Assembly (NCBI RefSeq): GCF_036373705.1
Contig: NC_089867.1
Coordinates: forward strand, 24,261,323 to 24,325,322
Length of the DNA: 64,000 bases
Source of the DNA: Amia ocellicauda
Taxonomy: Eukaryota; Chordata; Actinopteri; Amiiformes; Amiidae
Reading direction: 5' to 3'
Shown here piece after piece: positions 1 to 64,000 of this stretch. Each line of letters begins with the position of its first letter. Position 1 is the first letter of the stretch. The position numbers were made by a program, and so were the translations under genes. The notes below the pieces were generated by a model that worked only from the letters and a program-made list of their open reading frames with translations, was not told the origin of the DNA and made no database searches.

Positions 1-650
1 GAAATATGCAAGAAGCGCAAATGTGCAAAATCATTCGTCTCTTAAATTAAATCATAGTTCATGTTGAGAAAATGGGGGAGAGAGAAAAGAAAGTTGGTGC
101 AATCGGGGATGTGCGCAAATAGCCCTCAGACTCTGCCAACGTTGCAAAGCATTCTTATTCCTCCTAATCTTTTTTTGCCCACCACGGCTTTGTTGGCCTG
201 CATTTCCCTCCAAATATCAGCGGAGACCTTTGCACGCGGCCGCGCTCGTCTGTCGCCGTGGCCCGGATCTGAGCCGCTGCGTGGCCTGAGGGTAGGCGCT
301 GCCACATTCTCCGGTGTCTCCGCGTGTGCAGGGTGGCATTTCTGAAGCTGTTGTCTCAAAGCGTCCACATGCAAAGCCCACGCACTGTTTGTTTTCTCTG
401 TCGTTTCCCTGGTGACAGTGTCATCTCTCGCTCGGTAGCTGCAGCAGGGGCAGGCTGGGCTTGTGCTGTCATCTCTGTGTTGCCAGCTGGTTCCTTTTAA
501 CTGTTAGGATTTTGTTTCCTTTTAAGACTTGGCTGTTTTTATTTTTTATTGAGGAATGGAGACAGTCAGACTGACGTCATTCGAGCCGTCTTCCAAACAG
601 GTTCCTCTGATCCTACGGCCGTGAACACGCCACGATAAGTTACGACACAA

Positions 651-706
651 CGTGTGTGTGTACCTGTGATGTGTGTGTGTGCGCGTGTGCGTGTGTGTGT
701 GTGTCG
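651..706. repeat. (GT)n microsatellite
   Basis: Imperfect GT dinucleotide run. GT-rich DNA continues with interruptions to about 960 and explains the Cys/Val/Arg-rich open frames on one strand and His/Thr-rich ones on the other. Confidence 0.9.
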
Positions 707-2296
707 GAAAGCATGCATGAGTCTGTGTTTCTTTGCATGTAAACTCTTTCTTTGCATGCTTAAGTGTGTGCATGTGCGTGTGTTTTGCAGCCATGTGGAA
801 ATGAGTACTGCTTTCCAATTTGTGCTAGTGAAAGTGTGTGTGCGTGTGTGTGACTGCTTGCATTTGTGTGCACATATGGTATGGGTCAGCGAAGGTGTGT
901 GGAGAGCACCTGGGTGTGCCAGTGTGTGTACGTGTGATCGCGTGTCTCCCCAGTGTGTGCCAAGGCTGTTTGTATAGAGCTCCTCCGGCAACAAATCAGC
1001 TATTGGAGGAAAGTGAGTTTTTTGTTCTGCATAAGACATATAGGCAGTGAAATGATATTGCTGTGTGCCGATTGCTTTATGGCCTGCTGGCACCAGACAG
1101 TCTGCCTCAGGTAGGGGCTGGATGACAGTCTAAACCAAACACCTCTCCAGGTAGATGTAATATGGGCGTTTATTAAACTGACTGCCCTGTTCTCAATAAG
1201 TCCAAGTCGCCTGGCGTCGCTTAGTAGAGAGAGGGTGGTCGGAAGGGGATAACTGTCAAACGTGCTCCAGTGTGTGTACAGTTACACAGGGAACTTACAC
1301 TGCAGGGTGAGAAGTGTGAGGTGGGGTTAAGCAGATTAAACCAGGGAGAAAATTAGCTAGGGAGACTTTAGAACAAACTTGACACCTTGACACAAGAACA
1401 GGGACTGGCACAACACAACACAACACAACAGTGTAGACTGATATGCCTCTAGTCCATCCCTGATCTCGGAGAACTTGATTTCAAACACGCCAGTCAAAGA
1501 TTTAGCATTTTCAAACCTTCCCCGAAAGGGTGCCAGTGAAGGCAGCAGCCCTACCGCACTCCAGAGCGCACTGTTGAAAGAGTATTGGTCTGAAAACCAC
1601 AGCGTGGCATTCCTCTCCAAGGCCCTCTGTGAAAGGGAATCCACAGAGTTGTGCGGTCATCGGTTCCGCATGCCGCCATCTCAAACTGTGAAAAGCGGCC
1701 TCCTAACCTCAAGTCCTGACTGCACTTCCACTTAATTAGTGCAGGCAGAATCCGGAAACCGCAAAAATCCAACCGAGATGCATTGGGTTTCAGGAACATT
1801 CGCGACATCTGTTTTCCTTCCAGCTGGGCTGTTTCAGCGTGACGTCGGGATGCAAGTAATCCGGGACATGTGTGGCTTCCATACCCATTTCCCTAGTCAG
1901 CCTGGAAGCGCCGACCAACCTTTACTCACCGTGTCCCAGGCAGGAAGAGCCTGCATTCCTCGTGTGAGTGTGCAAGACATCTGCATGCATTAAGCGAGCG
2001 TGGGATGCGTTATCGCTGTGGTTCGACTGCAGATTTCACTGCCCCGAGCTTTTGAAGTTACACTGATGGTGTTAACAAAGGACCTGTTTTAGAAACAGCA
2101 TTGCAGATTGGCATTTAAAAAATAGTTCAAACAGGAAAGTCAAGGAAAAACTAGTGTCGCTATATAAACATGCCAGTGAATCTGATTAAGTGTATGTGTT
2201 TAGATCTCTTTGACTGTATTTGCGAGGGGGTCTATGAACCGCGCATGCTTGTCTGTCTGTCTGTGTCCACGGTTATATACAGAAGGTGTCTCGCTG

Positions 2297-2302
2297 ACAC
2301 AC

Positions 2303-2346
<44 letters not shown>
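2297..2346. repeat. (CA)n microsatellite
   Basis: About 25 CA units with one early G interruption. Confidence 0.95.
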
Positions 2347-2349
<3 letters not shown>

Positions 2350-5300
2350 CTATTCTTAGCACTTGACTTCCGAGATCTCGGCGTCCGGACGGAAGGGAAG
2401 CTCACTGGCAAAGGTCAAGAGGTGAGATTCTGCAACCCGCCAGCGGCATTCCAGGCCAGGGTGTGTGTCAGCTGCAGCCTGTCGGCAGAGAGCTGCATTC
2501 CTCAGGCGGCGAGCTGGGGAAAAACCTGGGGAAAGACAGCCATGGCAGCCAGGGGCTAGACGACGCACTTTAAAGCACAGAGCGCAAAAGCGACTTGCCC
2601 CCGGGCTATCCTGCTTTGTAAGAGTTTATGTTTGTGGATCTAATTTCCAGTAAACACCATCTATTCATTTCCTGGGAGATTCTGCCATCACTCAAATCAA
2701 ATGTATCTAGGTATGGATGAGAAACAATGAACAAGGTGTTGAATGACTATTAAGTCAATCTTTGAATCTGGGCTTCCTGAAGGCTATACAGAGGTGCAAA
2801 GCAGCCTCTGGGACAAGGAGCATGAATGCATTCAATTTATGTTCTTCTTGCAGGCATTAAAATGAAAACCAGAAAGCCCTCAGAGAAGGAAACTCAACCG
2901 TGCTCAGGGCTGAGCCGCAGAGAAGGACAGCTAATTAATTGGAGGCCTGATGGAGGGTCAGTGTGCATCTCAACAGCTGCAAACAAGGGCTATTCATTCA
3001 GCCGCTGAGCTCCGGCCCTGACAGCCCACGGTCTGCTGGAGTCGTTTCACCACACGGAGGCCGAGATGAAAGAGCTGCGCCGCCTTTGTACAGCACAGGC
3101 ACCTTGTCTGAGACCGGGAAACCATTCCAGCGCAGCAGGGGAGCTTCCTGTAACCTTGGTCTGACTCTCTCCCCTCACCCCGCTGCTCGTTTAATGGGTC
3201 ACTTGTTAGAGAACACAACACCTCCTGCAGCCTCTCTGTCCTGGAGCACAAGCTGAGTGATAAAAAGGCCACTTCCGTTTCGCTGTGTGAATTATTCCCG
3301 TGCTCAGTGTTGACCAGTGTTGACCAGTCTTCTGCTCCAGAAGGCGTGTCTGACTGGAAACCTCCACGACTTCCACATACACATGATAGCAGGGACTACA
3401 AACTGAAGATATATCCAACAGGACTGGACTCCTTTGTCAAATCATTCAAGACACTGCATGAACGGCATCTCATCTATAAACTCTTCACTGGACACCTATT
3501 CAAGCTTGGACCCAATCTAAGATCTCTTATGCTCCCATCTCCCATCCCTGGTCTCTCTTTGTAACCCTTCTGTTGCCTCTGCACTCATCCTCTTCTGGCC
3601 ACTTGGCTGTACCTTCCCATCGCTCTTCCACCTTGCCTAGTCATTCTCCTCCCTTCCCCTAACAGTAAATAAACAGCTTGCAATGACCATTAGGAGTGCA
3701 CCATGGGCAAGTTCTGGGGCTTCCTGTAAACCCAACAGCACAGACTCTACCCATCTCTCCCCAGACTCTACACACCATCATTTATTTACTATTCAAAGCT
3801 CAGGAGAGAGCCAATGGATTTGAATTAGTCTGATTAGTACACATAAACCAATGCCTTAATTGTCTGTTTCACACTGCCCACTACTTAGGATCAGATCACA
3901 CACACCTTCACAAGATGTTATGTCTCAGTTAAATCATAAGCACACTTTGAAACGTATCAGATTGCAGTCACATTATCTGTTGTAGTCGCAGCATCTTGTT
4001 TTTTGCTTCCCTTTAACTTCTTCTAAATAAAACACTTTTTGATTTGCTGCCTAACCTCTTTTGCACATGTCAATTACACACTGTCTTGTAGAAGACAGCA
4101 GTGTAAATACTGTAGACCTCAGGGGCTGGAACAGAGCGTGGCTGATAGATGATAAAGGTGTGCCGCAATTATGTAAACAACCGGAACTTCCATTATTCCA
4201 GGAAACGTTTATTTCAATAAATCAGATTCCTCTGAAAATGGCACAGATGTAGTAACCGCATCCTACACAGGTGAAGAAGATGGTATTAATGATTTCCCAA
4301 AAGGGGAGCTCCATATTCCGGCAATTTGAATGTAAGTTTGTTTAAATAACTTCAACATGTTTGTAAGCAAGCTGGTGGGATCTTTGTAAGGAAGAAGCGG
4401 TTAAACAATCATTTGGGCAGGCTGTGCGTCAGATTCTGGTGGTGGCCTAGACCGACGGGCAATACCATGTGACGGGGGGGCTTTTCCATCTCAGAGTTAT
4501 CCAGGGAGAGAGAAAAGACAGATCACCTAAAAAAAAAAAAACATAAACCCGAAATAAACCTTGCACAGCGTCCAGCCGGTCCCTGGCCAGGGTTCTGCAC
4601 AGCTCACGATTAGATATAAATAGGCCGCCAAATGGAGGAAGCAGCTGTACTGTTAGTCTTGGCCTGCCCTCAACGTGCTACCTTTCACTGGCTCCAGTGT
4701 TTTACACCTCGGAGATACTGCATCATAAACAGCTGCTATTTCCGACCTGGCTCCTTGAGGAAGCATCCCTCAGCAGCTTGCGTGGATGAAGACCTTAGCA
4801 GCCCCCTCTCTGTCCCCTGTTAGACCGCACCTCAGTAAATCACACTTTCCCTCTGCTCTTTAGAGTAATGTTGCTTCTGCATTCTCCTGTTTACTGTGTT
4901 TCCATTAAAGTAGACAAAGACAACCATATCCTACCTGTGGAGAAGGTGCATCGGCGTAGAGCTACACCCCTCACAAAGGTTTACAGGGGGAGATTGTAGT
5001 TTTATCATTGTCGTGTGTAGTAAAGGGCAGTGCAAGCCTCACACATGGAGTAATAGCATGGTAAATGAGTGTTAAATTAAGGTAGACCATGTTAAAGTCC
5101 AAAAGTGTTGCACCTCCATGAAGGAGTGTTACGATCAGGACAGACTTGGAATGAAAACACAGCTTTGGGCGCCGGTACCCTATAACGCAAGTGTAACAAC
5201 ATCTGGCTGCATTTTGTAGGATCCGGGTGCTCTGGGTTTGGTGGAGAAGCAGCACAATGATGGTCTCACACCCACGCAGCTGCGCTCTGTTATTAAGCGT

Positions 5301-7948
5301 TTGTTCAGATTTCTTCTTTTTGTTCCACAGCAGTAAAAAAAAAAAAAAACAACATAAAGGATCTGTTCCCTGACCAGACTGGCTCCGGCAGAGGGCTGCA
5401 GTGTAGTGATGTCCTAAAGCTTCCCAGCAGGGGCGTGGGGACCTTATGGTGCCAAGACCGGACAAGATCTACCGGAGGGACCATCGAGAGGGTGACAGAG
5501 ATGCGTTTCAACACATCGTGACAGACTGCGGGGGTCCAGGACAGGTCTGTCAGATACTGGACTGTACTGCAAACCAGCAGGTAAAAACCCTGCGCCCGAA
5601 GGGCTGGCAATCCATCGGTGTGTGTCTGCTTGTACTAAAGGCTTGCTTTGTCAGCACATTGAGAGGCGCAAGGCCAAACGGTACAAGAATAAACCCCCAT
5701 CTGAAAAACAGTCGTCTGGATTTTTGTGTGAGGGAAAGAAGATATTTCTCGATGCCATACAGGATTACAGAGAACCCAAAGATAATTACAGTGCAGCAGA
5801 GAACTCTATCTCTGATCCCAGGAGATGTGGGAGAAGAATGGAAGTGTCTGCTATCGCGATGAAACCTATGCAGGTTGTGTTTCACTCCACAAATCCTGTA
5901 CAGCATAGAGGCGCAGGAATATATCATTAATTAAAAAGGTATAATTTAATCCAATACACTATTTTCAACTTAGAAGGGCCAAAGCAGATTGTATTAGACG
6001 TTGTCAACTTATCTTTGTTGGTAGTGTCGTGCTTTTCAGTGTGTCAAGAGGTTCCAGTGTGTTCGCTCAGTTTAAGATGTAAAACGGTAGAAAGAGAAAG
6101 GGGGAGGATATCTCAATGCTGCTGGGGAGATCTGCGCTGCACCTCAGCTGAAAAGCCAGGCTTGGTCCTTCCCAACGCTCAGGAGACACACAGCTGTTGG
6201 AAAAGAGATACCTGGAGGAATCCCGAACCCAGTCACCCCACCATCCTATTTCTCAGAAACCCGGAGAGCTTCTTCCCGACATTCTACATTTAGTAATTTC
6301 CACCACCCACCCGGCCCACCCGCCAGCCCCGAGAGAGGGCCGAGAGCGTGAATGAGCCGCGGCAGAGAGTGAATGAACGGAGACTGACAGAGAAGCCGCT
6401 CTGAGTCAGCAGCTGCATTCCACAGGAGTCAACCACTAACATTAACCCTCCGCCCCCTCGCTCCCTCCCTCAGACACAGTCTCCTACTCTCTGCTTTCCT
6501 CCCTGGCGTTTCCCCCCTTCTGTCCCTTCTCCTCTCACCCTCTTCTTCTCTCCCCCCATTTCTGAATCAACATCCTATTCATCACGCCACAAGAATTGTA
6601 GGATAATAATAATAATAACAATCACAATAACGCTTACACACAGCGAGGGCCCTGTACGAGTCATTTTCCTAAAGAGAGACCCACTGATTGGAGCAGAACA
6701 GACAACACAAACACACAATCGCCACTGTCTGAAACAGCCATAGTGTTTCACCACCTGAACACATCAGCGATGCAGGTAATCCAGTGCTTCATGCTCAGTG
6801 TCGGCTGGTTAATACGAGTTAATAAGCCACGATTACAAAGAGGTCTGTTGCAAATCAGACTTATGTGGAGGAAATGAACTCATATCGTGGTACAGGTAAT
6901 GCTTTTCTGTTTGTGTATTGTCTCAGGCAACCCCACACTGGCCTGCCCTACTGGTTCCTATTCTTCATGTATCGTAACAGACACCACATCTCAGCTCCGG
7001 CATGTCAGCCTGGCGGTGTCATCGGCCCGGCGCACAAAGAGGGCTCTGTGTCCCCCTTCAACTTCAGCCCGGCGGGTCACAGCAGGGTCACACTGAGCGA
7101 GCCGCTTTCCGACACCGTATCAAATGTGTTCGACTGGCTGTGTGTTTGTGTTTTCTGCATTGTGTGACAGATGTCCTTGAAAAGCAAGGAATAACAACAA
7201 CACTAATGCTGCCTGACATAATACAGAAATACTAAAAGACACATTATTTGTCGTCGTCCCCAATGAAGTGTGGATCTGCCAAGGCTCTGTCAACATCCTG
7301 GATATCAAACTATAGACCTTCCCAAGCGTTCTGCGAAACGTTGGCCTGGCTTTGTCCATTGAAGAGCCTGATTGTAAAAGTGCATTTGATGTGGTGACAA
7401 ACTTGCGAGGCTGTCATTGTTCAACCCTGATGCTGGATTGCTCCTCACCAGAGGAATGCAGCAGACACCAGCCTAGCCATGACTTCCCTGCAGGGCACGG
7501 AAGTGAATAAGGCACATTCGTCTACTCCCCTCCCTCCTAAGAAATGAATAAGAGAAAAGGCAGGTGACATCCCGGGCTCTCCTCCAATGAGGAGACAATG
7601 GCAGAGAGGCCTAAGACATGAGTCAGGGCCTTGGGCGTCACAGATGGATGCCGCTAGCCCTGGTCCCGATGTGTGACTAAACTGACCACAGCCACCGTGG
7701 CTGTAACCCAATCCCGGGGAGCCCACTCCAGCACTGGGGCTTCCTGTGAGTTTTTCCACACTACTCATCCCAGCCATAGATGTAGTAAATCACTGCTGTT
7801 CCGAGAAGCCCTCTCAAAGGCAATAAACTGTCGAGGGCCGTGACAGTACAACTTCTGCAACTGCCACTTGGCCCCCTGCCACCCCCTCTGACTCACTTTA
7901 TTTATATCACATCGCATTAGGGTCCATTCTTCATTTCCCTGCTCGAGT

Positions 7949-7978
7949 GTGAGAGAGAGAGGGAGAGAGAGAGAGAGA
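7949..7978. repeat. (GA)n microsatellite
   Basis: GA dinucleotide run with a single GG interruption. Confidence 0.9.
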
Positions 7979-10082
7979 AAACACTTTCCTGGTGACTCCA
8001 GCACCGATGTGAGAGCGGCGGTCAATGAGGCCTGGAGGATTGAGTGAGGAGGGCCGGAGGGGGCCACAGTCAGTCGTGCACCATCCGCCTGATGGACAGC
8101 AGGGGCTCTACTGACCTCCTCGAAGAAGATGAGGGCCAGTGGCACTAGAGGCGATAGTCAGACAGTGTGCTAATGATACCAGTCTAGATGGGAATAAGAA
8201 AGGAGAAGCTATTTGTTAAAAAGGTGTGCTGCTTCCTGCCCTGCCTGTCACACTACCACGTTTATGGACAGTCAGTCTTAGTTTTACTTAGTAAATATGA
8301 ACAAATAATAATCCTACTGGTCTGCACACACCTAATTTAGAAGCCATGATATCATTTCTATCCTCCCATTTCATTTTCTCCCTGTGTTCACATGCTGATT
8401 TTTCCCCAACAGGTTTCTTTTTATTCCCCAGGTCTTTAAAGTGTCTCCGACTGGTTCTTCTAAGTGTTGCCAGCACGGTGTATAAATAGCTCTTTCATCC
8501 AGCGTGTGTCCAATTCGTTCTGAATCTATCCATGACAGATCAGTCGAACAACAGATGTTATAATAAGTGTGGAGGTTGGCTGTGAATCAGCAGTCAAATC
8601 AGGTCGTTCTTTCTCAATGCCTCCGATGCCTACCCCACAACAGACCTTTTCCTTTTTTGGCTACTGCTCATCGGGGTTGTGGTAAATTCCCCAAATTGAC
8701 AAGCAGATCATTTAAATCACAATTACCACCACTAGGGATTGAGGCCGGCCATTGTGAGTGTAGTTAATTACTTGTCAGCATGAGTAATTGCAATCATTAT
8801 TGACCACCTCCCTGAAACACGCCTTCCCACTACTCAGATCCCTCTCGCAGAGTCACCGAATCAATGGCATCCAGTCTGGGAAGAATTTATAAACATCACT
8901 CAACCACTCCGTCATTCCTTCACTACAACACTCAGGCACTGTTAATTAAGGAAGTATCCTCACATGCTCAACAATACAGATCCTCCTGCTCACACCCAAA
9001 CTCGTTGATTACAAACTCTTCCTGTCAGAATAATAATAAATCGACATTCGGATTTATTCTCCCCCAGTGACAGAGATTATATTAATGTCCCAAAACTTTT
9101 AAAAATCACTACAACATGAACTATCAGACCTGTGGTCAGGCTGGGTGTGCTCTGAGGTTACTGTTACTTTCTGAATCAGAACAACAGCTGAGAGGAAATC
9201 TGTCACCGAGCCTTTGTCAGGAGCTAATTGATGGACCAATCATCACGGGTGTTGGAAGAGATTCCTGATGTGTGAATGGCAACATCTCTCCATGGTTACT
9301 TGGCATCCTCTGGGCTTGGCTCTCTGTGGGTTTTGATTAATGTTCGTTGAGTCAGCTGCAGGTGTTTTGCAAGGTATTTATCACCTTCTTCGTATGCTAC
9401 TTTCCACTCTGTTTAATGACAGGCAACTCTGACAAGCCTCTTCACACGCAATGGCCACCCGCAGAAAAACAACAAAAACAACAGCTTCAATAATCATGTT
9501 CTTTCCAATTCCGTCCCTCATGTGTGACCAGGCTCAGAGTTTATGAACCCATTACTTTGACATCATTCGTCTCAAATTGGTAGAGCATTCAAACACCCCC
9601 AGGTGATCGGCCTGTCACCTAGTTGGGGCTGTACGGATCGGGCGTTTGGAGATGAGCTTGAGACACCGGTTCTAATTCAAGCAGGGGTGTGTGACCGCAT
9701 AGATGATATGTCGGAGGATGTCCCCTGAACACGAGACTGAGGGTCTGTTTTTCCATGGTCTCTCAAAGTCAAATTTCAATAAGGAGAACGGGACGAGCAA
9801 ATTCCATCCATGGAAGCATCTCTGATCTACGTCCGCGCCCATCTCAACCCAACAGAGTAAAATGAAGGTCTCTCTGGCCAACACAGCTGTCCTACTTTCC
9901 AATTCCTCGTCTGGATCCTGTCCCGACACATCACACATGGGAAGACGATGATAGGGATGGCTATGACAGCCACCGTCATTCAGCTCCAGGTGTTGCAATG
10001 TGGATATTCCTGTAATGTGGCTACCCTGTGACGTGCCGTGATTTCATTATTCACTCTGAGCTGCTTCAGAGGCGTTAAAGGA

Positions 10083-10108
10083 TGATTGATTGATTGATTG
10101 ATTAATTG
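10083..10108. repeat. (TGAT)n microsatellite
   Basis: About six tandem TGAT units ending in a diverged TAAT unit. Confidence 0.85.
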
Positions 10109-11319
10109 TGGCATGCCTTGTCAAAAGAGGGCAGATCTTCCTTTAAACAATAATGCAACCAGCTGATTCAAGAGGATTGAGTCATCAAAAAATAAATTTG
10201 TTCCTCTTCATCTTGTCACATTAGGAGCATTCCTCCGCTCAATGCAGACTGCGGTCCTTAAGCTGAATATATGAACGCCCCATGCACTCCCACTGAGTTC
10301 TGATGTTGATCACATGTATAAACCCCAACCCCAAACCCAGTCTGTCACCCTGACCCTATTATACATGTGATTAACAGCAGAGCACAGATGAAGTACTTAA
10401 GGTGCTCATGTGTTATTCATACATCAGTTCATTGCATATATACACCCATTATTGCAAAGTGTGACCTCAAAAAGTGCATCAAACATTGGATTTCCTACAG
10501 GGACATAATTTAATGAGTAAAGAAATAACTGGGTCAGGCATTCCAGTTACAAATATGAGCATTAACTATTTGCAGTCACAAATAAGAATTTTAAAGGGAA
10601 AGACTGGGTAATGAACATGCCTTAAGCAGTGTATTTTAGCCTAACAAGGAGTATCACACTCCAGGATATTCCAGTTCCAAGTGGTTCAGTCACTCAGGGG
10701 TCAAATAATCAGTGTGGTTTAAACTGGGACCACCATCATCAAGCAAGTGGCCCCGGCGTGTCACACTGGCACTCGCCCACACGGTCTAGGGCAAAACAAG
10801 AACACACAGCATCAGCGTCGGGTGAATCGCTGTGGGTGCGAACAGAGTCTCGGTACTAGCAGCATGGGAAACCCTGTCGCCATCCCTCTCAGCATGCACT
10901 TCCCCTTTGCGGGCTTTCCGCCCAACCTTTCGGTCTCTCTTTCTATTCTGCTCCCTTTCTTTCTCTTCCTCTCTCACCCACTCTCAGGCCCTCAGGCTCC
11001 AGCTGTTAACAGCGGTGTGGGACGGGTGAACATGTTGCCAGCTGTAACTCGTCTTCTTTCAAATTAAAACAACAATATGTCGAAAAGGTAGGAGAAAAAG
11101 CCAGCAGGAAAGTTTACCTTTGCAACACAATTATGGTCCGACACTGCAGTGTTCATCCCGTGTGGTGAAATGCACATGCACAGGTAATGAGGGTAAAATC
11201 AATTTGTTCTATTAAACCGAAAGGTAACTGTGGTAGATGAAAACATATTCCCAGATTCAATATGCTTTACACATCTTTCTCAAGGAAGCATGTTACATAG
11301 ATTATACAGTATATATATA

Positions 11320-11523
11320 CAGTGAGGGGAAAAAAGTATTTGATCCCCTGCTGATCTTGTACGTTTGCCCACTGACAAATAAATGATCAGTCTATAATTT
11401 TAATGATAGGTGTATTTTAACAGTGAGAGACAGAATAACAGCAAAAAAATCCAGAAAAACGCATTTCAAAAAAGTTATACATTGATTTGCATGTTAATGA
11501 GTGAAATAAGTATTTGATCCCCT
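11320..11523. repeat. Left terminal inverted repeat of Tc1 copy 1 with two direct repeats
   Basis: The repeat has the same 16 bp motif, AAGTATTTGATCCCCT, at its outer edge (11,334-11,349) and inner edge (11,508-11,523). This is the IR/DR arrangement known from Sleeping Beauty-class Tc1 elements, where the transposase binds both copies. Confidence 0.9.
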
Positions 11524-11548
11524 ATCAATCAGCAAGATTTCTGGCTCC

Positions 11549-11635
11549 CAGGTGTCTTTTATACAGGTAACGAGCTGAGACTCTCTTAAAGGGACTCTCC
11601 TAATCTCAGCTCGTTACCTGTATAAAATACACCTG
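11549..11635. repeat. 32 bp foldback just upstream of the Tc1 transposase start
   Basis: Two 32 bp arms (11,549-11,580 and 11,604-11,635) are inverted complements with one mismatch, separated by 23 bp. A transcript could form a long hairpin in the 5' leader of the transposase message. The same structure with perfect arms occurs in the second copy at 31,545-31,632, so it is a fixed part of the family and not a chance palindrome. Confidence 0.9.
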
Positions 11636-11676
11636 TCCACAGAACAATCAATCAATCAGATTCCAAACTCTCCACC

Positions 11677-12752
11677 ATGGCCAAGACCAAAGAGCTGTCC
11701 AAGGTTGTCAGGGACAAGATTGTAGACCTACACAAGGCTGGAATGGGCTACAAGACCATCGCCAAGCAGCTTGGTGAGAAGGTGACAACAGTTGGTGCGA
11801 TTATTCGCAAATGGAAGAAACACAAAATAACTGTCAGTCTCCCTCGGTCTGGGGCTCCATGCAAGATCTCACCTCGCGGAGTTTCAATGATCATGAAAAC
11901 GGTGAGGAATCAGCCCAGAACTACACGGGAGGATCTTGTTAATGATCTCAAGGCAACTGGGACCATAGTCACCAAGAAAACAATTGGTAACACACTAACA
12001 CACTACGCCATGAAGGACTGAAATCCTGCAGCGCCCGCAAGGTTCCCCTGCTCAAGAAAGCACATGTACCGGCCCGTCTGAAGTTTGCCAATGAACATCT
12101 GAATGATTCAGAGGAGAACTGGGTGAAAGTGTTGTGGTCAGATGAGACCAAAATCGAGCTCTTTGGCATCAACTCAACTCGCCGTGTTTGGAGGAGGAGG
12201 AATGATCCCAAGAACACCATCCCCACCGTCAAACATGGAGGTGGAAACATTATGCTTTGGGGGTGTTTTTCTGCTAAGGGGACAGGACAACTGCACCGCA
12301 TCAAAGGGACGATGGACGGGGCCGTGTACCGTCAGATCTTGGGTGAGAACCTCCTTCCCTCAGCCAGGGCATTGAAAATGGGTCGTGGATGGGTATTCCA
12401 GCATGACAATGACCCAAAACATACAGCCAAGGCAACAAAGGAGTGGCTCAAGAAGAAGCACATTAAGGTCCTGGAGTGGCCTAGCCAGTCTCCAGACCTC
12501 AATCCCATAGAAAATCTGTGGAGGGAGCTGAAGGTTCGAGTTGCCAAACGTCAGCCTCGAAACCTTAATGACTTGGGGAGGATCTGCAAAGAGGAGTGGG
12601 ACAAAATCCCTCCTGAGATGTGTGTAAACCTGGTGGCCAACTACAAGAAACGTCTGACCTCTGTGATTGCCATGAAAGGGTTTTGCCACCAAGTACTAAG
12701 TCGAAGGGGTCAAATACTTATTTCCCTCATTAACATGCAAATCAATTTATAA
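11677..12752 (+). pseudogene. Tc1-family transposase, frameshifted
   Basis: The first reading frame (11,677-12,021, 114 aa) starts MAKTKELS and holds the paired-like helix-turn-helix DNA-binding region of Tc1 transposases. The second (catalytic) frame is readable from about 12,003 and runs to the stop at 12,752. It holds the DDE catalytic core: Asp in WSDETK, Asp in QHDNDPKHT and Glu in NPIENLW, as in DD34E enzymes. The frames do not join. At 11,985-12,005 the sequence ACACACTA is duplicated, shifting the frame by 8 bases, so one continuous transposase cannot be made. The region ends inside the right inverted repeat. Confidence 0.92.
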
Positions 12753-12907
12753 CTTTTTTGAAATGCGTTTTTCTGGATATTTTTGTTGTTATTCTGTCTC
12801 TCACTGTTAAAATACACCTACCATTAAAATTATAGACTGATCATTTCTTTGTCAGTGGGCAAACATACAAAATCAGCAGGGGATCAAATACTTTTTTCCC
12901 CTCACTG
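12705..12907. repeat. Right terminal inverted repeat of Tc1 copy 1
   Basis: Near-perfect inverted complement of 11,320-11,523, with the inner and outer direct repeats retained (the inner one reads GTC where the left arm reads ATC in complement). Confidence 0.9.
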
Positions 12908-15900
12908 TATGTTTTCTAATCAAGACTACCTGCCAGGTTTTGTTTGAGTTAAAGTCAGCAGGGGATTCTTGGCTCTCTGCACAGCATTCACTCGCTATCA
13001 ACAAGAGCACTCTGCTGGCCTATGATCTACACCAACTGTTTTCTGATGTATGGAGAAGATCAAGTCACTTCCTTCAATGCACATGTGAAGGACAATTCAA
13101 TATTTATATTTACAGCTATTGCATACTCTGTATCGTATGTCTTCTATATGGTATGGTGCTCTGGTTTTATTTCTACAGATTAAAGCTATTCATGGTTTCT
13201 ACTCCACCTTGAATGTGCCAAATAAGCAACCTGCATACATGTATAAGTGACACTGAGGTGAAATACTACAGGTTTGGTTTATTCAATGTGCACCAGTGTG
13301 AAAAGACATTAGAGCTAAGCTACAGTTGTAAAAATAGATTCCTTTTTCCCTTTTAAACAGATGCCACCCCCCGCCTCCCTTGTCTTTAATTAAAAGTAAT
13401 TAAATGAGTCAGATGGAAGACAGCTTATTCTTACTAATTATGAACTGTATTTATTATCATCCGGAGTATGAGCCAGGCTGACTCAAGGATGGGTCAGAGA
13501 GTGGCTCGGCCCCAGCAGCCTGACAGGAACCTCGCTGTCTGTCCCCACAGGGGCCAGCCCTGGCCGGGGGTTGATTCACCGCATCTCTGATAACCTACTC
13601 ACCTCAGGAAACCAGAGTTCAAACACAGCCACATTTTGCACCCACTGAAAGCCGGAATCGGGTCCCTGAGGCAGTAAACCCCCCAGAGACAATACAGGTA
13701 ACCACACGTGTGGGTGTTCAAGTACAGACCCGTGCTCTTTTGAGTTTTTGGCTCACGGACAAACCGATCAAAAGCAGAAGGTACCGTGGCCGACTTCTAC
13801 GGCATTGAGGCACAGCAGCCATGGCAAACGTCCAACAGAAGGATAAATAAAGACTGAATAAGATTTAGATCCAAAAAACGTAACTTGTCTGACCATTAAA
13901 ATGCTAGAATTCCCACCCACTCCAAAACATCAAACGCAAAACCGATTACTGGAGATCCCCGAGTACAGTCTGGTAGCTGCAGTCCCCTAGAGGCGTCTTG
14001 GCAGCGCTGTATCGGAGGGTCACACGCAATGGGGGCGCCATGACACCTGTACCCCCCGAATCATGCCTGAAGCCAAAAGCTGTGTCAAGCACCCCTCAGC
14101 CTCTTATATAAGCCTGGCCAAATTCCACAGCAGCCCTTCCTAGCAATCTCTGTCCTCCCTGTGGCACCAGAATGCCTTTCTCTTCTGCTGGGACGAAAAC
14201 CACCTCTTCGGTCAAGCAGGCATTGAGATCTACAGATCTACGGATCAACGCAGGAATCCCAGCTATTGTCCCCTGATTCCATCCCTCCCGTTTGATCCCA
14301 GATATAAACTACTGAGAACAATGATTTCCTTTCATGTTTCCTCACAGAGAAATCTGATGTTTTCTTGTCTACCCTGTTCAATTCTATAATTTGTCACTTT
14401 TAACACTGCCAACGGAGAGCTGTCCGGTGTGTCACAATGTGATGTTCAACTCTTTTCCGAATAGCAGAGAAGAATACAAGACCTACAAGGACTGGCAATC
14501 TGCAGCAAATATCTTACCAGGTCCTCGGATTCATAATTGTGTGTGTGTTTTCCAACCTAGTAAAAGTAACCAATGGCAACTGATATATATTTTAAACGAA
14601 ATCCAAACCGCTTTGGAATATCAAATTTTATCTCTTCACAGGAAAACCATATAGTTTCCACAGAGCTTAGTCATAGACCTGAAAAGGATGATTGCAGTCA
14701 CCTGCTGCTTGTAAACACAGAAGCAGAAACCCCACAGTGAACGTGCAGACCCGGGCATGCTTCTCAAATGTATTATTCGTATATAAAACGATATCTGAAT
14801 AATTACCTAAACCCTTCCGTATCTGCCTACAGCAAAAGCCCGCGACTGCAGTGACGCAAGAGGGAGGTTCGCATCTCGGCGGCAGGACAGCGTGTATCAT
14901 TAGGAGGCTGCAATTAGGTGTTCAGTCTGTCACATTCCTCCCACGTTGTAATTATACAACAGACAGAGAAAAAACCCAGCCTGGCGAGAAACCATATCTG
15001 ACAGCTCAGCACAGAACACACTATTTTTATTCTTAGACCTAACCGGCAAGCTCTGATTTGTATCACTGTTGCATAATGGAAACCAGACATGTCAATCTGT
15101 GTATCCTTCTAGTCTGAAGCGCATGAGAGAATAATAAAATGTAAATGTATGGAAATATTGGCCTGTCAGCATAAACACTTTGAGTTCCAGTTCCAAATAC
15201 TGTGCTTTAACTGCGAGTATTATAATGCAAACTACAGCAATACCACTCCACAAGTTTACTGTGGTATCGGGCCAGTACAAAATGTGTCCTGCAACAGACG
15301 GGTTCAAGGGCAACACTCAGCCGAAGGGTTAAATGTAGCGCGTTGTGTCTCAATGTGGGGTGTGATGAGAAAAGCAATTGCTTGCACAACACAGAATTCG
15401 AGGGCCTTGGGACAGTGCACTCAGAGCAGCACTTCCTGTGCCTGCAGTTTGCACAGGGGCGATAACCTGAGGCCTCCCACGCAATGTGGACACAGCAAAC
15501 ATGGCAGGAGGACAGCGCTCGAGACAGCGGCCCCTGATCTGTTCTCCCGCGGTCACTGACTCCGAAAGGTGGGTGGCCCGGGGGTCAGGGGCCGTGGCTG
15601 TTATATCTATTTTGAAAATCAAATAAAGTGTAATCTCGGATCCCACGCCGCCTTGTTCTCCCTTGCTGCAAATGCACCGGCTGGATTTTTCCTGGCTCTC
15701 TCTACACCTCAGCACGTATTGGAGGGTGTCCACTGGTGCTTTCCTTCTCCCTGAGCTGAAAAACCACATGGGCTCCACTCAGGATAGCTTATCTCACATA
15801 ACCCCAGCACGAGAAACACTCACTTTGGGTCCAGTGGCATAAATCCACCTCACTCTTCTCAACACATTCTCCCGCGTTTCTGCAGAATGAGTTTGTCCGT

Positions 15901-16513
15901 GAAACCCGTTCTCTGGGCCTTGGCTGCAATCTAGACAAGGGGGTGGGATAACGCAGCAATGGCCTTTCAGTTCCTTCTCTACAAGTTAGCTAAGACTTCA
16001 AAATACATTTCATTTCAACAAACATCTGGAGAAATAGGAGGTGGACAGGGCCAGTTACTGTGCAATGCAAATATGGTCAGTTCAGGGACATTAACTTGTT
16101 CTTATGCAGGGAATGTGGTAAATTGTTTGATGTAAGTGATGTAATGTGTAACTAAGAGGAACACTCCCCGTCTCCGTTCTCATTGGCTCACAGCTCACAT
16201 CGGAGCTGCCTGTCACATACATGTTGAGCTCTCAGGCCCTAGTTGGGACAACACAACTGAAGTATACTTGGAGGACAGCTTTCGACTCGACTGGCCGGTA
16301 CAGCTTGCCCTAGATTTTCCACCTCTATGTGCCGGAAAAGCAGTGTCTGTTTGCATTGCATGTGGTTTCCCAAACATGTATGTGGACACTGACACAGCCT
16401 AGAGTCCAACCACTCAGGACAAACTGTACACTCTCTTCTTGAAACAGTAGGTCAGGTTAGCCAAGGGAGTGACTGGTTTGTGATGCAATCTGCTTTCAGA
16501 AAAAACATGGCTT

Positions 16514-16572
16514 TGTGTGAGAGTGTGTGAGTGCGTGTGCGTGTGTGTGTTTGTGTGTGCCTGTGTGTGTTT
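16514..16572. repeat. (GT)n microsatellite
   Basis: Imperfect GT repeat with GC and GA interruptions. Confidence 0.9.
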
Positions 16573-18045
16573 GCTTTGCAGAAGAAGAAAAAACAAAACA
16601 CACTGTGGTACAGAGCATGCCTAGTTCTCGTCTCCGAGTCGCCGAACAGCTGAGCACACTCAGACACACACTGGGCCGGAAGAACAGGTTGGACTGCAAG
16701 AGTCTGAAGCAGGAAAGGGCAAGTCAGGGTTCACCCTTTTGGGAGACTGGCAGAGGAGCAAAACACAGAAAAGCCACCGAAAGACACAATACTATTGCAT
16801 TCCTGGTCCTCCTGCAGAAGAGCCTGAACCATCACAACACTGAAACCATCGGACTTCTACTACAGTAAAGTCCAAACCCAAGTCCTTATTCTCTAAACGA
16901 GAGAGATGTCATTAAAATAGCTTTGACTGGCGTCTTTCTACAGATACAAGATGAGGGTTGTAGTGATCCGATTGTGCAATTACTAATGTAACAACTTGTC
17001 TCACTGGGCCTCCTGATTTTCAAACAATGACATAGGGTCATTTTTAGGTAGTAAACATTTAATTTACAGTCGACACAGAAACCAAGAGGAGCAAAACTGT
17101 AAGCCAAAAAGCCAGAGACATCCTGAGTCACTTGGTGAACAGTTTTTTTGTTTACTCTTTTTGCAAAGTAACACATGCAGGTAGCAGGAAAATGTTAAAA
17201 AAAATATTATAAATGTACCTATAGATAGATGTATGTTTTTATATTTGTCCTCGTCCGCATCTAGACAATGTGTGGGAGTGAGAAAAAGGTAAACAAGATG
17301 CCTGTTTGGGTAATAACTACACACTGCACATTGTGGGTCAAATAAAAGAGACCACAACCACTCCTGCTCTCAAAATGAAGCCGTGCACAGATGGACGGAA
17401 GGAACTGAATCTCTTCAGTCTGAAACAGAGGTGTAAGCAGTTGTGCAGAGAAACACAGAGACAGTACAGTACAGAACGGCACAGCTCGGGTGAAGACGTG
17501 CGTGCAGTCACAAGCTTTGACACTGGACCCCCCTCTGACCACCACTGAGCTCAGTTTGCACATTGTCTCTGTGGCTTTGTTGTCGGGTGAGGAAAGTGGA
17601 TCCCACACTCCCAACTCTCCCCCCTACACACACACCCTCTCCTTCTCGGCCCCCGAAGGAGACAGATCGCAAAACGTCCACTGGCAGACGATCCTGTCTT
17701 TTAGTATTCCGCAGACTGTCTGCCTTCCCCCTGCGGAGAGGCGAGTTAATAATTTGTCAGCAGCCCTGGCTTATCTGGCCGCTGTGTTGACAATGGGCTC
17801 AGTGTTTCTCTGCTCAGTGATGAAGATTAGTGTGGGGCTGATGGGGAGCCAGACCTGCTCGAGAAATTCTCAGGCTAAGGAGAGAGAGAGAGAAAGAGCG
17901 AAAAAGGAGGGGAAAAAAAACAAACCCTAATCCTATTTCTCTAAAAGGACCTTGAAAGAATGAAAAGTGCTTAGCCCGGCAATCCAGGGAGAAAGGAGGG
18001 ATGGATAGCAGAGGATCACATGATATCAGCTCTCTCCATTCCCCA

Positions 18046-18068
18046 AACACACACACACACACACACAT
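18046..18068. repeat. (CA)n microsatellite
   Basis: About eleven CA units. Confidence 0.9.
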
Positions 18069-20176
18069 TCAAACACTAAGGCTACTCTGGGAAAGGGGAA
18101 ATCAAATCCATCCATTTTTAAATTTATTTACTTCATGTAGATTAATCAAAATCTGAAATGCATGCATAAATCAATCTCGGGGAATGGGGGGTGAAAAACA
18201 CGAAATCTCATTTAATGGCGAGAACATTTGTGCATATCATCGTTTTTAATCCACTCCTGACACACAAATTGATTTACAGCTTTGCATCATTTCACAGAAG
18301 CCTGGTGTTTCTTGTTGTTGGTAAACCTGTTGTATCTTGTTGTTACAAAAGCCATCAGGAGATTATTTATAACACCACTAATTACAGCCAGCACAAACAA
18401 AAAAGAAAGCTCTGGCAACTACTCAGAGAGGAACAGCCAGTAATGATATTCCGAGGGAGTATTATCTCAGTCTCAGCCAATCATCTTCACATCGTTCCTC
18501 AAGCCATGGCGGACTGCTGATGTAAGAGCCGTCTTTATTGACAGAACCGGCACCACAAACAAACAATAACGCCTCCCTCCCGTTTGGCTCTCCAATCTGT
18601 TCACGAGAACGGTCGGGAACGTTTGTACCGAGTTCGAACTCTTCCAGGGATGCAGGTACGCTGACCTCTCTTATCAGCCCCCCCCCAAGCTCGCTCCCAC
18701 ACTCTAAACCCTAAACCAAAAACGACATTTTCATCCGGTTCCCAACTGCAGACTTTTGCCTTAACCCCCTCGATGAGAAAACATGTAATTAAGAGAACAA
18801 TCCCCATGATTCAATACCCATTTCATTCAATACACTGACTCACACAGAGCTGCTGCTGACATCTAGTGGCTGAAACCCATGACAGATCGAGAGTGGTCCT
18901 TCTCCTAACTAAGCCAAAGGGCAGATTCGAGAGGCCCTGATCTGAAAACCTCACACGAATGTGGGTGGCATCTCCAGCTGGGTGTCGCGAAGCCAAAGCA
19001 AGACTGAGCCCAAGTACAGACTTTTTTTTTGTATTATTGTATCCTCTAACACGTGAGTCCACTGTCCTCCAGAACATGGTTTACTGCAGTAAAGCTGTAT
19101 TTATTTGATTTACAGCATCGCACAGAGATTCACAAGCATAACACTACATTGAGGAAGCATTTGGGAGTTGATGGGTGTTTTATTTTGTAATAAATATACT
19201 GACAAATACCAGCCATCAGACAAGATAATCGCCCTGCTTCAGGTCATGATAATGTCATCTAATGAAGTATATAGACTGCAGGTCGGGTATGTAAATAATA
19301 ACAGCTGTTTCCAGTCTTCCACAGCCTTTGACATACTGTACCAAGTTCATATTTTGATTCATTAAAAATGCTGTACATTAACCTGCAAAGATTAATCGAG
19401 AACATCTGGATTTCGTTTTGGTTTTTGGACCATATTGCTCGATTGTCAACAGCAGGTATGAAAAGAAAACGTAAGAATGTTTTATAATTTGTATTTGTAT
19501 TTCTACTCGTGTTATTGTCACATTGAAGAGGCCACACCAGTCTTATACATTACAGTTTTGTTTTAGTATTTATTGTGATGAATTGTGAGCTCGAACCCCA
19601 TCACCTGCCCGGGTCGGGTTCATGCCAGCACACATTCGGCCGCTCACGCTTTCCTGTTTGTGTTTATTTGTTTGTCTTCCTTGTGCGATCAGTTCTTGTG
19701 AAAGGTTACAACAGCACTGACTCAAAACAGCCTCCAGAGACACGGGCTGATTAGAAATCTGGAGATCTAAACACAAGCTTTCTTCTCCCTGGATCCAGAA
19801 AATGACTGGACAAGCACAAGTCTATATGCCTGGAGTTCGGATTAAAACTAATCATTTCACTGGGTCTGTTGGCGTTCTTCCCCGTGTTGACAAAGTAAAA
19901 GTTCAAATCCATCAACAAAGGCAGGGATGTGACAGTTCCCCCCTCGGGGTAGGCTGGTAAAATGTGAAATGGCTTTTCAACACCGTGTTGTCACTGTTGT
20001 GCTGATAAGCGCTGGATCCCAGCCAGGGAGCCTTGCTGACGTAAAGGTGCGTGCCTGGAGACACCCTACCTGCCTGTTATCAGCCAGCATCGCAGCCGGG
20101 TTGGCTGTCGTGGGACCGAGCGCTCACCTCTGCACACTCGGGTGCACAACTCCCCCGAGCAACTCCCCGTCTGCCC

Positions 20177-20218
20177 CGGCATCGTGAGCCCGGCATCGTG
20201 AGCCCGGCATCGTGAGCC
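20177..20218. repeat. Three perfect 14 bp tandem repeats
   Basis: The unit CGGCATCGTGAGCC is repeated three times with no change in a GC-rich patch. Its function is unknown; identical units suggest recent slippage. Confidence 0.9.
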
Positions 20219-21956
20219 CGTCCTCTGGCTGCGGTCGGACTGACAGATCCTTATCGGCTGCATGCGCGCCTGATGAGGGCCCTGGACCGGTTGGATCTGT
20301 ATCTGCTTACCCACTGAAATTAAATATATGCCAGGTCAGATCAAGAAAGCCTGATCTATCCTGCATAATTATCAGCACATCTGAGTTTCTGCTCACAGGG
20401 ATATGAAGCTTTTGCACAAGTCAGTAGAGTTACTAGTATTTTCACATTGGTAAAACTGGTAGTTTCAGATTTCCAGGTGGCCCTGTAGTTGTGTGTATAT
20501 ACTCAAATGTTTACTCAAAATACATGGCTTATTAGCATGCAAAACTGAATGATTAGTAAACCATCTGTTTGCATTGCTTTTCCAATTGGTGGGGAGGAAA
20601 ACTGATTGTTTGGCAGAAAATATAAATGGAAACCATTATCACAAGGATATGACAAAAGTCGAATCACAGCTATACAAAAAAGCAGTAATTTTATTTTCAA
20701 GTTTGTTAGACTTGAATAATTCAAGTTAAATGGACTTGAATTCTCCAGGAATCTGGAAGTTACACAATTTAAAAGCTCAAAATAAGCAAATTATTACTTT
20801 AATGTTTCAATAAAGTAAATCTGAAAGCAGCTAAAACAAAAACCAGCAGGACAGCATCCCCCCCACCTGTGCTACATGTGAACACACAGCATGTTTCTGA
20901 AAAATGCATCCTTCTGGAAAAGGCACAGCCCAAACTGCTTTGCCTAAACAAATCCCTCCCTCTGTGTGGGTCCTGCAGGCATCTCTCTCTCAGTCCACAG
21001 CTCCGGTCACGCAATACTTTTGTATCACCAGAAGCCTAATGTTAACACTGAGCGCATCATTTTAAACTAATCCATAGGCAAACAAGCAAACCCATGACAA
21101 CTGCCAGGCTTTCGTTACAGAAGCCCCTGAGCGATGTGTAACTAACATTTGATGCAGAGCTCATTAATAATCAGAAACTGGGCATCATTAAAATGGATTG
21201 CTTGGCAGTGTGGTTAATGCCAGTTTCCCACAGCCTGGCACAGGCCCCAGAGATAAGAGCTGTGAGGGCAGAGATCTGGCAGGGAGTTAAGTTTGCGCCA
21301 GTCATATGTGAAAGGCATGTGAAAGGAGTTTACTTTAGACAGAGATGTAAGAGAGAGAGCCGTAGCATTATGTGGCAGCCTTGCTTATGTTGCCAATATA
21401 ATAAGTTCGTTGAACCACACTCAAAACTGCATAACTACCCACACAGCAATTTCAGGTTGGGTCAATGTTGGCCCATGTTTAGCTTGCTAACCATAGACCA
21501 ACGCTGGGGCAACTTAGTTTGCTGCCTGGGCACACAACAGGAGCCAGACGTGCACACCCCACACACTCACAGCGATGCTTTAATTGACCCCGCACTATCT
21601 GAATCAGCTCATTGTCTCCACCTGCTGGTTGGTCGAGTTATTGCCAATCATTTTCATTGTTTAACTAAAAACCTTAATACAATTTAATTTACACAATTCA
21701 TCTGCTGGTCAAATGTATCATGTAAAACAAAGTTACGTATTGAAAAAATACGTGTGTTTATTAAATGTCTGCAAAATAACGAGGTATAGATATACATAAT
21801 ACAAATATCTAGATTCAATTCAAAACAAAAACAATATATTTACCTTTTCTCGTCCTGTTTACCTCTTTTCTCCGTCAAACGTCAAAGTGCTGTTATTGTA
21901 ATTCGGCTTCCGGTGTCAATCATTACATTGACACATACAGTTAAAATAGTCTATTA

Positions 21957-21957
<1 letters not shown>

Positions 21958-21996
<39 letters not shown>
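21958..21996. repeat. (AGT)n microsatellite
   Basis: Thirteen uninterrupted AGT units, which encode poly-serine in one chance frame. Confidence 0.95.
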
Positions 21997-21997
<1 letters not shown>

Positions 21998-22345
21998 TGC
22001 ACACAAGCAAGGCGTTATTGCCCTCATTGCGTCACAAGTATTCAAATTTACCAGTCAATATAATCGACTTTCGATATAGTCGAGTTGAGGGAAAAATAAT
22101 GTGAATTATTCAATTAAGCAATTAGTTATAGCGAAGTCAGTTTTATAAAACACATTAAGTTTCAATCTCCCTTATCAGGTAAGATCTGACATTTCCATAT
22201 TGTTTTACACATCTTTTCAAACATACTTTGCCTCTGGCTAGATTTTGCTTATTTGTAGACTGAAAATAAGTGCATCAGTAAACAAGCAGTTGTCTTTTCC
22301 TTCGGGATGAAGGCTTGGACAGTCGGCCTGCCCAGCTCCCAACCC

Positions 22346-25300
22346 CTAATGGCCACTCATGGTGTACTCCTGGATCATGCTCTGGAAGTAGGCTGTGGTG
22401 TTCTGCTCCGGGTGAAACAGGATGATGAAGCAGCGCTGCAGGAAGTAGCCGGCGCTGATGCCCATGAGGCTGACCAGCATGCCCGCCACCTGCAGGGCCG
22501 CTGAGATGGTGCCGCTCTCCATGAAGTGCGTGGTCAGGTATGTGATCCAGCCCACGATGAAGATGAGGGAGGAGAAGGCGATGTACTTGACCTCGCTGTA
22601 GGCCCTGGGCAGCCCCTTGCCCATGTAGGAGAGGGAGAAGGCCAGCATGGCGATCAGGAGCTTAAAGATACTGTCTGCCCACTGCTGATCCTGGTTGCAC
22701 ATGAGAATGGTGGCGTTCGAGAAGGTGTCCTCAGCCTCCATGACCTTGGGCGGAAGGCAGAGGAGCTGAGCGCCCTGGATGAGCGTGGCCAGCAGTGTGA
22801 GCCCCAGCACGGTCAGCGGGGGGCCGTGGTTCTTCACCCAGTAGCTGTAGAAGTGGGGCAGGCGGGTGGAGTACTTGAAGATGCAGAGGATCTGGATGGA
22901 CTTCACCACCATGCAGGACAGGGACACAGAGACGCATATGGAGAAGAGGGTGATCCCGACGGCACAGGAGACTTGGGTCGGACGTCTAAAGCTATAGGCC
23001 AGGATGCTGCTGTAGGCCACGATGAGCGAGACCAGCATGGCCAGGCTCATGCACCCCCCCGCCGCCCGCACCATGGGGCTCTGCCAGTGCAACAGGAAGA
23101 GCGCGGCGATGGCCACGTTGAGCAGGAGGGACGTGGACACCACGCACATCAACGCCAGCCCGGCCACGCTGTTCCAGTCCAGATACTCCGTGCTCCTCTG
23201 AAGGCAGGCCTCACTGGCTGGGGGCGCCCATTGCCCCGCCGGGCACATCTTACACGAGTACTCGTCTGTAAGACAACACGCCAGCCTCGGTCAGGTCAGA
23301 CACCACATCCCACACACACACCTGAAGAGATCTCAGCTACGTTTGAACTTGATGACAATTTGTGCATGTTTTTGAACTGCCCCTGAATAGAACATTGCAC
23401 TGTATTTTTTTCTTGATTTTACTTTACTTTAATTAGGACTGGAACATTTTTTTTTAACTTTACTGTCGTCCTTGGGTAAGGGCTTCCTCCAATAAATTAT
23501 CATGACACAATAATAATCATGTTGATTGATGGGATAATGTTACATGACTCATTACAATTACAGCACTCGGTCGGACAGTAAAACGTAAGAGAAAAACTTT
23601 CTCACAGTTGATAGTAATATGAACAATAAGCTGAGAGCTACAAATTTGCCTACATGGAAATTATGGGCCTCTGTGTCATTAATCAAATGTGTTTTTTATT
23701 ACCATCATTAAACCTGTCTAGGTTGGCTGTTAATACTGAAGAACGTTGTGTCCGACACCAGTTTGGTTGACTTGTGTGTGTGATTTATAGAGAACGTGTG
23801 ATTGCCCAGAACTGGTTGTTAGCAAACACTGCTGACAGGCTTAAGAAGTTGAATACAAGGAAGCCACAGTGACGGCTGGTGTTTAAACAGCTGCCCACAC
23901 TGGCAGCACAGTCTACCCAAACGGAAATCTTACCATATTAGCTCTCATATTCAAGCCCTGAATTTGCCTCTCATTTTATTGCTTCTTCTGTGATCTGAGC
24001 TCTCTGATGCTTATTCTGTAGATTGATATTTGTTATACAAATGTTCCACTACCTGGAAAAAATATGTACGTATACAATATAACCCGCACGTGGCGCTCAC
24101 CCGTGTAGTTGAGGTAGGTCCCCCAGGAGCAGGGATCACACAGGAAGCAGCAATGATGGGTGCCTAGGATTTTTCTCTCACCCGACCGGCACTCTTGTGA
24201 ACAGACCGACATTGGCACCTGTGGGCACAGTGTGACAAACACCATGAGGCCAGGGCACTCACACCGGCTGAGAACCGGCACGTGCACAACTTAAGTGACT
24301 AAAGTAAGCTGTTGAGAAAGAGGAAAGAGAAGCTGCATCTCGTTCAAGCTCCTGCAAAGGTATATATGTTATTGTTAGTGTACCAGATTTGTTTTTCGGT
24401 CCGAGACAACCTTAAGAACTTGTTGGAAAATAAATAAATGTCTCCACGCAGGAGCAGGCGGCTTTGTGCCGTACCTTTGATCCAAGGACCCCCCCCCAGG
24501 CAATCTCCCCCTTGTGGAGTTGCAGGTCCTTGGACCCGGTGTGGTAATGCCCCACGGTGGTCGCAGACACGGTGCCGTCACTCTTCCACACCCACGACAC
24601 CAGAGACAGCCTTGCTTCCATGGTCCCGCTAACCCCAAATTTGATAACGTGGTCCCCAATGGAGAAGTTGATTCTCTCCACGGCTTCCATCACCTGCACA
24701 CAGACAGACACACACACACAAACACACAGAAGAAAACACAAAGCTCTTTACCGAACAGAAAGGTGAAAGGCAGTGCATGATCTGGGTAACCCCCTCCCCA
24801 AGAAAGGACAAAGACGGTACTGGCACCTCTTTGGGGTAGACAGGCCCTGGGTCACAGGCAGACCTCTGGCAGCCCAGGGCGAAGTGCAGGGCCTGGGCTG
24901 CGGAGTGGACAGCCGCATACACACTGAAGGCCCCCTGCGTCCCCGTCATGTTCAGGATCTTCCCCGCATCAGAACCCTGGCAGTCAGAGGGGGAGGCTGT
25001 TGTAGAGAGTGGAGGCTGATTGGGGAGAGAGGCCTGCAAGAAATCCTGAAACCCGGGCAGACTGGTGCCCCACTCGCCCACCCCCAGCACCGTTCCTATG
25101 CTACTGGGCACCGACACCTCCTGGAAAGCGGAGGACCAGGAGCTGCTGGCCACCCACACTTTGCCTGTCACGTTCTGCTCCATGACCCCAGCGAAGAAGG
25201 CTCTCACCGTCTCCGGCTCGGCCAAGATCACGGTGACGTTGACACGGGTGTCCACAATCTTGCTGATGATCGGGCCCACCTCTGTATCGTTGATGGTACC

Positions 25301-26445
25301 GAAATATGCCACACAGATGTCCTCACCCGTGACCTGACTGTACAGAGTCCTGATGTTCTCCTGTCCGTAATTGGTCTTGCTGCCAACAATCGCCACCCAC
25401 CGCCAGCCCAGGTCCAGCAGCAAGGCCTGGATGGCAAGGAGCTGGTTCTCCATAGCTGGCACCACACTGAAGAGGGTGCGGTACCTCGCCATCAGGGTGA
25501 GCGGCACCGAATAGTAACTGATCTGTGAAATTAAGCCCAATCATACTTTAATTGATTTAATTTAAAATCTCAGTCTAATATAAATTCCATATTTTATCAG
25601 GTTATTCTATAAGTAGGAACATATTCTGTGGAGTGAGCTTATCATGTCCAGCTCATCTGGTTTAAGGCACCTGGCCTGAAAGAAAGATTCTGCGGTACAG
25701 AGGATACAATGTAAAAGACAAAGCTGCAGAAAAGAGGACTCACCACGGGGACTTGCACTATCTGGTGCAGCCCAGTCATGGCATCGTCCAGTGGCTTCAT
25801 CCCCTGTCCGATGATGGCAACGGCGTTGGGCTGCAGCTCTGAAAAGTTCCTCTGCAGGTCAAGCACTGTGGTGTCTTGTGGAGACAGGAAGTGCAGCATG
25901 GAGTGGATGCCCCAGGCGTCACTGCAGCTGTCCAGCATTCTGTAGCCCAGTCGGACATTGGGCAGCAGGGTGGTGGAGTTGTTGATCTCCTGCATAGCAA
26001 ACCTCATTGCCTCTGCCATCACAAATCCAGGCAGCATGGCACTGTGGGGAGAAAGAGAGGGCCGGTATCACAGAGTGAAGATTTCGCTCCATCACCATTA
26101 CGACCGTCTCTTCTCTATTTCAGTTTAACACAGGGATCTGAGATCCCTGCCTGAGGGAGAACCTCACAGCTTGGACGTGAGCCACTCTCCAGATTAGCTC
26201 AACAGCTGTCGGAAGTCCTGAGAAAGAGACAAGACTGAGGACAGGGAGACAGGATGGACAGTGACACACATCCAGTCTACATTGCTGCGGTCAGAGACTC
26301 ACCACTTGTCTAGATTCTTGTCTAGATGCTCAACTGGAAATATGCCTCCAATGTAGTAATCTCCCTTTGACTCAACCCAGATGTCCTCCAGCATGCTAGA
26401 GTCCACAAGGCCGAGACAAAGACAGCAGAGCGGCAGCCCCCACAT
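22346..26445 (-). CDS. tas1r2: Taste receptor type 1 member 2-like (class C GPCR), six exons
   Basis: Class C GPCR subunit of the oral T1R receptor, which pairs with T1R3; fish T1R2 proteins respond mainly to amino acids. Exons on the minus strand: 26445-26303, 26041-25744, 25522-24827, 24693-24475, 24218-24101, 23265-22346; phases 2,0,0,0,1 all agree, giving about 797 aa. Exon 1 carries a signal peptide (MWGLPLCCLCLG). Exons 2-4 form the Venus-flytrap domain (AMRFAMQEINNS, GKVWVAS). Exon 5 is the cysteine-rich linker (PMSVCSQEC, HHCCFLC). Exon 6 holds all seven helices, including LPRAYSEVKY and GYFLQRCFIILF. The C-terminus (NTTAYFQSMIQEYT) resembles T1R2 rather than T1R1 or T1R3. An in-frame Met 24 codons upstream (26,517) is possible, but the chosen Met directly precedes the signal peptide. 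It could instead belong to one of the less studied fish T1R clades; only a tree would settle this. Confidence 0.88.
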
Positions 26446-28860
26446 TATCCCCACAGGGCTGGAGGTTGAGATCACCGGTCTACTACTGCTAGTCCAGATG
26501 AAGGCAAGCAACTGCAAACAAGAAGATCCTTCCAGTGTGAAGGAGATCCTCGACTGATTCAGTGATAACGCAACCCCGGGTTTTAAGTTTTTCGATCATT
26601 ATCTACACACCTGGGACGGAAACGGACGAACCCAATGGGCGTTCCAAACACCTAAAGAGGTCATTAATATTCCTCTAATTATCACCGCAGTGTTGACAGT
26701 TCTCACCCACAAGCCCAAACCACTGGCCACATGGCTTCCTGCCCAATTCCTCGTCCCTCACCACACAGACAATCCTCGACCCCGTTCACCAGACGCCCCC
26801 CACACCACACACACAGAGTGCCTGCTGCTTACTCAGCCCATACTAGGGCTGCTGATGAAAGTTTCCATTGTCCCTAAATCAAGACATGGTTTACACCAGT
26901 CCCCCACTATCTCCCCAATCTCTTTAAGTGAAAACCCACTTTGTAGGTTGATATCATGTAATGCCTGAAAAGGAGTTTATCATTGTATTATGTTGACACA
27001 GCAGACTTGCAGAAGCTGTAATCCATGTTTTACATGATTAGATGGAAAATTACTTGTATACAGATACAGATAAAGCCAAATGAAAGACTGCGAAAGACCT
27101 TGAGAGGAGTTCCATCTGGCCAGAGAGAGGAACTTAATGGGTGGAGGGGAAATTATATGTATCTTTTACAAGTGATAAATGGTGTAACTTATTTAATGAA
27201 TATAATTGATTCAGTGCATCTGACTTTCACAGGCCATTCTGGGTCGGCACCCAGGAGGCGGAAACAGAATTAAAGTAAAGCAAAACACATGCTGGCCAAT
27301 AAGTCAATTAAGCCTCCCAGACCAGTACACGACTTACGACTTACAGAGGGTATTTCTTTATACAAAGGGTTTTGGGGAATGACTGAACGAACCCAGAAAC
27401 CAGCCTTCACACCTCCTCATTTCTAACTTTTCACTTTTTAGGAAATAACAGGATCAGCTGCTGCAGATCTACAGCAAATCCGTTGCACTACGTCCGGATC
27501 CATGCAAATGTCTCCAGATTTTTTTTTGTCGTTGCCGTCAGTCATCAGGAACACAGCGATTCATTTCAATACATTTCCCTGAGGAGGGAAGCTGGAGCTG
27601 CACAGGGGCTGTGGCCGGCTGCAGGGAAATGCTATGAAAATTGGGACACGGTCTAGGGCTGCTCGCTGAAGGACATGTATTCGAGTCTGAATGTGAACTT
27701 CTGGAGCGATGGGGATCAGATCAGGCCTTTTACTTGGAAGATCTCTTCCCCCTAGTGAGGAAACTAATTCTAGCAATAACATTAGTATCTTGTGCAAGGG
27801 TGTATCATCGTAGACCACAGCAAAACTGAGGACAAGACAGTATGACCTCTGTATTGACTTGCCTTGTCTTGACGAATCTGCTTTCTGATCCACAGAGACA
27901 CTGCACAACCTCTTGTAAACTGCAGTTTGTCCGCGCTCAGCCCCTTGAATGTCACTTAACTAAGTGCTGAAGCTGCAGCAAAATATAACACTACACAAGG
28001 AGCAGGACCACACATTTTTACCAATACATTTCTTTTTACCATGGTTCTGAAAAATATCACCAAGGACACAATTTACTTAACATTCTGGCACAAAGCCTTC
28101 TGGGAATTTTTTCACAAAGTCATACATCTGTTTATGAATCAGATTTGATAACTAATAACAGCTGCATTTTAATCCTTAAACTAGCAAATTGACCAATTAA
28201 GCACAATATATCTATCTATCTAAAGAGAAGAATTGTAGAAAAGCAACATTTTCATGATTTTCAACACAAAACTCTGATGATGAACGCGGTCGGGGTGTAT
28301 GGACCTCGGGGGCGATTTGGCCGCGTCTGTTCGGAAAGGCCCACGGAGTCGGTCACCGGTCACTCTTCCCAGGGTCACGGCCTCGATTTGAATCAGAGAC
28401 GCGAGGAGGATTTGAATTTCTACCTCCATTTAACGTAAGCAGGAACACGTCTGCAGCATGCAAAGTGACCGCCAGGATTTACATGTAATTGGAGCCGCTG
28501 TTTTCACACGTCTCGCACCGTACAGAGGATCAGCAGACATAGCCCACGGCAGCTCGCCAGCATGACACATTACAGCCCCGGTTATCAGCAGATGAATTAA
28601 CCGCAGTGCCAGCCACCTTTATGGGCACTGTGTTTGATTCTTTCGTGATTTTCAGCCCCAATCGAGACCAACGTCCTATTAAGTCTTACCCCCTTCTGCC
28701 CCATTTCTGTGGCCCTTGGTCGGAACATACTTTGTCAAAGTTTGTATGCCATCGCTTATAACTATGTAGCTCCAATGTATCAGTTTTCCTACTGTAAAAC
28801 TGGAAAAACACCGCACAAGTGGTGGCACAATCTTCTAAGAGTACCTAGAGGCAGATAACT

Positions 28861-28885
28861 ATATATATATATATATATATATATA
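28861..28885. repeat. (AT)n microsatellite
   Basis: Pure AT dinucleotide run ending in AAATAT. Confidence 0.9.
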
Positions 28886-29514
28886 AATATTGTTAATGGT
28901 TTAACTGTACACAGTTGCTAGGTCCAGTGAGTGTCGTGCGTTCAGGCCTGGTGACTGTGTTTGATGATGTCCAGTTTGTTTGTAGGTGACACCTGAACTT
29001 TCCACAACTTTCTACTACTCATTACTGGACAAAAGCATGGAGTTCATTCCTCCCCTGTTTACACCAAGCGCAGACCCTCTCCCAAATTCTGCAACGGCAT
29101 ACAGGTATAACAGCAAGGTCTGCTGCACTGAGAAAGAAGCAGAAAAAAGAAAACTATGCAAAGCAAGAGCCAGTGTGAGAGAACTCTTTATCATTAAGGC
29201 ATGCCTCATTTCCATAGGCAGTTTTATTTTCACATTACTACTATATCCCGGGCTCCCTGTAAGCATGTGAGCGTGCAGAACCGCTGATTTGAGTATCCTG
29301 CTCTGGGCTACCTGTTTGGAAAGAGAGGGCACCTGGAGAGAGACAAAGGGAGGGAGAGGGAGAGAGGGAGGGAGACAGAGAGAGAGAAGGAGGCACTCTG
29401 CTCGGCTGGCTGGACGTCTCTGCTCTCTCTGACCTTGGGAGAAACCAGGCAACAGGGATTGGTGCTCTTGGACTGGGTCTGTCTGCCTGCAGCTGCATCT
29501 ATCATCTAAACAAG

Positions 29515-29929
29515 GTAGGTCTGTCTGCATCGCTTTCTCGGCCACTCTGGAGCTGTATCTGTTGTTCTTGGACCTCTCTATGTATCCTGACTGGGCTTAC
29601 TTCATCTGTTCAACCCCTGCCTTCCTTCTCCCCTCCTCAGGTGCTCTCTCCCTCTCTCTCTATCAAACTGACCTAATCCCCCCACTTCCCCTTCAACCCC
29701 CAGTCTCTCCCTCCACCACAGGTCAGTTATCTAACCTTTCTCCACCCGTCTCTCTCTCTCCTCCCTCCCTGACAGTGTGTCCATTTATGTCCCTGCACTC
29801 ATGAAGAGCATAAGAAATAAATGAAGTCACTATGTCTCTTCCCCTTCTTCCCCTCTTCCACCTGATTTGCTTCACCTTGTCCCCTTCTTCAATGAAGGCA
29901 CATCTCCCCTCTCTGTCCCTCTCACACAG
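29515..29929 (+). other. Candidate intron in the tas1r3 5' untranslated region
   Basis: A good donor (ACAAG/GTAGGT) ends at 29,514. After a pyrimidine-rich stretch, a good acceptor (CTCTCACACAG) ends at 29,929, only 12 bases before the tas1r3 start codon. This suggests a non-coding first exon ending at 29,514. Its 5' end cannot be placed. Confidence 0.45.
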
Positions 29930-29941
29930 CGGTCAGTGAGA

Positions 29942-32900
29942 ATGCAGTGGGTGTTGAGGATGCTGCTGTTGAGCAGCGTTCTCAGTCCCGGCCACGCTGA
30001 GGACGGCTTCCCAGCGTGGTTTAAAAACATCTCCACCGACCTGTTTTGGTCCAAAGGGGACATCATGCTGGGGGGGATCTTTCCCATCAATGAACTCGGC
30101 AACTCCAGCTCGAGCCAGCGGGAGCAGCCCGACGACGTACACTGCGACAGGTAACCACTCACCTGCCCATGCCGACAGCTCCAGGGAAGGGGGTCTGGCA
30201 GTCTTCAGACCTGACCACATGTCAGTAAACCTCAAGCGTGCCACCCTAAGCCCTAAACAGATTCCTACTGCTGGAACAATTAAAAAATGTGGGGGAAAAA
30301 AGTATTTGATCCCCTGCTGATTTTGTACGTTTGCCCACTGACAAAGAAATGATCAGTCTATCATTTTAATGGTAGGTGTATTTTAACAGTGAGAGACAGA
30401 ATAACAACAACAAAAATCCAGAAAAACGCATTTCAAAAAAGTTATACATTGATTTGCATGTTAATGAGGGAAATAAGTATTTGACCCCTTCGACTTAGTA
30501 CTTGTGGCAAAACCCTTTCATGGCAATCACAGAGGTCAGACGTTTCTTGTAGTTGGCCACCAGGTTTACACACATCTCAGAGGGATTTTGTCCCACTCCT
30601 CTTTGCAGATCCTCTCCAAGTCATTAAGGTTTCGAGGCTGACGTTTGGCAACTCGAACCTTCAGCTCCTTCCACAGATTTTCTATGGGATTAAGGTCTGG
30701 AGACTGGCTAGGCCACTCCAGGACCTTAATGTGCTTCTTCTTGAGCCACTCCTTTGTTGCCTTGGCTGTGTGTTTTGGGTCATTGTCATGCTGGAATACC
30801 AATCCACGACCCATTTTCAATGCCCTGGCTGAGGGAAGGAGGTTCTCACCCAAGATCTGACGGTACATGGCCCCATCCATCGTCCCTTTGATGCGGTGCA
30901 GTTGTCCTGTCCCCTTAGCAGAAAAACACCCCCAAAGCATAATGTTTCCACCTCCATGTTTGACGGTGGGGATGGTGTTCTTGGGGTCATTCCTCCTCCT
31001 CCAAACACAGCGAGTTGAGTTGATGCCAAAGAGCTCGATTTTGGTCTCATCTGACCACAACACTTTCACCCAGTTCACCATTCAGATGTTGGCAAACTTC
31101 AGACGGGCCTGTACATGTGCTTTCTTGAGCAGGGGAACCTTGCGGGCGCTGCAGGATTTCAGTCCTTCATGGCGTAGTGTGTTAGTGTGTTACCAATTGT
31201 TTTCTTGGTGACTATGGTCCCAGCTGCCTTGAGATCATTAACAAGATCCTCCCGTGTAGTTCTGGGCTGATTCCTCACCGTTCTCATGATCATTGAAACT
31301 CCACAAGGTGAGATCTTGCATGGAGCCCCAGACCGAGGGAGACTGACAGTTATTTTGCGTTTCTTCCATTTGCGAATAATCACACCAACTGTTGTCACCT
31401 TCTCACCAAGCTGCTTGGCGATGCTCTTGTAGCCCATTCCAGCCTTGTGTAGGTCTACAATCTTGTCCCTGACATCCATGGACAGCTCTTTGGTCTTGGC
31501 CATGGTGGAGAGTTTGGAATCTGATTGATTGATTGTTCTGTGGACAGGTGTCTTTTATACAGGTAACGAGCTGAGATTAGGAGCACTCCCTTTAAGAGAG
31601 TCTCAGCTCGTTACCTGTATAAAAGACACCTGGGAGCCAGAAATCTTGCTGATTGATAGGGGATCAAATACTTATTTCCCTCATTAACATGAAAATCAAT
31701 TTATAACTTTTTTGAAATGCGTTTTTCTGGATTTTTTTGCTGTTATTCTGTCTCTCACTGTCAGTGGGCAAAATCAGCAGGGGATCAAATACTTTTTTCC
31801 CCCACTGTACATAGTAGACATGCTTTTTATGTTCGTGTTTTTAAAATAAAAACATTCTATAAAATGCCTGCTGCTTCAAATACCAAGATGCTGATGTAGA
31901 AGCAGTGTGAAAAGCTTGGGGTTTTCATTTAGTAGACTGTTGTCAATGAGAGGGGACAAACCCAACCATATTTTTTTGTTTGTTGGTTTTAAATGAGCAT
32001 ATGGTTCACCTCAATGTGGAAGCGGGCGAGTTCTGAAAACATTAGATTTCCTTAATGATGCTCTGGTTGATATAAGACATACAGACGGGTGACAAATTCA
32101 ATGAAAAACCTGAATGAATGAGTGGAGGAACATAACGAATGCAGATGCCTCCAAACAGGTGTACTGCATGGTACAATTAAGCAATTAACATCCGGTCACG
32201 CTCTATGGCATGTATACAAATGCTGAGCAGGCACAGTTGACCTCAATTTTGGACCAAGATGGCAAGAGGAAAGGATCTAAGTGCCTGTGAAAGATGGGTC
32301 ATTATTGGGGCACGAATGGCAGGAGCTTCAGTTACACAGATACTCAACTGGCTCGTGTTCTGGACAAGTGGGTGAGTGCATGTGTGGGACACCAAGAGAA
32401 CGGGACAGGCCTGACTGCTGGACCCCTACAGTGAGGGGGTCCAGAGGCTCTATTATGCTGTGGGGGGCATTTTCCTGGCATGCTTTGGGTCCACTTGTCC
32501 CCTTAGAGGGAAGGGTCACTGCAAATCATTACACAGTTATTCTGAGTGATCACCTCTATCCTGATGGGAGTGGTCTCTTACAGGATGACAATGCCCCATC
32601 CACAGGGCACGAGGTCTCACTGAATGGTCTGACGAATATGAAAATGATGTGACTCATATGCTATGGCCTTCGCAGTCACCAGATCTCAACCCAGTTGAAC
32701 ACCTATGGGACACATTCAGGATCAGATTTTCAGATCAGTTGGTAAATTATTTACTTGTTAAACCAGCAGTGTAGGATGTTTTGAGCTTGTTGTCGATGTG
32801 CGCGGTGTTCTTGTCCCCGCTCTGTGTGGGCGTCACTGTTGACTGATGACTGAATTGCACTCACGCTGTGTTCCGGGGGCATGTTGTGGTCTGCAGCTCG

Positions 32901-35079
32901 ACCCATCATAATTCATGCTCTCGCCACGGTCGTCTCCGCTCCCAGAGCGCTGTAACCCTGTCTCCCCCGATGGCAGGGTCCTGTCCTACGGCGTGAGCCA
33001 GGTGCTGGTGATGAAGTTTGCAGTGGACGAGATCAACTCCTCTCCCCTCGTGCTCCCTGATACCAGTCTGGGCTTCGAAATCTATGACTCGTGCCGACAG
33101 CCCTCGGTCATCATGCAGCCGGCCATGCTGTTCCTGAGCGAGGGGAAGTCCCAAAGCATTCGTGTGCTGTGCAATTACACGGGCTACAGCACACGCGTGG
33201 CGGCTGTCATCGGGCCCTCCACCTCCGAGATGGTCTCCATCACGGGCAAACTCTTCAGCTTCTTCCTCATGCCACAGGTAGGCATAGCCACATAAGTTTC
33301 TCAGCAACACTCCCAAGCACAGCATCTGGGCAACACTGAATTCCTCCGACCACTGTCATGCTGTTACACCTCCACAACAACAGCTCCACAGCCCAAGGTC
33401 ATTGCCCGATCCCCTGACTAGGCAGAGGACAGTAACAGATGAGCCCCTGGAGAACTGACCACAGTCCTGAAAGGCTTGGCTTTTTCCTTCCCTCTTGCAG
33501 ATCAGCTACTCAGCCACGAGCGACAAGTTCAGCGACAAGAAGCAGTTCCCGTCCTTCCTGCGCACCGTGCCCAGTGACCGGCGCCAGGCCGAGGCCATGG
33601 TGCAGCTGGTGCTGCGGTTCGAATGGAACTGGATCGCGGTGGTGGGCAGCGAGGATGAGTACGGCAAACAGGGCCTGCGGCAGTTCTCGTTGCTGGCCAG
33701 CCAGCAGTCCATCTGCATCGCCTACGAGGCCTTGATCCCTGTCTACACCTCCTCGAAGGCCACCATCAAGGACATCCTGCAACGCATCAACCAGACCGAC
33801 GTGGGCGTGGTGGTGCTGTTTGCCCTGCCCAGTGCGGCCATGGACTTCTTCTCTATGGTGAGTGAGCCCAGGACCGCCGCTCCAGTGGGCTCTGACACTG
33901 TAATCAGGGATAGCAGAGACACAAAATATTGGTTGCTGGTTTATAAAACGAGAGTTACACAAAATTAATTGAATTCTGAGAGCCATTATTGGCAGAGCAC
34001 TTTTCTGACAAAGGAAAGCAGGGTGACGAAAACAGTCAGTTTGTACCCTGATACATTTGTGCCACTCTCTAAAATTCTGCTGTGTTCTGTGACGAGGTGT
34101 CAACTCTCTCTGCACCGAGAGAGCGATGGCTCCGCTTCTCAGGAACTGTGGTTTTGTCTACTTTCTGCAGGTGATCAGCAGTAAGATGCAGAAGGTGTGG
34201 GTGGGCAGCACCGCCTGGGCCCTGGACAAGAATTTAGTCTCCATGGAGGGCATCCGAACGGTGGGCACAGTGCTGGCCTTCGCCGATAGGAACCAGAAGC
34301 TGGAGCTCTTCGAGAACTACACCTACGCCTTCTTATCCCGGCTGGAGCGCGAGCAGCTCAACGGCACCTCCAATGCCAACAGCACCAAAACTGTGGACTT
34401 CCCCTTGGCTGATCCTTGTCCCTCCTGCCGGGGCCTGACTCTGCAGAACATATCCATGGCCACGGATGCCCGGCTGCAGCGCACAGCCTTCAGCGTGTAC
34501 ACGGCGGTCTACAGCGTGGCCCACGCCCTGCACAAGCTGCTCAAGTGCAACCAAACACGCTGCCTGAAGAAGGGCTCGGTGCTCTATTCCTGGCAGGTTA
34601 GTACCGTCCTGACCTGAGTTTAAGATGGCTACCTGCCTTTTCACAGATGAGACACTTTAAAAATGACAAAGATGTGCTGAGCTTGAATCGGTAGGTGGTC
34701 TTGTTCTAAAAGGAGACACCAAGCCAACCTCCTGTGTACAGGACAGCTTGATGTGCCTGCCTGCCCCCACACTGTCCTCTCTGTGTCGTTTCAATGAGGC
34801 GTGAGCATAACCTCCCCCTGCTCTCATCCCCCTTTAAAGCTGCTGGAAGTGCTGAAGACCATTTCTTTTGACATCAATGGCACTCAGTTCAAGTTCAACG
34901 AAGAGGGGAACCCCAGCATCGGGTACACGGTGCTCACATGGATATGGGGCAAAGACCAGGTCGAATTCCAGGACATCGGCAGCTATGTGGAAAAGTTGGA
35001 ACTGAAGAAGGAGCTCATCAAGTGGCATCAGAGCACGTCTAATGAGGTACGCCTGCTGCTTTAAGGCTAGGACCTCATT

Positions 35080-35142
<63 letters not shown>

Positions 35143-37926
35143 AACTGCACCGTCTTTGGCTAATGTATTCCATCTCCCTAAATAACGTGTGATGCAGTTG
35201 CTAGTGTCCAATATGTTGTGAACCTGCCACTATTTCACAGTGATCCACCCAAAGCCAGGGTAAGAGTGGAAGTGCTGACAACTATCACCTTATCCTTGTC
35301 CTTTGTGAACTCATTCTTGCTGTCATTATTGCTGTGATTACCACACCGTATGTCCCTTGTCCTGTCCTGTCCCCTCCCCTGTGGGGCTGCTCTGTCCTCA
35401 GGTCCCAAAGTCCACCTGCTCTGCCAACTGTCAAACTGGCCAGGTGCGCCGAGTGAAAGGATTCCACTCCTGCTGCTTTGACTGCATTGACTGCAATGAG
35501 GGGACTTTCCAGAACCGCACAGGTGGGTCAGCGGCTTTGCACCCACCACCCGTCACATGCACATTCTTACCCTGCTCGCTTTCCCCTCTCTGTGTTTCTC
35601 TCTCCATCTAACTCTCCATCCCTCTTGCTCCCCCTCTCACCTGCCAGAGGACTTCCAGTGCACAGACTGTCCGGTCGGCCAGTGGTCGACCCCGCGGAGC
35701 AACCAGTGCATAGATCCCACCTTCCACTACCTGGAGTGGAATCAGAACGAGTCCCTGGGGCTGGTGCTGGGCGCGGTGGTGGTGCTGGCCTGCCATGCGG
35801 CCGTGGGGTGGCTGTTCCTACGGCACTGGGGGTCCCCGCTGGTGTGCGCCTCGGGGGGGAGTCTCAGCGCCCTGGCCCTGCTCAGCCTGTCGGGGGGGTG
35901 TGCCAGCCTCTCCCTCTTTCTGGGCCAGCCGGGGGACGTGGTGTGCCGTCTGCAGCAGCCCCTCAATGCCATCTTCCCCACCTTCGCCCTCGCCACTGTC
36001 CTGGCCATCTCACTGCAGGTATGAGACTGGAGCCGCTCCACGCGATGAAGCTGGGAGCAGACATGGGGGTACAAATGTTATTGCAATGCTCTTCAAATAC
36101 TTACAAGACTGTGTTTCAGGTGAGTATGAACAGGGTGTGAGGGAAGAAGGGGCAGCACAACACAATCTTAAAAGTATTTGAAGAGCACCGCAAAGGCATT
36201 TGACTCCATGTCGGGCTGTGAGGTGTCATGTAAGTCTTCCACAACTGTTTCTGTAGGCAGTTTAAACATTTTGCTTTTGGATCTTGTCACATCTGGAGTT
36301 TTCTTGCTCTAAAACGTATTCTAGCACCCTGGGTTTGCAGCACTTATTCTTCAAACAAATTCCTGATATTCGAAAAACATCAGGACACTGGGAAAATGAG
36401 CTTAAGTGACTCAGGTCACTTTTATTATGTTGTGTGATCTGATTTCACATGGTGGTGAAAGTTTTATGTGTGTAACTCTACATCTGTTGACAGGTTCATG
36501 TTGATGAGATTGGTATTCGCCAAAGTATACACTAATTGAAAGTTAATAGCTGACAGTCTGACTTGTACAAGAACAACAACATACACTAAAGCAGGGGTCT
36601 CCAACCCTGGTCCTGGAGAGCCCCAATCCAGTTTATCTTATAGGTCACCCTAAAGCACCAATTTCTAAATCCTAGGAACACATGTGAGTTATTAATCAAT
36701 TAAGCAAATCAACCAAGGGAGCTCTTGCTCAGAGAGGCTGCAGGTATTCTGATAATTGCTTCAATGGTTTCTAAATTACTGAATTTACCAAACCACAGCT
36801 TCACTGATCTGACTGAAATACTTCCAGGTGTTTATAAATTGGCAATAGAAGGGTGACCTCCAAAATCTGCTGGATAGGGACACTCCAGGACCAGGGTTGG
36901 AGACCCCTGCACTAAAGAAATCGGGTGTAAACAGTGTAATTTAGGGTTTCCTTTCTTTTCTTCTAGTCCAGCAATTCAGTAACTCTATATTCAGTATAAT
37001 TTAGGTCTGGAGCAAATCAGAACTTGGACCTACCTGCAAATCATGACATAACCTATTGTGCTTGTATTAATAAGAAGTGGAAAGTGACTTCTTATAATAC
37101 ATTTAGCCCAGACTGGAAACAGGTTTATAATGTGCGATTCGTGGGTTGGTCAAAGTTTTGATTTGGTCTGGGCCTAAACAATAACAAAGAACATGTTAGT
37201 GGGCCAGTCCAGTCAAACCCCCCCGGGAGTTTCTCAGCGCTGGGCTGCGAGTAGCGATATGTCATTAACGGCTGGCATTGCCTCGCCCGCTCCTTCCCCC
37301 CCTGGCAGGTGATCTACGTGACGGAGTTCCCCGGGGCCACCCCCTCGAGGCTGGAGTCCCTGCGTGGGTTGGGCAGCTGGCTGGTGGTGCTGGCAGTGTG
37401 CAGCGTGCAGGCCGGGCTGTGCGGCTGGTTCGTGGAAGAGGGGCAACCCCACTCCCAGTACGTGGCCAGAATGAAGGTCAACTTTGTGGAGAGCTTCCTG
37501 CGATGCGAGGTGGAGCCCATGGTCGGCTTCGGTCTGATGTACGGCTTCAACGGGCTGCTGGCTCTCGTCTCCTTCATGTGCACTTTCATGGCGCAAAAGC
37601 CAGCCAAGCAGTACAACCTGGCACGGGACATCACTTTCTCCACCCTGGCCTACTGCGTGGTGTGGGTGGTCTTCATCCCCATCTACACCGGCCTGCAGGA
37701 GAAGACCAAGTCCCTGGCCCAGATGGCAGCCATCTTGCTCAGCAATCTAGGGCTGCTGGCCGCCTACTTCTTCCCCAAGTGCCACCTGCTGCTGACCACC
37801 CCCGACCTCAACACACTAGACTACTTCCGCACATACCTAGAGGGCGCCCCCCTAAAACAGGAGGACAGTCAGGAGAACCAGGGTGACCAGGGGGGAGCAA
37901 ATGGGCAGGGGGCCCAAGAGAAGTAG
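29942..37926 (+). CDS. tas1r3: Taste receptor type 1 member 3 (class C GPCR), eight exons
   Basis: Common subunit of T1R heterodimers, at the taste-cell membrane. Exons: 29942-30150, about 32946-33277, 33501-33857, 34171-34596, 34840-35046, 35402-35522, 35648-36018, 37309-37926; about 879 aa. Exon 1 has a signal peptide and GGIFPINE. The Venus-flytrap domain carries [19 protein letters not shown] and [15 protein letters not shown]. The cysteine-rich linker [16 protein letters not shown] is nearly identical to what I know of T1R3 in other vertebrates. The seven-helix domain starts near [12 protein letters not shown] and ends [17 protein letters not shown], followed by a Gln/Asn/Gly-rich tail as in mammalian T1R3. 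Two introns, after DFFSM and after TVLAISLQ, are extra to the six-exon plan of the neighbouring T1R. Exon 1 ends in phase 2 at its best donor but no AG fits that phase at exon 2, so the first junction is uncertain. Confidence 0.92.
30566..31503 (-). pseudogene. Tc1-family transposase, multiply broken
   Basis: Reading on the minus strand, 31,503-31,159 is the DNA-binding half (114 aa) and 31,081-30,566 the catalytic half with the three DDE acidic residues still present. It shares the 8-base ACACACTA duplication of copy 1. It adds a deletion near 31,075-31,090 and a one-base loss near 30,585 that truncates the C-terminus. It cannot encode an active enzyme. Confidence 0.92.
31545..31632. repeat. 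Foldback of Tc1 copy 2
   Basis: Perfect inverted arms of about 32 bp around a 24 bp loop, equivalent to 11,549-11,635 in copy 1. Confidence 0.88.
32259..32740 (+). pseudogene. Fossil transposase of a second Tc1-like subfamily, in tas1r3 intron 1
   Basis: Starts ATGGCAAGAGGAAAGGATCT ([11 protein letters not shown]...) and continues to [17 protein letters not shown], a Tc1-family catalytic motif. In between are [11 protein letters not shown] and [13 protein letters not shown], the region of the second catalytic Asp. The reading frame changes at least twice and the stretch is far too short for a 340-residue transposase, so an internal deletion has removed most of the N-terminal half. The sequence differs strongly from the two other Tc1 copies, so it is a separate, older insertion. 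Terminal repeats were not identified. Confidence 0.82.
35081..35140. repeat. (CA)n microsatellite in tas1r3 intron 5
   Basis: Thirty uninterrupted CA units only 35 bp downstream of a splice donor (35,047). Confidence 0.97.
36087..36187. repeat. Inverted repeat in the last tas1r3 intron
   Basis: A 16 bp perfect inverted repeat (36,087-36,102 and 36,172-36,187, TGCTCTTCAAATACTT), extendable to about 22 bp with two mismatches, with a 69 bp loop. Possibly the remnant of a small foldback transposon. Confidence 0.75.
36592..36909. mobile_element. Non-autonomous hAT-like element in the last tas1r3 intron
   Basis: 318 bp with terminal inverted repeats starting CAGGGGTCTCCAACCCTGGT at both ends. It is flanked by a perfect 8 bp target duplication, CACTAAAG (36,584-36,591 and 36,910-36,917). 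An 8 bp duplication and CAGGG-type ends fit hAT miniature elements common in fish genomes. It has no coding capacity. Confidence 0.9.
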
Positions 37927-37932
37927 ACTCCA

Positions 37933-37955
37933 CACACACACACACACACACACAC
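37933..37955. repeat. (CA)n microsatellite in the tas1r3 3' UTR
   Basis: About eleven CA units starting seven bases after the stop codon. Confidence 0.9.
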
Positions 37956-38098
37956 TGTCAACTGTACAATTCCCATTGTAAATGTCCCACTTCCATCACA
38001 AAGCCATAGTCCATCCTGCAGGACAGAAGACATCTGAATCCCCACCGGAGCAGAAGGAGAGACTGTTTTCACTCAACCGGAGCTGAAACACCAATCTA

Positions 38099-38104
38099 AA
38101 TAAA
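38099..38104 (+). terminator. Candidate tas1r3 polyadenylation signal
   Basis: First AATAAA after the tas1r3 stop codon, about 170 bases downstream, which would give a short 3' UTR. Confidence 0.6.
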
Positions 38105-38639
38105 TGCCTCCACAAACAAATGTAATGCTGAGTTGATATTTTGCCTGCTGTGAGGAACTATGTCAGCTACTGTCGGATTCTCACGAGGGCCCTGTGAAAA
38201 GTTTGAGAGAGTGAGAGATCAAATATTCAAATATTTTGTTGTTAGAAATAATGCTTATTAGTTGTGTTTGGGTTTGTTTCTGTTTGGTTTACAATGCTTC
38301 TGTGCTATCCTATACCTAGTTAGGCTTCCCGCAAGGTTTCTCCTCAGTGTAATACACAGGAGACACATTTATTATTTAATCTAGTATAAAATAAAATAAT
38401 CGTAAGCCACAGACCAAGTGTGTGTCGTTGCTCAAAACCACAAATCATATCTTTCCAAAATATCTTGTGGCTAGTTCTAGTACTACACTTGTTTTTCATT
38501 GTAAAATGAGTAGCATTATTACAGTCTAGATTCAACACAAAGGATTAATAACACGTTTCCTTGCTCTGGCAATATTCAGAGAGACTGACTGCAGCGTCTG
38601 TCCTCAGGCAAACTACATGCAGGCTATTGAGTGACAGGT

Positions 38640-38800
38640 GCAGAGATGGTCCCGCCTCCCGGGCTAGCGATTGGCTGCCCAAATGCTCCTGGAGACGGTT
38701 GCTAAAAACTTCTCTGCAAAGTAAACAAGGCAGTAAAGTGCAGCTCTGCCGGACCCGGGCTGCCGCAGTACAGCGAGCACAGCTTAATCCTCGCAGACAG
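38640..38800 (+). promoter_or_regulatory. Candidate odad1 promoter and non-coding first exon
   Basis: Contains an inverted CCAAT box (ATTGG at 38,670-38,674), an RFX-like half site (GTTGCT near 38,699) and a perfect forkhead motif GTAAACA at 38,721-38,727. A strong donor (GCAGACAG/GTAATA) ends at 38,800 and can splice to the acceptor before 39,914, giving a 5' untranslated exon. FOXJ1 and RFX factors are the known activators of motile cilium genes, so the motif set fits the gene downstream. Motifs this short also occur by chance. Confidence 0.5.
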
Positions 38801-39657
38801 GTAATAAAACGCGTTATTGCCTTTATTTCCGCTGTTGCGTCTATAAATACAATTGCACGCCAGTCAAGGCCTCCAAAAAACACTGGCAACAAAGTAGCGC
38901 AGATTGGCTACTTTGCAATGCGCTGTAAATCACCAGAAATAAACCTGGATTGTGTGTGAGCGGTAAATAGATTCAAAACTGCAGTTTACACGTTTGTACT
39001 TTTCTCTTGGCTGCTGTCCACCACGAATACGTGTGTTTTGTTTCAATTGTTTGATTAAAAACATGTTAATTGCGCTATGCAGCAACATGCTACATATTAG
39101 TTACACAAGCTTTTCCAAGAGACACAATGTAATCTGTATATCATGTTATAATCCCTCTTATCTGTGTGTTATAATGTGCTGTTTACTGTGACCCCTGACG
39201 TGCTGTGTTGTTCTTTATCTCAATGATGTGGACATTAACGATCGCAGATATAGACTTGCTATGGTAGACGGGTATTAAGCCATACAATAAAACAACGACA
39301 CGTTTGATTGCTTTGCCGTGCATGTAATCAAAATAATGTTGATATTGTTTGAATTTACAGCTGGAGAAAACAATACTGTATTACTTGGCACGACTTACTG
39401 AGCAAAGTACTGTTATAATCCAGACTGATGCAAAATAAATTAATAATACATTAACCAAGTGATATAGAGTATATTTTTACACAATAGGTCGTGGCATAAC
39501 TATATAGACATTGCATTTGCTTTTTCCACTACAAAATATAGGAGAAAATGTTTGGCTACGAATTGTTATTAACTTGCTTTATTTGGTTATCTCTGTAATT
39601 ACCAGTAGAGGGCATTTTAAATGTACTGCTCTCTAACACCGAGACACCTATCTGTAG

Positions 39658-39716
39658 GAACATGTCAGAAACAAATCCTACTAAATTATCCGATCAGACG
39701 CAAACAAAACAAGCAG
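39658..39716 (+). other. Candidate alternative 5' exon with a short upstream ORF
   Basis: A 59 bp segment bounded by an acceptor (CTATCTGTAG) and a donor (AAGCAG/GTACGT). It opens with an ATG at 39,662. Spliced to 39,914, this frame would stop after 23 codons, out of frame with the main start, so it would act as an upstream ORF. Use of this exon is only inferred. Confidence 0.35.
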
Positions 39717-39935
39717 GTACGTAATTATCTATTTCTATTAAGTGTCTGTTGAGCACTCAGTAAAGTCCACAACGCCCTCTGCCGAGTATCTCCGGTACTG
39801 CAGTGGCCTGCCTTTTATAGCGCCTTGCTAATGGCTCAGTAGGGTTTAGTCTTCCCTTCATCTCTCTCCCCCTCTCCCTCTCTCCCTCTCTCCCTCTGTT
39901 CTCTGGTCTATAGACAGTAAGGGACAGTGACGACG

Positions 39936-42900
39936 ATGCCCCGGGGACGATCAGCCACTAGTGTCCACTCAGACAGCAGTGAGATGGACATTGACGGAAT
40001 CGGTAGGTGATTGGCACAGGATAGACACCCGACTGAATACGAAACACGTTTTGCTAGTATTTCTAAGAATTCCTGCCTGATTTGTATACATTTTATTGTA
40101 GTCATCTGTATTTTACGAAGCTTTTTAATTCACAATGACAGAAATGCATTCACACAATTCATGATACACAGTTCATGAATCATATGGCCAAACACCAAAA
40201 ATAAAACGCCCTATCATTCTGCCCTGTTACAGTGAAAGACCGCACAGTGGGGTCTGTGTCTTTGTTAAATCAGCTTTGTTCAGTGAGAGCGGGGGGTAAT
40301 TCTATTCGGATAACCGAGCCCTGGCTGCTTCATTCTGCAGAAGTGCTGCACTTTTTTTCCCCTCAGTGATACAGTGATTATTTAACTCATTTATGTGGGC
40401 GGACTTAAGTATGTTCATCAGACAGAAGGTTCGAACACAGAACGGCAGGACCACAGTCTATTGGTTTGCGTTGCAGCAGAGTCAGAGCTGGCGAAGCTAC
40501 AGAGACAGTTTCGCATCATGGAGGGGGATCGGCAGGCCTATGGGGTCGAGTCCCAGGACTTAATTAACCGGCAGCTGTAAGTCTCCCCACTGCTTCCTCA
40601 TCCTCACAGCCTCCTCCACACTGCCTCCTCCTCCTCACTGCCTCCTCCCCACTTTCCCCAGCGCTGTGCAGCAGCAGCACCTCCAGTGCAGCTTCAAGCA
40701 GTTCACAGCATCCTCGGTCAGATATGTTATGATTTTAGCGATTCTAAGAAAGGGTCCCAAATTTAGTCTCTTCAGTGTGTCTATACATGTTGTTTTGCCA
40801 CCCCCAAAACAACCGAAATTAATTTCTGACTTTCTAAAAAGACTTTTAAAAATTGCACAAAAATCACACAACAGCACTGTACAGAACACGCATCAGTTAG
40901 GAAACTCAGAAAACAGTTAACAGAGACCCTCAAGTGATACAGGGCTGTGTGGGTAACTTTGTGTGTGTGTGTGTGTGTCTCTCTGTGCGTGTGTCTCTCT
41001 GTGCGCGTCTCTCTGTCCGCATGTGTCTCTCTGTGTGCGTGGGTCTCTCTGTGTGTGTGTGTCTCTCTGTGCGTGTGTCTCTCTGTGCGCGTCTCTCTGT
41101 GTGCGTGGGTCTCTCTGTGTGTGTGCGTCTCTCTGTGTGTGTGCATCTCCCTGTGCGCGCGTGTCTCTGTGTGCGTGGGTCTCTCTGTGTGTGTGCGTCT
41201 CTCTGTGTGCGTGGGTCTCTCTGTGTGTGTGCGTCTCTCTGTGTGTGTGCATCTCCCTGTGCGCGCGTGTCTCTGTGTGCGTGGGTCTCTCTGTGTGTGT
41301 GCGTCTCTCTGTGTGCGTGGGTCTCTCTGTGTGTGTGCGTCTCTCTGTCCGCATGTGTCTCTCTGCGTGTGTGTCTCTCTGCGTGTGTGTCTCTCTGTGT
41401 GCGTCTCTCTGTCCGCATGTGTCTCTCTGTCCGCATGTGTCTCTCTGTGTGCGTGGGTCTCTCTGTCCGCATGTGTCTCTCTGTCCGCATGTGTCTCTCT
41501 GTGTGCGTGGGTCTCTCTGTGTGTGTGCGTCTCTCTGTGTGTGTGCATCTCCCTGTGCGCGCGTGTCTCTGTGTGCGTGGGTCTCTCTGTGTGTGTGCGT
41601 CTCTCTGTGTGCGTGGGTCTCTCTGTGTGTGTGCGTCTCTCTGTGTGTGTGCATCTCCCTGTGCGCGCGTGTCTCTGTGTGCGTGGGTCTCTCTGTGTGT
41701 GTGCGTCTCTCTGTGTGCGTGGGTCTCTCTGTGTGTGTGCGTCTCTCTGTCCGCATGTGTCTCTCTGCGTGTGTGTCTCTCTGCGTGTGTGTCTCTCTGT
41801 GTGCGTGGGTCTCTCTGTGTGTGTGCGTCTCTCTGTGTGCGTGGGTCTCTCTGTGTGTGTGCATCTCCCTGTGCGCGCGTGTCTCTCTGCGTGTGTGTCT
41901 CTCTGTGTGCGTGGGTCTCTCTGTGTGTGTGCGTCTCTCTGTCCGCATGTGTCTCTCTGTGTGCGTGGGTCTCTCTGTGTGTGTGCGTCTCTCTGTGTGC
42001 GTGGGTCTCTCTGTGTGTGTGCATCTCCCTGTGCGCGCGTGTCTCTCTGCGTGTGTGTCTCTCTGTGCGTGTGCGTGCGCATGTCTCTCTGTGCGCGCGT
42101 GTCTCTCTGTGCGCGCATGTCTCTCTGTGCGCGCGTGTCTCTGTGCGTGTGTGTCTCTCTGTGCGTGTGCGTGTGCATGCACATGCGGTGCAGGGCGGAG
42201 ATCGAGAAGCTGCAGCAGGACCAGGAGGAGCTGCAGAGGAGCCTGCGTGTGTCCGAGAGCCGCGCCCATCGCAAGCGGGACCAGGGGGTCACCCAGAGCC
42301 TGCAGGCGGCGCTGGAGCACAAACAGCAGGTGGAGGAGCAGCTGAGGGCCGAGAAACTCTGCGTGGTCCAGCTGGAACAGGAGGTACCCCCGACCACCCC
42401 AGCACCGGACCCCCGATTACACACAGCACCACGCTGATGATAACACACAACAGACTTCTCCCCCTAGGGGACAGTCTCTGTTGGGGTTCCTTAACGTGTG
42501 TTCCCTCTGTAACAGATCGCCGACCTGGAGCGGAAGCTGTCCAATCAGAGGCGGGGGGGTGGCAGTGCCACACGGAGCCAGAAACCCCCGGCCCGGAAGA
42601 CCCAGAAAGCCTGCCGCACCCTGGAGAACAAACTGGAGCGGGTGAGCTCCCTCCGGGACAATGTCTGTGTTTGGTTCGTCACAACGGGGACCCGTATGAT
42701 TGTGACGGTGACTTCTGGACACGTATGTGCCAGCGACTGGTCTGGCATAAAGCACGCATTAAACGCACACGTTCCATTCCCTCTGTCTTTGCAGGCCCTG
42801 ACGCGGTTCAACGAGCAGCTGACCAAGAACGGCAACTTGCGGGAGGAGCTGGACACGCTGTGGGGGGAGCAGGCCAGGTTCCAGCAGCTGTTCCGCAGAC

Positions 42901-45900
42901 TGGACAAGGTCAGGCCCGTCTCCGCCCGGTGGACGCTGTGTGGCACTAACGACTATGGCATATCCGACCCAAGCCGGAACCGGGCTGGTAAAATAACGCG
43001 CGGCACTCGAAAACAACCTGTCACACGTTATTTTACCAGCCCGTTCCAGCTCGGGTCTGTGGGAACGGGGTTTTGGCGAGCGGTGCTTGTGGGTGCACCG
43101 TCACCTTATCTTCTTGGTCTTTCAGGAGCTGCAGGAGATCCGCAAGGAGATCGGCGCCATGATTGACACCTCCACGGCCGCCTACGATGCCAGGTGAGTG
43201 GGCACTGTGGACCCTGCCCTTGCCACACTGTGTCGGAAGTGTGTTGTTGTTGGTGTGTGTGTGTCCTACTAAGATGGCATGACGATGTGTGTCAAGGGTG
43301 GAGTCGCAGTCCAAGATCGTGCTGCTGAAGGAGAAGGCGGTGAAGGACCTGGCCCAGTACAGCGCCGAGATGAAGGAGCTGGAGAGGGTCATTGCACACG
43401 ATCGGCTGCTCAAGGAGTTCATGACCACCAAGAGCCACGAGAGGACGGACCAGGACGAGGGCCGGGACACGCAGCGCAGGCCGGGTGAGACACCGCCACG
43501 CTTAAACACGCACCGCCACACGCCGCCAGGGCCCACACCGACACCAGAGTCGGGCACGTTGTGTTACGGTCATCACGTGCACGGCTGTGCATGCCCCTTT
43601 TACTGGGCAAGCGTGCCGCCTGCGTTGTGTAGATACATCTTGCTGGGTATGAAGGGTACTGAAGCATTGTGGGTATTATTATAATAACAGCAGGCAGAGA
43701 AAGTGCAGCCAAGCTAAACTGGCCTATCCAAAATGGTCGAACCGTCACCAGATCTCGACCACGGTGCCGTATGGTAGGGACGTTGGCAGAGGGGGTGCTG
43801 CAGGGTGAGTCCACAGCAGGCCGGTGCTGGGAGTAACCTGTGTGTGTGTCCGCAGCGTCGGAGGAGAAGGAGCGCCGGAAGGCCGATCCCCGGGAGGACA
43901 CGCCCGAGACCATGGAGGCGGCCTACCAGCACATCCAAAGCATAACCAGAGAGAAGGACCTGGATATCCTAGTCAAGGGGTTCATAGAGGGTGAGTCACT
44001 CGCTGACACACACACAAGATGAGAGATGACATTGCCCACACTTATCTGTCTCTGTGTGTTTCAAACTCGCGTACGCCAGCTTTCCCGCGGATATCAGTTG
44101 TTATCGTCCGGTCTTTGTTTCATTCCGCAGTCGAGGACCGGAACTTCGCGCTCTTCAACTACGTGAACGAGCAGAACAACGAGGCCGAGACCCTGCAGGA
44201 CTCGATTGGCCAGGTCTGTAGTTTATTATTTCTTCCCTTAACGATAGCCTCAGACCTCTCAGAGCGAGTCCAGTGAGGTCAGCCATGTGGCCCAGTCAGG
44301 TGGTGAGTGCCGTGTCTGTGTCCCAGATCCAGCAGGAGATGGAGCACTTCCGGTCCCAAGGGCAGCGGCAGCAGGAGGAACACAGGGCCCTAATGAGGGA
44401 CATCGAGCAGCGGCAGAGAGACACGCAGGTGCAGATGCAGGACTTCGAGCACCGGGCCACAGCGGCCAGCAAGGCCCTGGACCAGCTCAAGACAGGTACC
44501 CAGACGCCGATTCCCCCCCCGAGGACAGGGACTGACCGAGGGAGAGTAGAGATGGGACGCCAAGCGGAGCTCAGACCGCGGGGGACTGGAATGGGGGGTT
44601 GGGGGCCTGTACTGCACCGTGTCTCCGGGGCAGGGAGGGACACGCGTGTGACGGTGTGCTCAGGGTGAGGTTTCTCACCCGCAGGAGTGGACGGCATGTT
44701 CCAGAAGATGGAGTGCGACCGCTCGGTCATCGAGGACATGCTGGGCTCGTCGGCTGGGATCAGGGACACCAACGTCATGACCTTCCTGGGGCTCGTGGAG
44801 CAGAAGACCAGCGAGCTGCTCACGGTGCAGTCTTACCTCAACTCCAAGGTACTTTAATTGGTTGGCGTGTGACAAGTACCGCATCTCATTCACAGTCCTG
44901 GCACACAATAGAGACACTAACACCCCCCCTCCCCCCCGTCTCCTGGCCTGCAGGACTACGACAAGGAGTACGACCCGAAGGAAGTGGCCCGGGTCCTGCT
45001 GGGTCAGAGCCAAGAACTCCCCATCCAGTACCTGTCCATCCAGCCCCCATCCACTGGGTATGTCCCCACCACTGGGAGCGTTTCTCCGGGGACAGTGTCT
45101 GAGAACAGTGTGTGTGAACCTCAGCGCAGCGTATAAAGACAGTGTCAAAGCTCCCGGGTGTCGTCTGTGTCGTTGTGTCCTGCATGTGAGGGAGAGGTAG
45201 TCAGGGTGTGCGTCCGTGTCTGCGGTGTTTTAAACTGCTGCTCTCGTGTTTCACCCTGGTTTTGTGTGTGTCTGTGTGTGTGTGTATCTGTGTATCTGTG
45301 TGTATGTGTGTATGTGTGTGTGTGTGTACATGTGTGTGTGCGTGTGCATGCGTGTGTGTGTGTGGGTTTCAGAGAGGACTATGACACCGAAGACTCTCCG
45401 CTCACAGACGAGGAGGAGCGACCTCTGACCCAGACCGAGCTCCGCCAGCGAATCATGAAAGGGGTGAGACACCTGCCACACACAGCATACTGCACTGACA
45501 GTGTTTTATATTCGAATACATTGATCTATAAACCATAAACACATAATTATTGATGAACAAGGTTCCCGGGGGAATGACAGTAAATAAATAAATCAATATA
45601 AAGGGCCTGACGTTTGCCTGCCTGAGCAAAGACATTAGGTGGGTGGGTTTGAGTGACACTGCTGGGAAGCTCGGGTCGATGAGTCAGCGAGTCGATTAAT
45701 TGTTCAAACCAGCACTTTTGAACTTCTGCTAAACCTTTGGCGGGCTGCGTGTTCAGAGCACGTTTGTGGAAGTTTGATGCGTGTTCTGTAACGTGTTGTT
45801 CCTTAAATCTGTTGAGCTTGTGACTGCAAAACTGCACATACTGTCCGCGTGTGAACTGGAATATCGTACTGCCTTCTACATGTATAGATACTTGATCACA

Positions 45901-46118
45901 ACATGTTACCTTCAGAGAAATATGTCAGCCACATAAAACAGTAGTAGTGTAGTAGTGATAGTGGTAACACAACACTGAGTCTCAGTCCATTAAAAGTGCC
46001 CCCCCGCCCCTAGGTGTTGCGCAAGGAGAAGGCCGTTCATCCCGACGGAGGGAAGGAGGTCAAAGCCTCCAAGACCAGCGTGGCATCCAACAGCAAGAGG
46101 CGCTCCCAGGAGGCCTGA
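39936..46118 (+). CDS. odad1: Outer dynein arm docking complex subunit 1 (coiled-coil), 14 coding exons
   Basis: Axonemal coiled-coil protein that anchors outer dynein arms on doublet microtubules of motile cilia. Coding exons: 39936-40002, 40480-40576, 42194-42383, 42516-42641, 42795-42908, 43126-43193, 43297-43484, 43856-43990, 44131-44213, 44327-44495, 44685-44848, 44954-45057, 45373-45463, 46014-46118. All phases agree, giving about 566 aa. The N-terminus MPRGRSATSVHSDSS followed by LAKLQRQFRIMEGDRQAY is typical of ODAD1/CCDC63. Almost the whole protein to about residue 480 is heptad-rich coiled coil (AEIEKLQQDQEEL, DLDILVKGFIEVEDRNFALF). A more acidic and then basic tail follows and ends KRRSQEA. 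Exon 2 has tandem acceptors three bases apart. The exon 7 acceptor (TGTGTCAAG) has a poor pyrimidine tract. The paralogue ccdc63 is the main alternative. Confidence 0.78.
40960..42190. repeat. Higher-order GT/CT-rich tandem array filling odad1 intron 2
   Basis: About 1.2 kb made of short modules such as GTGTGCGTGGGTCTCTCT, GTGTGTGTGCGTCTCTCT, GTCCGCATGTGTCTCTCT and GTGCATCTCCCTGTGCGCGC. Module order is itself repeated: a block near 41,249-41,400 recurs about 400 bp later near 41,650-41,800. The array lacks stop codons in several frames on both strands, producing spurious frames of 360-670 codons. It makes up about three quarters of the 1.6 kb intron and ends right at the exon 3 acceptor. Confidence 0.95.
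42966..43057. repeat. Foldback element in odad1 intron 5
   Basis: Arms of 18 bp are perfect inverted complements (42,981-42,998 and 43,026-43,043, CGGGCTGGTAAAATAACG) and extend outward to about 32 bp with a few mismatches. The loop is 27 bp. It could be a miniature palindromic transposon; no target duplication is obvious. Confidence 0.85.
45262..45365. repeat. (GT)n-rich tract before odad1 exon 13
   Basis: Interrupted GT repeat occupying the position of the polypyrimidine tract; only GGTTTCAG directly precedes the exon at 45,373. Confidence 0.9.
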
Positions 46119-46346
46119 CTCCACGTCCCGGGACACCTCCCGCTGGCTCGCCCTCGCCACGCAGAACCGGACCGCCATCTGCACAGCACGGACGGGTCTG
46201 TGACTCTCCGAACCCCAACCAGCGTCTCGCGAATACTTTAAATTGTGTACATTTATTGTGTTTCTTTGCAATAACAAAAAGGGACATTTGCTTTTCTACC
46301 ACAGAGCAGAGGCTGCAGATGAAAGATCGGTGTTTTTACTCAGGTA

Positions 46347-46557
46347 CAGGGGTTCCCAAAGTGTGGCCTCAAGGAGGTTTGGTGTGGCTCCCCAAACCCA
46401 ACATTTTTAAGTTACAAATTAACAATTAAAGTTAATAAATGTTCCCTAACAGAAATGTATAGGAAATAAAATCGGTGGATCATTTTCTACTGCGGCCCCC
46501 CCATCCCATACAACCTCGGGAAATTGGCCCCCCATCACCAGACATTGGGAACCCCTG
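46347..46557. mobile_element. Short hAT-like element in the odad1 3' flank
   Basis: 211 bp with perfect 13 bp terminal inverted repeats (CAGGGGTTCCCAA). The flanking 8-mers CTCAGGTA (46,339-46,346) and CTCTGGTA (46,558-46,565) match at 7 of 8 bases, as expected for an aged hAT target duplication. Non-coding. Confidence 0.85.
46425..46470 (+). terminator. Cluster of polyadenylation hexamers for odad1 inside the hAT-like element
   Basis: ATTAAA at 46,425, AATAAA at 46,434 and AATAAA at 46,465. No AATAAA or ATTAAA occurs between the odad1 stop (46,118) and the element, so odad1 transcripts would be expected to end using these signals. Confidence 0.5.
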
Positions 46558-48225
46558 CTCTGGTAGGTGTGATTGCAAGCTGATCTTCCTTCACAGACCA
46601 CAAGCTCTTAATAATCAGGGGTTAGAGAGGAACCTCAACTGAAAATAACCTCTGTGTTGTTTTGGGTTGTGAGACACAGCAGCATTCCTGCCACACATTT
46701 GTTCGTTCATTGGAGCGACTGAAACGGGTCCCAGGTCAGACGAGGGGAGGACTCTCGGCTCAGCTCAGCTCCGGTCTCAGGGCAATGTTTTCATAACCGT
46801 TTCCTCCCTGTCGAGTGCCAGGATGTCTGGTTGTTTCTGCCGAGTAACAGCAGGGGGCAGCAGAGTCCGGGAAATGGCCGGAGCCCAGGTTCAAACACAG
46901 ACTCGCTCGTTTCATTGATTGATGAAGGGCTGGGGGTGACATAACTAACCTATTCCTCACAGAAAACTATAATCCTCTTACACCAAGTCAGACTCGGTGG
47001 TTTGTCGTCACGTCGGCCCTCAAAGACTCGCCCCCATGGAAACATCGTAAATGATGACACTTTGTATTCGTGATCATATTTTGTATTTAATAAGCACCAT
47101 CTGATTTCCACATGTTGTACAAACAGCACAGCGAAGATCAAAGCCGTTTCCCACACAAGGAGTGTAAAGCGGTTCAGTGTGACAGCAGTGTGAGCTACAT
47201 TGATTGTATGATTGTGTTTCTGTTTGGGGCAATTTGTGTTCAATCAGGTGGCCCAGTAGCACACCCTTACATTAAAAATATGAAAACCTCTGCTGTGATC
47301 CTAGCGTTTTTTCTTCATGGAAATATCACTACTTTACTAATCTTCTCTGCTAAATATTCAAAGTACGATCTGTACATTCATTCGTCCTTTTATTCGTGTT
47401 TTAAGATAATGTGCACTGTGCGATCAAAGAGTTTCATCAGGAAACAACACCACCACCTCGTTAAAGATTGGTCTTAGAAACAACAGTTACATTTTCAACG
47501 ACAATGATCCCTTTGCAGCAAAAATTTAAAGATAGCAATTACGATAAAACATTAAAACACTTAGCCTTTTTTATTTTATTTTTTGGTGATTTAATTACAT
47601 CTGTATCTTCACTGCTAGTTTTGTCCTCTTTTTATTTTGGTCCATTTGAACCTACAACCTAAACCCACCGATGCCCCTCAGACCCATAACTGTGCGACTG
47701 GAGGTTCTGCAGATAAAGCGACAGTGCGGCTCGACGATGAAACAAGTATCGCGTTCGGCGCTGGTTCCTTTCCTTGAGCCACTGGCAGTGTGGAGAAACG
47801 ATTTGCAGTCCCCCCCACCTGTTTCCTTCAGAACCACACAGAGAGAGGGAGATGGATGTACTGTTCAATGTGTTTGGTTTGAAAATCTGGCAGATGCACC
47901 CTGGGAAGACACAGAGACGCAGTTCCCCCGGCGCTGAGCTCTTGCACCTGTGCTGAGCTGTGTGTGCGTGACGTTGAGCTCGTTTACATACGGCAACGGT
48001 TTTGTGTCGCAGTAAGTGCTCAAAAAACAAGAAAGGAAACTGTTTATCTGACATAGACAGGAAGAGAGTGGATGGAAACAGCAGCCTGGCACAGTGCCGA
48101 GTGCTTGTCACCAGTGTGTGTGAGAGGTGAGAACACTTGTGATCGGCCCTCCAACCCGTGTGGCGGACCAGTGATAGTGTCACTCCCTGGCCCCCCAGCT
48201 GCTGGTCCCGTCTCCCTCGGTCCCC
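46558..48225. other. Convergent intergenic region
   Basis: Lies between the 3' ends of odad1 (plus) and the oxidoreductase gene (minus). No gene seen. The AT-rich stretch at 47,560-47,585 (TTTATTTTATT on plus) gives AATAAA on the minus strand and is the likely polyadenylation region of the oxidoreductase. Confidence 0.55.
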
Positions 48226-51200
48226 CTAGTCCTCCTCCGCTCCACAGAACACCACCCTGCTCTCCCTGCGCGCGCGCTCTGCCTCGAACACCAGCCGGTG
48301 ACTGGACAGGGTCTCCTCGGGGCCGGAGCGGATCAGCGATGGGTCCCCACACTGCAAACACACACACAGAGAGAGGTTACGACTCTCGCTGGGTCAGAGG
48401 ATGTTTCGAGTGACTGTTTACACACACAACGGCTTTCCGTCTGTGAAAATGTGAGAAGCCGTCAAAAAAGGATGGACTACTAGACGGACCGTCCTCTCCA
48501 GGTCAGCGTCTTTGCCCCGTACTCACGGCCACGGCAGAGATGAAGCTGTCTATGAGGTGGTAGTCGGCTCCCCCGTGCCCAACAAGGCTGAAGTTCCCCG
48601 GGACCTTGGATTCTGCGTTGTGCTGCGTGGTGCGCTGGCTCAGGAAGTCAAACACTTGAACCTGAGACCCCCCGTTCCAGCAGAGCTCCCCCTGCAGGAA
48701 CACACACACACACATGGGTACGTCACAGTTTGTCTCCCTCACTCCTAAACCGTCAAGACCACAGCCCTGAGCTTGCCAGCCTTCCCACCCTGACCTGATC
48801 CCCGACAGCGCCAGCCCATATGCCAAAACACCAGTACACGAAGCCGACGGCGCTCCGAGCCGGGCTGCAATCTATTAGCCCGCACTCCGTAGATGACGTC
48901 TCATTTCCATCCGACAGATTGGGCCTTCGCATCCAGAATAATCTGATTTCATCACTGTCTGTGGTCGTGCTGGCGCTGCCTCTGTTTTCCATCAGCTGGC
49001 GTCGACTCTGCCCGCTACCAGATGTCTGCTGTCGAACTCACGAGGGGCCCCGTTGCTTAATTTGCATTTCTAAATCTCTGTTTTTGTTTTCCTCCCTCCA
49101 AAGACAAAATATAACAGCAACAGCAGATTTGAAAGTCGACGTTTGGTCCCCCCCCCCCACACACACAACCCATTGGGGAGAGGCAGTGGGATCTGGGCTG
49201 GGGATGGACTTGGCCAGCCGCCATTGTTCAGCCAGTGGGTGTGAGAGTCTATATTTACATGTTTATACACACGGGGCTATTTTAATCTGCCTATTCAAAC
49301 ACCAGATTTAGATCCCGGTAGGAACAATGGATCTGATAAACCTACAGCCGCCGAAACTGAGCCCAAACAATGGAGCGACTGTAAAAAGGAATGGTGAAGA
49401 AAAAAAAAAAGAAATCCAGTTCAGCCACAGACTTTACTTTGCTTTCGGCCCCGGTCCCATCCCGTACAAACGCAGATCTGTTTAGCTGTAAGCGTGGCGC
49501 GCAGCCATGGGTAATGCGTCTGATCTCAGCTCGCTGGAGCTAAACTTAACACGGTCGAGCCAGGCGGGAGCTGGAGAGTCCAGGGAGAAACAGACATTGA
49601 CATCACTGCCCGTGCCGTCTGATGGCTGGGGCCCGTTAAGTGCGAGACAAGGGAACGCCAAGGCGAATGGGCCCGTCCTCACCGAAGACGGATTTGAACT
49701 CACACCAGAGCAGTAGTTTGTTTCTCCACAGATGTCCCGGTCGAGGGTTTAAGGTTGTGCGGCTGATTTATAACACGTGCGGCAGTGTAGTTCGTGCCGT
49801 TACTTCAAACGCTGATTGTGTTTCAGGTTTGCCAACGCTCAACACAAACACACTGTGGGTTTACTGCGCAGCCCCAGACGGCAATACGGGAGCTGAGAAA
49901 AAGGCGGTAAATGACTCCAGGGACCCCTGTGTGACGGGGCCGTTTGGATCTGGACTGTTTCAACGCGCTGTGACGGTGTTCTGTCCGAAGACATGCACCA
50001 GTATCAGTTTGTGTCCCAGTGAGGGGAATATACCGTTTTTTATTCACTTCAATTAAAGGTCCTCTAAACCAAACTGAGACTGCCCGAGTCGAGCACTGTG
50101 CGACCCATAATGCTGGCATAATGTCCATCTCAGCTGAGTCACGGGATGCCCGTTTTTCTCCAGGTTCTTCATTATTATAGATTGGGTAGACCAATAATAA
50201 CAACAATACAGTCTGAATTTACCAAAAAGCAGGAGAGACAGACAGAACACATACAGACACAGCAATCCAGATCACAGTCAAAAGACTCACATTGAAAGAC
50301 CGAGGTCCTTCGAGGAGCAGAGAAATATACAGACTGCGACAGAGACAGATCTAGACAGACAGACGGACGGATGCACGGAGGAACAGTCTCGGTCGTGTCC
50401 AGGTCTGACGCTGAACGCACAGGAGACGCAGGGAAGTGAAACTGTAGCAGCCCGTGTCAGTTATGGCTTTAATTTATTTGCACAAGATAATCTTCTGTGA
50501 AGCTGGCTTTACTGGGTGATTCTAAGCACAGATTGTGACAGGAAAGGGGAGGGGGAGGGGGAGAGAGAGAGAGCGAGAGAGAGAGAGAGAGAGAGCAGAA
50601 GGGGGTCGGTTGCCTTTGAAACTCGACCCTTGCTTCATCCCCCCCCCTCCCTCACTCTGCACACGGCTCTTTCCGTTGCCATGGAAGCGCTCCCTTTAAT
50701 CACATTGGAATCTCATTTCCTTCGGTTGTCTTGGCAACGGCACTCGGTCGCCCACTGAGACCGCCGGCACCAATCGGCAGCCGGCGCGGCGGAGACAGCC
50801 GGCCCCCCTCGGATAACCCCGCCCACGGACAGCCCTTTATTTTTTTCTCTGAGCGTGTTCTCTACCGCCCTCCCTCTCTCCTTTCCTCCCCCTTTGTCTC
50901 TGACCTTCTATCTCTCCCTCCTGAGTAATTCATCCCCTCTGTGTCCCTCCCTCTCTCTCTCCGTGTGCCCTCTCTACCTCCCACGACTCTCTCTGCCTCC
51001 ATTCTCTCTCTGTTACCTTCTATTCCTCCGCCCCTCGACATACTCCCGCCAGAATTCTTACTGCCCGTTTCTCATCCTGTGTGATTCTGGGTTTTACTTT
51101 TTGGCTTCCAGACTCTTTTCAATGGGTTTGTATCCCAACTGGCACATCCGCCTCCACGCACTGTCCAGCCTGACACAGAGACGAGCCTCTGAACAGCAGC

Positions 51201-52406
51201 GTTAGGAGGCCGCATGTCTGTCAGCTTTGGTCTTCTGGACTCTTTCACTCAAGAACATCTCTCTACGAGCTGGTCATTTTTAAAGTTTGGTGACTGGAGT
51301 TGTGGGCAGTGCGTTGCATGGGGAACCAGACATCTGGACCGCTGCCCAGCTCTGAGAGACAGGGGACAGGAAGCAGACAGTTGCTAGCTTTGCATGTTTT
51401 TTTGGGGGTTAAAGCCACCCCCGACCCCAACAAAAAGCTTTCCATTTCTAAAAATACCTAAACAGAAAGATAACAAATATGAATTAGTCAGCCTTAACAT
51501 CCCTGAGGCAGATCTCAGATTAAATCATCTCCTGCAAAAAAGTGAAATAGCTGCCGCTGTGTTTAAAGTGCACGTCCACCCCGGGATCGATACACACCGG
51601 CCCAGCTGTCCCGGTTCCCTCTGCCCACCCACAGCGAGACCCCGCTGTAGCGTTCACACGCCCTGTGCATGTCTGACTACAGCACCGTGTGTCTTTGCCG
51701 GGCGACACTTGCACGTGTCAGACCACAGACTCCAGAGCAACCCAGACCCGAGGAGACACTGTCTTGCAGTCTGCGCGGGTTACTCTAAATGGTCCCAGAG
51801 CAGACATGTGAAAACACGATAACTTGTCATGCTTCAGCACACATTTGGTGGGGTCATACAGAGCTCAGCTGGGGGGAAGAGAAAGGAAGGAAAAGCACAG
51901 TTGCAGCCCCCTGAACCAGAGACTCTGGACACGTGTGTCGGGCACTTCGGCTGCACTTTAAAAAGGTGCGTTGAGGAAGGCAAAGGGAGAAGGGAGCCAC
52001 GATCGTGACCCTGATTGCCACAGTCGGGTTTCGGTGGCGCGGCCTACTGATTGTCAGCGGATCCCAATCGTGCACATGCCACCCTGGCGGCGCCCCCCCG
52101 CACACAGCCCGTGTGAACACGTGCAGCCAGACCCGGCTCCCACACACAGGCATGCTCTGACACACAGACCGAGATGGTGGGGCACATGCAACGCACACTG
52201 TCGCATGAGCGCGCACACAAACACACACACGCGCGCGCTGGCTCATATCTCACCCCGCTCACCCCGAGCCCATATCCTGTTCGTTTGCTATCTCTATCTT
52301 ACTCACTGCGTCTCTCGATCTCCCTCCCTCTAGTCAATATCCTGTTCAGTTAATTACTCTTCTTCTTCTCTTTCCTTCCTTATCTCTGTTCCTCCCTTTC
52401 TCTCTC

Positions 52407-52437
<31 letters not shown>

Positions 52438-55400
52438 CCCCTCTGGCTGCTCTCATGTTCATTTCTACCCTCTATTTCTCTGTACTTCTCCTCTCTCTCT
52501 CTCTCTTTCTCTCTCTCTGTGCGTCTGTGTACTTATCGTTCACAGCAGAAAAATGTATCCAGTCCAGGGAGCTGTCAAATGTATCTGGAGAAAAGTGTTT
52601 GTTAAGTCCATCTGTCTGTCTGTCCATCAGTCAGAATCCCACAACAAAACTGCCTGTTTTTAAGGAAAAGCATTTGAAAGCACCTGCAGTGTGTGTCCCT
52701 AATAACATACCTGACTAAAAGTGCAGCACAGTAAAACATAAGCATCGTATTTCGGCGGGCGCGTCTGAACCAGTTCCCGGCCGAGTTAATCTCGACCCGA
52801 CGAAGCTTTGTGTTAAACTGCTGGGTTCAGAGGTATTGGGGCCACTCGGCAGTGCCGGAACGATACAACAAGGTGAGAATCTGAAGAGGCCCGGTTTAGC
52901 ACAGGTAAAATCGAAGACCCTCTTTGGACTTGGAAGAAAGAAAGAACGAAAGAAAGAACGAAAGAAAGTCCGCGGGGATGTGACGTCAGCGAGGCGAAGC
53001 TCGAGAGAACAGGAGCGCGGTGGGTTTCCAAGTAACTATGCCGGCCTTTGTTCAGACTTGCACGCTGTATAAGGCGTATCGAGTTACCTAATTGCTATTT
53101 ACAGAGCCTCCACTTCATCTGGACGAGACAGTTGATACGATGACACGCCCCACTAGACAACAGCACCCCCCCGTAGATTAGACCTGCGCTGCTCCAGCTG
53201 AGGGGCAGAGCGTGGTGTTGTGTTGTTGTTCAAATCTGACCTTCTGCTGATGTCTCTGCTGGGTTTGCGTTGCAACATGCAGGAGCAAGAGAGTGCAGCC
53301 GTTGATTTATTCTGTTGCCCTGGCTGGTGTACACTAGCAGGCTAACTAGGAGACCAACTAGCAGGGTTATTTCAATCTGGGCTTCCACTCTCTCATATCA
53401 ACGGGTTCTTATCTGGCCCTGTTGCCCCTTTACCGTCCTTCTGCCCTGCCTTTTTCTGGTCTTCTGCCCTTATCGCCCCTTCCATCTCCGACACCCAGTG
53501 CTTGTCTTTAACCTCCCCTGGCCGTGGTTACGCTCTCCGCCTGGCCACCCATGCGCACTGCGTCACTTTCTTTTGCCAAGAGGACCAAGAAGAAGGGAAT
53601 AGCCAGGAGACAGTCTTGTAGGGCCACAGTGGTCCCAGGGCTGAGTCTCGGACCAGGGCCGGGCAGATCTGTGAAACTCAGTCTCTACACTGTATTAGAG
53701 AACGGCTGCTTCGACACACCTGGACGCAGAGGTTGGTTTTAAGAGCTTGTTGACACTTTGAGTCATCTGTCCCTCAAGCCAGTGGGTCGCAGATCTACCC
53801 CATATGGTGTGTAGTGCCAGGATGCCAGGCTGATATCTTGACGTTGTTTTGACAGAAGTGTCGGACAGCTCTACTGCATTTTGCCCCTTTTGTATAAAAT
53901 GTATATATTATCATTTGGTATTATAACTGCCTAGTCTCCAGTTTTATATTTATACATATTTCAGCAACCGTTTTCTTCTTGCCAAACATGGCACTCATAA
54001 GTCCTGGTAGGAACTGGTTTGTCAGTTCTGGTAACAAGTCCGTCCCGTGTTTCACTTTCTCTCCTTCCACCTCCACATTAGTGCCGCCTCTCCTCGCCTG
54101 CGCTCGCTCTCCCGGGCTCCGGGTTAATGGCCCAGTGTGTTTGTTTAGGCGCGGAGCCGGGTGTTTTCCTGCCCGGCCTGCCTGTCTCTCCGGCTCCCGA
54201 CTCCAGCCTCCTCCCAGCGCCACCTCCCATCCCCCTCCCACAGGCCCATCCAGCCAATCGGGGCTCTGTGTTTATTTTCAAACAGGTAGAGAACATGAGG
54301 CGACAGAGTACCTGCGAGAGCCGCACATTCCAGTCTCTGTATGGGACTGAAATATTGGACACCACAAATGCAGCAGAACATCTGTGCTGTTCAGTCTGGC
54401 TGCACACAGGCACCTACATGTATAAGTATTACTAGCAAGTCTTTTTTGCAGACTTAAAGGATCCTCTTGTGACTCGAGAGGCTTCATTTAAAAAGAGGGG
54501 TGCAAAGACATTTTAAAATGGAATGGTGACAATAGTCCGAGCACCAGAGGTGCAGTGCCGAGTTTAAACTCCATGCCGTGTGTAGGATTAGGTAGAACTA
54601 TTCTCCTTCGGTAAATTATTGGTTTAAAGAAAACGGTCTTTCATTTTCTAATGGATGCATTGATTAGCGATCGCACGGACCAAAACCAGGCCCCAATACC
54701 TTAATTAAAACAACAGACAGGTCGTTTAGGGGATTAGTTCATTGATATTGTTAGTTTGAGGTTCATAATTCAATCACGAAACCGAGGTGCAGAGAAATCA
54801 CTGAGGCAGGGTGCGGTTCCCTCGTTCTACCACTGGAGGGCGGTGCTCACTATTCAACCGCAGCTCCGATACAAAGACGAACTCCAGCTGCTTCCACTCT
54901 TATTGCTCCGCGGTTGTAAACACTTCTTTACACAAAGAGTTGTAGGTGATTTATGAAACTATCCAGCCTGTAAACGCTGATCAAAAAGCTACAGCAAAGC
55001 TACTGAGCAAGCAGAGGTCTATAGCGTTCTCTGCTCTGTAATCTGCATCTTTTTATTAAAACTTTCGCTTTGTCCAGGGTAGTATTTCTGCCCCGCACAC
55101 TCACTCGTCTCTGGCTTGTTTGTCAGCTACTTCATCAGAAAGGAAACGTGTGTCACAGTAACAGACAAGTGGGCGTTTCGAAGGGAGGTGCTAGCCTTGG
55201 TCTCTAACAGCCTTTTCACACTTTATTTGACCTACAACAAAAATAGCAACAAAATAAAAAGGGGACATCCTCATATCTTAGAAACCAAAACTCAAAGATT
55301 ACAGGGGGTGGGGGGGGAGTAAAAGCAGGGCTCGCTGCTAAAAAAAAAACAAGAAATGAAAAAGGATGCGTAGTATGGCTGATACGGCGAGAGGACAGTG

Positions 55401-55994
55401 GGGTGGCCAGGTCCTACCTTGCTGCCATGGATGGTGGTCTTGCGATTGCAGATCTCCTCCGTGAAGGCCACCATGGAGAAAGCGGCCGTGACGCCTCCTT
55501 CGAACTCCATATTGACGACCTGGGGGGGGACAGTCATCCATGAGTTTTGATGGTCATCCATGGTTGGTGTCTTGACCGGAGTTCTCAATCAGGTCCGGTG
55601 TGATTGGCTGAGGGAGGGCGGCCGCTCTCACCTGATTGGAGCAGACATCGTTGTCGCACTGGTAGACGCAGCGGCCGTACGGACCGGTCCGCAGGGCCTC
55701 GGTCACAGACTCGATGTCGGGGATGGAGCTCGGGCACACGACAGACACTGGCCAGCCCACCGCCCCCTGAGAGAGGGAGAGAGAGAGAGAGAGAGAGGTA
55801 GGCTGAGACAAATGAGGAAAATACATCCTTTTTCCTTTACATACCTCATACACAAGGGACTTATTAATGTATCCTTCAGTTCACTGTATACATTGTGCGT
55901 GTGTGCGTGTGTGTGTTTGTCTTGTAATGAGGATTAATCTGTTTTGTAATTGCTCTGGCAATACATATTCTTGCTAATATTGCACCGATCTGGA

Positions 55995-56044
<50 letters not shown>

Positions 56045-59000
56045 AGAGAGAGAGAGAGCGGGAGAGCTGTGAACTGGGAGAGTGGAAACAGATGTACATT
56101 TTGTTCCCCTGCTCTACATACACACAAGAAAGGGCGGCCGAATCAAATCTGCCAGGCAGGTGACAGACTGCAGAGTCCCCACGGAAACTGACCAGCCATT
56201 TCGCAGAGGGAGAAAAGAGATCGGACCCCACACTGGCTCAGCGTCGGACTGAGAAATCATATTCGGGCAGCACGCTCTGATCAGATATTGTTCTGGTCGC
56301 TGTCAACATGAGAAATACGAAGGCCGGGGAGGGGGATTGTGTCTGTCTATCTCTGGGATTTCTGTCTGACAAGTGTGCTATACTGGACTAGACAAAACGC
56401 GGTTGATCATGTCAAGCCAATAGTGCTTTCCCTGAAACTCAATCTCAGTCAATATTAGTTGGAGTGTGTGAAGGAACGGAGTGCAGGAATACAGCAGCCA
56501 CTCACAACCACAGAGAGAGAGGGTTCAGAGTCATTCAGCACCGAGAGGATGGATGTGCACAAGCTACCGAGGCGGTGTTTTGTGGAGAAATCTTCTTTAA
56601 ATGTTCCCTTTGTCAAACCGTTTGCATATTGCATTATGTTTTAGTGTGTTGCAACACTGTTCTGTAACTGCTTTGGCACAATATCTCTCTTAAACCTGCC
56701 AATACATAAATCTTTCATATGATTTCTACTAAAAAGGAGGAGGGAGGGAAATCAAAGAAGAGGGAATGAAGAACGATATTAGCACACAGATGCACAGGAT
56801 GCTTCAACACAGAGAGAAACACCAGAGAGACACCCACACCCTGGTCTATACCACGGAGAATCGATTCACCATCACTGACACACACACACACACACACAAT
56901 CCGTAATTGCAGTTGCCCCTAATAAAAACACACACAAAATTGCTCTCCAACTTTCTCCTCCTCCCTCTCCCTCCATCCTCCACTCCCTCTGTCCCTCACG
57001 GTCTCCCCCTCTCCCTTCGCTAACCCTATTTTTACCCTCCACTTTCACCCACCGGCTCCCCTTCCCCCCCTCTCCCTCTCCCTCACCCTCCCTCGTCCCA
57101 TTCCCTCTCTCTGGCCCCCACCCCCCACACTTGTGTCTCTCCCTCCCTCCCTTGATAATGCACCTCCCCATGCTTCTGTTTAATAAGTCTCTTAGTTCCC
57201 ATCTCCTCATTTCCTCTTCCCCTCTCTCTCTCCCTCTCCCTCTCTCTCTCTGCCCCCCCACAGCATTCTATACCCCTCTTTCTTCCCATGTTCCTTTCTT
57301 TCTCCCTCTCTTTTTCTGCCCTCTCCTTGCCCTCCCCTCCCCCTCCCCCTCCCCGTCTCTGGCCTGGCCGCAGTGCAGATGGCTCTTTGTTGGCGTGTGA
57401 ACAGTGTGACAATGAGGGCCGAGGTCAGTCTGGCCTGCCACCGATACACCGTCCCCAGTGGAGCTCCCTCCCTCCCTCCCTCCTTCACAGCCTGCCTCTC
57501 CATCTCCCCAAGTCTCATTTCTGTCCTCCCCTCCTCCCCCTCTTCAATTCTCTCTCTCTCTCTCTCTTTGTCTCCCCGTCTTTCTGTTCCTTCCGATCGT
57601 CCTCGCGCGTGTCAAGCGTACGTGCGCCTCTGACACAGCGCCAGGTCATGCGTGAGTCTGAGTGTGTGTGTGCGGGGTAGTGCACACAAGCGCGTCAGTG
57701 TGTGTGTATGTGTGTGCGTGCGTGTCTGTTTGACTAACCTGTTTGACTCGGTCCAAGTAGATCTTGCTTGCGGAGTACGGGCAGCTTCCCTCTACAGGAC
57801 AGTCCAGGCAGCGTTCTGTTGCCTCCGGGGGCTGGGGGACAAGAAAGACACCAGAAAGACTGAGCGAAGGACAGTTTTGTAGCACGCAAACACACTCTCA
57901 CATCACACAGAGGTGTGAGATAATGCTCATTTCTCCAAGGACTCTATAACCCCTGCGGCCTCTGCTTCACACTAACCAGAAATCTCTAAGAATAATGTCT
58001 AATACGCTACACTAGATGTACACAGACACACACACACACACACGGGACACACCTTGTTCTCTTTGGTGAAGTGGCTGAGAGATCCAAACGATGAGACCTT
58101 AATACACCTGGTGGGGGAAAGCATTCCCTCATGATTAGTATCAACACAAAAGAGTGGCGCTGTGAGATCACCGGTCCCTCGGCACCAGCTGCCGAATTAC
58201 AGAGCCTCGAATGCCGTCTCAGCTCTAAATGGCAGCCTAGGGTTAGATGAAGCTGGGCTTCTCCACACTATAGCCTGCTACCCAAGAGCACTAAAATAAT
58301 TAAAGATTAGTTGGACGAAAAAAAAAGGCAATTAAATGAAAAGGAAGAACCAAAAAGGTTGCACCCGCACCGGCTCCACATTGCCCATACACTGCCCCAA
58401 CACTACCACTCTTTCAAACCCCCGCCTCCAGTGCCAGCTGCACAATGCGATTGGCTTCACCTCCGACCGCCGGCCCAATGGTGAATGAGGTCGAGGTCGT
58501 GGCAGGACTTGGCCAACAGGGAGAAGGAGCTTTCCTCCTCGTTCCGCCAGTTCCCCCGTACAAACGAGTGGGCGAAGTGATAGAACCCCACCTGGATGAA
58601 GAAAGAGAGAGAGAGAATGAATTGAGGAAAGTGTTGAAGAGTATACTGCCAAACTCTCCAGGTCAGGTCACTGTCACTCACCGGCTCCAAATGTTGAATG
58701 TGAACAACATCGCCGATCGCACCACAGCCAATCAGCTCCTGCAGAAACACAGAGGCGTCACCACAGACCTCACCCTCAGCCAATCGATTTGCAGCACCAC
58801 CACGGAACGAGCCAAGCAGATCTTTCTCCAAACACCGAAGGAAGGGAGATTTGAATTCAGTTGGCCTGCAAATAAGACCTCAGATCTCGTCACCAGAGTC
58901 AACAGCCTTCCCATAGGACCTGATTTAAGCCATGAGTCACCCTGCCTGAGTTGCAGTGATGCAGACAAGTTTTGCGGCCCTCTGTGTTGTTTTACGGCAG

Positions 59001-60616
59001 TACGTCGATGGCTTGGCATTTCAGTCACTGCAGAAGAGAGACATTGAAGATCCTGCGTGCAGACTGGGTTCAAACGGACCCATCTTAAAATACATACCGG
59101 GTGAGGCCCTGCACAGCACAAATGAAACTCACGTGTAGTTCCGTTTGATGACACACAGCTGCATCAAACTAAACGATCTGGGAGAGGAACTAACTCGAAA
59201 CAGAACAGCTTGTTTAAAAGCTAGATGAAGAGCAGGCCATTTTTATTTGTAAATAGTTTAATCAGACACATTAGGCACGTGGAGGCCATGGCTTCTAGAG
59301 GGCTCCCTTCAATTACAGTTGAACCATCGTGGAAGGCATAGTAGGTCATCTGTTGTCCAGTCCCTCTTCTCTGAATAATGTTACATGGCCCTCCCCAAGC
59401 AAGGTGAACTAAAATAATATGGAAGAAATAATCATCAAAATTTTCGATCAGTCGAATGTTTGGATTAACCAGTATGGGATTGTTTGATCGAAATTCTCCC
59501 TAGATGAGTTCGGCCCAATCAGAATCCATACTGCCAATCTGTTCTTGGGCTGAAAACGTACCAACAGGCTGCTATTTTCAACTCAAAATCTCACGCAACT
59601 GCCTCAGCCAATCCGCAGCTGTCTGGAGCCCGCCAGGAAAGGCCGATAACGAATCAGCGAGCGAAGGGAGGCTCCCAACCAATAAGAGATGACTGAAGTG
59701 AGAGGTCTCAGACTGGCAGCCAACTGGGCGGCTGGGTTGCGAGAGCAGGGAGTCTGTAGCCAAATGAAGTGGCCGTCCGTCTCCGTCAGTGCTGAGAAGT
59801 GCCTGCCCTCGGAGTTACTGGAAATTTCCACTGGAGAGGCAGGGGGGGGTGGGTGAGTGAGTTCACAGTGGAGGTACTGCACACGCGTAAAGGAAAGGGC
59901 TGTTCTCTCTCGTTCTCTCCCTCCCTCACTTCAGTCTCCCTCCCTCACCCCCTGTCTCTCTCGAGGGAGGAGGACGAGGTGTGGGGGGGGGGGGGACAAC
60001 ATCACCAAGAATAGCACTAAGGAGAAGTCTCAGGTTACAATAACTAACAGGCTGCACACACTCCACTTACCCGCCCGCCCTCCCTCGCTCTCTCTCTCTC
60101 CCTCTAATTGTCTGCCTCCACCGACTGTTTACCAAAATGTCAGTTCGTTCGTTTACAATTAATCTGCCTCTCTGCTTTCCTGCTGTCAGTCTTCCAGGAG
60201 ACGCGCTGCTCCCGGCGGCCGCCTGTGTGGTCTGGCCAGTGGACTCTGGAGTCGGGGACGCACTGAGAGGAGAGGAACAGCCTCATTGTTCGGACTCGGC
60301 AAGCCTGGCCCAATAACCACGCCACCAAACTCATGCATCTGATCAGTGACTTCAGCTGTGTTTTTTCAGAGAGGTCAGACGATAAATTAATTTGCTGCAG
60401 CTCCACACACATACAGGCAACCCCTGCACGTATGACCTGATTGGTTCCTGGGAGCCGTCATGAGTCGAACGTATTTCCCAGATTCCTGATCCCGGAAACC
60501 AATTTCATACCATACAAATACCATACCATAATCGACTACAGAAATGGAGTAAAACTAAATAAAACAGTAATGTGTGTTTAAACATTTATGGACTAAAACC
60601 AAACACTTTATTATAC

Positions 60617-60655
<39 letters not shown>

Positions 60656-61859
60656 TATATTTGATTGGTGAAGGGGATCACTTTTCCGTTTCTCAAACAT
60701 GGCAAACAGCAACAATAGTTCCAATTACGCACAACAACAACTATGACGTGAAAGTCGGACTGACGTTGTGCGTTTCCTGTTTCGGGACGATACGTCATAC
60801 GCCGTCGTAAATTCAAGCAGCGGACATAAATTGCGGGCATTTTAGGGGTGATCTCACATTTGAAAAGGTCGTAAATGTGGGGGGTTGCCCATTTGATTAT
60901 AAGACACATCACTCTAAAACAAGCCTAGACAGACTCTCCTCTCTGGGCAGAGCAGAGCGCCGTCACCGGTACCTGTTGCCCACTCTGATCAGCTTATCAT
61001 AACAAAGCAATTCCCCCCCCCCCCGATGCACATCAGCCTTTCCCCTGCGCTAAGCATTGCTAAGCTAATGACCGTGTGGAGGACCATGAAAAACCAATTC
61101 AAAGGTGGACGGACACCGCGGTGAGGGACAAAAGAGTTTATCATCGCCTGGACCAAGAGCACCCCCCCCCCCCGGTCTTTCAATCAGTGTGACCCTTCCC
61201 CTCCTAATCCTGACCTTTGATCCCTCCCCCTCTCCCCTTCCAGCACAGACATTCCTCGGGTCAGGTTACATATCTTTTTCTTTTCTTTTTCCAGGTGTTT
61301 CTCTGCATATCTTCCACTGTGTAGGTGCTGATGTGTCCTATGTTCTCCAATAGTGTACCTGCAGCCTAATCTCCCGGTGCACTTTTTTATTATCATTAAA
61401 CTACACTGCCTCACGCTCCTGTTTACTTATGTATTGTTAGCACTTCTATCATGTTACTGTAACTTCTCCTACACACACCCTACCCTTCAGCACATTCCTG
61501 GGACTTAACTGTATTTGTCTGCACTTGTTAGCTCATTTGTACTAGGATGTGTGCTTATTGTGTAGCGTACATTTACTTTGCACTTTGTAATTCTTGGAAA
61601 AAGTTCCTTGTGAAAACTGGGTGAGCGTGTCTGCTAAGAAATAAAATAATAATAATAGTAGTAGTAGAGTGGGGAGACCTGGGAGAAACGTCTACTTCAC
61701 AATATCCTGGGAAGAGGAGGTTACCTTTATCTTGCGGACAGCCGGGTCGTATCGGAGCACATGACACACTGCCAGCATCACCGCGCTCTGAGCACAGGCC
61801 GACACGATCTCTGAGCAGTCTGCCGCAGTCACCTGAAACACACACACACATGCATGCAT

Positions 61860-61899
<40 letters not shown>

Positions 61900-64000
61900 G
61901 CACACATAAAGAAACAACATTAGAGACACGAAAATAACCATGAGCCTTAAAACCACATGTATATACAGACTCTGATAGGCGCAAAGAGACACGGCATGCA
62001 GCAGCAAGACAGGAACACACACACACACGAACACACAGGCACAGAAACAGACAGGCACCGACACAGACCAAACACGCGTGCTTCCGTCGAGGGCCTCACG
62101 CAGCCTGGCTCTCTGCACACACAAGCACAGACCCAGCTACACACAGTGCAATCATGAGAACTCAATCGCAACAACAAGACCCACTGACCGCCATGGGCTT
62201 CTCCAGGAGGACGTGATACCCTCTGCGGGCAAAGGCCACCGCCGGGTCCTGGGGAAACACAACACCAGCCCCAGGTTACACTGCCAGCATACCTGTGCAC
62301 GGCTGCCATCACTAAACAGACCCATCACTCTGCAAGGGCGAGTTTCTGCACCTGAGCAAAGTCTGCTTCTCAAATTAAGTGCCAAAGTTGAAAGACACAT
62401 ACCTTACAGGCAGGCAATGCATGTACGACGAAGAAAAAGACAAAATAAAACAAAACACGTGGAGAATAATTGTTTTCATTGCAGGGAAAAGCTTTGAAAG
62501 TCGTGATGTTTAAGGTAGTATTTTTGTGTTTTATTGTCATAGTAAAGCATAAGTCCTAATCGGTTGCAGTGTCGTGGTAGAAAAGACACAATAATAATAG
62601 TTGGATTATTGTGTGTTAGTTTGTGTGAATGCAAGACTAGTTTCCGATGGCAAGGGATTTGTAGACAGGGTTCTGGTCCTGTAGAGATGCAGGTTCTCCA
62701 ACCGAGTCCGCAAAGACTTCACGGGTACAGTTAACACATTCATTAGCCGGGTCAAGCTATCCACAGGACCCGCGGGGCGAGGTTTCTCCGGGGGGTAAGG
62801 TGGCAGAGACCTAACACGTGTGTGTCTCCGGCCTAGGACTCCCAGAATTAAGAGTATTTGCTCAGACCTACCTTGTGAAGGCGGTCGGGGGTGGCGATGA
62901 TGACGGCATCAGCAAATTTCTCCCTCTCGGCCACAATGCGCCAGTCTGACAGGCACAAAGAAGAAGAGGTCCATAAAAGGACTTGCCATAAAAGGTCTTA
63001 CTGTCAGTAGGCAGTTTAAAAGCAGAGGTCTGGGAAACACTACCAGTGGCGACAGACATTTCACTGAAACTCTCGAAGCACATGAATGCTGGCTCTTCCA
63101 TGCCAAGGGGAACCAGTGATCGACTAGGTTTGTCTTTCCAGCCCATTTCTCCAGTCATTCACCCTCCTCCCTCACATATCCGGCAAATGAAACAATAGTA
63201 ATTCCAGGTAAGGATCTAGGAGTGCATATACAGAACATGAATAAGTGATCGTCCACGAGGGCTCTGAAATCGGTCCACATACCCTCAAAGGTGTTGCTCT
63301 CCGCGATCTGGTGCTGTTCCCGTAGTTTCTCACGGGCAAAGGGTTTGGGGTCGGCAACTCCCACCACCTGGAACGGCAACCATGTCCACATCCATCTACT
63401 TTCAGTTGTCCGAACATAAAAAATAAATAAAAGGTCCCTGTTTTGTATGAGCGCATGGATGCTTCGGTGCAAGGTATGAAAAGCACAGTGACAAGACTGT
63501 GAGAGCGAATGTGGTGGGGGTGCTTTAACTAAATAATAAAAAGAAGACGAGGTTAGAAACCAAATAAAAAATGAACACAACCGATATCCCGTTCAACAGC
63601 CTAGTGAGAAACCACAGAGAACTCCCCATTCCGGCCAGCACAGCTGTTCAGGTGTTTTTGTGGTATTTCTTCTTTTTTTAACCCTTAAAATAGTTTCATT
63701 TCTGTACACATGCTTTACAAAGACGGCGCACGTGGGGATGTGAACGTCTCTGCAACAATGAGCATATGTGTGACAGTGTGTGTGTGTGTGTGTGTGTGTG
63801 TGCGTCTGGCTGACTGGATACGTCCTTGGTATTCCGTCTGTGCGTCTCTGTGAGCAGCGGTTGTGCGAGGGATGCTGGGAGATCCTGTGTGTCGGTGGTT
63901 CTTCAGCTACCAGGTTTAACGTCTTCGGTGGCTACGGTATTGTCTCGTCTCTCTCATAGGCCATGCTGTTGTGAGCATCTACAGTACCTCCAGTTCACTC
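48226..64000 (-). CDS. Gfo/Idh/MocA-family oxidoreductase, 5' end outside the window
   Basis: NAD(P)-dependent sugar or polyol dehydrogenase family; substrate unknown. Minus-strand exons: 64000-63988 (partial), 63367-63283, 62945-62872, 62248-62189, 61832-61725, 58738-58682, 58591-58461, 58107-58053, 57831-57739, 55766-55632, 55519-55418, 48691-48527, 48351-48226; phases agree and give about 400 aa. The N-terminal nucleotide-binding fold continues with VVGVADPKP, then DAVIIATPDRLH and the family EKP motif (HVLLEKPMA), whose Lys is the usual active-site residue. LAKSCHDLDLIHHW follows, as in the catalytic domain. Two Cys clusters are notable: ERCLDCPVEGSCPYSA (CxxC-x5-C) and RCVYQCDNDVCSNQ. 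The C-terminus is VVFCGAEED. The first about 30 residues, with the glycine-rich loop, lie past 64,000. It is not DHDH or GFOD1/2, which lack these Cys clusters. I know of no established vertebrate name. Confidence 0.88.
50541..50596. repeat. (GGGGA)n / (GA)n microsatellite
   Basis: Purine-only run on the plus strand except for a single C. Confidence 0.9.
50675..50738. promoter_or_regulatory. Two RFX X-box-like motifs
   Basis: GTTGTCTTGGCAAC at 50,725-50,738 is a near-perfect palindromic X-box (consensus GTNRCC, spacer, RGYAAC; one mismatch). GTTGCCATGG at 50,675-50,684 is a strong first half with a degenerate second half. They lie 45 bp apart in a GC-rich patch with an ATTGG box between them. 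Confidence 0.45.
52411..52437. repeat. (CT)n microsatellite
   Basis: About thirteen CT units; a second CT run lies at about 52,490-52,518. Confidence 0.9.
52934..52968. repeat. (GAAA)n microsatellite
   Basis: GAAA units with two GAAC interruptions. Confidence 0.85.
55997..56060. repeat. (GA)n microsatellite
   Basis: About thirty GA units with two GG interruptions, in an intron of the oxidoreductase gene. Confidence 0.92.
56939..57600. repeat. Long pyrimidine-rich tract
   Basis: About 660 bp dominated by C and T on the plus strand (CTCCCTCTCC-type runs), purine-rich on the transcribed minus strand of the oxidoreductase intron. It gives long Glu/Arg/Gly-rich spurious frames on the minus strand. 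Confidence 0.8.
60415..60890. mobile_element. Candidate non-autonomous element with imperfect inverted ends
   Basis: The left edge (AGGCAACCCCTGCACGTATGACC-like, 60,415-60,437) and right edge (GGTCGTAAATGTGGGGGGTT, then GCCC) are imperfect inverted complements over about 22 bp. The roughly 475 bp interior is non-coding and contains an (AT)n run at 60,621-60,662. No clear target duplication was found, so family and exact ends are uncertain. Confidence 0.5.
61560..61672 (+). mobile_element. Decayed LINE/SINE 3' tail
   Basis: TGTAATTCTTGG...GCGTGTCTGCTAAGAAATAA followed by (ATA)n and (GTA)n resembles the conserved 3' tail of fish L2-type LINEs and the SINEs that copy it (CTTGGATAAAAGCGTCTGCTAAAT then ATA repeats). 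Recognised from memory of the consensus and diverged. Confidence 0.5.
61839..61905. repeat. (CA)n microsatellite abutting an oxidoreductase exon
   Basis: On the coding strand this is a (GT)n run ending five to ten bases before the acceptor TTTCAG at 61,833, replacing most of the polypyrimidine tract. Confidence 0.93.
63777..63802. repeat. (GT)n microsatellite
   Basis: About thirteen GT units in the first visible intron of the oxidoreductase gene. Confidence 0.92.

Follow-up and report, generated by a model that had tools for sequence, protein, structure and literature searches.

T1R2-type genes beside T1R3 genes have been described outside the teleosts. Nishihara et al. (2023, PMC10781636) found TAS1R2A adjoining TAS1R3B in bichir and axolotl and interpreted the two as belonging to an ancestral T1R cluster. 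According to the same source, the distances from human TAS1R1 are 12 Mb to TAS1R2A and 5 Mb to TAS1R3A, and the zebrafish TAS1R2B genes and TAS1R3B are found on different chromosomes. In ray-finned fishes, exon 3 of TAS1R3B acquired an intron, and in those other than bichir exon 6 acquired another, which resulted in eight exons (PMC10781636). For most fishes, work on T1R3 loci lists SLC45A1, prothymosin alpha and CCDC114 on the upstream side of the gene, and it describes ERRFI1 as “always next to” T1R3 (PMC5931979).

A head-to-head pair of T1R genes

We analyzed a 64,000-nucleotide stretch of the Amia ocellicauda genome (“the window”, by which we mean this whole stretch) and found a T1R2-like gene on the minus strand and a T1R3 gene on the plus strand, arranged head to head with transcription pointing outward (Table 1). 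A first-pass annotation had proposed such a pair with about 3.5 kb between the start codons. Our gene models bear this out: the reading frames terminate at 22346 and 37926, and the two ATGs are 3,497 bp apart (29942 − 26445). The accompanying remark that the human T1R genes are not adjacent agrees with their published spacing of megabases (PMC10781636), which contrasts with the adjacency seen here.

Both coding models were fitted by hand, using reading frame, splice sites and homology. The coding sequences are 2,394 nt (minus strand) and 2,610 nt (plus strand) long, each with a single, terminal stop codon, and all 12 introns (5 in the minus-strand gene and 7 in the plus-strand gene) are of the GT-AG type. 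The exon 3 donor of the minus-strand gene is weak (GTGCCA), and its position was set by homology. For exon 2 of the plus-strand gene, the candidate starts 32946 and 32948 were dropped because they give the wrong frame; 32977 is in frame and aligns with human T1R3. Both proteins contain the Pfam domains ANF_receptor, NCD3G and 7tm_3 above the curated cut-offs, and they resemble the human TAS1R2/TAS1R3 sweet receptor in domain layout and in their best full-length solved-structure matches. The minus-strand protein carries this class C GPCR domain set in six exons, features that are common to other T1Rs too.

Searching with both proteins (tblastn) revealed no third T1R in the window, the best match outside the pair having an E-value of 0.44 for the minus-strand query and 0.69 for the plus-strand query. 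Scans of the whole window against Rfam, at gathering thresholds, and for tRNAs returned 0 matches each. No relatives were confirmed among viral and prokaryote contigs, as expected of an animal gene.

Table 1. Features of the T1R locus and its surroundings (positions within the window)
Feature	Position	Strand	Details and evidence
T1R2-like gene (probable TAS1R2A), coding span	22346–26445	−	6 exons, 797 aa; gene model, Pfam, TAS1R2 best solved-structure match
Exons of the minus-strand gene	26303–26445, 25744–26041, 24827–25522, 24475–24693, 24101–24218, 22346–23265	−	hand-fitted model
Exon 6 of the minus-strand gene: end of cysteine-rich domain, seven-helix domain, C-terminus	22346–23265	−	gene model, Pfam
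Exons 2–3 of the minus-strand gene with intron 25523–25743: bulk of ligand-binding domain	24827–26041	−	alignment
tas1r3 (TAS1R3B), coding span	29942–37926	+	8 exons, 869 aa; gene model, T1R3 chains best matches
Exons of the plus-strand gene	29942–30150, 32977–33277, 33501–33857, 34171–34596, 34840–35046, 35402–35522, 35648–36018, 37309–37926	+	hand-fitted model
T1R3 intron dividing ancestral exon 3	33858–34170	+	gene model; published mark of ray-finned TAS1R3B (PMC10781636)
T1R3 intron dividing ancestral exon 6	36019–37308	+	gene model; published mark of non-bichir ray-finned TAS1R3B (PMC10781636)
Interval between the ATGs (3,496 bp)	26446–29941		composition, motif and Pfam scans
ATGCAAAT octamer in the interval	27502–27509		motif scan
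CpG-richer stretch in the interval	28201–28600		observed/expected 1.02, GC 0.495
TA repeat in the interval	28860–28890		
GA-rich repeat in the interval	29335–29393		
CCDC114/ODAD1-like coiled-coil gene, pieces; next gene seen after T1R3	43292–44959	+	ODAD1_CC 5.9e-28
Gfo/Idh/MocA-family oxidoreductase, exons	55295–63592	−	joined pieces weakly match YjhC and other family chains

Comparison with described T1R loci

The locus resembles those of bichir and axolotl in that a T1R2-type gene lies directly beside TAS1R3B. Since this adjacency is already published for both (Nishihara et al. 2023, PMC10781636), the pair adds another example to an arrangement already on record. It differs from the bichir and axolotl cluster in its flanks: DVL1 and MXRA8, which flank that cluster, were not seen here in the scanned stretches, whereas a CCDC114/ODAD1-like gene is present. 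It further differs from bichir in that its T1R3 has eight exons, the non-bichir form (PMC10781636). Among the literature matches listed, none reports T1R genes lying head to head; the figures of PMC10781636 may already show how the bichir and axolotl genes are oriented. The fish T1R3 loci of PMC5931979 share with the present locus the eight coding exons and, if the CCDC114/ODAD1-like gene is indeed CCDC114, this neighbor. They differ in that the available text mentions no T1R2 neighbor, that CCDC114 is “upstream” there and the CCDC114-like gene is on the 3' side of T1R3 here, and that ERRFI1 adjoins T1R3 there, whereas we found no Pfam trace of it in the stretches scanned.

The CCDC114/ODAD1-like gene lies about 5 kb past T1R3. 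When its pieces were compared with solved structures, the CCDC114 chain 7rro_H1 was the best of 5 matches (1.4e-09), and a CCDC63 chain also matched. The Pfam scan covered six frames in 1–21999, 38101–53099, 26446–29941 and 30151–32978, and a single strand in 53000–63000 (plus) and 53999–63999 (minus). Domains of DVL1 and MXRA8 were not found in the frames scanned; a scan of this kind can miss short exons, and the two genes may lie beyond the ends of the window. The CCDC114-like gene would be a neighbor typical of fish T1R3, and the DVL1/MXRA8 setting of the ancestral cluster was not seen within the window. The first-pass suggestion that the pair preserves an ancestral T1R cluster is thus borne out in part: the adjacency is that of bichir and axolotl (PMC10781636), but the DVL1/MXRA8 flanks were not seen in the scanned stretches. 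For the oxidoreductase at 55–63 kb, the name DHDH was considered and dropped; the joined exon pieces match four Gfo/Idh/MocA-type chains weakly (best, 1.1e-06).

Several transposon-like sequences were also observed. Intron 1 of T1R3 harbors a Tc1/Sleeping Beauty-like transposon (30412–31736) with 77-nt inverted arms (96% complementary) and a minus-strand transposase, as well as a plus-strand DDE_3 transposase-like fragment (32592–32723) scoring 27.4 bits, just under the cut-off of 28.6. A second Tc1/Sleeping Beauty-like element (11317–12910) has plus-strand transposase domains in two frames and 205-nt inverted arms (96% complementary). Intron 7 of T1R3 contains an inverted repeat (36591–36910) with 61-nt arms, 85% complementary, possibly a small non-autonomous element.

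Identity of the two genes

Judging from its sequence, the plus-strand gene is a T1R3, of the TAS1R3B type, and the earlier label tas1r3 is supported by structure matches, trees and exon structure alike. Among the best 60 of 178 solved-structure matches to the full-length protein, five T1R3 sequences scored 642–657 bits, compared with 391–395 bits for T1R2 sequences. Its ligand-binding domain matched the T1R3 chain 9xpj_B with 526.2 bits, medaka T1r3 (5x2m_B) with 484.8 bits and human T1R3 with about 377–380 bits, and it is 50.0% identical to medaka T1r3 over 268 ligand-binding positions. The protein fell within the T1R3 clade in two trees. Support was 98/97 in the ligand-binding tree, whose ten rows came from the PDB or the window; there, the medaka and 9xpj_B rows paired at 98/97 with the plus-strand gene outside, which is compatible with, but no proof of, a fish beyond the main teleost groups. 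Support was 100/100 in the six-row tree of the cysteine-rich and membrane regions, in which one row was a provisional sequence. The gene carries both extra introns, those dividing ancestral exons 3 and 6.

The minus-strand gene is, on the evidence of the trees, on the T1R1/T1R2 side of the family: in the cysteine-rich and membrane region, its protein grouped with human T1R2 and a provisional human T1R1 sequence against T1R3 (100/100). In every tree built here, the fork between T1R2 and T1R1 was unsplit for this gene, whose ligand-binding branch is very long (2.53 versus a median of 1.17). Two of the reference rows, human T1R1 and fish T1R2B, were provisional sequences from outside the databases, the fish row being flagged for its odd composition, and the comparison rows included no ray-finned TAS1R2A.

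Within this side, the sequence leans slightly toward human T1R2. Full-length TAS1R2 scored 461.9 bits against the minus-strand protein and the next molecule, T1R3, 312.2 bits, among the best 60 of 96 solved-structure matches, which contained no full-length T1R1 or fish T1R2. Tree paths from the minus-strand gene were 1.95 to human T1R2, 2.15 to the provisional fish T1R2B and 2.21 to the provisional human T1R1, and the residues it shares with one row only numbered 30 for human T1R2, 22 for the provisional T1R1 and 19 for the provisional fish T1R2B. Counting against this lean are 22 residues found in the minus-strand protein and both provisional rows and absent from T1R2 (the other two pairings gave 16 and 13). 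The first-pass label “tas1r2-like” therefore holds as far as the best solved-structure match and the T1R1/T1R2 side are concerned, but the trees do not part T1R2 from T1R1.

Published clade distributions narrow the choice. Neopterygians and sterlets are reported to have no TAS1R4, and TAS1R5, 6, 7 and 8 are reported from other groups only (PMC10781636), which leaves TAS1R1, TAS1R2A and TAS1R2B as neopterygian candidates. The published text has TAS1R2A retained in bowfin. Other studies report that teleosts lost T1R2 and name an extra ray-finned clade T1R1B (PMC10869828), and that fish T1R2 is closer to tetrapod T1R1 than to T1R2 in whole or membrane sequence, with two T1R2 genes of spotted gar in a cluster of their own (PMC7594079, PMC7014666). 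The lean to T1R2, the place beside T1R3B and the published clade distribution together make TAS1R2A the best name for the minus-strand gene, and probably the right one.

A less likely reading, though one to be taken seriously, is that the gene is a copy of TAS1R1 or TAS1R2B that has diverged, or a member of another T1R clade, and that it came to lie beside T1R3 secondarily. In the cysteine-rich and membrane region, its identities to human T1R2, T1R1 and fish T1R2B are nearly equal (37.4%, 36.7% and 36.5%, the last two with provisional rows), and the 22 residues above speak for the same reading. So do the ligand-binding identities, which differ little between rows and peak at 31.6% for both fish T1R1 and medaka T1r3, compared with 30.3% for human T1R2, 28.6% for medaka T1r2a, 27.6% for CaSR and 27.7–31.6% for the T1R3s. 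However, TAS1R2 leads the next molecule by 150 bits among those best 60 of 96 matches, and the Ser anchors of the amino-acid-sensing T1r1 and T1r2a are missing from the protein (see below). Moreover, T1R1 has 7 exons in zebrafish and grass carp, though 6 in medaka (PMC5931979), and adjacency to TAS1R3B is what TAS1R2A shows in bichir and axolotl (PMC10781636).

Ligand-binding residues of the minus-strand protein

In medaka T1r2a, Ser142 and Ser165 hold the amino and carboxyl groups of the ligand, and water-mediated contacts are made via Asp288 and Asp289. T1r1 and the majority of class C receptors retain both Ser residues, and replacing Ser165 with Ala or with Ile, the human T1r2 residue, caused the amino-acid response to be lost or weakened (PMC5457512). 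We inspected these sites in a nine-row alignment, in which the medaka numbering agrees with the site spacing in the chain letters. In the minus-strand protein, K130 takes the place of Ser142, where the other 8 rows have Ser; V153 that of Ser165, where human T1R2 has Ile and the other 7 rows have Ser or Thr; and S273/S274 that of Asp288/Asp289. The last change is not special by itself, as medaka T1r3 likewise has Ser at both sites. The pair resembles medaka T1r2a/T1r3 in that the plus-strand gene is of the same T1R3 type, and differs from it in that the minus-strand protein has no T1r2a anchor residue. At the two positions corresponding to Ser142 and Ser165, the plus-strand T1R3 carries a Ser and a Thr. 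With human T1R2, the minus-strand protein shares a branched hydrophobic residue in the position of Ser165, Val replacing the human Ile. Two residues that human T1R2 keeps, the Ser corresponding to Ser142 and a Glu (E302) corresponding to Asp289, are gone here.

In this alignment, the minus-strand protein thus has neither the Ser residues (Ser142/Ser165 sites) nor the acid (Asp288/Asp289 sites) of amino-acid-sensing T1Rs. Given K130, V153 and S273/S274, it is predicted to lack the usual binding of L-amino acids. It would then be no ordinary amino-acid receptor, like bichir T1R2A, which together with T1R3B responded to none of the tastants tried (PMC10781636).

Rates of change differed between the two halves of the protein. 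The ratio of the minus-strand branch to the human T1R2 branch was 1.54 in the ligand-binding domain (5–95% range, 1.11–2.54) and 0.96 in the cysteine-rich and membrane regions (0.60–1.33), computed from the same five PDB-derived or window rows with 40 resamples; the two ranges overlap. This suggests, without proving it, that faster change is confined to the sensing half. We also observed that a loop late in the ligand-binding domain (24827–25522) is shortened and keeps 1 of the 3 human T1R2 cysteines located there.

Could the minus-strand gene be decaying, still open but with its ligand-binding domain under relaxed constraint? The long ligand-binding branch, the shortened loops, the weak exon 3 donor and the altered anchor residues would fit. 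Yet 797 codons are open across six exons, all three domains are present, and the membrane half has evolved no faster than that of human T1R2 (0.96 versus 1.54 for the ligand-binding domain, with overlapping ranges), and we regard decay as very improbable.

The interval between the start codons

The interval between the two ATGs contained no Pfam domain in six frames (26446–29941). A long minus-strand open reading frame at 29015–29596 was rejected as a gene since it appeared by eye to be of low complexity. In 200-bp steps, GC content never exceeded 0.545, and the CpG observed/expected ratio stayed at or below 0.75, except for 1.09 at 28201–28400 and 0.88 at 28401–28600. These two steps together reach 1.02, compared with 0.55 for the whole window, and are the most promoter-like spot of the interval, with a GC content under the classic CpG island level.

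The interval includes one ATGCAAAT octamer, where about 0.13 would be expected (the window figure scaled by length). Across the window there are 6 such octamers, compared with 2.37 expected by shuffling, and 4 of 100 shuffles reached 6. As half of them (11485, 12735 and 30452) lie inside Tc1-like element arms, chance copies appear to be common. The octamer was reported upstream of TAS1R4, and the other novel TAS1Rs reportedly showed no such sites (PMC10781636). Immediately 5' of both ATGs we found splice-acceptor-like sequences, which make 5' noncoding exons possible, so that transcription may start elsewhere.

One reading of the divergent orientation, with 3,497 bp from ATG to ATG, is that both genes are under bidirectional control from one region, as the first-pass annotation also suggested, so that the two subunits are made in the same taste cells and selection for this preserves the head-to-head order. 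The CpG-richer stretch in mid-interval and the single octamer would fit it, as would the report that bichir T1R2A and T1R3B are each expressed in subsets of taste-receptor cells (PMC10781636). However, the CpG-richer stretch has a GC content of just 0.495, within an interval in which no 200-bp step exceeds 0.545; octamers are common by chance, and none of the other novel TAS1Rs was reported to have Oct sites (PMC10781636); and the acceptor-like sequences may place the true transcription starts elsewhere. T1R3 must also partner T1R1 and T1R2B, and the double labelling described for bichir comprises T1R1/T1R3B, T1R2B/T1R3B and T1R8/T1R4, not T1R2A/T1R3B (PMC10781636). We consider shared control unlikely; separate promoters for the two oppositely oriented genes seem the better reading.

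Discussion

The explanation we favor, with somewhat better than even confidence in the whole, is that two genes are left here of the T1R cluster of ancestral jawed vertebrates: TAS1R3B and, beside it, a gene of the T1R2 type that is most likely TAS1R2A, with separate promoters and a heterodimer partner whose ligand-binding half is altered. The gene structures, their orientation, the identity of T1R3 and the residues at the anchor sites are shown by the sequence; in this explanation, we infer the clade of the minus-strand gene, the separate promoters, the heterodimer and the class of ligand. T1R3B would be the subunit shared among the animal's T1R heterodimers, and the minus-strand gene would supply one partner, having kept its signaling half and changed its ligand-binding half. 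The two products may join as a T1R2/T1R3 heterodimer. Owing to the changed ligand-binding half, the pair, if formed, would be expected to lack the usual response to L-amino acids. What is new at this locus are the anchor-site changes in the minus-strand protein and, possibly, the faster evolution of its ligand-binding half.

A bolder and quite unlikely idea is that, in ray-finned fishes other than teleosts, a single region directs the co-expression of TAS1R2A and TAS1R3B, whose products form a third nutrient receptor, for neither L-amino acids nor sugars. If true, it would explain both the silent bichir T1R2A and what teleosts gave up when they lost TAS1R2A.

On the reading we favor, that of a cluster remnant with separate promoters, the pair would add a ray-finned case with a CCDC114-like neighbor to the evidence for a single original vertebrate T1R cluster, and such a case would help to date the breakup of that cluster. 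The unusual T1R2-type subunit is the most testable part of the finding, and its changed ligand-binding domain opens the way to a direct test of what an orphan fish T1R2A subunit may sense.
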